Positions 1-42,293 of a stretch of DNA of 42,293 bases are shown in pieces. Below the pieces are notes generated by a model. The model did not search any database. It was not told the DNA's origin and saw nothing but the letters and a program-made list of their open reading frames with translations. Location: assembly GCA_009885805.1 (NCBI GenBank), contig VFJZ01000066.1:1-42293 (forward strand), written 5' to 3'. Positions within the stretch are counted from its first letter, which is position 1, and every line of letters starts with the position of its first letter. The translations under genes and the position numbers were made by a program. The DNA is from Actinomycetota bacterium (lineage in GTDB: Bacteria > Actinomycetota > Thermoleophilia > Gaiellales > F1-60-MAGs149).

Positions 1-120
1 CCAGAGAACCAGTCGTGAACACCTGGAACCCTAGGAGCAGAGCGGCGTGCGCACCCCTACCCGACCCACGTCAACCGCAGGAGCGCCAGTTTTCCGCGCG
101 TGCCTCGGCGTTCCGCTGCC
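1..120. other. left edge, no gene recognised
   Basis: This stretch lies downstream of the stop codon of the minus-strand transhydrogenase gene. I see no convincing coding frame, no strong hairpin and no recognisable RNA. Open frames crossing it are arginine/alanine/proline-rich products of GC bias. Confidence 0.5.
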
Positions 121-1380
121 TTACAGCGACTCGCGCAGCACCGCCTCGATCTCGGCCGCGCCGACCTCCAGCGGCGCGCACTGCAGCAGGCGCTGCTGCT
201 TCAGTGCGCCCTCCACCATCACCGGCACGTCGTCGGCGTCGTAGCCGACCTCGCGCAGACCCGTCGGCACGCCGACCGACCGCATCAGCGCCAGCACCGC
301 GTCGCCGAGCGCCGTGCGGTCGTCCCGCTCGACGGGCCGCGCGAGCAGCAGTTCGGCCGCCTCGCGATGCCGATCGGGCAGCGCCGCCTCCGTCATCCGG
401 AACGCCGCCGGCGCCGTGATCGCACACGCCAGCCCGTGCGGCACGAAGCGCGCCTCGCCCGGGTAGCCGGGGGCGTGCCACGCGTGCCGCAGACCCGCGA
501 TCGGATACGAGCAGGCGTGCGGGATGTGGACGCCGGCATTGCCGAAGCCGACGCCGGCCGCCGTGGCCGCCATCATCATCCCGGACCGGGCCTCGAGGTC
601 GGAGCCGTCGGCGACCGCCCGCTCCAGGAAGCGCCCGCACAGCTCGATCGCGTGCCGCACCCAGACATCGGCCAGCGGATGCGACCCCTGGTAGGCCGGG
701 CGGTGCGCCGGATCGGGCGCCGCCTCCCGCGTCGTGAACGGCCGGGACGTGTACGCCTCCGCCGCGTGCAGCAGCGCGTCGATGCCACAGGCGGCGGTCA
801 CGGCCGCCGGCAGGCCGAGCGTCAGGTCGGGATCGACGAGGGCCACGAGCGGCCGCAGGTACGGATGCGAGATCCCGGTCTTCACCTTCTCGTCCGGCAG
901 ATCGAGGATCGCAACGGCCGTGACCTCCGAGCCGGTGCCCGCAGTGGTCGGCACCGCAACCAGCGGCAGGACGGGACCGGGCGGCGGCTTGGCGGCGCCG
1001 ATCGGCGCGTTCACGTAGTCGCGCAGTTCGCCGCCGTGCTTCGCCATCAGCGCACAGACCTTGGCGGTGTCGAGCGCCGAGCCGCCACCGACGCCGATGA
1101 CGCCGTCGTAGCCCCCCGCGATGGCGGCGTCGGCCGCTGCGCGCATCGAGACCTCCGTCGGTTCCCCGGCCGGCACCGCATGCACCTCGACCTCAATCCC
1201 GGCTGCCCGCACGGCTGCCAGCACCGGCTCGTGCAACCCGATCTGCGCGAGGAACGCGTCGGTCACGAGCAGGGCGCGCTTCACGCCGAGCGCGCGCAGG
1301 TGCGCCCCGGCCTCGGTGCTCGCGCCACGACCGAACGCCAGCTTCGGGACGGCCAGAACGGCCACGGTCTCCAGCGTCAC
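121..1380 (-). CDS. iron-containing alcohol dehydrogenase, hydroxyacid-oxoacid transhydrogenase (HOT/ADHFE1) type
   Basis: The 419-aa product is a group III iron-dependent dehydrogenase. The nucleotide motif GVGGGSALDTAK and the metal-ligand segments CGIDALLHAAEAY, GVHIPHACSYPI and FVPHGLACAI are all present. The long insert containing YQGSHPLADVW and the VPHGL stretch match the HOT/ADHFE1 subfamily rather than simple alcohol dehydrogenases or maleylacetate reductases. HOT enzymes move hydride between a hydroxyacid such as 4-hydroxybutyrate and 2-oxoglutarate; the substrate here is unknown. The GTG start at 1380 overlaps the upstream gene's TGA by 4 bp (GTGA), so it is the last gene of the operon and probably translationally coupled. 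The length is normal for the family. Confidence 0.88.
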   Translation of the reverse strand: MTLETVAVLAVPKLAFGRGASTEAGAHLRALGVKRALLVTDAFLAQIGLHEPVLAAVRAAGIEVEVHAVPAGEPTEVSMRAAADAAIAGGYDGVIGVGGGSALDTAKVCALMAKHGGELRDYVNAPIGAAKPPPGPVLPLVAVPTTAGTGSEVTAVAILDLPDEKVKTGISHPYLRPLVALVDPDLTLGLPAAVTAACGIDALLHAAEAYTSRPFTTREAAPDPAHRPAYQGSHPLADVWVRHAIELCGRFLERAVADGSDLEARSGMMMAATAAGVGFGNAGVHIPHACSYPIAGLRHAWHAPGYPGEARFVPHGLACAITAPAAFRMTEAALPDRHREAAELLLARPVERDDRTALGDAVLALMRSVGVPTGLREVGYDADDVPVMVEGALKQQRLLQCAPLEVGAAEIEAVLRESL

Positions 1381-2237
1381 GTCACACCTCGCAGGTTGTC
1401 TTCAAGCCGGTCCCAGTCAGAAGCGCCAAGCACCTCGTTCAGCTCCGAGAACGGCATCATCCGCGGCACGGCCGCCCGCGTCGAGCGGTCACGCATCAGC
1501 GTCGCCGCGAGATCCGCCGTCGAGCCCGCCGCCGCGAACAGCGTCGAGGTCGGATAGATGACGAGCGAGAACCCGAGCTCCTGAAACGCGTCGGCGCCGA
1601 GATCCGGCGTCTTGCCGTGCTCGGAGACGTTCACCATCAGCGGCGCGCCGATGCCGGCGCTGCCGATCCGGCGCAGGTCGTCCTCGGACTGCGGCGCGTC
1701 GACGAAGACGAGCCCGGCGCCGGCCTCGGCGTAGACACCGGCCCGCTCGATCGCGTCATCGAGCCCGAGGACGGCCGCCGAGTCGGTGCGCGCCACGATC
1801 ACCGTCTCCGGCCGGCGCCGCGCACGAAGCGCGGCGCGCAGCTTCACGACCATCTCGTCGACCGGGATCACCTTCTTGCCCGCCATGTGCCCGCAGCGCT
1901 TCGGGAACACCTGGTCCTCGAGCTGCACCGCCGCGACGCCCGCCCGCTCCAGCTCCTGCACGGTGCGGACAACCTGCGGCACCTCGCCGTAGCCGGTGTC
2001 CGCGTCAGCGATCAACGGCAGCGAGCTGGCGTCGACGATCCGCCGCGCATGCTCCACCGACTCGGTCAGGGTCGTCAGGCCGAGGTCCGGCAGGCCGAAC
2101 GCCGAGGCCGCGGCCGCGTAGCCGCCGCGATAGAGCGCCTCGAACCCGGCCCGCTCCAGCAGGCGCGCGGTGAGGGCGTCGTAGGCGCCGGGCGCGACGA
2201 GGATCTCGGGACGCGCGAGCCGGGCCGCGAGCGACAT
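1377..2237 (-). CDS. isocitrate lyase/PEP mutase superfamily protein
   Basis: The 286-aa TIM-barrel protein has the superfamily catalytic loop KRCGH (residues 113-117). The metal-site aspartates are in IADADTGYG (about 77-84), and QLED follows at about 105-108. This set fits 2-methylisocitrate lyase, oxaloacetate decarboxylase and 2,3-dimethylmalate lyase. All cleave or form C-C bonds in short dicarboxylates or tricarboxylates, and sequence alone does not decide among them. The start ATG directly follows the stop of the MaoC gene (TGAATG), and the 3' end overlaps the transhydrogenase start. Position between a hydratase and a hydroxyacid-handling dehydrogenase suggests cleavage of a hydroxylated acid made earlier in the same pathway; that part is inference. 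Confidence 0.88.
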   Translation of the reverse strand: MSLAARLARPEILVAPGAYDALTARLLERAGFEALYRGGYAAAASAFGLPDLGLTTLTESVEHARRIVDASSLPLIADADTGYGEVPQVVRTVQELERAGVAAVQLEDQVFPKRCGHMAGKKVIPVDEMVVKLRAALRARRRPETVIVARTDSAAVLGLDDAIERAGVYAEAGAGLVFVDAPQSEDDLRRIGSAGIGAPLMVNVSEHGKTPDLGADAFQELGFSLVIYPTSTLFAAAGSTADLAATLMRDRSTRAAVPRMMPFSELNEVLGASDWDRLEDNLRGVT

Positions 2238-2753
2238 TCAGACGCCCCACTCCGAGTCGGTGACAGGGAACAGCCCCTGCAGCTGCTCGGCGCCGCGGCG
2301 GTAGACCATGAACGTCCGGCGGAACTCGATCACGACCTCGCGGCGCTGGTTGACGCCGCGGGTGCGGATACCGACGATGCCGACGTGCGGCCGGCTCGCC
2401 GACTCCCGCTTCGAGAGCACCTCGGACTCGGCCCAGAGCGTGTCACCGACGAACACCGGCTTCGGCATGTGGATGCCGTCCCAGGCGAGATTCGCCATCG
2501 CGTTCTCGCTCACGTCGGTCACCGACAGACCCGTTACCAGCGCCAGCGTGAAGGCGGAGTTGACGAGCGGCTTCCCGAACTCCGTCCGCTCCGCGAAGGC
2601 GTTGTTGAAGTGCGACTGGTTCGTGTTCATGGTCAGGTTCGTGAACCAGATGTTGTCGGTCTCGGTCACGGTGCGACCGAGCCGGCTGCGGTAGACATCG
2701 CCGATCTCGAAGTCCTCGAACAGCCGGCCCTGCCAGCCATCGACAACGGCCAT
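2238..2753 (-). CDS. MaoC-like hot-dog fold dehydratase/hydratase
   Basis: The 171-aa product resembles MaoC-family enoyl-CoA hydratases, including 2-methylfumaryl-CoA hydratase-like proteins. Visible family features are the early FEDFEIGDVYRS segment, a TVTETDNIWF helix start with following Asn/His residues (NTNQSHFN), and the PVFVGDTLWAESEVL strand pair. Single-domain MaoC proteins add water across a 2-enoyl-CoA double bond. The start codon shares one base with the stop of the upstream acetamidase-like gene (TGATG), so the two are tightly coupled. Substrate is not readable from sequence. Confidence 0.85.
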   Translation of the reverse strand: MAVVDGWQGRLFEDFEIGDVYRSRLGRTVTETDNIWFTNLTMNTNQSHFNNAFAERTEFGKPLVNSAFTLALVTGLSVTDVSENAMANLAWDGIHMPKPVFVGDTLWAESEVLSKRESASRPHVGIVGIRTRGVNQRREVVIEFRRTFMVYRRGAEQLQGLFPVTDSEWGV

Positions 2754-4270
2754 CAGTCATCTCTCCTCGGTGGGACGTCGTGGAACAGGTCGAGCGGGCA
2801 CAGCGCCGACACGGTCGGGTGCGGTACGTCGACGATCTGCGAGATGCGCAGATCGACGGCCGCCGAGCACAGGATGTACGCCTGCTGCGGCGTCAGCCCG
2901 CGCTCGGCGCCGAGCCAGTCGATCATCGCCAGCACGGCGTTGCGGGCGGCGAGCGTCGCGTCCATCGGCGAGACCGAGCCGTCGTCGCGGAGCGGGAAGC
3001 CGGTCGTGACGACGTGCCGGCGACCGCCGGCCAGGGCCGGCTCCGTCGACTCCACGAGCGGCGTTCGCGGTTGATGCGCCGCGCCGCGCATGACGTCGGC
3101 CCGCAGGCGCACGCGCCCGTGACACTCGACGGCGGTGCCACAGACCTCGCCGTCGCCCTGCGCGAAGTGCACGTCGCCGAGCGACAGCAGCGCACCCTCG
3201 ACATCGACAGCGAGAAAGATCGTCGAGCCGGCCCGGACCTGGCGGACGTCGAGGTTGCCGCCGAGCTCCCGTGGCGGAATCGTGCGCACCGCGGTCGAGG
3301 CGTACGGCTCCGTCGCCGGGACGGCCGACGCCGGCAGCGGCGGCAGCGCTCCGCAGGCCGCCTCCCGCGCCGTCCATTCCGCCAGCCGTGCGTGCGACGG
3401 CGCGACGCCGATGACGCCGACGAACGGATCCGCGGGCACGCGCACACCCGGCATCCGTCCACTCGTGGCGACGCCGTCGCGCAGCGCCCACGTCACGAGG
3501 TACGGATCGGGATACAGGTCGGCGAGGAGGCCGAACCCCGGGATCAGCGCAGTCGAGCCGAAGTCGTCGCAGACGACCTCGAGGATGTCCACGCGCAGGA
3601 CATCGCCCGGGCGTGCGCCGCGGACCGCGATCGGCCCGGTCAGCGGGTGACCGCGGCCGAGGTCGAGGGTCAGGAGATCCCGGTCGAGCGACGTCACCGT
3701 GATCTGCCCGTCGAGGCCGTCGCGGCAGTCGACGGTGATCGTGTCACCCGCGTCGATGGTGATCGCCGGCTCGAGGTCGGGGTGCCAGCGGTTGTGCCCC
3801 GTCTCCGGCAGCTCGACCAGTGGTCGCCGAACCGGTGGCGCCAGCCGGTGGTCGAGGATCGACGCCGCGACGTCGCGCGCGGTCGCCAGCTCCCGCTCGG
3901 TCCAGGTGCGCGGTGCGCGCAGGTCGTGGATCGAGAGGATCGCGACCAGTTCGCCGCCTCGCCGGACCGGCGTGACGATCTGCGCCGCCAGACCGCCGAA
4001 GCGCTCCCTCATCGCGTGGTAGCCGGGATCGTCGGACGCGGCCGCGCAATCCGGCTCGACCACCTGGGCGGCGCCGGCGAGCAGACGAACGACAACCGGC
4101 TGCCGCGTCATATCGAGCCCGGCCACCTCCCGGATCGACGCGACGCCCGGCCCGAGTGCCTCGTGCCGGACCGGGAACACCTCGACTGGGTCGTGCCGGC
4201 GCAGCGTCACGCGCGACGCATCGAGGGCGCCCCGGAGCCGCTCCAGCGCGGCGTCGATCTCCGGGCTCAT
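2753..4270 (-). CDS. GAF domain-acetamidase/formamidase fusion protein
   Basis: I place the start at the ATG at 4270 (MSPEID). It follows a GGAGGAG ribosome site 8 nt upstream; a longer in-frame opening to 4321 runs through the repeated intergenic element. The 505-aa product has an N-terminal GAF-like sensor domain (about 1-145, ending RTWTERELATARDVA). An FmdA/AmdA amidohydrolase follows (about 155-505), with the family segment GDVHFAQGDGEVCGTA near residue 380. The amidase part hydrolyses short amides such as formamide or acetamide in known members. A GAF domain on such an enzyme is unusual and may give ligand control. Its place in a CoA-type operon suggests its substrate is a pathway intermediate or side product. 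Confidence 0.82.
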   Translation of the reverse strand: MSPEIDAALERLRGALDASRVTLRRHDPVEVFPVRHEALGPGVASIREVAGLDMTRQPVVVRLLAGAAQVVEPDCAAASDDPGYHAMRERFGGLAAQIVTPVRRGGELVAILSIHDLRAPRTWTERELATARDVAASILDHRLAPPVRRPLVELPETGHNRWHPDLEPAITIDAGDTITVDCRDGLDGQITVTSLDRDLLTLDLGRGHPLTGPIAVRGARPGDVLRVDILEVVCDDFGSTALIPGFGLLADLYPDPYLVTWALRDGVATSGRMPGVRVPADPFVGVIGVAPSHARLAEWTAREAACGALPPLPASAVPATEPYASTAVRTIPPRELGGNLDVRQVRAGSTIFLAVDVEGALLSLGDVHFAQGDGEVCGTAVECHGRVRLRADVMRGAAHQPRTPLVESTEPALAGGRRHVVTTGFPLRDDGSVSPMDATLAARNAVLAMIDWLGAERGLTPQQAYILCSAAVDLRISQIVDVPHPTVSALCPLDLFHDVPPRRDD

Positions 4271-4358
4271 GCCGTGCGCTCCTCCGGAGCATCGTCGCAC
4301 TGCATTCGCCACCGCACGCAAGGGCCTCCGCTGCGCTCCGGCGGTTGCGTGCTCACGC
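4265..4358 (-). repeat. 94-bp two-hairpin intergenic element, copy 1
   Basis: On the minus strand the element runs from the last codon and stop of the alpha/beta hydrolase gene to the ATG of the GAF-acetamidase gene, exactly filling their 82-bp gap. It differs at only 6 positions from copy 2 at 10790-10883. Hairpin 1 (4314-4352) has an 8-bp outer stem, GCACGCAA with TTGCGTGC, beginning right after the stop codon. Hairpin 2 (4271-4303) pairs a bulged 7+5 bp stem with one mismatch; its 3' arm carries the ribosome-binding site and ends at the start codon. One outer pair of hairpin 1 changes from A-T here to G-C in copy 2, which supports pairing. Confidence 0.85.
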
Positions 4359-5186
4359 CCGGCTCGCCACCCGCTGCAGGAACTCGATCACGACCTGCGC
4401 CGAGAGCTCCGGCAGTTCCATCAGGTTCGTGTGCCCGGAGCCGTCGACGATGTACAACTCGGCGCCCGGGATGGTCTCCGCGATCCAGCGCGCACCCGCA
4501 CCGTCCGGGCCCGCGTCAATCGGCGTCAGGCAGTCCTCGGAGCCGACCATCACCATCGTCGGCGCCGTCACCTTCGGAGCCCACGGGCGGAGGTCCATCG
4601 TCGCCATCGCGTCACACGCTCCGGCAAAGATCGGCACCGAGCAGTTGCGCTCCAGCACTCCCTGAATCACGGGGACCACGCCACGGCCCTGCTCCGTGTC
4701 GAGAAACGCACGCGACAGGCACTTGGTCGCGATCTCCAGCGCCAGCGGCTCGCCGCCCATGCCGTAGGACTCGGCCAGCTTCTTCCATATCTCCCAGTGG
4801 GCGCGCGCCATGTAGTCCGACTTCGCCGACGGGCAGTCGAGGATCAGGCGGTCGACGCGATCCGGGTACTTGCCGGCGAACGCGAGACCGACCATGCCAC
4901 CCATCGAGGTGCCGTGGACATGGCTGCGCTCGACACCGATGTGATCGAGGAGGCCCGCGATGTCATCGGCCCACGTCTCCATCGTGTAGTGCTGTTCCGG
5001 GCGCTCCGACAGACCGTACCCGCGCAGGTCGAACTCGATCACCTTGAAGTGCGGCGTCATCAGCGGTGTCACGAACCCGAAGTTCTCGTGCGCGAAGCCC
5101 GCGCCGCCGATCTGCAGCAGGTGGTCGGTGCCTTCGCCGTGCACGTCGTACCAGATCGTCGCGCCGTTGATCTGTGCTTCCGCCAT
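4353..5186 (-). CDS. alpha/beta-hydrolase fold protein
   Basis: The 277-aa product has the classical fold signature. An oxyanion loop (LLQIGGAGFA) comes first, then strand DLRGYGLS. The nucleophile elbow GTSMGG puts the catalytic Ser near residue 94. The late histidine lies in VDGSGHTNL, with an acidic residue in the MVGSEDCLTP strand. This group includes esterases, C-C hydrolases and lactonases, so the exact reaction is open. The ATG at 5186 is preceded by AGGAGGTTCG, a strong ribosome site. It lies 14 bp after the acyl-CoA dehydrogenase stop and is followed by the repeated 94-bp element. A C-C bond or ester hydrolase would suit a catabolic operon. Confidence 0.88.
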   Translation of the reverse strand: MAEAQINGATIWYDVHGEGTDHLLQIGGAGFAHENFGFVTPLMTPHFKVIEFDLRGYGLSERPEQHYTMETWADDIAGLLDHIGVERSHVHGTSMGGMVGLAFAGKYPDRVDRLILDCPSAKSDYMARAHWEIWKKLAESYGMGGEPLALEIATKCLSRAFLDTEQGRGVVPVIQGVLERNCSVPIFAGACDAMATMDLRPWAPKVTAPTMVMVGSEDCLTPIDAGPDGAGARWIAETIPGAELYIVDGSGHTNLMELPELSAQVVIEFLQRVASRA

Positions 5187-5200
5187 GATCGAACCTCCTT

Positions 5201-6364
5201 CTAGTACGAGCGGGGCATGTCGAGGACGTTCTGGCCCAGGTAGGCCAGGATCAGGTTGTTGTTGACCGGCGCAGTCATGTACAGCCGGGTTTCGCGGAAC
5301 TTGCGCTCAACGTCGTACTCCTCCGCGAAGCCGAAGCCGCCGTGTGTGTCGAGACAGGCGTTCGCCGCCTGCCAGGACGCCTCGGAGGCGAGCAACTTCG
5401 CCATGTTCGCCTCCGGGCCACAGGGTTGGCCGGCGTCGAACAGCGCAGCCGCCTTGCGCCGCATCAGGTCGGCCGCCTCGACCGCGGCGTGCGCTCGCGC
5501 GATCGGGAACTGCACGCCCTGATTGGCACCGATCGGCCGGCCGAAGACCTCGCGCTGCGTAGCGTAGGCCGACGCCTTCTCCACGAACCAGCGGCCATCA
5601 CCGACGCACTCCGCCGCGATCAGGATCCGCTCGGCGTTCATCCCATCGAGGATGTACCTGAAGCCCAGCCCCTCCTCGCCGACGAGCGCGTCGGCGGGCA
5701 GGACGAGGTCGTTGATGAACAGCTCGACGGTGGCGTGGTTCATCATCGTCCGGATCGGCCGCGCCTCGATCGTCGCACCGGCCTCGCGCAGATCGACCAG
5801 GAACGTCGACAGCCCCCACCACCGCTTCTGACCCTCACCGGGTGTACCGGTGCGGGCCAGCAGCAGCATCAGATCGGAGTGCGCGAAGCGCGACGTCCAG
5901 ATCTTCTGGCCGTTCACCAGCCAGGTGCCGTCGGCCTGGCGGTCGGCGCGGGTGCGCAGTGCGAGCGTGTTCGAGCCGGCGTCCGGCTCCGTGACCCCGA
6001 ACGCCTGCAGACGCAGCGCGCCGGAGGCGATCGCCGGCAGGTAGCGATCCTTCTGCGCAGCGGAGCCGTGCTTGAGCACGGTGCCCATGGTGTACATCTG
6101 GGCGTGGCAGGCGCCGGCGTTGCACCCCTGATGATTGATCTCCTCGAGGATCAGCGACCCATCGGCCAGCGTCAGCCCGCCGCCGCCGTACTCCTCCGGG
6201 ACGAGGGCGCCGAGCCAGCCGCCCTCCGTCAGGGCGCTGACGAACGCCTCGGGGTACGCCTGGTCGCGATCGAGCTGCCGCCAGTACTCGCCGTCGAACC
6301 CCTTGCAGAGGTCGGCGACGCCGGCACGAATCGCGTCCTGCTCCTCTGTGAGGTCGAACGCCAC
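5201..6364 (-). CDS. acyl-CoA dehydrogenase
   Basis: The product is about 387 aa and starts at a GTG at 6364 (VAFDLTEEQ). The open frame extends further upstream, but that part lies over the thioesterase gene and is arginine-rich nonsense. The N-terminal helical domain, the FAD-site segments FGVTEPDAGSNT and GQKIWTSRF, and the C-terminal GGFGFAEEYDVERKFRE are typical. The Glu in the last motif is the likely catalytic base. Family members oxidise acyl-CoA to 2-enoyl-CoA using FAD and an electron-transfer flavoprotein. The start lies 5 bp after the thioesterase stop, so the two genes are co-transcribed. Confidence 0.9.
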   Translation of the reverse strand: MAFDLTEEQDAIRAGVADLCKGFDGEYWRQLDRDQAYPEAFVSALTEGGWLGALVPEEYGGGGLTLADGSLILEEINHQGCNAGACHAQMYTMGTVLKHGSAAQKDRYLPAIASGALRLQAFGVTEPDAGSNTLALRTRADRQADGTWLVNGQKIWTSRFAHSDLMLLLARTGTPGEGQKRWWGLSTFLVDLREAGATIEARPIRTMMNHATVELFINDLVLPADALVGEEGLGFRYILDGMNAERILIAAECVGDGRWFVEKASAYATQREVFGRPIGANQGVQFPIARAHAAVEAADLMRRKAAALFDAGQPCGPEANMAKLLASEASWQAANACLDTHGGFGFAEEYDVERKFRETRLYMTAPVNNNLILAYLGQNVLDMPRSY

Positions 6365-6369
6365 GACCG

Positions 6370-6807
6370 TCAGGATGGCAGAAGCGGCGCGAGCGCGGCC
6401 CGGAAGGCGATGGGCACCGGCACCGGCCGGCGTGTGGTGCGATCGACGTAGACGTGCACGAAATGCCCGTCGGCGCAGGCGGTGTCGGCCCCCTCCCGGA
6501 AGAGGCCGATCTCGTAGCGAACGGAGGTGGTGCCGATGTGGGCGACGCGCAGCCCGGCATCCACGACGTCGGGGAATGCGATCGGCGCGTGGAAGCGGCA
6601 AGTGGTCTCGACGACCAGCCCGACGGCGTCGCCGTGCGCGAAGTCGAGGCCGCCCTCGGCTATGAGGTAGCCGTTCACGACCGTGTCGAAGAACGCGTAG
6701 TAGACGACGTTGTTGACGTGGCCGTAGACGTCGTTGTCGTGCCAGCGCGTGGTGATCTGCCGGACGTGGGGGAAGGCGGCCCGATCGGGTGGCGCGGCGC
6801 GGGGCAT
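6370..6807 (-). CDS. acyl-CoA thioesterase, 4-hydroxybenzoyl-CoA thioesterase/YbgC type
   Basis: The 145-aa hot-dog protein carries the HDNDVYGHVNN motif whose Asp is catalytic in the 4-hydroxybenzoyl-CoA thioesterase group, followed by YYAFFDTV. The only ATG giving family length is at 6807; the open frame upstream of it is antisense to the LLM gene. It is the first gene of the seven-gene minus-strand operon. Its start is only 20 bp from the GTG of the divergent LLM gene, so promoters overlap or transcripts are nearly leaderless. The likely role is hydrolysis of a CoA thioester, releasing an acid or recycling CoA. Confidence 0.88.
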   Translation of the reverse strand: MPRAAPPDRAAFPHVRQITTRWHDNDVYGHVNNVVYYAFFDTVVNGYLIAEGGLDFAHGDAVGLVVETTCRFHAPIAFPDVVDAGLRVAHIGTTSVRYEIGLFREGADTACADGHFVHVYVDRTTRRPVPVPIAFRAALAPLLPS

Positions 6808-6827
6808 CGCTGCGATGATAGGCGGCT

Positions 6828-7778
6828 GTGACGGTCGAGTTCGGCATTCAGGGCAGCGGACAGTGGGCGGAGGGCCCGCTCGCGCCCGCCCACTTCCGCG
6901 ATGTCGCGCGCCACGCCGAGGCCCTCGGCTACGACTCCGTCTGGGCCGGCGACCACATCTCCTTCGCGAACCCGATCCTCGACCCGTTCGCCGCACTCGC
7001 CACCTTCGCCGCACACACGGAGCGGATCCTGCTCGGCACGGGCGTGCTGCTGCTCGCGCTGCGGGCACCCGCCCTCGTCGCCAAGCAGGCGGCGTCGCTC
7101 GACTACCTGTCCGGCGGGCGCCTGCTCCTCGGCGTCGGCGTCGGCGGCGAGGGCAGCGGCGACTTTGCAGCGGCCGGCGTCCCGGTCGCCGAACGCGGCG
7201 CCCGGACGGAGGAGGGACTGCGGGTCCTCCGCGCCCTGCTCGGCGGCGGCGCCGTCTCCTTCCACGGACGCTACTCGGACTTCGACGACGTTCGGATCGA
7301 ACCACAGGCTGACCGCACCGGCGGCCCGCCGCTGCTGGTCGGCGGCCGGGCGGAGGCGGTGCTCGTCCGCACCGGGCGCCTCGCCGACGGCTGGCTCGCC
7401 TACATGGTCTCCCCACAGCGCCTGGCCGCCGGACTGGCGACGGCGCGCGCCGCGGCCGTCGCCGCCGGCCGGCTCGCGGAGGAGATCGGCGGCGGCGTGG
7501 TCCTCCCGATCCATGTCGATGCCGACGGCGAGCGCGCGCGGCGACACGTCCGCGAGCACCTGAGCCGGCGCTACGCGCGCCCGTTCGAGGACCACCACGT
7601 CGCGCGCTATACCATCGCCGGCACGCCGGCGGAGGCCGTCGCCCGCATCGGCGAGTACGTCGCCGCGGGCGCGACCCGCATCGTCTTCAACCCGGCCGGC
7701 CCGGCCGGCAGCTACCTCGAGGAGATCGCCGTGCTCGCCCGCTCCGTCGTGACCCCCTGCCGGCAGCTCAGTCCATGA
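6828..7778 (+). CDS. LLM-class (F420-dependent) flavin oxidoreductase
   Basis: The 316-aa product is a luciferase-like TIM barrel. Evidence includes ALGYDSVWAGDH in the second strand, LLGTGVLLLALRAP, LDYLSGGRLLLGVGVG and LLVGGRAEAVL. Such actinobacterial proteins usually use coenzyme F420 and sometimes FMN; the cofactor is inferred from the family. The GTG at 6828 is chosen because it gives MTVEFGIQ, a typical beginning, and because the divergent thioesterase gene begins at 6807. The stop overlaps the ATG of the next acyl-CoA dehydrogenase by 4 bp (ATGA), so the two are translationally coupled. Confidence 0.88.
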   Translation: MTVEFGIQGSGQWAEGPLAPAHFRDVARHAEALGYDSVWAGDHISFANPILDPFAALATFAAHTERILLGTGVLLLALRAPALVAKQAASLDYLSGGRLLLGVGVGGEGSGDFAAAGVPVAERGARTEEGLRVLRALLGGGAVSFHGRYSDFDDVRIEPQADRTGGPPLLVGGRAEAVLVRTGRLADGWLAYMVSPQRLAAGLATARAAAVAAGRLAEEIGGGVVLPIHVDADGERARRHVREHLSRRYARPFEDHHVARYTIAGTPAEAVARIGEYVAAGATRIVFNPAGPAGSYLEEIAVLARSVVTPCRQLSP

Positions 7779-9016
7779 CCGCGCTCGAGGATCCCGCCGC
7801 ACCGCCGCAGCTCACGTCGCTGCTGGGCCGAATCGACGACCTCCACGCGGCGGAGGTTGCGCCCCGCGAGGCCGCACTCGCCCCCCGCCTGTCCGACCAG
7901 CGCGGCTACCTCGACGACGATGGCTTCCTGCATCCCGAGATCTGGCAGGCGCGCCGCGAGATCATGCGCGCCGCCGGCGCCGCCGGCGTGTACGCCTCGC
8001 ACCTGCCGGAGGCGATCGGCGGTGGCGGTCTGTCGCGACGGGACATGGTCTTCGTCGAGGAACAGGTCTACGCCTACGGGGTCGGGCTCAACCCGGCGCT
8101 GCTGGCCTGGTCGGAGGGCGCGACGCCGCGGCTGATCTTCTGCCACGACCACCAGCGCGAGCGGTTCGTCGATCCGCTGGTGCGGGGCGAGTACACCAGC
8201 CTCCACGGCGTGACCGAGCCCCACGCGGGCTCCAACTTCTACGACTTCACGACCCGGGCGGAGCGGCGGCCCGACGGTCGTTGGGTGCTGAACGGCCACA
8301 AGGCGTTCATCACGAACGCGTTCGAGGCCGACGTCGCGCAGGTGCTCTGCGTGACGGATCCCGGCGAGGGCAAGCGCTCGTTCACGTACTTCCAGTTCCT
8401 CACGGCGGAGCACCGCGGCAAGGCGTTCCGCACGGGACGGCTGTTCCAGACGATGTGGGGTGACGGCATCACCGGCGAGTTCGTCCTCGACGACCTCGTC
8501 CTCGACGACGACGCGATCATCGGCGAGCGCGGTGACGGCTTCGACATCGCGCTCGCCTCGATCAACTGGACGCGGCTGCGGCGCGGCGGCATGTGCGCCG
8601 GCTGGGGGCGGTTCCTGCTGGAGCGGACGATCGAGCGCGCGACGTCGCGGATCGTCGGCGGGCAGCCGCTTGCCTCGAACCAGGGGATCGCCTGGAAGAT
8701 CGCCGACATGTACGCCGACTGGTACGGCGCGCGTGCCCTCTCGCTGCAGGTCGCGGGCGAGATCGACGAGCCCGGCCCGTGGTGGCGTTCGCCGCGCCCA
8801 CGTGAGGAGGTGCGCAAGATCTGCCTCCTCAAGCTCGCGAACGACGAGGCGTTCCACCGCATTGCCGACACGGCCGTGCAGATTCACGGCGGCGCGGGGA
8901 TGCTGCGCGACTCCGACATCAACAAGCTGTTCCTGATCGCCCGCAACCTGAAGGTGCCTGGCGGCTCGGACGAGGTGCAGCGTTCAACGATCGCCCAGAC
9001 ACTGGGCCTTGGCTGA
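7775..9016 (+). CDS. acyl-CoA dehydrogenase family protein
   Basis: The 413-aa product has the acyl-CoA dehydrogenase fold. LHGVTEPHAGSNF and GHKAFITNAF form the FAD and substrate region, NQGIAWKIADMYADW is in the C-terminal helix bundle, and QIHGGAGMLRDSDINKLF is the closing motif. It is clearly different from the dehydrogenase at 5201-6364, so the window encodes two non-redundant acyl-CoA oxidising enzymes. The start ATG overlaps the LLM stop, and the stop lies 11 bp before the SDR gene with a GGGGAGA ribosome site between. The three genes form a plus-strand operon. Confidence 0.9.
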   Translation: MTALEDPAAPPQLTSLLGRIDDLHAAEVAPREAALAPRLSDQRGYLDDDGFLHPEIWQARREIMRAAGAAGVYASHLPEAIGGGGLSRRDMVFVEEQVYAYGVGLNPALLAWSEGATPRLIFCHDHQRERFVDPLVRGEYTSLHGVTEPHAGSNFYDFTTRAERRPDGRWVLNGHKAFITNAFEADVAQVLCVTDPGEGKRSFTYFQFLTAEHRGKAFRTGRLFQTMWGDGITGEFVLDDLVLDDDAIIGERGDGFDIALASINWTRLRRGGMCAGWGRFLLERTIERATSRIVGGQPLASNQGIAWKIADMYADWYGARALSLQVAGEIDEPGPWWRSPRPREEVRKICLLKLANDEAFHRIADTAVQIHGGAGMLRDSDINKLFLIARNLKVPGGSDEVQRSTIAQTLGLG

Positions 9017-9027
9017 GGGGAGACCGA

Positions 9028-9792
9028 ATGCGACTGCGAGACAAGGCGACACTGGTGACGGGCGGCGGCTCCGGCATCGGGCGCGAGACGGCGCTCCGGT
9101 TCGCCGCCGAGGGAGCGCGCGTCGCCGTCGCCGACGTGCGCGCGGAGGCTGCCGCCACAACTGCGGCGGAGATCGGCGGTGATGCCGTCGCCGTCACGAT
9201 CGACGTCACTGCGCGAGCGTCGGTGGAGGCCGGCGTCGCGACGGCAGTGGCGGCGCTCGGCGGGCTCGACGTGCTCGTCTGCAACGCGGGCGTCACGATC
9301 GTCGGCTCGGTGATGGACCTGACCGAGGAGCAGTGGGACGCCGAGCTCGACACGAACCTGAAGTCGATCTTCCTCTGTGCGAAGGCAGCCTGGCCGCACC
9401 TGGTCGCCGGTGGCGGCGGCTCGATCCTCTCGACCGCCTCGATCGCCGGCACCTGGGCGATCCCCGACGACGCCGCCTACTGCGCGTCGAAGGCGGGCGT
9501 GATCATGCTGACGAAGTGCATGGCGCTCGACGGCGCGAAGGTGAACGTCCGCGCCAACTGCGTCTGCCCCGGCTACACGCAGACGCCGATGATCGAGGGC
9601 TACTTCCAGGCGCAGCCCGACCCGGAGGGCGCCCGCGCCTTCGCCGCCGGGATGCATCCGCTCGGCCGCCTCGGCGTGCCGGCCGACCACGCCGCCGCCT
9701 TCGTCTACCTCGCCTCCGACGACGCCGCCTGGGTGACGGGCACCGCGCTGGTCGTCGACGGCGGCCTCACCTGCGGGGTGTGGGGAGGCTGA
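9028..9792 (+). CDS. short-chain dehydrogenase/reductase (SDR)
   Basis: The 254-aa classical SDR has the dinucleotide motif GGGSGIG (residues about 12-18), VCNAGVT, the catalytic Ser in STASIAG, and the YCASK catalytic pair. The C-terminal VVDGGLT segment is typical. An Asp-rich VAVADVR at the end of the second strand suggests NAD(H) preference. It likely oxidises a hydroxyacyl or alcohol intermediate of the same operon. The last 26 bp overlap the 3' end of the convergent LLM gene, a tail-to-tail overlap with no room for a terminator. Confidence 0.9.
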   Translation: MRLRDKATLVTGGGSGIGRETALRFAAEGARVAVADVRAEAAATTAAEIGGDAVAVTIDVTARASVEAGVATAVAALGGLDVLVCNAGVTIVGSVMDLTEEQWDAELDTNLKSIFLCAKAAWPHLVAGGGGSILSTASIAGTWAIPDDAAYCASKAGVIMLTKCMALDGAKVNVRANCVCPGYTQTPMIEGYFQAQPDPEGARAFAAGMHPLGRLGVPADHAAAFVYLASDDAAWVTGTALVVDGGLTCGVWGG

Positions 9793-10795
9793 GGAGCGGG
9801 AAGACGCGCTCCGCGGCACGGCGCATCGATGCCTGCACGAGCTCGTCCGGCATGCCCGGCCAGCCGAACCGGAAGATCAGCGTCGTCAGGCCGAGCCGGT
9901 CGACCTGCTCCTGCAGCTCGGCGGCGCAGCGCTCCGGTCCACCGATCACGAACCGCCCGCCGGCGGCGAGTTGCTCCCACTCGCGGTCGATCGTGTCGCC
10001 CGCCGGTAGCGCCTCGTCCTGCCCCCACTGCACGTACGCCCGGTACTTCGACTCGAGATAGGGACGGGCCTCGCGCACGGCGGCGCCGTCGTCCGCGCCG
10101 ACGTACAGCTCCTTGATCGTCGCCAGTTCGGTGACGGGCGGCCGGCCGGCGGCGACTCGCGCGGCGTGGAACAGACCGACCTGGCGCTCCAGTTCGGCGA
10201 CGTTGGTGTGGGGGTTCAGCAGCCACGAGTCGGACAGGCGCGCGGCCCGTTCGACGGCTGCGTCGGCGTTCGCGGCGATCCAGATCGGCGGCCGCGGGCG
10301 CTGGACCGGGAGCAGAGCGAGCCGCTGCTCGTGCAGGCGGTAGCCGGGGCCAGCGGCGGTGACCGTCTCGCCCTCGAGTAACCGGCGGACGACGGCGAGC
10401 TTGTCGGTGAACACCCGCACGCGCCGCCCGTCGACGCCGAACGCCTCCTCCTCGGGCTCGCGGTAGCCGAGGCCGACACCGAGTACGAAGCGGCCGTCAC
10501 AGATCGCGTCGAGCGTGGCGGCGTTCTCCGCGACCTCGACCGGGTTCAGCAACGTCAGCAGCAACACACCGGTGTGGAGTCGCATCTCGCCCGCCTCGGC
10601 GGCGACGCGCGCGAGCAGCGGCACCGGTTGGGGCATCTGGTACGGGTCGGTGAGGAAGTGCTGACCGGCGGCGACGATGTCGAAGCCGAGATCACGGGCG
10701 AGTCGGGTCTGTGCACAGGCCTCGGCGATGATCCGGGTCGGCCCGACCGTGTCCGACTGCTGGACGTTGAGGAAGATCCCGACCTTCACGCTCAT
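9767..10795 (-). CDS. LLM-class (F420-dependent) flavin oxidoreductase
   Basis: The 342-aa product starts MSVKVGIFLN at 10795; the frame opens further upstream only through the repeated intergenic element. LARDLGFDIVAAGQH, LHTGVLLLTLLNPVEVAE and CDGRFVLGVGLGYREPE mark a bacterial luciferase-like monooxygenase/oxidoreductase. It is only distantly related to the LLM protein at 6828. Its ribosome site (AAGGAG) lies in the 3' arm of a predicted hairpin of the intergenic element, 8 nt before the ATG, so initiation may be structurally limited. It is the last gene of the cyclase-methyltransferase-DUF3891 cluster. Confidence 0.88.
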   Translation of the reverse strand: MSVKVGIFLNVQQSDTVGPTRIIAEACAQTRLARDLGFDIVAAGQHFLTDPYQMPQPVPLLARVAAEAGEMRLHTGVLLLTLLNPVEVAENAATLDAICDGRFVLGVGLGYREPEEEAFGVDGRRVRVFTDKLAVVRRLLEGETVTAAGPGYRLHEQRLALLPVQRPRPPIWIAANADAAVERAARLSDSWLLNPHTNVAELERQVGLFHAARVAAGRPPVTELATIKELYVGADDGAAVREARPYLESKYRAYVQWGQDEALPAGDTIDREWEQLAAGGRFVIGGPERCAAELQEQVDRLGLTTLIFRFGWPGMPDELVQASMRRAAERVFPLLSLPTPRR

Positions 10796-10883
10796 GCCGT
10801 GCGCTCCTTCGGAGCATCGTCGCACGGCATTCGCAACCGCGCGCAAGGGCCTCCGCTGCGCTCCGGCCGTTGCGCGCTCACGC
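10790..10883 (-). repeat. 94-bp two-hairpin intergenic element, copy 2
   Basis: This copy fills the 82-bp gap between the DUF3891 stop codon and the start of the second LLM gene, plus a few flanking bases. Hairpin 1 (10839-10877) has the outer stem GCGCGCAA/TTGCGCGC starting directly after the stop. Hairpin 2 (10796-10828) pairs GCCGTGC with GCACGGC and GCTCC with GGAGC around a GAA loop. The AAGGAG ribosome site is in its 3' arm and the ATG follows the stem. Relative to copy 1 there are six differences: one compensated pair, one that repairs a mismatch, and one in the hairpin 2 loop. Confidence 0.85.
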
Positions 10884-11600
10884 CGTCAGGACCGCCGTCC
10901 GTCGCACCACCGGCGCCGCCCAGAACGCGTCGACGAGCGCGGCGGCGTCCGTCCAGGAGTCCAGCGGCAGCGTCCGAACCGGCACGCCGATCTCCAGCCG
11001 GTCGCCCGCGAACGGGAACGGGGCGAGGCGGGCGCCGGCGGCCGTTGGCTCGACGACGAGCACGCCATCTCCCGGGAGCGCGATCTCCATCCGCCCCTGC
11101 CCGGCCGGATCGCCGCGGCAGAGCCACAGCGACAACCGGTCGAACACCTGCAGCAGCACGTAGTCGTCCCACTCGACCTGCCCGTCGTGGAGCGCCTCCT
11201 GCTCGGCGACGAAGGCGTCGACGAGACCCTGCGCCTCGGGCGCCCGGGTGAGCCGCAACGCCGGCTGCGTTCCGTACCGGCCCGTATAGATGCCGGCCGC
11301 GTGCTTCGACACGAGGAGCCCGGCGCCGCGGTCCTCGGCCAGCACGGCCTGGACTCCGGCGCGGTAGAACCGCAGATGCTCGGTGACGTCGACGTCGAGG
11401 AAGTTGCAGGGCCGGCCTGTCGCCGGGTTCGGCTGCGGCCGCCGCTCCCACTCCTCCCAGCCGACGTCGTGCAGGCGGGCGGCGGTCACGAGCGAGGGGT
11501 GCAGCGGCGGGGCCCAGGCTGCGGCGAGGTCACCCGAGATGACGGCGTGGTCGACCTGGGTGACGATCTCGGCTTCGGCGCCGGTGGGGACGACGATCAT
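10878..11600 (-). CDS. DUF3891 family protein
   Basis: The 240-aa product begins MIVVPTGAEAEIVTQVDHA and contains RLHDVGWEEWE and NPATGRPCNF. This His-Asp layout is typical of DUF3891 proteins and is reminiscent of HD-type metal sites. The function of the family is not established. The ATG at 11600 overlaps the methyltransferase stop by 4 bp (ATGA). The longer open frame to 12977 is antisense or out-of-frame readthrough and is rejected. The stop at 10878 directly abuts the first hairpin of the intergenic element. Confidence 0.85.
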   Translation of the reverse strand: MIVVPTGAEAEIVTQVDHAVISGDLAAAWAPPLHPSLVTAARLHDVGWEEWERRPQPNPATGRPCNFLDVDVTEHLRFYRAGVQAVLAEDRGAGLLVSKHAAGIYTGRYGTQPALRLTRAPEAQGLVDAFVAEQEALHDGQVEWDDYVLLQVFDRLSLWLCRGDPAGQGRMEIALPGDGVLVVEPTAAGARLAPFPFAGDRLEIGVPVRTLPLDSWTDAAALVDAFWAAPVVRRTAVLTA

Positions 11601-12391
11601 GCGGACACCTCCGGGACGCGGGCGAGCCAGGCGTGGCGAACGACGGCGAAGGGGACGGCGCCGCGTTCGGCGGCGTCGGCGAGTTGGCCTTCGAGACGGT
11701 CGAGGGCCGCCGCGTCGAGGCGACCGGAGCGCTCGACCGTGCCGCGGAAGTAGGACCAGTTGTGGGCGAGGAAGGCATCGCCGGCGGGCGCGGACTCGAG
11801 CAGGCGGGCCCGCGACCGGACCGGCTGAAGGCCGGCCTCGACCAGCCAGCGACGGAGGTGCCGGCCGGCCTGGCCGTGGACCTTGGCGTCGGCGAAGGCC
11901 GCCGCGTACGTCCGAGCGAGGTCGAGGTCGTCGATGCCGAGCGCCAGCGTGTCCCAGTCGGTGTCGGCCGCCAGCACCCGGCCGCCGGGGCGGACGACTC
12001 GCGCGGCCTCGCGCAAGACGGCCACCGGGTCGGCGACGTACTCGAGCACCTGCACGAGACAGGCGACGTCGAACGCGCCGTCGGCGAAGGGCAGACTGGT
12101 CGCGTCCGCCTCGACGGCCGTGACACCGTCGCGCGCGGCCGCGGCGGCGAGCATCGCCGGCGACGAGTCGACGGCGGTGACGGCGGCGCCGCGAGCCGCG
12201 AGGGCCGCGGCGAAGACGCCCGGGCCGCAGCCGATGTCGATCGTCTGCTCGCCGGCGAGCGGGCCGATCAGGTCGATCTGGGCCTCGCGGATCGCGGCCA
12301 GATCCGGCGCCTCGTAGGCACGGCCGACGCGCTCGGCAGCGTCGGCGCTGTCCCAGAGAGATCCCGGCCCGGTTCCCGCTTCGCCTCGCAT
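11597..12391 (-). CDS. class I SAM-dependent methyltransferase
   Basis: The 264-aa product has the Rossmann-type SAM motif TIDIGCGPGVFAAAL (about residues 50-64), then VTAVDSSPAML, LPFADGAFDVA and VRPGGRVLAADTDWDTL. These place it among Methyltransf_11-like enzymes, close to UbiE-like and glycine/sarcosine-type proteins. The acceptor substrate cannot be told. The ATG is at 12391, 27 bp after the cyclase stop, and its end overlaps the DUF3891 start. Confidence 0.9.
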   Translation of the reverse strand: MRGEAGTGPGSLWDSADAAERVGRAYEAPDLAAIREAQIDLIGPLAGEQTIDIGCGPGVFAAALAARGAAVTAVDSSPAMLAAAAARDGVTAVEADATSLPFADGAFDVACLVQVLEYVADPVAVLREAARVVRPGGRVLAADTDWDTLALGIDDLDLARTYAAAFADAKVHGQAGRHLRRWLVEAGLQPVRSRARLLESAPAGDAFLAHNWSYFRGTVERSGRLDAAALDRLEGQLADAAERGAVPFAVVRHAWLARVPEVSA

Positions 12392-12418
12392 GGTGCGAAA
12401 CCGTAGCGCGCGCGGTGG

Positions 12419-13381
12419 CTATGAGCGCAGCGGGATCGCGACCGGCCTCAGCGGCGCTCCGGTCGCGCCACGGAACTTCAGCGGGAACCCGAGGAAGGCG
12501 AACTCGGCGACCTTCTCCGCGGCGATCTCCTCCATGTCGACGACCTCGATGATCTGGGCACCCGCCGTTGCGAACATGTACGAGTGGACGGGCAGGAACG
12601 TCTCCGGGTCGGGGTTCGGGACGACCTCGAGGCTGAGGCTGTCGCCGGCGATGCACATCGCGCCCGCCTCCTCCAGCAGGTAGCGCGCGGCCTCGAGCCC
12701 GATCCCCGGCTGATCGGTGATGTAGCCCTGGACGTCCGGCCAGACCGTCATCCGTCCGGTCCGCACGTGCACGACGTCCTTCGACCTCAACTCGACATCG
12801 AGTCTCGCCGCGGCGGCGACGAGATCGGCCTTCGTGATCTCGTAGCAGGGCGGCAGGCAGTCGACGCCGTGCAGGCCGGCGACGTCGAGCAGGACGCCCC
12901 GGGCGATGATCGGCGGATAGTGCTCGGGGCCGCCCTTCAACCAGTGGCGGCTGCCGAGGTGCTCCTTCGCCGTCCAACCGTTCCAGAACATCCCGTGATG
13001 CCCGAAGTGGTTGAGCGTGTCGAGATGCGTGCCGCAGTGGACGTACATCTGCACGGCGTCGCCCGAGTACGAGTACTTCTCGAGCAACCGCGGGTCGACG
13101 CCCGCGAGGCCGTCGATGATCGCGCCGTCAGGCGTGTGGGTCATCCAGATGTCGTAGAGCGGGTCGCCCGCGGCGATCCACGACGGCATGCCCTTGAAGT
13201 ACTCGACCGACAGGTCGAAGACGTGACGCCCGTCGAGGCGCGCGAGGATCTCACCCGAGAGCTCGGGCGTCATCCAGTTGAGCCGGCCGATCTCGTCGTC
13301 AGGACCCCACGGGCTCCTTGAGACGGTGACGTCGTCGCGATCGATCAGGGCCTCGAAGACGAACCCGTGTTCACCGCACAT
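12419..13381 (-). CDS. cyclase family protein (kynurenine-formamidase-like metal hydrolase)
   Basis: The 320-aa product has the family metal-binding motif in HCGTHLDTLNHFG (near residues 115-127), preceded by an HVFDLSVEYFKGMPSW core strand. DVVHVRTGRMTVW and AGDSLSLEVVPNP complete the fold. Relatives include kynurenine formamidase and the isatin hydrolase group; this longer form is common in actinobacteria without a known substrate. The ATG at 13381 has a strong AGGAGG site 5 nt upstream. It is the first gene of a four-gene minus-strand cluster. Confidence 0.85.
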   Translation of the reverse strand: MCGEHGFVFEALIDRDDVTVSRSPWGPDDEIGRLNWMTPELSGEILARLDGRHVFDLSVEYFKGMPSWIAAGDPLYDIWMTHTPDGAIIDGLAGVDPRLLEKYSYSGDAVQMYVHCGTHLDTLNHFGHHGMFWNGWTAKEHLGSRHWLKGGPEHYPPIIARGVLLDVAGLHGVDCLPPCYEITKADLVAAAARLDVELRSKDVVHVRTGRMTVWPDVQGYITDQPGIGLEAARYLLEEAGAMCIAGDSLSLEVVPNPDPETFLPVHSYMFATAGAQIIEVVDMEEIAAEKVAEFAFLGFPLKFRGATGAPLRPVAIPLRS

Positions 13382-13424
13382 CGGAGCCTCCTGTGTCGTT
13401 ACGGCCCGATGATGGCACGACCGG

Positions 13425-13874
13425 TCAGTCGATCAGGCCGCGGACCTTCCGCCAGCGGGCGGCGTCGGCCTCGAGGGCGCGGATCTCGCTGGCGGCCTCC
13501 TGCAGCAGACGGGCGGCGGCGTCGAGGCGCTGCGCAACGCTCCCGGACGTGCTGACGACCGGGGCCGGGGCGGCGGCCTTGGTCGTCCCTCGGGGACGGC
13601 CGCGGCGCTTCACCGGCGCCGCGACCTTCGCGGCGGCCGCGCTCGCCGCCGCCTTCGTCCGCCTGGCCCGGACCTTCACGACACCTGCCTTGCGCCCGGC
13701 GCGGTAGTAGCGCGCCTGGACGGTGCCGGCGCTCTCACCGGTCTCCCGCGCGATGCGCTCGAAGGCCGACTTGCCGCTCATCCCTTCGGCCATCAGTTGG
13801 CGAACGCGCTCGAAGGTCTTCTGCGTGGCGCTGTCAGCGCTCTGTCGCTTGACGGTCTGGCGGTCGGTCGCCAT
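13425..13874 (-). CDS. small basic DNA-binding protein with HTH and AT-hook-like motif
   Basis: I choose the ATG at 13874 (MATDRQTV), which has GAGGAG 10 nt upstream, giving 149 aa. The N-terminal half looks like a helix-turn-helix (FERVRQLMAEGMSGKSAF, then ARETGESAGTVQARYYRAG). A Lys/Arg/Ala-rich linker follows, containing KRRGRPRG, an AT-hook-like core. The C-terminal part looks like an amphipathic or coiled-coil helix with regular leucines and alanines. This suggests a nucleoid-associated or regulatory protein; I do not recognise a named family. It diverges from the haem-peroxidase gene across a 341-bp intergenic region and could regulate it. Confidence 0.72.
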   Translation of the reverse strand: MATDRQTVKRQSADSATQKTFERVRQLMAEGMSGKSAFERIARETGESAGTVQARYYRAGRKAGVVKVRARRTKAAASAAAAKVAAPVKRRGRPRGTTKAAAPAPVVSTSGSVAQRLDAAARLLQEAASEIRALEADAARWRKVRGLID

Positions 13875-14043
13875 CTGCTGGTCGCTCCTCGGTAGGACTG
13901 GGCGGAGCGTACTACGCGCGCTCCCCCACACAGCCGGCAACTGTGCCGTCGCTCGCGAAGCCGCGGGCCACGGTCGCCCGGCTCGCGGTTCGTGCCGTCG
14001 CGGGGTCATTCTCGATCTGAAGTCGAACGTTAGACAACACAGA

Positions 14044-14071
14044 TTGACCAACGCGTTTCTCGCACTATACG
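14044..14071 (+). promoter_or_regulatory. sigma-70-like promoter for the haem peroxidase gene
   Basis: TTGACC at 14044-14049 and TATACG at 14066-14071 are 16 bp apart. They stand in a locally AT-richer part of the 341-bp gap (13875-14215) between the HTH gene and the peroxidase gene. Transcription would start near 14078, leaving a leader of about 138 nt. No other convincing promoter was seen in this gap on the plus strand. Confidence 0.5.
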
Positions 14072-14081
14072 GGCTTACCTC

Positions 14082-14115
14082 CCCGAACGGGTAGGAAGGA
14101 ACCCGCTCTTTCGGG
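14082..14115 (+). other. hairpin in the 5' leader of the peroxidase gene
   Basis: CCCGAA pairs with TTCGGG and CGGGT with ACCCG, with a CTCT bulge on the 3' side and the purine-rich loop AGGAAGGA. It lies just downstream of the predicted promoter and about 100 nt before the start codon. It does not match a riboswitch class I know, including the Mn-sensing yybP-ykoY type. It may stabilise the leader or act as a regulatory fold. Confidence 0.4.
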
Positions 14116-14215
14116 CAGTAGGACACGATTCCATGAGGATTTACCGTGGTTTTCAGCAGTCTCACCCCCGGGGCTGCTTGCGCGCGTGCAAACGCGATCG
14201 AAGGGTGGTCGGTTC

Positions 14216-17200
14216 ATGAGACGACGGACTATGCGAAGAGGGTTAGGCGCCGTTCTCGGCGTCGCGGCCCTGATGGGAGGAGGCGCGGCGAACGCGTCGG
14301 CCGCCGAGTTCATCAGGTCCGACCTCGACTTCGTCCTCCAACAGATCAGGATCGCGGAGGCCCACGCCGGCGGCGGCGATCTCCTCGGCCCCGGCGCGAA
14401 TCAGGTCGGCAGCCCCGTGCTGCCGTTCGGCCTGCGTACCGTCGACGGCTCCTTCAACAACCTGCAGCCCGGGCAGGAGGACTTCGGCGCAGCCGATCAG
14501 CTCTTCCCCCGGATGCTCAATGCGACAGGCTCCTTCCGCGCTGGCCAGGCGTTCGGCGACTTCGGCAGCAGTATCACCCAGGACGTCGACGGACCCGGCC
14601 TGAACCAGAACATCGGCGATGCGACGTCGTACGCGAGCGGTCGCAACGTTTTCGACACCGGGCCGCGCGAGGCGTCGAACCTGGTCGTCGACCAGACCGC
14701 CCGGAATCCCTCGGCCGCTCAGGAGGCGCTCGAAACCGGCGCGTTGACCGTCGACGACGGCAAGGCGAACATCGATCCGTTCTTCTTCGGTAACGTCGCG
14801 CCGGACGAGGGCCTGTCCGCCCCGTTCAACACCTGGTTCACCTTCTTCGGCCAGTTCTTCGACCACGGCCTCGACCTGCTCACGAAGGGCGGCAGCGGCA
14901 CGGTGTTCGTGCCCCTGAACGACGACGACCCGCTGATCGCGGGTGACAACGGCATCCTTGGTGACGCCGACGACTTGCCGGCGGCGATGCAGTTCATGGC
15001 GCTCACCCGCGCCACGAACCTGCCCGGCCCCGACGGCATCCTCGGCGACAACCTGCTCACCGCCGGCGACGAGAGCGCCGACGACATCCACGAGCACACG
15101 AACACGACGACGCCGTTCGTCGACCAGAACCAGACGTACACCTCGCACCCCGCCCACCAGGCGTTCCTGCGTGAGTACGAGCTGAACCTGGCCGGCCTGC
15201 CCGTCGCGACCGGCGCCATGGCCGACGAGCCACGTGTCGGCGGCGGTCTCGCCCGCTGGGCCGATGTCAAGGCACAGGCTCAGGCGATGCTCGGCATCGA
15301 GCTGCGCGACATCGACGTGCTCAACGTGCCGCTGATCATGACCGACCCGTACGGCCGGTTCTCGCGCGCCGGAAACAACTTCGCGCAGCTCGTTCCGGAC
15401 ACCGATCCCGGCCCGGGCGTCACGCCTGGCGCGCCGATCGCGGGCGATCCCGCGGCGAACGGCGGCCTCGGCATCTCGACGATCGACGCGGTCAAGACCG
15501 GCCACGGCTTCCTCGACGACATCGCCCACGCGGCGGTGCCGTTCGGCGACACCGACGGCAATCCCGGCACTCCGAAGGGACCTCTGGCCCCGGACGCCGA
15601 CCTCGTCATCACGGCCGGCCCTCAGGCCGTCGGCGAGTACGACGACGAACTGCTCGACGAGCACTTCATGACCGGTGACGGCCGCGGCAACGAGAACATC
15701 GCGCTGACGACCGTCCATCACGTCTTCCACGCCGAGCACAACCGCCAGGTCGGCCTCATCAAGACGACGATCAACGCGCAGCCCGACGCCGCCTTCCGCA
15801 ACGAGTGGAAGATCGGCGCCCTCGCCGCCGAGGCGACGAACGAGTGGAACGGCGAGCGCCTGTTCCAGGCGGCCCGCTTCATCACCGAGATGCAGTACCA
15901 GCACCTCGTGTTCGAGGAGTTCGCTCGCAAGGTGCAGCCGCAGATCAACATCTTCGCCGGCTACCAGAGCGAGATCAACCCGGCGATCGTCGCCGAGTTC
16001 GCCCACACGGTGTACCGCTTCGGCCACACCATGCTCACCGAGGAAGTCAGCCGGACGACGGCGGCCGGCCTTGACGCCAGCGAGCGTCTCCTGACCGCAT
16101 TCCTGAACCCGGAGATGTTCGACGAGAACGAGAGCCTGTCCGCCGCCGAGGGTGCCGGCCAGGTTGTCCGCGGCACGACGCGAACGCGGGCGAACGAGAT
16201 CGACGAGTTCATCACCGACGCAGTCCGCGACAACCTCGTCGGCCTGCCGCTCGACCTCGCCGTGCTGAACATCAGCCGCGGCCGGGACACCGGCATTCCG
16301 TCGCTGAACGAGGCGCGCCGACAGTTCTTCGCGTCGACGAGCCACTCGGCACTGCGTCCGTACGAGAGCTGGAACGACTTCAAGCTCGGCCTGAAGAACC
16401 AGCACTCGATGGTGAACTTCCTGGCCGCGTACGGCACACACGCCACCATCACGGGCGCGACGACGGTGGCAGCGAAGCGCGACGCCGCGATCGCGATCGT
16501 CTACGGCCCGAACGGTGCTGACGGCATCCTCGCCGACGACGTGCTCACGCTCGTCAACGAGGCGGCCGACAATCCGACCGCTCCCCAGCCGCCCGACGCG
16601 GCGGACTTCCTCGCCAGCCCCGCCTCTAGCTCCGGCGTCGACTCGATCGACTTCTGGATCGGCGGCATCGCCGAGCGCACGTGGCCCTTCGGCGGCCTGC
16701 TCGGCTCGACCTTCAACTACGTCTTCGAGACGCAGTTGGAGCACCTGCAGGACGGCGACCGCTTCTACTACCTCGGCCGCACCGCGGGGATGAACTTCCT
16801 CACGGAGCTCGAGGGCAACACGTTCGCCAGCATGATCATTGCGAACACCGACGTCACGCGCCTGCCGGCCGATGTGTTCTCCCGGCCGGACTACATCTAC
16901 GAGATGGCGCAGGTGCCGATCGTGCTGCCCGCAGTGGACGACCCGCTCACGATCGATGCCAACGAGTCGCAGCTGATCCGCATGGCGGACGGCACGGTGC
17001 GATTCGTCGGCGGCGAGCACATCGTCTTCGGCGGCACTGCCGGTCCCGACCGGATGCGTGCCGACGACGGCGACGACAGCGTCTTCGGTGACGGCGGGAA
17101 TGACCGGCTCGAAGGCGGCGCCGGCAACGACGCACTCGTCGGCGGTGAGGGCAACGACATCATCACCGACACCTTCGGCGACGACAACGTCAAGGGCGGG

Positions 17201-19192
17201 AATGGCCATGACGCCATCAACCCCGGCTCCGGCTTCGACCTCATCCTCGCCGGCAACGGTGACGACTTCACTATCGGCGGCGAGGATCCGTCCGAGACCT
17301 TCGGCGGCGGTGGCGACGACGTCATCGACGCCGGCGAGGACCACAACACCATCTTCGGCAACGAGGGTGACGACTGGATCCAGGGCGGCGACGGTGCCGA
17401 CCTGCTCCAGGGCGGCAACGGCGATCCGTTCCAGACGGACACCGTGACCGGCCACGACGTCATCATCGGTGAAGGCGGCAACGACGACTACGACTCCGAG
17501 GGCGGCGACGACATCATGGTCTCCGGCCCCGGCATCGAGCGCAACGAGGGCATGCTCGGCTTCGACTGGGTGACCCATCGCGGCGATCCGCAGGCAGCCG
17601 TGTCTGACATGCGGCTGACCGGCCTGCTGCCGCCCGACCTCGACAACATCCGCGATCGCTTCGACATCGTCGAAGGCCTCTCCGGATGGAACTTCAACGA
17701 CATCCTCCGAGGCGACGATCTCAACAACGCCGCTCCTCCCGGGATCATCAACAACGACCTGACGGAGGCGATGACCGATCCGGCCAACCCGGACGCGATC
17801 CAGGGCATCCGCGGCGTGCTCGGCATGCAGGCGGGCGACAACGCCACGCAGACGTCGTTCAACTCCGGCAACATCATCCTCGGCGGTGCCGGCAGCGACA
17901 TCATCGAGGGCCGTGGCGGCGACGACCTGATCGACGGCGACGCCTGGCTGAACGTACAGCTCGACGACGGCCCCGACGGCCTGCTCCCGCAGGACGACAT
18001 GGGTGCTTTCCAGGCCGCCATCTTCGCCGGCACGCTCGACCCGTCCGCGCTGCAGATCGTCCGCAGCATCGTCACCGGTGGTCCGACGAACAGCGACACG
18101 GTCGTCTTCTCGGACGTGTTCGCCAACTACACGATCACCGAGAACCCGCTCGACAACAGCTGGACGGTCGCGCACGACGACGCCCCGGCAGCTGATGGCA
18201 CCGACACCGTCCGCAACGTCGAGTTCTTCCAGTTCCTGGATGGCCTCGCCGCTCCGGGTACGGCCGTCACGCCGGGCGCGCTCGGCACGGTCGCTCTGGC
18301 CGGACTGACGCTCGGTGCTCCGACCGAGGACACGCCGATCGTGGCCACCCCGACCGTCACCGATCCCGATGTGGCGGCTCCGGGAGCGCTCGTGTTCACG
18401 TTCGAGTTCCAGGCCAACGGCATCCCCGTCGGTACGGGTGACACGTTCACCCCGACGGACGCCGAGGTCGGCCAGACGATCCAGGTTCTGGCGACCTACA
18501 CCGACGACAACGGCGTCGTCAAGACGGTCGCCTCCGTGGTGACTGGACCGGTCGTCAACGTCAACGACCTCCCTGGCGGGCTGCTGCGGATGAGCCGCAA
18601 CACGCCGCGGGTCGGTCGCGTGATGACGGCGATCAACCGGGTCACGGACGACGACGGCCTCGCTGGAGCGACGTTCGCGTTCCAGTGGGAGACCGAGACG
18701 GCCCCCGGCGTGTGGACGGACTCCACCGGCCCGAACGCCGACACCGACACCTACACCGTGGTCGTAGCTGATGGCGGCTTCCGGATGCGGGTGCGGATGA
18801 ACTACACGGACGACCGCGGGACGCCGGAGGAAGTCTTCTCCGACCCGACCGCGAACCCGACGCGCGTCAACCTCGTGCTCCTCGCGGCGAACGTGCCGGT
18901 CGGAGTGACGAGCAGCGCCGTCCGACGGCGCGGCCTTCCGATCGTGCTGCGAACACAGGGAAGCACCAGCCTGGTGCGGGTCCGCGTGTTCGACGCTCGG
19001 AACCCGAAGGCGGCGAAAGCCACCGTCTACGTCAAGGTCCGGTCGGGACGCGTCTCGACCGCGATCCGGAACGCCGCGGTGCGCCGCGTGCTCGGTAAGG
19101 GCGGCAGCTTCACGATCGAGCTGACCCCGGGTCTGACCCGGACGAAGCTCGGCGAGTCGACGATCCGCCGCGTGACGGTCGTCCGCCGCTAA
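14216..19192 (+). CDS. secreted animal-type haem peroxidase with RTX calcium-binding repeats
   Basis: The 1658-aa product starts MRRRTMRRGL at 14216, giving a basic-hydrophobic signal peptide ending near ANASA; a GTG 30 bp upstream is possible. The peroxidase domain (about 20-900) keeps the expected residues. The distal His is H217 in GQFFDHGLD. Catalytic Arg R490 and haem-linking Glu E493 are in GDGRGNEN. The proximal His is H604 in YRFGHTML, and NISRGRDTGIP follows. RTX nonapeptide repeats such as GGAGNDALVGGEGND lie at about 939-1062 and 1222-1242. Two Ig-like modules and a basic C-terminus end the protein. This architecture matches bacterial peroxicins and Mn-oxidising MopA-like proteins. 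The substrate is unproven; a strong terminator follows. Confidence 0.9.
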   Translation: MRRRTMRRGLGAVLGVAALMGGGAANASAAEFIRSDLDFVLQQIRIAEAHAGGGDLLGPGANQVGSPVLPFGLRTVDGSFNNLQPGQEDFGAADQLFPRMLNATGSFRAGQAFGDFGSSITQDVDGPGLNQNIGDATSYASGRNVFDTGPREASNLVVDQTARNPSAAQEALETGALTVDDGKANIDPFFFGNVAPDEGLSAPFNTWFTFFGQFFDHGLDLLTKGGSGTVFVPLNDDDPLIAGDNGILGDADDLPAAMQFMALTRATNLPGPDGILGDNLLTAGDESADDIHEHTNTTTPFVDQNQTYTSHPAHQAFLREYELNLAGLPVATGAMADEPRVGGGLARWADVKAQAQAMLGIELRDIDVLNVPLIMTDPYGRFSRAGNNFAQLVPDTDPGPGVTPGAPIAGDPAANGGLGISTIDAVKTGHGFLDDIAHAAVPFGDTDGNPGTPKGPLAPDADLVITAGPQAVGEYDDELLDEHFMTGDGRGNENIALTTVHHVFHAEHNRQVGLIKTTINAQPDAAFRNEWKIGALAAEATNEWNGERLFQAARFITEMQYQHLVFEEFARKVQPQINIFAGYQSEINPAIVAEFAHTVYRFGHTMLTEEVSRTTAAGLDASERLLTAFLNPEMFDENESLSAAEGAGQVVRGTTRTRANEIDEFITDAVRDNLVGLPLDLAVLNISRGRDTGIPSLNEARRQFFASTSHSALRPYESWNDFKLGLKNQHSMVNFLAAYGTHATITGATTVAAKRDAAIAIVYGPNGADGILADDVLTLVNEAADNPTAPQPPDAADFLASPASSSGVDSIDFWIGGIAERTWPFGGLLGSTFNYVFETQLEHLQDGDRFYYLGRTAGMNFLTELEGNTFASMIIANTDVTRLPADVFSRPDYIYEMAQVPIVLPAVDDPLTIDANESQLIRMADGTVRFVGGEHIVFGGTAGPDRMRADDGDDSVFGDGGNDRLEGGAGNDALVGGEGNDIITDTFGDDNVKGGNGHDAINPGSGFDLILAGNGDDFTIGGEDPSETFGGGGDDVIDAGEDHNTIFGNEGDDWIQGGDGADLLQGGNGDPFQTDTVTGHDVIIGEGGNDDYDSEGGDDIMVSGPGIERNEGMLGFDWVTHRGDPQAAVSDMRLTGLLPPDLDNIRDRFDIVEGLSGWNFNDILRGDDLNNAAPPGIINNDLTEAMTDPANPDAIQGIRGVLGMQAGDNATQTSFNSGNIILGGAGSDIIEGRGGDDLIDGDAWLNVQLDDGPDGLLPQDDMGAFQAAIFAGTLDPSALQIVRSIVTGGPTNSDTVVFSDVFANYTITENPLDNSWTVAHDDAPAADGTDTVRNVEFFQFLDGLAAPGTAVTPGALGTVALAGLTLGAPTEDTPIVATPTVTDPDVAAPGALVFTFEFQANGIPVGTGDTFTPTDAEVGQTIQVLATYTDDNGVVKTVASVVTGPVVNVNDLPGGLLRMSRNTPRVGRVMTAINRVTDDDGLAGATFAFQWETETAPGVWTDSTGPNADTDTYTVVVADGGFRMRVRMNYTDDRGTPEEVFSDPTANPTRVNLVLLAANVPVGVTSSAVRRRGLPIVLRTQGSTSLVRVRVFDARNPKAAKATVYVKVRSGRVSTAIRNAAVRRVLGKGGSFTIELTPGLTRTKLGESTIRRVTVVRR

Positions 19193-19218
19193 GGGGTCGA
19201 CCGACGATAGGAACGAAC

Positions 19219-19246
19219 CTGCGGGCCCGCTTCGGCGGGCCCGCAG
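19219..19246 (+). terminator. hairpin terminator of the peroxidase gene
   Basis: A perfect 12-bp stem, CTGCGGGCCCGC with its complement, closes on a TTCG tetraloop 27 bp after the peroxidase stop codon. There is no long T run, as is common in GC-rich actinobacteria. Just downstream, 19261-19274 is a perfect 14-bp palindrome (TCTGGAATTCCAGA) of unknown role. Confidence 0.75.
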
Positions 19247-19280
19247 TCGTCCTGGCCCGCTCTGGAATTCCAGACCCAGC

Positions 19281-19313
19281 GTGAAAGAGAGGGATCTGAT
19301 CCCTTTCTTTCAC
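19281..19313. terminator. bidirectional hairpin between peroxidase and regulator genes
   Basis: Two 16-nt arms, GTGAAAGAGAGGGATC and GATCCCTTTCTTTCAC, pair around a single T with one G-T wobble. The element lies between the convergent ends of the peroxidase and LuxR-type genes, 15 bp beyond the latter's stop. It would serve mainly as the regulator's terminator on the minus strand. Confidence 0.65.
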
Positions 19314-19328
19314 GCTTCCACGGCCCGG

Positions 19329-19997
19329 CTACTCCGCAGCAGGGACTGGCGCGACCGGCGGCGCGTACCGCTGGGCGATCCCTGCGGCCTGCGTCCGGTT
19401 CGTGACGCGGAGCTTGCGGTAGATGTTCGAGAGGTGGAACTTCACCGTCTGCTCGGTCACCCACAACTTCTCGGCGATCCCGCGATTGCCGACGCCTTCG
19501 GCGACGAGCTGGAGGATCTCGAGCTCGCGCGGCGTCAGTGGAAGGTCGGAGAGCGGCGGGAGACCCGGCGCAGCCACCACGGGCCGGCTCGGGCGATGGA
19601 AGATCGCGCCGCGCGCCGCCTGGCGGATCACCGCACCGAGATCGGACGGATAGACGGCCTTCGAGACGACACTGGTCGCGCCCGCCTCCAGAAGCCGCTC
19701 GATCACCTCGAGGTCGCCCGAGGTCGCGAGGACGACGATCCGGAGATCTTCCCATGCGGCCGCCAGGCGCCCGATCTCCCGCAGCACGCTCTCGTGCTCG
19801 CCGGCGTCGCCATCGAGCACGACGACGTCGACATCGCCGGCAGCGACCCTCCGTCCTGCGTCGGCGCTGCTCTCGGCGATCGTCACCTCGAGCTGGTCGA
19901 GACTCGCCAGGGCGGCTTCGACGACCGTGCAGAACAGCGAGTCGTCGAGCAGGAGCAGGGCACGCGCGGGGCTCCGGCGGTGGCGGAGGCGGTTCAT
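19329..19997 (-). CDS. NarL/LuxR-type response regulator
   Basis: The 222-aa product has a receiver domain with acidic pair D18-D19, candidate phospho-Asp D62 in VVVLDGDAG and Lys K113 in VVSK. A LuxR-type HTH follows (LTPRELEILQLVAEG, TEQTVKFHLSNIYRKL). I choose ATG 19997 although its ribosome site is weak. An upstream TTG at 20090 overlaps the -35 box of a good promoter, so the transcript should begin after it. No histidine kinase gene is adjacent, so the partner is elsewhere or the domain works without one. The gene is convergent with the peroxidase and divergent from the giant oxidase, well placed to control both. Confidence 0.85.
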   Translation of the reverse strand: MNRLRHRRSPARALLLLDDSLFCTVVEAALASLDQLEVTIAESSADAGRRVAAGDVDVVVLDGDAGEHESVLREIGRLAAAWEDLRIVVLATSGDLEVIERLLEAGATSVVSKAVYPSDLGAVIRQAARGAIFHRPSRPVVAAPGLPPLSDLPLTPRELEILQLVAEGVGNRGIAEKLWVTEQTVKFHLSNIYRKLRVTNRTQAAGIAQRYAPPVAPVPAAE

Positions 19998-20061
19998 GCC
20001 GCGCTGGGAGGGGATGGTTACGTCAGACAAACGATGCTCTCCGAACGACGAGGAAGCCGCC

Positions 20062-20090
20062 AATCTATTTGAATCCTTCTGAAAGGTCAA
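20062..20090 (-). promoter_or_regulatory. promoter of the LuxR-type regulator gene
   Basis: On the minus strand TTGACC (20090-20085) and TAGATT (20067-20062) are 17 bp apart, in an unusually AT-rich patch for this window. Transcription would start near 20055, about 58 nt before the chosen ATG, which supports the shorter protein start. Confidence 0.6.
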
Positions 20091-20188
20091 TACCCTCGAC
20101 CGGGTGATCCCTGGCCATACGTCCAGCGCCGGCCTCCCTATTCGAACAGTCCTGCAGGGTCGCCGAATCGATGTTCAGAAGAAATACC

Positions 20189-20249
20189 TACAATTGCAGG
20201 CGCGTTGACAGCGTCCCTGCAATTGTTCCCAAAGTTCTTCCAAAGGTTC
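20189..20249 (+). promoter_or_regulatory. candidate promoter/operator of the giant oxidase gene: inverted repeat plus tandem repeat
   Basis: ACAATTGCAGG (20190-20200) and its exact inverse CCTGCAATTGT (20216-20226) are separated by 15 bp. TACAAT at 20189-20194 could be a -10 box overlapping the left arm. TTGACA lies in the spacer (20205-20210) but has no clear -10 partner. Directly after come two 12-bp near-direct repeats, TTCCCAAAGTTC and TTCCAAAGGTTC (20226-20249). The rest of the 350-bp gap (19998-20347) holds the regulator promoter and a small GGCCGG/CCGGCC hairpin at 20296-20314. The inverted repeat could bind a dimeric regulator or form an RNA hairpin. Confidence 0.5.
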
Positions 20250-20347
20250 TCTGGTGGTACCTGCGGGATCGTGGTTTCACCTCCCTCCGAGGCGTGGCCG
20301 GATGTCCCCCGGCCAATACTGCCCCCCCGAACACAGCGAGAACCAAC

Positions 20348-23300
20348 ATGAGTCGAGTCGCCGCGACTATCCGCGTGCGTGCTGTCCTGGAGTACCTGCC
20401 CCTCGCCGTCGCCGGCGCCGTGGCAGCCGTCGCGACGCTCTCGCTGGTGCACGCCTCAGCGCATTCCCAGCCGATCGAGGTCGGCCCGTTCGCGCGTGAC
20501 ACCGCGCTGGCGCTGCCGTTCGCGCTGGTCGCACTGATCGTTGCCGGAGCCCTGGGGCGCCGCGCTGCCGTGAGCGCCGGACTCGGCGCCGCCGGCCGCA
20601 ACGGGCTCGAGGTCCTGATCGGAGCGGTGACGTTCGCCGCGTTGATGCTCCCCGCGGCGGAGCTTCACGTCCGCCTGTTCGTGCCGGCGGGCCAGGCTAC
20701 CGACGCCTGGGTCGCCCACGCGTTCGCCGAGTCCGGCGTCGTGCTCGGAGCGGCGACGATCGCGTTCGCACTCGGCCATCTCCTGCGCGCATTCCGCGGC
20801 GTCGCACCGGCGCGCCTCGGCTTCGGCGTGCTCGGCCTCGCCGCGATCGCGGGCGGCGTCGTCGCGGCCCCGGCGATCTCGGGCGGCGACCCGACCCAGA
20901 GTCTCCAGGCTTCGCCCAGCACCTGCACGGCAGCGAGCGCGGCCCGCACCTACGACGTGTCGGCGATGAACGTCCGCGTTCCCTTCAACCGCTTCGGCGA
21001 CGCCCTCGAGCACGGGATGACCTTCGTCCTCGACGGCGACCGGGCGGCCGTCGCCAACTGGTCGCGCCCGCTGGCGGCCAACGCCGCCGACGATCCGGCG
21101 AGCAACCGCCGTCTGCGTCCGCGCCCGCTGGTGCTGCGCGCCAACGAGGGCGAGTGCGTCCACATCCGCTTCACGAACCGTCTGGCCGGTACGCAGGAGA
21201 CCGGCATCCCGGTGAACCCGCGCGCTGCGATGCACGTCGCGGGTGCCTCGTACAGCGCCCAGACCTCGGACGGCGGCAACGTCGGCTACAACGACGACAC
21301 GACCGTCCCGAACGCCGACGATCCCGCAACGGCCGACGTGCACGAGAACCAGATCGACTACTTCTGGGTCGCCCCGAAGCGCGAGGGCTTCTACCTGATC
21401 CGCGACACCGCGACGCCCGCCGGTGGCGAGGCGGACGGCGGCTCGCTGTCGCAGGGCCTCTACGGCGCGCTCGTCGTCGAGCCGGCCGGCTCGACCTGGC
21501 GCGACGCTGAGACCGGCAAGCTCTTGTACCAGGAGACGGGCGACCAGTCCGGCGATCTGTACGTCGACGCGATCATCTCGCCGCCCGGCGGCCGTGCCTT
21601 CCGCGAGTCGGTGCAGATCTCGCAGGACGAGATCCCATCGATCGGGCTCGGCTTCAACTACGGCTCCGAGCCGGAGCGGAACCGCGACGCGCGCGCCTGT
21701 CCCGACTGCGTCTCGGAGGAGACGTCGCTCTCCTCCTGGACGTACGGCGATCCGGCTCTGATCAAGCTCGCCAGCGGCATCGGCCCGTGGCTGCCCGACG
21801 CGAGCGACAGGAACGCCGAGGACTGCGGACTCAGCCACTGCTACGTCTCGAACGTCTTCCACTCATACAACGGCGACCCGACGAAGGTGCGCTTCGGTCA
21901 CGCCGGCACGAAGGAGACGCACGTCTTCCACATGCATGCCCATCAGTGGTTGGCCGAGGACAAGGACGTCGGCGCGGCCGGACCGACCCCGTCGACGCCC
22001 GACGACGACCACATGCCCGAGTCGACGACGATCGACTCGCAGACCTACGGCCCGGGCGAGACGTTCACGGCCGACCTGCTGTTCGGCGCCGGCTCGAAGA
22101 ACGGGACGTTCGGCGACACGATCTTCCACTGCCACCTCTACCCGCACTTCGCGGACGGTTTCTGGTCGCTGATGCGCGTCCACGACGTGCTCGAGGGCGG
22201 CGCCACGCTGCTGCCCGACGGCGTCAAGGTGCGGAGCGTCGCCGTGCTTCCCGATCGTGCGGCCCTCGAGTCGCCGACGGCCATGAACCCGGGCTACCCG
22301 CGGATGATCCCGGGCAAGCCGGGCTGGCGGGCACCGCAGCCGCCCGGAACGGTGACGCTCGGCGGGCCCTCCGGCACGCCGGCACCGCGCATCGTCGCGG
22401 GCGAGGAACTGACGCTCGCCGACACCGCCGTCGAGCGGGCCGTCCAGGCGAAGTACTACGGCGACGCCGCCGACGCCGTTCCGGGCGCGCCGTTCAAGGA
22501 CCCGTGCCCGAAGGGCGCGCGCGCCGTGAACTACGACGTGTCGCTGATGCAGTGGAGCTCGGTGCAGAACAAGCAGGGCGACTTCGACCCGCAGGCGCGC
22601 TTCCTCGTGCTGTCGAAGGACGTCGCGGCGATCGTCGCCGGCACGAAGGAACCGGAGCCGCTGTTCTTCCGCGTCAACTCCGGCGACTGCATCAACTTCG
22701 CGATGACGAACCTCTCACCGAACTGGGTCGGCGGCGACGCCTACCTGAAGATCCGCCAGACGAACATGGCCGGCCAGCACGTCCACCTGGTCAAGTTCGA
22801 CGTGACCGGCTCGGACGGCTCGACGAACGGCTGGAACTACCAGCAGGCGGCCTTCACGGACGAGCAGGCGAAGTTCAACGAGGCGGTGCTCGCCGGGACG
22901 AAGGCCTGCAACGACACGCCCCGCGGCTGCACCATCCCCGACGTGCTCTACCACGATCCGCTGTACAAGGGCATCGAGGCAGGGCAGACGATCAATGAGC
23001 GCTGGTACGCCGACTACGAGCTGCGCACGGCGTTCACCCACGACCACCACTTCCCGGCCGTCGACCAGAATCGTGGCCTCTACGGCGCGCTGATCGTCGA
23101 GCCGGCCGGCTTCGACGTCCGCAACCCGAGCACGGGCGACTACTACCAGCCGATCAACGACGTCAAGCATGGCCCGACCTGTGGTGACGCCTGTTCCGGC
23201 GAGGCCGCTTCGACCCAGGTCGACGTGATCGGCCCGGGCGCCGGGGACGACTTCCGCGAGTTCGGGGTCGCGTTCCAGGACTTCGTCCCGAGCGTCAAGG

Positions 23301-25768
23301 CCGGCGGCGATCCGCACGTGCCGGGCGATGTCTGGAACCCGCCGACGACACCCGGGTCGCTCCCGCTCGGCGATGGCGTGATGACCGTCAACTACAAGAA
23401 CGCCCCGTTCCGCTATCGCGAGACGCTGAACGGGACGGGCGTCGATCCGGCCTACACGTTCTCGTCCCAGGTCTGGGGCGACCCGGACACGCCGATCCTG
23501 CGCGCCTACGCCGGCGACCCTGTCCGCATCCGCGCCATCCAGGGCTCCCAGGAGGAGCAGCACGTCGTCCAGATTCACGGCGTCAAGTTCAAGGGCGAGT
23601 CGAACGACCCCGAGTCGCCGCTCGTCCCGTCGAAGGCGATCGGCATCTCGGAGGCCCACAACATCGCCTTCGACGCCGCCGGCCTCGACTGCGCCCTCGG
23701 TGATCCCTGCCAGGCCGACTACCTCTACGGCTCCGGCGCGACCGACGACTACTACCTCGGCATGTGGGGCCTGATGCGCATCCACGGCCGGGCGCAGGAC
23801 GGTCTGCTGCCGCTACCGGACCACGCCGTTCAGGCGTCGCCCGTGCAGACAGCCGCCGCCCGCCTGCTCCGTGCGCAGCGGACGCTGACGCACGCACTCG
23901 CCAAGGGTGCCCGCCCGGCCTCGGTCCGCTCGAACGTCGGCAACGCCAGGCGGACGCTACGGCTCGTCCAGAAGGACGTCGCGTCCGCGAAGACGACCTC
24001 GTTCCGCCCCGTCGGGCGCGACATCTCCTCGGCCCTGCGGGTGACGAACGGCAAGCTGCAGCGGTCGAAGCTCCTGCGCGCGAAGCGGTTCGTGGCGAGG
24101 GCTCGCCGCGCGCTCGCGGCCGCCGCAGCGGCGCCGGTGGCGGCACCGGCCGTGACGGGAACGCCTCCCGCGCGCGTCACCGATCCCGGCAACCCGTGCC
24201 CGGGCGACGCTCCGGTGCGCTCGTACGACATCGTCGCCCTCAACCTCGACCTCAAGTACAACCGCTACGGCGACCACGACCCGCGGGGCCTGATGTACGC
24301 CCTCGCCGCGGACGTGGAGGCGCTCAAGGCCGGCGCGATGAAGCCCGAGCCGCTCGTCATCCGCGCCAACGAGGGCGACTGCATCGAGGTGCAGCTGTCG
24401 AACGAGATCGACGCGACCTGGGATGACGTGAACGCCGGCATCAACGGCGATCCACCGTTGCCGAGCGAGCTGCCGACCGGCACCCGCACGGGCCTCCGGG
24501 TCTCCCTGCATCCGCAGCTCGTCAGCTACGACGTCCGCGGTTCCGACGGCGCCACGATCGGCTTCAACGGCGACCAGACGGTCGGTCCCGGCGAGCCGCC
24601 GATCCAGTACCGCTGGTATGCCGACGAGGTCGCGAACGGCGAGCTCGGCATGGCGAACCTCGTGGACTACGGCGACATCCGTGGCCACCGCCATCACGGC
24701 CTCGGTGGCGGCCTCGTGATCGAGCCGCAGGGCTCCACCTGGCACGATCCACAGACCGGCGAGGAGGTCCTCAGCGGCGCAAAGGCCGACATCCGCGTCG
24801 CCGGTGCCAAGGACTTCCGGGAGAACGTCCTGTTCTTCCAGGACGGCCTGCACCTCCTCACCCGCAACAACGAGGTCATCCCGGATCGGCCGGCAACGAC
24901 GCCCGACCCCGACGAGCCGGATGCACCGCCGCTCACGGCCGACCTCGGCGAGAAGGCGTTCAACTACCAGAACGCCCCCTTCTTCCGGCGCCTCGGGCTC
25001 GCTCCCGGTGTCGAGATCACGGGCACCGCCGACGAGCTGTCGGGAGTGTTCTCCTCGAAGACGCACGGCGATCCGGACACGCCGATCTTCCGTGCCTACG
25101 AGGGTGACGCCGTTCGGATCCGCCTCGGTCACGCCGGCGACAAGCCGCTGCAGCACTCGTTCTCACAGTCGGGCGCAGTGTGGCTCGCCGAGGCGACCGA
25201 TCCCGGCTCGCGCCTGATCGACACGGTCGGTGGCATCGCCCCGGGCCGCGTCGAGAACATCACCATCCCCAGCTTCGTCAACCCCGCCGGCGACTACCGC
25301 TACGGCAGCCCCGCCGCCTTCCACCATCTGTCGGGCGGGCTCTGGGGCCTGATGCGAGTGTACGCCGCGCCCACCGGCCCGGCGGCGCTGTCGCCGACAC
25401 CGCTCCCGGCCGGGCCGGGACCGCAGAATCCGGACGATCCGCGCGCTGGCGGGCATCCGATCCTGCCGCTCGAGTCGGACACGATCCTCGTGTCGGCGTT
25501 CGAGGACCTGAACCGCAACGGTCGCAAGGACCGCGGCGAGGATCGGATCGCGGGTCTGACGGCAACCGTCATGTCCGGGAACACGGTCATCACGACGAAG
25601 CGCATCGGCGAGACAGGCAGCCCGCTGACCGTCGCCACGGGCAGCTACACCCTGCGGCTGACGCCACCGCCCGGCTGGCGACTGACGACGACCGCGAAGC
25701 CGAAGGTCACGACCAGGGGCAACAACGACCGTCGCGTCGTCCGGATCGGACTGCGCTACGTCGGTTGA
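20348..25768 (+). CDS. giant membrane-anchored multi-cupredoxin (multicopper) oxidase, MnxG-like
   Basis: The 1806-aa product starts MSRVAATIRV; the frame opens to 20171, but that part looks non-coding. Residues about 10-185 contain four to five hydrophobic helices. Three two-domain cupredoxin modules follow. Module A carries HVFHMHAHQW (H525-H532) and HCHLYPHF (594-601), the T1/T3 copper motifs. Module B carries HVHLVKFD (H811, H813) and THDHHF (H898-H901), the T2/T3 partner motifs. Module C keeps only remnants (HPQ at 1388, HRHH at 1447). The last 90 residues resemble an SdrD B-like domain (FEDLNRNGRKDRGED). Size and motifs resemble Mn(II)-oxidising MnxG; laccase-like iodide oxidase is an alternative. 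A 13-bp-stem terminator follows. Confidence 0.85.
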   Translation: MSRVAATIRVRAVLEYLPLAVAGAVAAVATLSLVHASAHSQPIEVGPFARDTALALPFALVALIVAGALGRRAAVSAGLGAAGRNGLEVLIGAVTFAALMLPAAELHVRLFVPAGQATDAWVAHAFAESGVVLGAATIAFALGHLLRAFRGVAPARLGFGVLGLAAIAGGVVAAPAISGGDPTQSLQASPSTCTAASAARTYDVSAMNVRVPFNRFGDALEHGMTFVLDGDRAAVANWSRPLAANAADDPASNRRLRPRPLVLRANEGECVHIRFTNRLAGTQETGIPVNPRAAMHVAGASYSAQTSDGGNVGYNDDTTVPNADDPATADVHENQIDYFWVAPKREGFYLIRDTATPAGGEADGGSLSQGLYGALVVEPAGSTWRDAETGKLLYQETGDQSGDLYVDAIISPPGGRAFRESVQISQDEIPSIGLGFNYGSEPERNRDARACPDCVSEETSLSSWTYGDPALIKLASGIGPWLPDASDRNAEDCGLSHCYVSNVFHSYNGDPTKVRFGHAGTKETHVFHMHAHQWLAEDKDVGAAGPTPSTPDDDHMPESTTIDSQTYGPGETFTADLLFGAGSKNGTFGDTIFHCHLYPHFADGFWSLMRVHDVLEGGATLLPDGVKVRSVAVLPDRAALESPTAMNPGYPRMIPGKPGWRAPQPPGTVTLGGPSGTPAPRIVAGEELTLADTAVERAVQAKYYGDAADAVPGAPFKDPCPKGARAVNYDVSLMQWSSVQNKQGDFDPQARFLVLSKDVAAIVAGTKEPEPLFFRVNSGDCINFAMTNLSPNWVGGDAYLKIRQTNMAGQHVHLVKFDVTGSDGSTNGWNYQQAAFTDEQAKFNEAVLAGTKACNDTPRGCTIPDVLYHDPLYKGIEAGQTINERWYADYELRTAFTHDHHFPAVDQNRGLYGALIVEPAGFDVRNPSTGDYYQPINDVKHGPTCGDACSGEAASTQVDVIGPGAGDDFREFGVAFQDFVPSVKAGGDPHVPGDVWNPPTTPGSLPLGDGVMTVNYKNAPFRYRETLNGTGVDPAYTFSSQVWGDPDTPILRAYAGDPVRIRAIQGSQEEQHVVQIHGVKFKGESNDPESPLVPSKAIGISEAHNIAFDAAGLDCALGDPCQADYLYGSGATDDYYLGMWGLMRIHGRAQDGLLPLPDHAVQASPVQTAAARLLRAQRTLTHALAKGARPASVRSNVGNARRTLRLVQKDVASAKTTSFRPVGRDISSALRVTNGKLQRSKLLRAKRFVARARRALAAAAAAPVAAPAVTGTPPARVTDPGNPCPGDAPVRSYDIVALNLDLKYNRYGDHDPRGLMYALAADVEALKAGAMKPEPLVIRANEGDCIEVQLSNEIDATWDDVNAGINGDPPLPSELPTGTRTGLRVSLHPQLVSYDVRGSDGATIGFNGDQTVGPGEPPIQYRWYADEVANGELGMANLVDYGDIRGHRHHGLGGGLVIEPQGSTWHDPQTGEEVLSGAKADIRVAGAKDFRENVLFFQDGLHLLTRNNEVIPDRPATTPDPDEPDAPPLTADLGEKAFNYQNAPFFRRLGLAPGVEITGTADELSGVFSSKTHGDPDTPIFRAYEGDAVRIRLGHAGDKPLQHSFSQSGAVWLAEATDPGSRLIDTVGGIAPGRVENITIPSFVNPAGDYRYGSPAAFHHLSGGLWGLMRVYAAPTGPAALSPTPLPAGPGPQNPDDPRAGGHPILPLESDTILVSAFEDLNRNGRKDRGEDRIAGLTATVMSGNTVITTKRIGETGSPLTVATGSYTLRLTPPPGWRLTTTAKPKVTTRGNNDRRVVRIGLRYVG

Positions 25769-25774
25769 ACACGA

Positions 25775-25822
25775 GCGCGCCGGGATCAGAGCGCCGCGTG
25801 GCGGCAAAGGATCCCGGCGCGC
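25775..25822. terminator. bidirectional terminator between giant oxidase and purK
   Basis: A perfect 13-bp stem (GCGCGCCGGGATC with GATCCCGGCGCGC) encloses an inner GCCGC/GCGGC hairpin. It fills nearly all of the 65-bp space between the convergent stop codons of the oxidase and purK genes and can act on both strands. Confidence 0.8.
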
Positions 25823-25833
25823 ATCCGAGCGGG

Positions 25834-26868
25834 TCAGCCGACGACGTTGACGTGCCCGACCTTGCGGCCCGGACGCGCGGCCTTGCCGTAGAGGTGGATG
25901 CGGCCGGGGTTAGCGGCGAGGTCGGCCAGCGCCGGGACGTCGCCGATCAGGTTGGTCATCACCGTTGGTCGCACCGGCTCGACGGCCCCGAGCGGTAGTC
26001 CCAGCACCGCGCGCACGTGATTGCTGAACTGCGAACAGCCGGCGCCGTCGATCGTCCAGTGCCCGGAGTTGTGGACGCGGGGCGCGAACTCGTTCGCGAT
26101 CAACTCGCCGGCCGTCGTCTCGAACAGCTCGACGGCGAGGACGCCGACGTAGGCCAGACGGTCGAGGATGACGCGCGCGATCCCCTCACCACGCGCCTGC
26201 AGTTCGGCCGTCAGTCCGGGCGCCGGCGCGGTGCTGGTGCGGAGGATGCCGTCGCGGTGGACGTTCTCGGTGAGCGGATAGACGACCGTCGAGCCGTCGG
26301 TGGCGCGCGCGGCGATCACGCTCAGCTCGCGCGCGAACTCGACTGCTCCCTCGAGGATCGACGGAGCGCCGCCGATCGATCGCCACGCGGAACCGACATC
26401 CTCCGGGACGGCGATCCGCGCCTGCCCCTTGCCGTCGTAGCCGCCGCCACGTGTCTTCAGGAACGCCGAGCAGCCGATCGCCGCGACGGCCTGCTCCAAC
26501 TCGTCGAGGGTCGCCACGACTCGCCACGGCGCAACGGCGATGCCGAGGTCGCCGAACAGGTCCTTCTCGCGGACGCGGTCCTGGGCGATCGCGAACGCCT
26601 CGGCCGGCGGCCACGTCGGCACGTCGCGCGCGAGCCGCTCGAGCGCAGCGGCGGGCACGTTCTCCCACTCGGCCGTGACCGCGTCGCAGGTCGCCGCGAG
26701 CCGGTCGAGGGCGGCCGGGTCGTCCGGCGACGCGACGATCAGCTCGGCGACGTGGCCGGCGCAGGCATCGGGCGAGGCGTCGACGACCGTGCAGCGAACG
26801 CCGAGTGGCGCGGCGGCCAGCGCCAGCATCCGCCCGAGCTGGCCGCCGCCGAGGATGCCGAGCCTCAT
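25834..26868 (-). CDS. purK: 5-(carboxyamino)imidazole ribonucleotide synthase PurK
   Basis: The 344-aa ATP-grasp enzyme starts [15 protein letters not shown], the family hallmark. Further motifs are [53 protein letters not shown] and [15 protein letters not shown]. It converts AIR, bicarbonate and ATP to N5-CAIR in purine synthesis. Its ATG overlaps the purE stop by 4 bp (ATGA). The open frame extending to 27138 is out-of-frame readthrough of purE and is rejected. Confidence 0.96.
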
Positions 26869-27365
26869 GCCTCCGGGCGCGGGTCGGGATGTGCCAGAAC
26901 GTCGCTCGTCTGGGCGGCGCGGTACTCCTCCAGCGCGACGCCGATCGCCGGCCGGCCACGAGCGACGATGGCGGCCGCGAACATCGCGGCATTGACGGCT
27001 CCGGCGCGACCGATCGCGAACGTCCCGACCGGCACGCCGGCGGGCATCTGCACGATCGAGAGCAGCGAGTCCATCCCGGACAGCGCCTTCGACTCGACGG
27101 GCACGCCGAGCACCGGCAGGGAGGTCTTGGCCGCGCACATACCGGGCAGGTGGGCGGCGCCACCGGCGCCGGCGATGATCACCTCGAGCCCGCGGTCGCC
27201 GGCAGACGACGCGTACTCGAACAGCAGGTCCGGCGTCCGGTGGGCGGAGACGACGCGCGTCTCGTGCGCGACACCGAGCCGCTCGAGGGTGTCGGCGGCG
27301 TGGCGCATCGTCTCCCAGTCGGAACGCGACCCCATGATCACGCCCACCAGCGCGGCCTCGGCCAC
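26865..27365 (-). CDS. purE: N5-carboxyaminoimidazole ribonucleotide mutase PurE
   Basis: The 166-aa class I PurE has [54 protein letters not shown] and [13 protein letters not shown]. It rearranges N5-CAIR to CAIR, the step after PurK. The GTG at 27365 has GGAGGAG a few bases upstream and gives a normal N-terminus. It leads the purEK operon and diverges from the YaaA-fusion gene across 38 bp, which must hold both promoters. Confidence 0.95.
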
Positions 27366-27403
27366 CCTGCTCCTCCCCTCGCGTTCGGTACCGTGAGCGT
27401 ACC

Positions 27404-28507
27404 GTGCTGATCCTCTTGCCGCCGAGCGAGACGAAAGCAACGCCGCGGCGCGGCCGGCGGCTGGACCTCGCGACCCTGTCCTTCCCGGAACTGACCGCCC
27501 GCCGGGAGTCGCTGCTGGACGACGACCTTCGCGACGCGCCGACGCTCCCGGCTGCTCGCCTCTACACCGGCGTCCTGTACGCGGCGCTCGACCTGGGGAC
27601 GATCCCGGCCGCCGCCGCGCGACAGATCGTGATCGTCTCGGCGCAGTACGGGGCCCTTCGCCCGGCCGATCGCGTCGCGCCGTACCGGCGGCAGCTGGAG
27701 CCGTCGCACTGGCGCGAGACACTCGGCCCCGTCCTGACGGCCGCCGCCGGATCCGGTCTCGTGCTCGACTGTCGGAGCGCCGCCTACGCGGCGGCCTGGC
27801 GGCCGCCACCCGCGATCGCCGCCCGCACCGTTCACGTCGCCGTCGCGGAGGAACGTGACGGTGTGCGGCGTGCCGTCTCCCACCTGGCGAAACGGACGCG
27901 GGGCGAGGTCGTCAGGCACCTGCTGCTGACGCGCGCCCGCCCGCGGACGCCGCAGCGCCTGGCGGCGGCCGTCGGTGCCTGCTTCACCACCGAACTGGAG
28001 CCGCCGCCGCGGCCCGGCATGCCCTGGACGCTGACGGTCGTCCTGCACCGCCGCCGGTTCGTTCCGCCCGGCTTCGTTCCACCGCCGGGACTCGTCACCG
28101 AGCGCCTGGTGCTCGAACCGCTCGGGCCGCAGCACAACGAGCGCGACTACGCCGCCTGGACGTCGAGCGTCGCGCACATCCACGCAACGCCCGGGTTCGG
28201 CGACAGCGCCGATCCGTGGCCGGTGCCGATGACGCTCCGGCAGAACCTGGGCGACCTGGAGATGCATGCCCGGCATTTCCGTGACCGCGACGGCTTCACC
28301 TACACCGTGCTCGACCCGCTCGGCGGGGACGTGATCGGCTGCGTCTACATCTATCCGGGTGCCGCGGAGCGGACGGCCGCCGTGCGCTCCTGGGTGCGGG
28401 CGACACACGCCCACCTGGACGGCGAGTTGGACCGCGCCGTCGCGGACTGGCTCGCCGGGCCCGACTGGCCGTTCGCGGCCGTCAGCGACGCCCCGCGACC
28501 GCGGTGA
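27404..28507 (+). CDS. YaaA-family (DUF328) peroxide-stress protein fused to a GNAT-like domain
   Basis: The 367-aa product starts at GTG 27404 ([11 protein letters not shown]), the actinobacterial form of the YaaA N-terminus. [17 protein letters not shown] and [16 protein letters not shown] follow. E. coli YaaA limits iron-driven damage during hydrogen peroxide stress. From about residue 230 a second unit begins ([20 protein letters not shown]). It contains [11 protein letters not shown] and resembles an N-acetyltransferase fold, though the acetyl-CoA loop is not sharply conserved. Fusion of the two is unusual. The last 26 bp overlap the convergent M24 peptidase gene. Confidence 0.75.
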
Positions 28508-29603
28508 TCTCGGAGGGCGCGCCGGTCAGCAGTTCGTGACCGTTCGCCGTGACCGCCACGACCGCCTCGGCCTGGTACATGCCGTGGGCGCGCACGGCGA
28601 TCGGCTCGACGGTGAACACCATGCCCGGCTCGAGCACGACGTCGGAGCCGGCGATCACGTCCGGCGGCTCGGTCGTGCCGAGGCCGAGACCGTGCCCGAG
28701 TCGGCCCGGTGCCGCCTCGCCGGGAATGGCGGCAGCCGCGGCGACCTGCCCCATGGCGACGCCCGGTGCGACGGCCGCCACGCCACGCCTGGTCGCGTCG
28801 ACGACGATCTCCTGGCAGGCGATCTGCTCCGCCGACGGACGGCCCACCACGCAGGCGCGCGAGTGATCGGACCAGTAGCCGTCGACGCGGCAGGCGATGT
28901 CGAGCCAGATCAGTTCGTCGCGCCGAAGGACACGATCACGCGGCGCCGACAGCAGTCGATCGTAGGAGCCGCGGCCGGACGTCAGCATCACCCAGCCGGG
29001 CTCGTCCGCGCCCTCCTCCAGCATCAGCCGCCGGACGCGGCGCCCGAGCTCCCGCTCGGTCTCCCCCGCGCGGATCTCACCACCGAACAGGCGCGCGTAG
29101 ACGCGGTCACCGATCGCGCTCGCCGCCCGCAGGCGCTGCAGTTCCGCCTCGCTCTTGACGAGGCGCGCCGCCCAGAGCGCCGGGCCGGCGTCGCCGAACG
29201 GTCGGTCGTACAGCGCCTCGATCGCGCGATGCTCGTCGAGGCCCGTGCCGATCCGATGCTCGCCGCCGAGTTCTGCTCCGACACCGTCCCCGGCGGCGGC
29301 GAGCGCACGAGCGGCGGCGGCCGGGAGGTCACGCGGGACGGCGTAGCGGACGATCGCGTCGACCGGCGGATCGTCCAGCGCCACCGCCTCGGACGCGACA
29401 ACCGTCACCCGGCCCGTGCCGTCGAGTACGAGCAGGGTCGGTCGCGTGCGGCTGATCCACGGCTGCTCGAGCGCGAAGCCGCCGAGGTAGCGCACGTTGG
29501 CCGGGTCGGAGACGAGGGCGCCGGTGAGGCCGGCCGCGGCGAGCCCCGCGGCGGTGCGCACGCGCCGGGCGCTCAGTTCCGCGACAGAGAAGGGTTCCGT
29601 CAT
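28482..29603 (-). CDS. M24-family Xaa-Pro aminopeptidase-like metallopeptidase
   Basis: The 373-aa pita-bread protein has a creatinase-like N-terminal domain (ALVSDPANVRYLGGF) and a C-terminal M24 domain that keeps the metal ligands. These are Asp in WLDIACRVDGYWSDHSR (two), His in GRLGHGLGLGTTEPP, Glu in MVFTVEP and Glu in YQAEAVVAV. It should be an active two-metal peptidase acting on Xaa-Pro or related small substrates. The ATG at 29603 is 8 bp from the divergent lipoprotein-like start. The 3' end overlaps the YaaA-fusion gene by 26 bp. Confidence 0.88.
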   Translation of the reverse strand: MTEPFSVAELSARRVRTAAGLAAAGLTGALVSDPANVRYLGGFALEQPWISRTRPTLLVLDGTGRVTVVASEAVALDDPPVDAIVRYAVPRDLPAAAARALAAAGDGVGAELGGEHRIGTGLDEHRAIEALYDRPFGDAGPALWAARLVKSEAELQRLRAASAIGDRVYARLFGGEIRAGETERELGRRVRRLMLEEGADEPGWVMLTSGRGSYDRLLSAPRDRVLRRDELIWLDIACRVDGYWSDHSRACVVGRPSAEQIACQEIVVDATRRGVAAVAPGVAMGQVAAAAAIPGEAAPGRLGHGLGLGTTEPPDVIAGSDVVLEPGMVFTVEPIAVRAHGMYQAEAVVAVTANGHELLTGAPSEITAVAGRR

Positions 29604-29611
29604 CGAGGACC

Positions 29612-30078
29612 ATGGTGCCGGGTTCCCGCTTCAAGCGCCACCTGCTCGCGTGCCTGGCGATCGCGTTCGTGGCCGGCGCCTGCCACGAGGAGGTCGCACG
29701 GCTCGCCGGGAGCGACCTCGAAACCGCCCGGGCACGGTGGCAAGAGCAGCACCCCGCGATGTACTCGATGAGCGTCGAGGGCACGAGAGTTACCCGGGGC
29801 CCGACCACTGTCAATGGGAGGCCGCGCATTTCATCGCGCTCGGTCTCGACGTGTACATCCACGATCCGCGCGGCGTCCTCCCCGACGCGGACACGGTCGA
29901 CCGGACGCAGACCATTCTCACCGCGAACCTGCCCGAGGCGGCGCGCGACACGGGCTTCCGCCGCGGCGGCGCCGCGTTCTGGGTCGGCCCCGCCCGAGCC
30001 GGGCTCGGGTACCTGGTCAGCGGTGAGCGGGCACGCGTCTACATGCTCGATGCCGCCGGCGCCATCGGCTGCGCGTAA
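29612..30078 (+). pseudogene. frameshifted small lipoprotein-like gene
   Basis: The frame from ATG 29612 gives a basic-hydrophobic leader with a weak lipobox (FVAGAC), then DLETARARWQEQHPAMYS, reminiscent of DUF6174-type lipoproteins. Near 29780-29800 sensible sequence switches to another frame. There it reads ESYPGPDHCQWEAAHF, YIHDPRGVLPDAD and ends [11 protein letters not shown] at 30078. A one-base loss (or equivalent) explains the switch. The two halves could also come from two different genes joined by deletion. The first frame continues to 30100 as arginine/serine-rich nonsense. Sequencing error cannot be excluded for a single shift. Confidence 0.6.
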
Positions 30079-30104
30079 CGGGCGCCCGGCCCTATTCTGA
30101 CGCG

Positions 30105-31118
30105 ATGGCTCTCGACGACTATGCCCGCTACCCGCTCCTCTTCGGCCCGTCGCCGATCCACCGCCTCGAGCGTCTGACCGCAGATCTCGGCGGCGCGGCC
30201 CTCTGGGCGAAGCGCGACGACTGCAACTCCGGCATCGCCTTCGGCGGCAACAAGACGCGAAAGCTGGAGTACCTCGTCGCCGACGCGCTCGCGACCGGCT
30301 GTGACACGCTCGTGTCGATCGGCGGCGTGCAGTCGAACCACACGCGCCAGGTGGCGGCGATCGCGGCCCGCGTCGGCCTGAAGTGCGTCCTCGTGCAGGA
30401 GAGCTGGGTCGACTGGCCCGACGTCACCTACGACCGGGTCGGCAACATCCTCATGAGCCGGCTCTGCGGCGCCGACGTGCGACTGGTGAAGGCCGGCTTC
30501 GGGATCGGCTTCAAGGAGTCGTGGGAGCAGGCGCTCGGCGACGTCAAGGCAGCCGGCGGCACGCCGTACGCGATCCCGGCCGGCGCCTCCGACCATCCCC
30601 TCGGTGGCCTCGGCTTCGCCGGCTGGGCACGTGAGGTGGCCGAGCAGGAGGAGACGCTCGGTGTCTTCTTCGACACCATCATCGTCTGCTCGGTGACCGG
30701 CTCGACGCAGGCCGGGATGGTCGCCGGTTTCGCGCTGGAGGGGAAGGGCCGGCGGGTGATCGGCATCGACGGCTCCGCGAAGCCGGCCGAGACGCACGCG
30801 CAGATCCTCCGCATCGCCCGCGACACCGCCCGGAAGATCGGCGTCGCACGAGAACTGGACGTGGTCGACGTGATCCTCGACGATCGCTATCACGCCGGCA
30901 TCTACGGCATCCCGGACGAGGCGACGCTCGACGCGATCCGTATGGGCGCCCGCCTCGAAGGGATGATCACCGACCCGGTGTACGAGGGGAAGAGCCTCGC
31001 GGGCATGATCGACCTCGTCCGCCGCGGTGAGATCGCCGCCGATGCCAACGTCCTTTACGCGCACATCGGCGGCCAGCCAGCACTGAACGCGTACGCGTCG
31101 CTGTTCACGAATGGCTGA
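30105..31118 (+). CDS. acdS: 1-aminocyclopropane-1-carboxylate (ACC) deaminase
   Basis: The 337-aa fold-type II PLP enzyme has [20 protein letters not shown] with PLP lysine K50. [33 protein letters not shown] and [13 protein letters not shown] follow. It aligns along its whole length with AcdS. Two positions separate AcdS from D-cysteine desulfhydrase (E295 and L322 in the Pseudomonas enzyme). Here they are E294, conserved, and I321, a conservative change. AcdS turns the ethylene precursor ACC into 2-oxobutyrate and ammonia, a trait of plant-associated and soil bacteria. The 5' gap to the broken gene upstream is only 26 bp. Confidence 0.92.
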
Positions 31119-31124
31119 CGTGCG

Positions 31125-31328
31125 TCAGGCGGCGACGAGGCAGGTCGGGTCGACGTACAGGTAGGGATCGCGGAACGCCGCGAGCGCGCGCTCGGAGGGA
31201 ACCGGTGCGTGACGCTCGACGCCCCCGCCGTCCGAGAGTTCGATCGCGACCGCCCCTGAGTTCGCGTCCCAGACCAGCCGCACCCGCTCCCCGTGGCGGT
31301 TGATGCGACTGGCCAGTTCACGCGTCAT
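31125..31328 (-). CDS. small hypothetical protein
   Basis: The 67-aa product begins MTRELASRINRHGERVR and ends YLYVDPTCLVAA. Its composition is balanced (VRLVWDANSGAVAIELSDG) and unlike the arginine-rich noise frames, so it is probably real. An ATG at 31328 preceded by GAGAAG is chosen; a GTG 9 bp upstream is possible. It converges with acdS, with stops 6 bp apart. I do not recognise a family. Confidence 0.6.
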   Translation of the reverse strand: MTRELASRINRHGERVRLVWDANSGAVAIELSDGGGVERHAPVPSERALAAFRDPYLYVDPTCLVAA

Positions 31329-31411
31329 GCTTCTCACGCTAGTGCCAAAACGTGCGAATCGCTACGGGGATTCCCGAGACGTTCGAGAGGACTCCCCGCA
31401 GCGACCTCCGC

Positions 31412-32531
31412 CTACGTCACGCCGAGGCTCCGCAGCCGCAGCGCGAGGCGAAGCGCGTGGTCTCCCGCCGCGCGCAGGGCGCCGTTGCCGGCCGCCGTCC
31501 GCAGGGCCTGCAGCCGCGTATCGACCTCGTCCCGCTCGGCGGCCGACAGCGTATGGGCGAACCGATCGCGGATCCACTCCAGCGTCGCGACGTCCGACAG
31601 CACGCCGGTGCGGTTGCTGGCCATCGCGTCGAGCAGCACGCGGTGACTCCGGAGTTCGAATCGTCCGCGGTCGATGGCGACGACGGGGCGGTACTGCAGT
31701 TCGAGGTCGCCATCGTCGCGATCCGCCGCGCGATCGCGGTCACCGCCTCCCAGTCGCGCGCCTCCACGGCGCCGAGCACGCCGTTGACGGCGCTTCGTAG
31801 CAGCGCGAGCTGTGGCGGTGCCGGCGTCGTCAGGGCATCGATGGAGACGGACAGCACGTGGTCCTCGAAGTCGCCGCCGGTGCCGGTGGAGAACTCGCCA
31901 CGCGCGGGCGCCAACACCTTCGACGAGTGCGCTCCGTCGAGGTGGAGTTCGTCCGTGACGATCGCGCCCGCGATCGGCCCGTGCGGCCCCGGCACCGTCT
32001 TGCCCACCTTCGCCACCTTCATCTCCTCGAACACGGCTCCGAGGATGTTCTCACTCCGGTAGACGTCGCCGAGCTTGGGGTTGGCCGGCATGAATCATCG
32101 CCGCCGGGCCGTCTGTTCCCGCCAAGACCGAGCCGTCGTCGGCCTGCGCGTAGCGGTCAAGCGCGACCTCCTCGAGCCTGCCGCCCGCGGTAGGCGGCGT
32201 ACTGCACGGTCACGGCCGCGACCTTCTTGGAGTCCCAGTCGACCGTGACGGTGCCGGGCATCAGGGTGCTCTCCGAGCGAAAGGCGTCACCCTCCACCAG
32301 CCCGAGCATGACGTTCGCATGGATGGCCGAGATCGGATAGAGCGGATTCGTGATCGCCGTCGGGTTGGTGAAGTTCGGCTCGGCGAGGTCGACCCGGGCC
32401 GACGCCGGCGCACAGCCGGCGCCACCGTGCGTTTCGCAGTCGGTCGGTGTGACGTACGGCTCGGCGTGTGCCCCGCCGGCGCCGGTGACGAGCGCAGCCG
32501 CCGCGGCGGCGATGATCGTAGGGGTTCGCAT
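31412..32531 (-). pseudogene. multiply frameshifted secreted-protein gene
   Basis: The 5' part (ATG 32531, GGAGG site) encodes a signal peptide ending GGAHAEP and FTNPTAITNPLYPI. Near 32182 coding sense moves to a second frame (GGRLEEVALDRYAQADDGSV), then LAGTDGPAAMI. About 20-25 residues expected between these pieces in relatives as I recall them are missing. Near 32095 it shifts again (KLGDVYRSENILGAVFEEM, TDELHLDGAH). Near 31710 it shifts a third time (DLELQYRPVVAIDRGRFELR) and ends LRSLGVT at 31412. Three frameshifts plus a deletion make this a decayed gene rather than one error. The family is a common actinobacterial exported protein of unknown role. Confidence 0.8.
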
Positions 32532-32595
32532 CGGGTCCTCCTGGTTGGCAGACTGCGCCCGACCGTACGGGCCGCCGATGAGCGGACGGTGAGCG

Positions 32596-33783
32596 ATGCT
32601 CTACCGTTCACGGATGCCGTACTTCTCCGAGGCCGAGTACGCCGAGCGTGTGCGGCGGGTGCGCGAGCGGATGGCCGCGCACGGTTACGACCTGCTCGTC
32701 AGCGTCGACCCGTCGAACATGCACTACCTGACGGGCTACGACGGCTGGTCGTTCTACACGCCCCAGTGCGTCGTCGTCCCGCTCGACGGCGACGTCTTGC
32801 TCGCGACGCGGTTCATGGACGTCGGCGGCGCCCGCGTCACGACGCGGCTCGGCGACGACGACATCCTCGGCTTCCCCGATCGCTACGTACAGGCGCGAGG
32901 CAAGCACCCGTTCGACTGGGTCGGCGCGCAACTCGCCGGGCGCGGCCACGGGCACGGGACGGTGGCGGTCGAGACCGATGCGTATTTCCACTCGCCGCGG
33001 GCACAGGCGGCGCTCGAGGCGGCGATGCCCGACGCTCGCTTCACCGACTCGGCAGAGCTCGTCAACTGGGTGCGCGCGGTCAAGTCGGACGCCGAGATCA
33101 CGCTCATGCGCGACGCCGGCCGGATCGCCGAGGTCGTGATGCAGACGGCCCTCGACACGATCCGACCAGGGGTCCGCCAGTGCGATGCGGTCGCCGCGAT
33201 CCTGGCCGCCCAGGCGCGCGGCGTCGACGGCATGGGCGGCGACTACACGTCCTTCATGCCGATGCTACCGACCGGTGACGGCGCCGCCACGCCGCATCTG
33301 ACGTGGACCGACGCGCCGTTCGTGAGCGGCGAGGCGACGATCATCGAGACCGGCGCCGCGCGCCTGCGCTATCACTGCCCGCTGGCGCGGACGCTGCACC
33401 TCGGCCCGCCGCCGCGACTCCTGTCCGACACCGCCGAGATCGTGCGGGAGGGCCTCGACGCGGCGCTTGCGACGGTAAGACCCGGCGTCCGCTGCGAGCA
33501 GATCGAGGCCGCGTGGCGCGAGGTGATCACACGTCACGGGTTGGAGAAGGAGTCGCGGATCGGCTACTCGATCGGCATCGGCTACCCGCCCGACTGGGGC
33601 GAGCACACGATGAGTCTGCGTCCCGGCGATACGAGCGAGATCGCCGAGAACATGGCTTTCCACATGATCCTCGGTATGTGGATGGGTGGCTGGGGCTACG
33701 AGATCTCGGAGTCGTTCGTCGTCACCGCGAACGGCGCCGACTGCCTGACACACCTGCCGCGCAACCTGCACGTCGTCGACTGA
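32596..33783 (+). CDS. metal-free M24-fold hydrolase, ectoine hydrolase (DoeA)/creatinase-like
   Basis: The 395-aa product may instead start at ATG 32614 (MPYFSEAEY). The N-terminal domain has NMHYLTGYDGWSFYTPQCV, and the C-terminal domain has RYHCPLARTLHLG, GIGYPPDWGEHTMSLRPGD and WGYEISESFVVT. The usual M24 metal ligands are absent: the Asp pair, the GHG histidine and the FTIEP glutamate are all replaced. This is as expected for creatinase and ectoine hydrolase, which work without metal. YPPDWGE and the GYDGWSFY segment are most like DoeA, which opens the ectoine ring. No other ectoine-degradation gene is adjacent, so the substrate remains inferred. Confidence 0.75.
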   Translation: MLYRSRMPYFSEAEYAERVRRVRERMAAHGYDLLVSVDPSNMHYLTGYDGWSFYTPQCVVVPLDGDVLLATRFMDVGGARVTTRLGDDDILGFPDRYVQARGKHPFDWVGAQLAGRGHGHGTVAVETDAYFHSPRAQAALEAAMPDARFTDSAELVNWVRAVKSDAEITLMRDAGRIAEVVMQTALDTIRPGVRQCDAVAAILAAQARGVDGMGGDYTSFMPMLPTGDGAATPHLTWTDAPFVSGEATIIETGAARLRYHCPLARTLHLGPPPRLLSDTAEIVREGLDAALATVRPGVRCEQIEAAWREVITRHGLEKESRIGYSIGIGYPPDWGEHTMSLRPGDTSEIAENMAFHMILGMWMGGWGYEISESFVVTANGADCLTHLPRNLHVVD

Positions 33784-33785
33784 CG

Positions 33786-34766
33786 CTACGACACCTGGAC
33801 GACGATGTTCCCGACGTGGCGCTTCGTCGCGAACACCTCCTGCCCCTCGACGAACCGCTCGAGCGGATAGGTCGCTGCGAGCAGCGGCTTCAGCGTGCCG
33901 CCCTCGATCAACCGCACGGTGTCCTGAAACGCACCGACGGGCGGCACCGTCGCGCCGTAGAGCGTCAGGTCCCGCAGGTACATCGTCCGCAGATCGAGGT
34001 CGACGACCGGCCCGGCGATTGCGCCGCTGCAGACGTAGCGACCGCCCTCCCGCAGCGCGTCGAGCAGGTCCGGGAAGGCCGCGCCGCCGACGACGTCGGC
34101 GACCACGTCGAACGGCGCGCGATCGTCCAGAGCCGGGTGCTCGCGCGGAATCACGACCTCCGCGCCGACGGCGCGAACGGCATCAGCCTTCGCGGCTGCG
34201 GCAATCGCGAACGGCACGGCACCCATCGCCCGTGCAACCTGGATCAGTGCGGTGCCGACCCCACCCGAGCCGCCGGTGATCAGGACCCTCTCACCCGGTT
34301 CGAGCTCGGCCCGGCGCAGCATGTTCAGCGCCGTGTTCGAGGAGGTCGGGAAGGTCGCGAGCTCGGCGTCGGTCAGATTCGAGTCGACCGCGATGGCGTT
34401 CGCCGCCGGGACGACGACGTACTCCGCGAAGCCGCCGTCGCACTCCGAGCCGACGTAGGCGAGCGGGTCGCGCAGCCACGGGTCGATCAGCACCCGCTCG
34501 CCGGCGCGATCGGCCGGCGACACGATGCGGCCGCAGATGTCCGCCCCCTGGATGCGGGGGAACTCGAGCTCGCCACCCCAGCCGCCGCCGTCGTCCTCAC
34601 CCTGCGAGTACCAGCCGACCCGGGTGTTGACGTCGGTGTTGTTCATGCCACAGGCGCCGACCGCGACCAGCACCTCGCCGGAGCCTGGCTCCGGCACGGG
34701 CCAGTCCGTGCGGTACTCGAGCACCTCCAGGCCGCCGTGGCGGGTAGTCACGATTGCGCGCATCAT
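33786..34766 (-). CDS. zinc-type/quinone-oxidoreductase-like MDR alcohol dehydrogenase
   Basis: The 326-aa medium-chain reductase has a GroES-like N-terminal domain (EVLVAVGACGMNNTDVNTR). Its Rossmann domain has VLITGGSGGVGTALIQVARA and DVVADVVGGAAF. The catalytic-zinc Cys/His set is not clearly present, so a zinc-free reductase is possible. An ATGATG pair marks the start (34766 or 34763), preceded by GAGGTGG and 10 bp after the monooxygenase stop, so the two genes form an operon. It may make or use the ketone substrate of the monooxygenase. The 3' end lies 2 bp from the convergent hydrolase gene. Confidence 0.87.
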   Translation of the reverse strand: MMRAIVTTRHGGLEVLEYRTDWPVPEPGSGEVLVAVGACGMNNTDVNTRVGWYSQGEDDGGGWGGELEFPRIQGADICGRIVSPADRAGERVLIDPWLRDPLAYVGSECDGGFAEYVVVPAANAIAVDSNLTDAELATFPTSSNTALNMLRRAELEPGERVLITGGSGGVGTALIQVARAMGAVPFAIAAAAKADAVRAVGAEVVIPREHPALDDRAPFDVVADVVGGAAFPDLLDALREGGRYVCSGAIAGPVVDLDLRTMYLRDLTLYGATVPPVGAFQDTVRLIEGGTLKPLLAATYPLERFVEGQEVFATKRHVGNIVVQVS

Positions 34767-34776
34767 CTCTGCCACC

Positions 34777-36369
34777 TCACGCCGACAGCTTAAAGCCCTC
34801 GTACCCGGCCGCGACGACGCGATCGCACTCCTTTCGGTAGGTGCCGACACCACCGACGTACGGCAGCAGCATGCGCGGCTTGCCGGGCACGTTGGCGCCC
34901 ATGTACCACGAGTCCGCACGTGGATAGAGGGTGCCCTCACCGACCTCGCGCGCGTGAGCGATCCAGCGCTCCTGCGCGGCCGCGGTCGCCTCGATCGTCG
35001 TCAGTCCGCGCTCGCGCATGTGGTCGATCGCAGCCGCGATGAACGCGACGTGGTGCTCGATCGAGCCGACGACGTTCGACAGCACGGACGGGCTGAGCGG
35101 CCCCGTAACCGTAAACAGGTTCGGGAAGCCGGCGACCGCGAGGCCGAGGTACGTCGTCGCGCCGCCGGCCCACGCGTCACGGAGCGAGCGGCCACCGCGT
35201 CCGCGGATGTCGACGCCGAGGAGCGCGCCCGTCATGGCGTCGAACCCGGTCGCGAGCACGAGCACGTCGAGCACGAACTCCTCGCCGCCCGCTCGCACGC
35301 CGGCGGTCGTCACACGCTCGAAGGCCGCCCCTCGCAGATCGACGAGCCGGACGTTCGGCCGGTTGAAGGCCTCGAAGTAGCCCGTGTCGATGCACATCCG
35401 CTTCGTCGCCAACGGATAGTCCCGTGGACAGAGCCGTTCGGCCAGGTTCGGGTCCTCGACCCGCCCGCGGATCTTGTCGCGCACGAAGTCGGACAGCAGC
35501 TCGTTGGCGTCGGCGTCGGTGAACAGGTCCGTGAAGGCCGAGTGGAGGATGAAGCCGCCGATCCGGTACCGGTCCTCGAACTCCCGCTCGCGCTCCGCTG
35601 CGCTGACCGTGAAGACGCTGCGCGTGGCGCCGGGCCACGGGTTCCCGCCCTCGGTGACGCGTGCCATCGCGCGCCGCTCGGGGTAGCTCTTCTTGAGCAA
35701 CGCGAGCTCGGCCGGGTCGAGCGGGCGATTCCAGCCCGGAACGCTGAAGGCCGCCGTCCGCTGGAAGACGACGACCTGCGCGGCGGACTCGGCGAGCGTG
35801 GGGATCGCCTGGATCGCCGACGATCCGGTGCCGAACACCCCGACCCGCCGACCGCTGACATCGACGCCCTCGTGCGGCCAGCGGGCCGTGTGGTGGGCCT
35901 CGCCGGCGAACTCGTCGAGGCCGGGGAGATCGGGGATCCGCGGCACGGACAGGCACCCGGTCGCCATCACCAGGAACGACGCCGTGAGGTCGTCGCCGCG
36001 ATCCGTCCGCACCAGCCACCGCGCGGTCGTCTCGTCGAACGACGCGCTCTCGACGCGGACGCCAAGCTCGATGTCACGCCACAGGTCGAAGCGATCGGCG
36101 ACGTGCTCCAGATAGGCGAGGATCTCCGGCTGCGCCGCGTAGCGCTCGGTCCAGTTCCAATCCTGCTCGAGCTCCTTCGACCACGAGTACGAGTACGACA
36201 GGCTCTCGACATCGCAGCGCGCGCCCGGGTAGCGGTTCCAGTACCAGGTGCCGCCGACGCCGCCGGCCTCGTCGAGCACGCGGACGGTGAGCCCGGACTC
36301 GCGCAACCGCCGTAGAAGATGAAGGCCGGCGAACCCCGCACCGACGACGACCACGTCCGTCACGGGCAC
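34777..36369 (-). CDS. flavin-dependent Baeyer-Villiger-type monooxygenase
   Basis: The 530-aa product starts at GTG 36369. It has the FAD motif VVVGAGFAGLH (G10-G15) and [15 protein letters not shown]. The Baeyer-Villiger fingerprint FxGxxxHxxxWP is at 154-165 (FAGEAHHTARWP), and the NADPH Rossmann motif GTGSSAIQ is at 180. These enzymes insert oxygen next to a carbonyl, turning ketones into esters or lactones with FAD and NADPH. The 3' neighbour is an MDR reductase in the same operon. A broken paralogue at 41836-42293 shares long stretches with its 5' third. Confidence 0.92.
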   Translation of the reverse strand: MPVTDVVVVGAGFAGLHLLRRLRESGLTVRVLDEAGGVGGTWYWNRYPGARCDVESLSYSYSWSKELEQDWNWTERYAAQPEILAYLEHVADRFDLWRDIELGVRVESASFDETTARWLVRTDRGDDLTASFLVMATGCLSVPRIPDLPGLDEFAGEAHHTARWPHEGVDVSGRRVGVFGTGSSAIQAIPTLAESAAQVVVFQRTAAFSVPGWNRPLDPAELALLKKSYPERRAMARVTEGGNPWPGATRSVFTVSAAEREREFEDRYRIGGFILHSAFTDLFTDADANELLSDFVRDKIRGRVEDPNLAERLCPRDYPLATKRMCIDTGYFEAFNRPNVRLVDLRGAAFERVTTAGVRAGGEEFVLDVLVLATGFDAMTGALLGVDIRGRGGRSLRDAWAGGATTYLGLAVAGFPNLFTVTGPLSPSVLSNVVGSIEHHVAFIAAAIDHMRERGLTTIEATAAAQERWIAHAREVGEGTLYPRADSWYMGANVPGKPRMLLPYVGGVGTYRKECDRVVAAGYEGFKLSA

Positions 36370-36406
36370 AGGCTAGCGCTCGTCGGGCGGGCACCACGAC
36401 GGCTAG

Positions 36407-37124
36407 ACTGGCGACGCGTTTCGCCTCGACGATCGTGCCGCTCTTGTCACCGGCGCCGCCTCCGGTATCGGTGTCGCCACCTCGACGGCGCTGGCTCGCA
36501 ACGGCACGGATGTCGCCGTCACGTACTTCGCCGGCGATCCCTACGACGTTGCCGCAGTCGTCGCCGCGGTCGAGGCAGAGGGCCGACGCTGCGTGGCGAT
36601 CGAGTGCGACGTCGCCAGCACTCCCGCAGTCGGAGCGGCGGTCGCGCGGACCGTCGCCGAGTTCGGGCGCATCGACATCGTCGTCGCGAACGCCGGCATC
36701 GCCCGCGTCGTGCCGTCGCACGAACTCGATGATGAGCGCTGGCTGCACCTGTTGAACGTCGATCTCGCCGGCGTCTTCCGCTGCGGGCTGGGGCCGACTG
36801 CTCGCGACCAGTTCGATCGTGGGCGCGTTCCTCGGCTGGGCCGAGCAGGTCCACTATACGGCCGCGAAGGCGGGGATCGTCGGACTCGTCCGCAGCCTGG
36901 CCGTGGCCGCCGCCGTGGCGACGCTCGACGATCCGGCCGTCGTCGACGTCGAGCAGATCGTCGTTCACGGCGCACCCGAGGACGTCCTCCTGGAGGCCGC
37001 CGCCGATGCCGACCTCCTGATCGTTGGCGCGCATCATCGCCGGATCGGCAGGGGCGTTTCGTCGGCCGTGCTAACCGAGGCCCCGTGCCCGGTGATCGTC
37101 GTCCCGGCAGTGCAGCGGGGCTAG
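36407..37124 (+). pseudogene. decayed SDR gene fused to a universal-stress-protein (Usp) tail
   Basis: From 36407 one frame reads FRLDDRAALVTGAASGIG and DIVVANAGIARVV, an SDR N-terminal half. No ATG, GTG, TTG or CTG lies between an in-frame TAG (36404) and this sequence. Near 36784 it shifts frame and loses about a dozen residues. It then continues GRLLATSSIVGAFLG and YTAAKAGIVGLVRSL with the SDR Ser and YxxxK. Near 36910 the SDR stops and a Usp C-terminal half follows (LLEAAADADLLIVGAHHR, APCPVIVVP), ending at 37124. The 3' end overlaps the kinase gene by 4 bp. Missing start, frameshift and fusion mark a pseudogene built from two genes. Confidence 0.82.
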
Positions 37125-38134
37125 AGCAGCGGCAGCACGTCGTCGGTCAGCGCGACGGCGCGGCGCGCAAGCGGCGCGATCAGGGTCTCCCGGGTGTTGC
37201 CGCCTCGGCTATGCGTGAGGTAACCATCGAGGCGAGAGTCGAACCAGCCGATCTCGACGAGGCAGCGGATGAGATGGAAGATCGGCAGACGCGCAGCGTC
37301 CTCGTCGGTGAGGACCCGGTGCCGGAGATAGCCGCCGAGAAACGCCGCACGGAGATCGTCGAACTGCGCGTGGTCCGCGAACTCGTGGAGCGCGACCGCG
37401 ATGTCGTAGAGGTGCCATCCGAACGCGGCGTCGTCGAAGTCGATGGCCGAAACACGGCCGTCGGGGCGAACGAGCAGGTTCGACGGCAGCAGGTCGGCGT
37501 GGATCAGGCTGAAGACATCCCGACCCTGTCCGTACCCTTCGAGCCAGCCGAGCAGACGCTCTCGCACCTCCAGGATCCGGCTCTTCTCGTCCGGCGAGAA
37601 CTCTGGAACGTCCCAGAACGGCCCCCACCAGGGATCGTCGCCGATCAGCCCCTTCGCATCCAGCACGTGCCGGACGAAACCGGGCGGCTGCTCGAAGGTC
37701 GCCGCCTGTTTGTGCATCTGCGCCACCAGGGCGCCGAGTTCATCGAGCAGGGGCATCAGGTCGATCTCCCCGCGGGCGACGGCGACGTCGAGCGGTTCGC
37801 CGTCGACCCACTCGATCAGCCCGACGTAGCGGATCTCCCCGTCGACTCCGTAGGGAACGGTCGCGTAGCCCGATCCGGTCCGAGTCTGGACAGGCCGGGG
37901 CGTATCGACACCGGCGTCGCTGAGCGCGGTCGTCCAGGACGCCTCGCTCTCGAGGGCGGCGAGGTTGTGGTAGCCGGGCCGGTGGACGCGTAGCGCGAAC
38001 CGGCGGCCGCCTGGCGCATCGACACGATAGACGGTGTTCTCGCTCGCCGAGACGAAGGCGACAAGGGCGCCGGCGAGGTCGAAGTGCGCCAGGGCGCGCG
38101 TGACGACGTCCTCCATCGCCCCCGGCGGCTCCAC
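37121..38134 (-). CDS. APH-family phosphotransferase, hydroxylysine-kinase-like
   Basis: The 337-aa kinase has the aminoglycoside-phosphotransferase catalytic loop LIHADLLPSNLLV (HxDxxxxN) and the metal-site segment SAIDFDDAAFGWHLYD. It starts at ATG 38134, 3 bp after the stop of the aminotransferase-fold gene, so they are one operon. In animals an APH-type hydroxylysine kinase works with an AGXT2L2-type phospholyase, and this pair has the same two folds. The phosphorylated substrate could be hydroxylysine, ethanolamine or another amino alcohol. Homoserine-kinase-like and choline-kinase-like roles are alternatives. Confidence 0.83.
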   Translation of the reverse strand: MEPPGAMEDVVTRALAHFDLAGALVAFVSASENTVYRVDAPGGRRFALRVHRPGYHNLAALESEASWTTALSDAGVDTPRPVQTRTGSGYATVPYGVDGEIRYVGLIEWVDGEPLDVAVARGEIDLMPLLDELGALVAQMHKQAATFEQPPGFVRHVLDAKGLIGDDPWWGPFWDVPEFSPDEKSRILEVRERLLGWLEGYGQGRDVFSLIHADLLPSNLLVRPDGRVSAIDFDDAAFGWHLYDIAVALHEFADHAQFDDLRAAFLGGYLRHRVLTDEDAARLPIFHLIRCLVEIGWFDSRLDGYLTHSRGGNTRETLIAPLARRAVALTDDVLPLL

Positions 38135-38137
38135 CGC

Positions 38138-39409
38138 TCAGCCGCCGCGCAACACGTCGGCGAGGGCCTCGAGGAAGAAGTCGGCCTGAACCTGGTCGAA
38201 CACGAGCGGAGGGCGGATCTTGATCTGGTTCTCGTAGGCGCCGGAGGTGCCTGTCAGGAAGCCGCGCTTCCTCAGGCCGTTGCAGATTCCCGCCGCCGCG
38301 CCGCGGTCGGGCCGCTTCGAGACGCGATCCTCGACGCACTCGATGCCGAGGAACAGGCCGCGGGCGCGGATCGCACCGATCCCCTCGATCGGTGCCGCGA
38401 TGACATCGATCTGATCTTTCAGGTATGCGCCGAGCGTCGCCGCGTTGTCGGCGAGGCGCCGCTCCTCGAGCTCGGCCAGCACGGCGAGCCCGACGGCGCC
38501 ATGCACGGGACTGGCCGCGAAGGTGTTGAAGTAGTGCGTCCGCTCGCGGAAGGAGTCGACGAGGTCGGCACGCGCCGCGCAGGCGCCGAGCGGGAACCCG
38601 TTACCGATCGGCTTTCCCATCGTGACGATGTCCGGGACGACATCGGTCCCCTCATATCCCCACCAGCGGCCGGTCCGGCAGAACCCGGCCTGGACCTCGT
38701 CGAAGATCACGAGACCACCGGCCTCGCGCACCATCGCCGCAGCGCGGGCCATGAAGCCGGGCGGGATGTCTGGCAGGCCCTCGTTCGCGAGGATCGAGCA
38801 GAAGAGCACGCCGGCGAACTGGACGCCCTCGGTCGCGAAGTCGTCGATCGCCGCGCGAAGCTCGGCGAGATACCGGTCGCAGAGCGCCCCGCTGGTGAGG
38901 CCCTCTTCGATCGGCCGGTACGCGTCGGGGAACGGGATCGAGTGGACGTCGGGGCGCCCCCGAGCCGGGGCGTACGTCAGCGATCCGACGAGGTCGCTGT
39001 GCCCGTGGTACGCCGCATCGGTGCAGACGAAGCCACGGCCACCGGTCGCGATCCGCGCCATCTGCATCGCGACCTCGTTCGCCTCCGTTCCGGTGCAGGT
39101 GAAGACGACGCGCTCGATTCCGTCCGCATGGAGGCCGAGCAGGCGCTCCGCGTAGTCGAGGATGACGTCGTCGAGGTATCGGCTGTGCGTGTTGAGAGTG
39201 GCTGCCTGACGCGCGAGCGCCTCGACGACGCGCTGATTGCAGTGCCCGACGACCGGGATGTTGTTGTAGAGGTCGACGTACCGGCGACCATCGGCGTCGT
39301 ACAACCACGCGCCTTCGCCACGCACGAGGTGCACCGGGCTGTCGTAGAACAGCGGGGTCTTCAACCCGAGAAGCTCGTCCCGCCGCGCCGTGATCTCGTC
39401 GGTCACCAT
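38138..39409 (-). CDS. class III aminotransferase-fold enzyme, AGXT2L (phospholyase)-like
   Basis: The 423-aa PLP enzyme starts MVTDEITARRDEL at 39409; the frame upstream overlaps the dioxygenase gene and is noise. YNNIPVVGHCNQRVVEAL, TLNTHSRYLDD and FTCTGTEANEVA fit the family. VIFDEVQAGFCRTG and TMGKPIGNGFPLGA (PLP lysine in TMGK) follow. The NTHSRYL segment and overall order are closest to AGXT2L1/AGXT2L2 proteins. Those remove phosphate and ammonia from phosphoethanolamine or phosphohydroxylysine instead of transaminating. The adjacent kinase supports a kinase-then-phospholyase pathway. A plain omega-aminotransferase is the alternative. Confidence 0.85.
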   Translation of the reverse strand: MVTDEITARRDELLGLKTPLFYDSPVHLVRGEGAWLYDADGRRYVDLYNNIPVVGHCNQRVVEALARQAATLNTHSRYLDDVILDYAERLLGLHADGIERVVFTCTGTEANEVAMQMARIATGGRGFVCTDAAYHGHSDLVGSLTYAPARGRPDVHSIPFPDAYRPIEEGLTSGALCDRYLAELRAAIDDFATEGVQFAGVLFCSILANEGLPDIPPGFMARAAAMVREAGGLVIFDEVQAGFCRTGRWWGYEGTDVVPDIVTMGKPIGNGFPLGACAARADLVDSFRERTHYFNTFAASPVHGAVGLAVLAELEERRLADNAATLGAYLKDQIDVIAAPIEGIGAIRARGLFLGIECVEDRVSKRPDRGAAAGICNGLRKRGFLTGTSGAYENQIKIRPPLVFDQVQADFFLEALADVLRGG

Positions 39410-39527
39410 CCGTTCCTGCCCCTCGTGATGGGTGGACCGGGATAATGCCATGCGGTTGCGTCGGGAGACCGCGGCGATCGGAGGCTGTCCGCAGTGCCGC
39501 CGATTCGGCTCTATGCTGGCGGCTGCC

Positions 39528-40397
39528 ATGCGCGAGCCGCCCGCCCCGCTCGACGTCCGCCCTCTGGCGCCCCTGATCGGGGCGGAGGTGCGCGATGTCG
39601 ATGTCGCCCGGCTCGACGACGAGGCGTTCGCCTCCGTGCGGTCCGTCCTGCGCGACCGGCTCGTCGTCGTGTTCCGCGACCAGCGGCTGACACCCGGCGA
39701 GCAGCTCGCGTTCGCCGAGCGATTCGGGGAGGCCGAGCCGCCGCATCCGGTGTTCGCGCGCGTGCCGGAGGAGCCGCGAGTGAGCGTTCTCGAGAGCCGC
39801 GGCGGCGAGCCGCTGTACACCGACGAGTGGCACGCCGACACGACGTTCCGGGCCCACCCGGCGCGCGGGTCGCTGCTCTACGCGCGGGTCGTGCCGCCGG
39901 TCGGCGGGGACACGCTGTGGGCGAACATGGAGGCCGCGTACGACGCCCTCTCGACGCCAGTTCGGTCGACAATCGACGGGCTCACAGCCACCCACGACAT
40001 CTTCGGCGGCGGCCCCTACGGCCGGGTCTCGACGTACCGCGACATCGTCCTCGGGCGGGCCGGCGGTGCGGCACGGGTCGAGGAGATCGCGGCCGAGTAC
40101 CCGCCGGTGTCGCACCCCGTCGTGCGGGTCGATCCGGACACGGGGCGCCGTGCGCTGTTCGTGAACCGGTCGTTCACGACCGGCATCGACGGGCTCGCGA
40201 AGCTCGAGAGCGCGTGGCTTTTGGGGATGCTCCTCGAGCACGCCGAGCAGCCGGCCTTCCAGGTCCGCCATCGCTGGAACGTCGATGATCTCGTCGTGTG
40301 GGAGAACCGCGCGACGCTCCACTTCGCCGTCGCCGACTACGCGCCGGCGCACCGCCTGATGCACCGCGTCACCGTCATCGACGACCGCCCCGTCTGA
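39528..40397 (+). CDS. TauD/TfdA-family Fe(II)/2-oxoglutarate dioxygenase
   Basis: The 289-aa product starts MREPPAPLDVRPL at 39528; an ATG at 39513 and a longer frame to 39432 are less likely. The HxD iron motif is in YTDEWHADTTF, and NRATLHFAVADY with HRLMHRVTV gives the C-terminal His/Arg region. Family members hydroxylate sulfonates, phenoxyacetates or amines with loss of CO2 from 2-oxoglutarate. It diverges from the kinase/phospholyase operon across 118 bp. It could make the hydroxy-amine that the kinase phosphorylates; this link is inference. A strong terminator follows. Confidence 0.88.
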   Translation: MREPPAPLDVRPLAPLIGAEVRDVDVARLDDEAFASVRSVLRDRLVVVFRDQRLTPGEQLAFAERFGEAEPPHPVFARVPEEPRVSVLESRGGEPLYTDEWHADTTFRAHPARGSLLYARVVPPVGGDTLWANMEAAYDALSTPVRSTIDGLTATHDIFGGGPYGRVSTYRDIVLGRAGGAARVEEIAAEYPPVSHPVVRVDPDTGRRALFVNRSFTTGIDGLAKLESAWLLGMLLEHAEQPAFQVRHRWNVDDLVVWENRATLHFAVADYAPAHRLMHRVTVIDDRPV

Positions 40398-40431
40398 CAT
40401 GGCTGGCACCTGACGATCGATCGGTGGTCGT

Positions 40432-40466
40432 TTGGTGGGGGGCGCGACGGGCGCGCCCCCCACCAA
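40432..40466. terminator. strong hairpin terminator after the dioxygenase gene
   Basis: A perfect 15-bp stem, TTGGTGGGGGGCGCG with its complement, encloses the loop ACGGG. It lies 35 bp after the TauD-type stop codon and before the convergent remnant of a chemoreceptor gene, so it can act on both strands. Confidence 0.78.
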
Positions 40467-40482
40467 TGTGATGTCGGCGCTG

Positions 40483-41826
40483 CTAGCTGGTCTGGAACTG
40501 CTCGACGAGGCGCTACAGGGTCTCGGCGGTGGCGGCGAACTGCTGGGCGCTGGCGGCGACCTGCTCGGTCGACGCGCTCGTCTCCTGGGTGGACGCCGAG
40601 ACCCTGCTCGGTAGCGGCGCTGGTCTCCTCGGAGACCGACGAGATCTCGGACAGCGCGCTGTGGACGCTGGTGATCTGCTCGGCGATCTGCTCGAACGCG
40701 CCGATCGCCTCCTCGTTCACCACCCGCACCGCCTCACCGCTCGCTGCCTGGATCTCGACGATCAGCGTCGAGTCGACCCGGCCGTAGCCTGGGACTCTTC
40801 GGCTGTCCAGATCACCCATCGCGGCCGCCATCCGCGCCGCTGTCTCCGATCCGCTCGAGGCGGTCTCCCGCGCCGAGTCGGCCGTCGCGCGCGCCGCCGA
40901 CAGCATCTGCACCTGCCGCTCGGCACCCTCCGCCACGTCCAACACTGCGTTCGCGATCTCCCCGACCGCCCGACCAGACTCCTCACTGGTCGAGGCCATC
41001 TCCTGGGAGGACGTCGCGACGCTGTTACTCGACGCCGCGATCTCCGAGATCGTCGCCGTCAGATTCGCGCGCATCAGGTTGTACGCCTCGACGGACGCGA
41101 CCGTCGCATTGCGGATGATGTTGACGCTGCGCGCCTCATCGCCGATCTCATCGCCGGCCGGATCATCGATCAACGGCGTCACGAGCGTCACCGGGAACGT
41201 CAGATCACCGTTCGAGATCCGCTCCAGCCCCTGCTGCAGGTCCGCGGCACAGTGCTTCGCGAGCATCGCCAACCGATCATTCACCGGCGCCAACCCCCGC
41301 TTGATCGACCGCGTGATCAACAGCGCACAGAGGATGGCGATCACGATCGCCCCGACGATCACGCCGATCGAGATCGTCTCCGAGGAGGCGCGGGTGTCTG
41401 AGATATCCTGCACCAGGGCCGCGGCCAGATTCTCCGTGTCGGCGAACATCGATTCGAACGTCTCGTTCAGCGTCACGACGTCCGGCACTGCCTTCTCGAC
41501 CCACAGTTCGTAGGCTGCCTCGGCGTCGTTGGTGCTGGCGTAGTCGGCGAGGATCGCGTCGCGCGTGGTCTTGAACGCCGCCCAAGCCTGCACGTACTGC
41601 GCGAAGTCCTTCTTCTCGGCTGCGGTGTTTATCGTCTGCTTCACCTCGGCCATGCGCTTTTCGATCGTTGCGTCTTCAGCCGCGACTGCCTTCCCCAACT
41701 CGGCCGCGGCGGTCGGGTCGCTGGTCAGCAAGACACGCATCGCCAGTGCCTGCTCCTCATTCACCAGCGAACGCGCCTCGCCCAGGTGGCCGAGCGGGAT
41801 CGTCGCGTTCTCGTCCATTTCCTCGG
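40483..41826 (-). pseudogene. decayed methyl-accepting chemotaxis protein gene
   Basis: The readable frame starts near 41818 with a periplasmic helical part (LGHLGEARSLVNEEQALAM) but lacks the N-terminal cytoplasmic end and first membrane helix. A second membrane helix (IGVIVGAIVIAILCALLI), a HAMP-like region and the start of the signalling helix follow. Near 40795 the frame breaks. Recovered sequence (AEESQATAGST in another frame) shows that the conserved hairpin tip, which contacts CheA/CheW, is deleted. Near 40600 it shifts again (ETSASTEQVAASAQQFAAT), with an in-frame TAG at 40513 before the probable end at 40483. It cannot encode a working receptor. Confidence 0.82.
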
Positions 41827-42068
41827 CCGCCGACCGGAATCCGCGGCACCGACAGGCAGCCCGTCGCCATCACCAGGAACGACGAGTCGAGGGCCCCGCC
41901 CTGATCGGTCTGCACCTGCCACCGCGCCGTCCGCTCGTCGAATACGGCTCGTTCGACGCGGACGTCAAGGTCGATGTCCGGCCACAGCTCGAAGCGATCC
42001 GCGACGTGTTCGAGATACGCGAGGATCTCCGGCTGCGCCGCGTACCGCTCGGTCCAGTTCCACTCCTA

Positions 42069-42293
<225 letters not shown>

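Follow-up and report, generated by a model that had tools for sequence, protein, structure and literature searches.

Two gene junctions in the window (the whole stretch of 42,293 nucleotides analyzed here) carry the same 94-bp sequence between otherwise unrelated genes. What is this element, and why does it fill exactly the space from a stop codon to the next start codon? The first-pass annotation left open whether it is a small mobile palindromic element aimed at operon junctions or an RNA device that controls translation of the downstream gene. The copies lie at 4265–4358 (copy 1) and 10790–10883 (copy 2, located by repeat search), both on the minus strand. These coordinates proved correct, and the identity of 94% was reproduced.

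Read on the minus strand, the element is an open mini-cistron, a feature that the first-pass annotation does not mention; it overlaps both neighbors by 4 nt and leaves them intact. Copy 1 comprises a unit of 86-nt period plus the repeated DTGAGC ends (D is A, G, or T), and runs on this strand from GCGTGAGCACGCAACC to GGAGGAGCGCACGGCATGAGC. Its mini-ORF (4267–4356, minus strand, GTG to TGA) has 29 amino acids, VSTQPPERSGGPCVRWRMQCDDAPEERTA. The start of the mini-ORF overlaps, as GTGA, the stop codon (TGA, 4353–4355) of the upstream alpha/beta hydrolase gene (4353–5186, minus strand, PF00561). The stop of the mini-ORF overlaps, as ATGA, the start codon (ATG, 4268–4270) of the downstream gene, which carries GAF and acetamidase/formamidase domains (2753–4270, minus strand, PF01590 and PF03069). 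Copy 2 has the same layout. Its 29-residue mini-ORF, VSAQRPERSGGPCARLRMPCDDAPKERTA (10792–10881, minus strand), begins over the stop codon (10878–10880) of a DUF3891 gene (10878–11600, minus strand, PF13030, with 11600 as a provisional 5' end). It is followed by a luciferase-like monooxygenase gene (9767–10795, minus strand, PF00296).

Two hairpins lie within each copy. In copy 1, hairpin 1 occupies 4316–4350 (minus strand, alignment columns 10–44) and hairpin 2 occupies 4269–4305 (minus strand, columns 55–91), with a 3' arm that extends into the downstream start codon. The Shine–Dalgarno-like sequence AGGAG (4279–4283, minus strand, columns 77–81), which would serve the downstream gene, is contained in both hairpin 2 and the mini-ORF. 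In copy 2, the alignment places hairpin 1 at 10841–10875 and hairpin 2 at 10794–10830 (both minus strand), the latter including AGGAG (10804–10808) and the start codon (10793–10795). The description given beforehand thus holds at both window copies: the element reaches from the upstream stop codon into the opening two codons of the next gene, hairpin 1 comes immediately after the stop, and hairpin 2 holds the ribosome-binding site. Elsewhere in the window, 14186–19192 codes for a protein of 1668 residues that combines an animal-type haem peroxidase domain with RTX calcium-binding repeats.

Copies in the genome and the mini-ORF

A DNA search of the genome (3.56 Mb in 101 contigs) found 23 copies of the element with E values from 1.8e-19 to 2.2e-43, far beyond chance. 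A covariance model built from these copies recovers the same 23, all on the gene strand. Neither of the refuting outcomes named in the first-pass annotation, an absence of further copies or copies that do not favor junctions, occurred. Apart from L022, which lacks its 5' half, and L023, which is cut by a contig end, the copies are complete, and all 21 complete copies are in gene orientation and end in a start codon. The 23 copies occupy 16 sites, if the ends of contigs C51 and C76 are counted as one probable array. C76 has four complete units and one cut by the contig end, hence at least five, and C51 likewise ends beside one unit. The C51 unit is preceded by a cupin gene and the C76 array is followed by a ROK gene; these two genes are adjacent in the relative G001, so the two contig ends are probably the two sides of one long array. 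Tandem pairs are present on C21 and C27. The units of each two-unit site share a degenerate Shine–Dalgarno sequence (AAGGGG in L005/L006, CAGGTG in L010/L012), and most others differ. Two further copies (L020 and L011, C16:6910–7000 and 8925–9017) lie inside a single HyuA–HyuB–isochorismatase hydantoinase operon. The truncated L022 (C32:34281–34369) still provides hairpin 2, a Shine–Dalgarno sequence, and a start codon to its downstream gene, which by eye is adenosine-deaminase-like.

The mini-ORF is intact in 21/21 complete copies. It extends over 28 or 29 codons between the left DTGA and the right RTGA, in line with the two unit classes of this genome (periods of 83 and 86 nt), which are one codon apart. 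Together with the 80-nt period of a divergent copy from genus g3, all periods are 2 mod 3. A length of 2 mod 3 locks the ORF between the two 4-nt overlaps, and is the only length class that allows them. At the right end, the next frame starts at the DTGA in every complete copy, and at non-array sites this frame is a long gene; the start codon was scored wherever the contig extends far enough beyond the element (that of L021 stops there). On the left, 12 of the 15 sites with an intact left end have a DTGA that coincides with the stop codon of a credible upstream gene. L008 and L014 are placed at a start codon without a stop overlap, the upstream gene ending earlier or being absent, and the stop overlap of the C27 pair is doubtful since the upstream reading frame looks spurious. 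Since L008 and L014 lack an upstream stop at the insertion point, the true target looks like the DTGA of the start codon rather than the junction itself. The mini-ORF is a better explanation than the hairpins of why the element spans stop to start. The element reads DTGAGC at both ends in nearly all copies. The two bases that follow DTGAGC at the left end equal those of the right flank at 5/15 sites (p ~0.03), a hint that the target duplication may be longer than DTGAGC.

Empty sites and distribution in relatives

Eight of the sites have counterparts in relatives of the same family, in which the same gene pair is present and the element is not. Five of these are a bare GTGA overlap: HyuB/isochorismatase (CCCC-GTGAGC-AGC in G004), the XDH subunits (CTCGC-GTGAGC-GTC in G001), LivG/LivF (GGGGC-GTGAGC-GCC in G004), PgsA/PlsY (CGG-GTGATC in G001 and GCG-GTGACG in G002), and cupin/ROK (GGGA-GTGACG in G001). 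The remaining empty junctions do not overlap. These are polyprenyl synthase/MqnE, which reads GGTC-TGACATGGCG in G001 and GGGATGAGC...ATGAGCATGGCG in the genome studied here (G000), HyuA/HyuB in eleven genomes, and the PilZ-like gene in G001. Since relatives hold the same gene pairs without the element, five of them as a bare GTGA overlap, the copies are, judged by sequence comparison, precise insertions into otherwise bare junctions.

A DNA search of 100 relatives found no copy in any other genome, and the same was true of a covariance-model search with strict filters across 299 genomes of the class. An exact-pattern scan of genome contigs gave no element upon rescoring among the 80 matches listed, and four viral-contig loci likewise gave none upon rescoring. 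A laxer model search of 40 genomes (our own and 39 relatives) yielded one copy, L285 in G002 (genus g3, same family), which from its sequence we judge to be a true but divergent member. It consists of GTGAGC, the mini-ORF VSSSQRAQRLTCGGEPRGTIERSEATG*, and GTGAGC, with a period of 80 nt, and by inspection lies between ABC ATPase and permease genes. No copy besides L285 was found in 357 kb sampled from G002. The similarity of L285 to the family described here exceeds that of shuffled sequences (p of 0.001 or less), so the element family is older than one species, yet rare. A weak match in G020 (L286) has no DTGA ends and was regarded as chance.

Mechanism and alternative explanations

We consider it quite probable that the element is a non-autonomous mobile mini-cistron of the type of the mycobacterial interspersed repetitive units (MIRUs), made near-neutral by translational coupling. 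The element would insert in gene orientation at the DTGA of a start codon, mostly in a 4-nt stop/start overlap (ATGA or GTGA) within an operon. The old DTGA and the ribosome-binding site preceding it would then serve the mini-ORF. Its last codons would provide a new Shine–Dalgarno sequence (AAGGAG) 8 nt before the second RTGA, which would act both as the stop of the mini-ORF and as the new start of the downstream gene. Ribosomes finishing the upstream gene would re-initiate on the mini-ORF, melt hairpin 2 as they pass through, and start once more at the downstream gene. With such re-initiation, which presupposes that the mini-ORF is translated and coupled in vivo, an insertion would be of little cost to the host. 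The same signal at both ends would also allow head-to-tail units in variable number, as at MIRU-VNTR loci. Transposition would presumably be provided in trans by a separate enzyme. In favor of a maintained frame, no stop-creating change was seen among distinct minor alleles where ~2.9 were expected (p ~0.05), although common descent of the copies may account for part of this openness. The exceptions to AAGGAG in the two tandem pairs L005/L006 and L010/L012 count against this explanation.

The hairpins invite a different reading, namely an RNA device that has been selected at junctions for control of downstream translation. In the 21-copy alignment, hairpins 1 and 2 fit 95% of cells, and the covariation score lies above all 500 shuffles; changes on both sides are seen at four pairs, compared with 2.8 in shuffles. 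Compensatory changes occur in hairpin 1 at columns 10/44, 11/43 (nine copies), and 19/35. In hairpin 2, columns 56/90 change from U-A to C-G in 9/21 copies, tracking the start codon ATG or GTG. We take the hairpins to be real, on moderate evidence with limited covariation. The paired changes at 56/90 and 11/43, and the enclosure of the Shine–Dalgarno sequence and start codon by hairpin 2, are consistent with a regulatory role. However, the folding energy of copy 1 as a single sequence is ordinary and no better than that of shuffles (z −0.66), and an Rfam scan of the window gave no match above the gathering score. The genes that follow the element belong to no common pathway (lipid synthesis, ComEC, menaquinone, topoisomerase, luciferase-like, and ABC transport), and the element is absent from the orthologous junctions of relatives. 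Ribosomes translating the mini-ORF would also unfold hairpin 2. We therefore regard the device as improbable. Between the two possibilities raised initially, the mobile element at operon junctions is upheld by placement, orientation, and empty sites, and the translation-controlling device is not. That the element is a dispersed gene encoding a functional small peptide is less probable still, and we give this hardly any weight. The frame is open in every complete copy, with a start and often a Shine–Dalgarno sequence. Selection on the peptide was rejected, however, as pN/pS is ~1.15 in the mini-ORF frame and 0.70–0.71 in the other two forward frames. The number of amino acids also varies, the peptide has no Pfam match, and tandem sites hold multiple copies. 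What is maintained seems to be an open frame rather than a peptide product.

A further possibility concerns the route of mobility. The element could be a REP/REPIN-like palindrome moved as single-stranded DNA by a Y1 transposase (RAYT or IS200/IS605-type), with the hairpins as ends, DTGA as the target, and the ORF as a by-product of insertion at DTGA in one orientation. It would fit the two hairpins and their limited covariation, the short and constant target, and the presence of three Y1_Tnp genes in the genome (L024, L025, and L026 on contigs C33, C98, and C16). Like REPINs, the element is short, multi-copy, palindromic, and non-autonomous. Read by eye, each Y1 gene is flanked by its own, different palindromes, for example TGTCGCAA..TTGCGACA at L024, and no ends matching the element were seen in these flanks. 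A genome-wide repeat search found no element copy near the three genes, which resemble separate RAYT/REP systems. REPINs are inverted REP doublets placed at random in extragenic space beside their RAYT (PMC3116915). The element, in contrast, is tied to start codons, keeps a single orientation, and has an open coding frame, and no inverted REP doublet was found in it; its two hairpins are different, with no unit in inverted copy. On this evidence, the REP/REPIN view is possible but unlikely. A Y1 route could nevertheless mobilize the mini-cistron, and would be compatible with the explanation that we prefer.

Comparison with mycobacterial MIRUs

MIRUs, reportedly described by Supply et al. in 1997, underlie tuberculosis strain typing. 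We know of no enzyme that moves them, and to our knowledge the manner of their movement is not settled. A 2025 review (PMC12548453) describes them as apparently mobile units that insert at start codons and carry an ORF coupled at −4 nt spacing, the coupling likely limiting the impact on the target gene. Using a MIRU core pattern, we searched 60 genomes from the genus to which Mycolicibacterium chubuense belongs. Matches were found in 31 of the 60, and a reversed control pattern gave none. The number of MIRUs is strongly variable over this sample (L234–L263), from none in 29 genomes to a maximum of 54. Under the criteria used here, 15 of the 30 MIRU loci read have an open mini-ORF between two DTGA, most of them near MTRAGDDAERSDEEERRx*. 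The fetched MIRUs are mostly 53-nt units, and a period-53 array is present in L235.

Both systems consist of short repeats, dispersed and in tandem arrays of variable number, most units examined being 2 mod 3 in length. In both, start codons are the site of insertion, and an open mini-ORF bounded by DTGA at each end points the same way as the gene, at a spacing of −4 nt. Compared feature by feature with the MIRU architecture, the element has multi-copy units, an overlapping mini-ORF ended by DTGA, and start-codon insertions at sites that are empty in relatives. The units described here are 83/86 nt with two hairpins, whereas the fetched MIRUs are ~53 nt. The end sequence is also more uniform here, DTGAGC in almost every case, than in MIRUs, where DTGA is followed by different bases at different sites. 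The host also differs, being a deep-branching actinobacterial lineage outside the mycobacteria, probably within Thermoleophilia, and the sequences have no significant similarity. In an rpoB tree, the family of this genome lies in a sister clade of the sampled actinobacteria, including Mycolicibacterium and Streptomyces, with which it forms a well-supported group. The enterobacterial RU-1/2/3 elements (PMC2759123) are likewise small mobile repeats with open reading frames, but their frames are fused into genes, whereas here a separate cistron overlaps both neighbors by 4 nt.

Whether the element and the mycobacterial MIRUs are true homologues, derived from one actinobacterial element, is doubtful. 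The architecture is the same, and there are short common stretches, GCCG(T)GCGACGATGC between this genome and MIRU and ACGAT.C.GAGCGAAGCGA between the genus g3 copy and MIRU. Pairwise shuffles gave p of 0.05–0.11 for the consensus of this genome and 0.014 for the genus g3 copy. Nhmmer profile searches between this family and MIRU were not significant in either direction, however, and short matches are likely in low-complexity, GC-rich, coding-like sequence. MIRU-like insertion at start codons is already known in mycobacteria; here it appears in a different lineage, without demonstrable sequence kinship.

The non-autonomous mini-cistron that we favor provides a second family with clean empty sites, in a lineage whose separation from mycobacteria lies close to the base of the Actinomycetota. 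It makes it possible to compare what is common to both families (DTGA ends, a length of 2 mod 3, and a Shine–Dalgarno sequence near the right end) with what is incidental. It is conceivable, though we put it forward tentatively, that MIRU-type mini-cistrons are an old and widespread form of mobile DNA in actinobacteria that targets the signals for translation start and stays harmless through coupling. If so, this family and the sister-genus copy would be the first described outside mycobacteria within the literature searched. The findings suggest that translation across a mobile element may make it almost unnoticeable to the host.

Follow-up and report, generated by a model that had tools for sequence, protein, structure and literature searches.

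A haem peroxidase with RTX repeats and a giant multicopper oxidase (MCO) related to MnxG are encoded next to each other in the window, that is, the whole stretch of 42,293 nucleotides analysed here, and the two enzymes are linked again in four other genomes, the MCOs of the linked loci belonging to three lineages. Judging from their sequences, the two enzymes would work together in oxidation at the cell envelope, most likely turning Mn(II) into Mn(III/IV), a reading to which we give a probability of about one half. The locus (14216-25768) comprises the peroxidase gene on the plus strand, a minus-strand gene for a LuxR/NarL-type response regulator, convergent with the peroxidase and divergent from the MCO, and the MCO gene on the plus strand. 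This trio had been recognized in a preliminary description of the DNA and was confirmed by open reading frames, Pfam and NCBIfam. Because the regulator is read from the opposite strand, the three genes are not joined into one transcription unit, and this opposing gene, together with the strong hairpins between peroxidase and MCO, shows that the two enzyme genes do not form one operon in the window. The hairpins, none of which is assigned to a strand, are a GC-rich one 3' of the peroxidase (19219-19246, without T-run) and one with 19-bp arms between the convergent genes (19278-19316, without a long T-run), the folded stretch holding both having a z of -8.27; a third with 13-bp arms lies 3' of the MCO (25775-25822; z -4.61, without T-run). 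The earlier view that the locus is bounded by strong terminators is only partly right: strong hairpins do follow both enzyme genes, but they lack a T-run, none of the three was listed by the terminator scan, and no comparable hairpin was seen at 14000-14220, 5' of the peroxidase. The window also holds a YaaA-type peroxide-stress gene at 27404-28507.

The MCO is encoded by an open reading frame of 1865 amino acids (20171-25768, plus strand), and the positions of its membrane domain and of an upstream inverted repeat point to ATG 20348 as the likely start, giving a protein of about 1800 residues. Pfam recognizes Cu-oxidase_2 (2.2e-8), and the sole NCBIfam family matched is copper_ox_MnxG (NF041487), with an E-value of 3.3e-119 and 399 bits in seven stretches; no laccase or CueO-type family of NCBIfam was matched at E <= 0.001, and a CueO-like MCO scored as a comparison gave no MnxG match. 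The score is of the same order as those of the relatives from Paracoccus (520 bits), Rubrobacter (348 bits) and Priestia (333 bits). It falls far short of the 3100 bits required by the curated equivalog cut-off for the Pseudomonas-type MnxG, which the Paracoccus and Priestia proteins do not reach either. The match to the solved MnxG structure (PDB 9bxa) covers most of its chain (E 1.5e-186, 626 bits). All the tested T1 Cys/His and trinuclear His motifs are present: THVFHMHAHQW (583-593) and HCHLYPHFADGFW (653-665) at 21917-22165, with T1 Cys654 and His659 and the axial Phe664, and HVHLVKF (870-876) and FTHDHHF (955-961), placed by alignment at 22778-23053, all on the plus strand. By sequence, the protein is a true MnxG homologue of the broad MnxG-type family, so that the relation to MnxG proposed beforehand was borne out by the profile search, the 9bxa match and the aligned copper motifs.

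The comparison with known MnxG proteins also brings out differences. The T1 and trinuclear copper motifs can be aligned with those of the Bacillus enzyme (MnxEFG), to which type the identity is in the range of about 30-36% (36% to the Priestia relative), but the axial T1 position holds Phe in the window MCO and Met in the Bacillus and proteobacterial relatives. A hydropathy scan detected five hydrophobic segments at the N-terminus (ORF residues 69-236; 20375-20878, plus strand), a membrane domain which Bacillus MnxG does not have. No MnxE/MnxF-like small genes were found beside the window MCO, whose upstream neighbour is the opposite-strand regulator, whereas the MnxG-type MCO of Priestia (L094) is accompanied by two small open reading frames, presumably MnxE/F. 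In the MCO tree, the giant proteobacterial MnxG proteins matching NF041487 (Paracoccus, Sphingobium, Indioceanicola) branch off as sisters (17-row fork, 100/98), and they carry the axial Met in three of three rows; in Paracoccus and Sphingobium, SCO and cytochrome c genes follow 3' of the MCO, which is not so in the window. The nearest relatives come from Actinomycetota and one Chloroflexota metagenome-assembled genome (MAG), and a plasmid copy in Rubrobacter marinus lies near CopC, CopD, ZIP and CDF metal genes. Rubrobacter marinus and Kribbia dieselivorans are cultured bacteria with an MCO of this clade.

The peroxidase has 1658 amino acids and resembles MopA and the long peroxicins (14216-19192, plus strand; ORF 14186-19192, ATG 14216). 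Pfam finds An_peroxidase (4e-58) and RTX repeats (5.1e-19). The catalytic region, delimited by motifs, Pfam and alignment to 8s6c, occupies 14846-16885 on the plus strand and keeps the haem-site motifs FGQFFDH (residues 211-217), PFVDQNQTY, GDGRGNE, EHNR, YRFGHT and NISRGRD; the haem-linking Asp and Glu positions are retained in the first and third of these, as the same alignment indicates. Calcium-binding RTX repeats follow C-terminally (17018-17374, plus strand; Pfam and alignment), and a putative Sec-type leader was recognized by eye, the hydropathy scan not flagging it at its threshold. An N-terminal peroxidase domain with hemolysin-type calcium repeats behind it is the layout given for MopA and the long peroxicins in PMC6247904, and the MopA-like character claimed earlier is upheld in this sense: the likeness to the proteins of Erythrobacter, Aurantimonas and Pseudomonas putida lies in the domain order and the haem-linking Asp and Glu, and was judged from these features rather than from an aligned tested MopA sequence. 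The strict PERCAL motif G-x-D-G-x(2)-[GN]-[TN]-x-D-D does not occur in the window peroxidase domain; it is a poor discriminator, being present in four of seven other rows of the class and two of eight proteobacterial rows. In the peroxidase tree, whose rows do not include a tested MopA, the window protein groups with eight proteobacterial relatives (92/98, below the starred support level). Type I secretion genes adjoin the peroxidase in all eight proteobacterial relatives read, in contrast to the window, where none lies beside it. A minus-strand open reading frame of 1310 amino acids (14243-18175) runs antisense to the peroxidase; it was set aside as a gene, presumably reflecting composition.

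The recurrence of the pair was surveyed in 399 genomes of the host's class, the search scoring only the best candidates per genome. The MCO is present in five of them and the peroxidase in 14; four of the five MCO-bearing genomes have both genes at E <= 1e-10, a co-occurrence with a hypergeometric probability of 4.7e-6 with all 14 peroxidase genomes and 1.1e-4 without the window genome, both values uncorrected for kinship. The two enzymes lie on one contig and strand in four of the five: the host genome (G000), G018, in which the MCO is split into two open reading frames, and G092 and G207, where the MCO contig carries no more of the peroxidase than its RTX/C-terminal part, assigned to such a peroxidase by similarity. 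In the remaining genome (G146), they occupy different contigs. A fifth linked case is provided by an Acidimicrobiales MAG (G408), in which both enzymes end in SLH domains and should therefore share one cell surface. The linked MCOs represent three lineages according to the tree and BLAST, the G408 MCO being placed by BLAST and the linked fragment of G092 by eye, outside the tree. This distribution indicates that assembly or re-assortment of the pair took place more than once, and since the peroxidases of the window and of G018 also fall into different groups, such repeated pairing argues for joint work. That the two enzymes are mere neighbours with unrelated tasks is accordingly very improbable and was rejected as the main reading, although each gene is mostly found alone and the two are separate transcription units in the window, because linkage returns in G018, G092, G207 and G408 with MCOs of other lineages. 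No report of the linked pair was found in the open-licence literature, preprints lying outside this scope, and nothing on it appears in the accessible portions of papers dealing with ferromanganese sediment from Baikal or with Mn oxide of hot springs.

Most MCO relatives occur without the peroxidase. None of the 13 loci of named MCO relatives has a peroxidase in the flanks fetched, and An_peroxidase is absent altogether from nine of these 13 genomes; outside the class, in the phylum sample, the peroxidase was found in none of eight MCO-bearing genomes, with the matches of the same query in the class sample as control. An RTX protein adjoining the MCO of L007 was negative in a peroxidase-domain search, its 1501 amino acids looking like RTX repeats by eye.

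The pairing of the enzymes seen in the preliminary description recurs in other genomes, so that the outcome named there as refuting the proposal, a pair confined to this genome, did not occur. The regulator is not the constant partner. This protein of 253 amino acids (19329-20090, minus strand; translation may begin at the inner ATG 19997) has both a receiver domain (Response_reg, 1e-8) and a GerE DNA-binding domain (2e-20), as expected for the NarL/LuxR type, and a LuxR-type regulator diverges from the MCO in L012 and L087 as well. Its position as the centre of the unit had to be abandoned: in L056, L059 and L129, the gene between the enzymes encodes a small DUF4352-like membrane protein, often the partner, and in L090, there is nothing between them. 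Between regulator and MCO, the inverted repeat ACAATTGCAGG...CCTGCAATTGT (20190-20226, no strand), whose pattern is unique in the host genome, is a possible operator. DUF4352 matches were obtained in 6 of 13 cases; no hidden gene of this kind was found in the window, and the host's one match (G000:C31:134374-134937) belongs to a series of genes that also encodes a SARP/BTAD regulator, a kinase and a receiver protein. The AlphaFold model of the small protein (mean pLDDT 73.6) is closest to YcdA (Z 12.8) and YjhA (Z 12.5). Its assignment as an MnxE/F relative or a copper chaperone was set aside: the PCuAC match (Z 8.6) is too weak, and MnxE/F is not among the matches listed, which excludes nothing.

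For the oxidation of Mn, the MCO would take up electrons from Mn(II), then from Mn(III), at its T1 copper and pass them to O2 at the trinuclear site. The absence of the axial Met would raise its T1 potential. The peroxidase would share the same space and could oxidise Mn(II) itself, as a MopA-like enzyme, and/or consume H2O2, which would otherwise act as a reductant of Mn(III) and Mn oxides. The inverted repeat would be the site through which the divergent regulator controls the MCO. An MnxG-homologous MCO with complete copper motifs and a membrane domain, a peroxidase with complete haem-site motifs and the recurring pair suggest this function. Against it, neither enzyme reaches the curated equivalog cut-off of a proven Mn oxidase, the peroxidase is missing beside most MCO relatives, the two genes of the window do not share an operon, and the strict PERCAL motif is lacking. 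Moreover, Mn oxidation is not a necessary property of such peroxidases, PMC11930936 describing MopA of P. putida GB-1 as without activity in the strains tested.

Multicopper oxidases, like haem peroxidases, oxidise a broad range of substrates, and an axial T1 Phe, as present in the window MCO, is typical of high-potential laccases. Both traits would fit an attack of the two enzymes on extracellular phenolic, lignin-like or humic material, with Mn at most as mediator; we consider this unlikely, because the MCO matches MnxG while laccase and CueO-type families stay unmatched at E <= 0.001. A role in envelope building or peroxide defence, in which surface cross-linking or protection would fall to the peroxidase and the detoxification of copper or iron to the MCO, could account for the SLH domains of G408, CopC/CopD near the Rubrobacter copy and the YaaA-type gene, but seems rather improbable given the full-length homology to MnxG and the six-cupredoxin size, unlike that of CueO/CopA-type copper oxidases. 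The halide or iodide oxidation envisaged in the preliminary description is quite improbable: lactoperoxidases and peroxinectin rank first among the solved relatives of the peroxidase, and a related alphaproteobacterial peroxidase in Limimaricola adjoins an MCO and an SCO protein, but that MCO is of the CueO-like type and not of the MnxG type of the window. The IoxA-type iodide oxidase is likewise an extracytoplasmic multicopper oxidase, and it is set apart by family type rather than by sequence comparison. The proposal of an extracellular oxidation module thus keeps its MnxG-type MCO, MopA-like peroxidase and recurring pair and loses its halide option, the function being what we infer.

Bacterial Mn(II) oxidation has been assigned to multicopper oxidases or haem peroxidases, mostly from Proteobacteria and Bacillus. 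P. putida GB-1 carries both kinds, as PMC11930936 states. Returning to the Mn reading, we tentatively propose, though rating it less likely than not, that the locus represents a so far unnamed two-enzyme Mn-oxidation module of Actinomycetota. It would combine a membrane-fused MnxG-type oxidase, of higher potential through loss of the axial Met, with an RTX peroxidase acting both on Mn(II) as an oxidant and on the H2O2 that could reverse the reaction. Different lineages of MCO and peroxidase would have been brought together on at least two occasions, and the DUF4352-like protein might take the accessory role of MnxE/MnxF in Bacillus. A locus coupling both kinds of enzymes and assembled more than once would make their cooperation testable with two genes, add poorly known Actinomycetota to the candidate Mn oxidisers and provide a naturally occurring MnxG with a Met-to-Phe exchange at T1.

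Three genes occupy positions 14216-25768 of the window: a rightward gene for a 1658-aa RTX-repeat haem peroxidase (14216-19192 +), a leftward gene for a LuxR/NarL-type response regulator (19329-20090 -) and, divergent from the latter, a rightward gene for a MnxG-like giant multicopper oxidase (MCO, ORF 20171-25768 +). Between regulator and MCO is an inverted repeat (20190-20226) whose pattern matches nowhere else in the host genome. Hairpins, all without T-runs, are present in the convergent gap between peroxidase and regulator and 3' of the MCO. Pfam scans of nine neighboring genes showed metabolic or stress functions (a cyclase, a methyltransferase, two luciferase-like monooxygenases, dehydrogenases, a peptidase, a PLP enzyme and YaaA) and neither a histidine kinase nor a metal transporter. 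The MCO is followed by purK, beyond which, 1.6 kb past the MCO, is found the YaaA-type peroxide-stress gene (27404-28507 +). Elsewhere, the ORFs 2753-4321 - and 9767-10846 - are near-identical over their first 20 residues (LRAVANAVRRCS-GAHGMS), pointing to a repeat in the DNA upstream of them. On the strand opposite the peroxidase gene, an open frame of 1310 aa (14243-18175 -) is probably an effect of composition.

The MCO matched a single NCBIfam family, MnxG (3.3e-119, 399 bits). On the same yardstick, the MCOs from Priestia (preceded by two small ORFs), Rubrobacter and Paracoccus scored 333, 348 and 520 bits, a class II MCO (L087) 218 bits and a type-B MCO (L129) 140 bits, and a CueO-like MCO gave no match. 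Compared with the PDB by sequence, the protein matched Bacillus MnxG (9bxa, 1.5e-186), and the one remaining match was weak and concerned a C-terminal SdrD-like domain. The MCO carries the copper motifs, in alignment with those of 9bxa; His659 faces an Ala at position 340 of that structure, which we infer to be an engineered variant. In a tree of 27 MCOs, the window protein belongs to a clade (100/100) whose 13 rows are from Actinomycetota except for one Chloroflexota MAG; a second clade joins G207 with the copy on contig C69 of G146 (100/100), and a third, the type-B clade (100/100), unites G018 with G092_C156, G146_C59 and a copy from Chloroflexota. At position T1 Cys +10, all 13 rows of the window clade, G146_C69 and G207 carry Phe (15/27), and the 12 others carry Met, including Priestia, three proteobacterial rows, Sorangium, Nonomuraea, Halomarina and Hymenobacter. 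In laccases, the T1 potential is higher when the axial Met is missing. Five hydrophobic segments are present at the N-terminus of the window MCO. Within its clade, 12 of 13 members have 4 to 8, the 13th (L016) being cut at the N-terminus. The four type-B rows have 4 or 5, L087 has one near the N-terminus and Paracoccus one (G207 was outside the scan), and the hydropathy scan gave none for the Priestia and Sorangium MCOs.

The window peroxidase has its haem-site motifs in place. Its plasmid relatives (31 of 32 matching records at 44-51% identity across most of the catalytic part) bear alphaproteobacterial names, except for two Plesiomonas. In the eight such loci read, a type I secretion gene is always downstream (8/8) and a response regulator is annotated nearby in seven. 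A MnxG match was found in 0 of 8 plasmid records with the peroxidase. No secretion gene is present in the window, in keeping with the Sec-type leader that its peroxidase seems, by eye, to have. The strict PERCAL motif is absent from this protein and occurs in 4/7 other peroxidase rows from the class (Thermoleophilia) and 2/8 proteobacterial rows. In the tree, the paired peroxidase groups with the proteobacterial ones (92/98). Bosea provided one of the eight proteobacterial loci read, and a Mn-oxidizing strain of this genus carries a MopA-like gene (PMC5122683). The host encodes another long RTX haem peroxidase (contig C19, L057 273-6560 -), cut off by the contig end on its downstream side; it clusters with the G146, G018 and G335 peroxidases (100/99), a lineage other than that of the paired one. 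Two alphaproteobacterial plasmid loci, L103 (5523-15885, Limimaricola) and L102 (642-17580, Fuscovulum), present a peroxidase with another MCO, CueO-like in L103, and a SCO protein, either adjoining or 6 kb off; this may be a parallel pairing for another substrate.

Among 399 class genomes, apparently the same draw for both searches (E <= 1e-10), five matched the MCO and 14 the peroxidase (7 strongly, E < 1e-40, and 7 weakly in shorter ORFs). Four genomes (the host, G018, G146 and G207) have both, a co-occurrence with a hypergeometric probability of 4.7e-6 using all 14 peroxidase genomes, or 1.1e-4 without the window genome, kinship being ignored. The two enzymes share contig and strand in 4/5 MCO genomes (the host, G018, G092 and G207); in G092 the contig carries the RTX/C-terminal part of a peroxidase-like protein, a small ORF and the MCO start. 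In G146, only 317 bases separate the peroxidase from the end of its contig, while the end of a different contig carries a small ORF with an MCO. Beyond the samples, the Acidimicrobiales MAG G408 (OFTM10) shows peroxidase, small ORF and type-B MCO overlapping on one strand (L129 1402-12573 -), with a divergent SARP/BTAD regulator; both enzymes end in C-terminal SLH domains, which suggests a shared anchoring at the cell surface. A serine hydroxymethyltransferase gene near peroxidase or MCO in L057 (6911-8164, Pfam) and L129 (83-1342, by eye) is possibly a coincidence.

Several counts speak against the pair being widely conserved. A MnxG-like match at E <= 1e-10 was present in 10/396 phylum genomes, and the eight of these outside the class, six being from one family, had no peroxidase. 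None of the flanks fetched for 13 named MCO loci contained a peroxidase domain; An_peroxidase was found anywhere in 4/13 of their genomes, two being long (G400 and G408), and no MCO lies beside either G400 peroxidase in the stretches read. Each enzyme is thus usually alone, and the pair marks the class and one Acidimicrobiales genome. Since the paired MCOs fall into three clades, the pair must have been put together, or one partner exchanged, repeatedly, and this is better evidence of a joint function than inheritance alone would be. A Chloroflexota MAG carries type-B and type-A giant MCOs in tandem, with a small DUF4352-like gene before each (L009 2135-15526 +).

This small protein has about 190-230 aa and, in many cases, a His-rich tail; modeling predicts one membrane helix combined with a beta-sandwich. 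It adjoins the MCO in G018, G092, G146 and G408, lies within about 7 kb of it in 10/13 named loci (L017 and L018 being outside the model search), and was found neither at L014 among these nor in G207. Pfam DUF4352 matched 6 of 13 scanned, weakly and under the curated cut-off, and a Rubrobacter marinus record uses this label. In the host, such a gene lies away from the window, in a row (C31:134374-137945, L135 8372-11945 +) that continues with genes for a SARP/BTAD regulator, a histidine kinase and a receiver-only protein; the module may have its sensing locus here. For the small protein itself, our guesses are copper delivery or sensing. At L007 (15313-19818 +), and also at L008, a 1501-aa RTX-repeat protein, without peroxidase match in L007, separates the MCO from the small gene.

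Each enzyme kind is already known, as is the presence of both in one organism; the linked, membrane-fused, Phe-type arrangement did not appear in the open-licence literature searched (without preprints). Passages of two papers describe Mn oxidation as supported by haem peroxidases and undone by H2O2 (PMC6839870, PMC6247904), and a passage of a third indicates that a MopA can be silent (PMC11930936). We give roughly even odds (about 0.5) to a pair devoted to Mn(II)/Mn(III) oxidation, in which the MCO would oxidize Mn(II)/Mn(III) at the cell envelope and the peroxidase would act as a second Mn oxidase and/or as a sink for H2O2.
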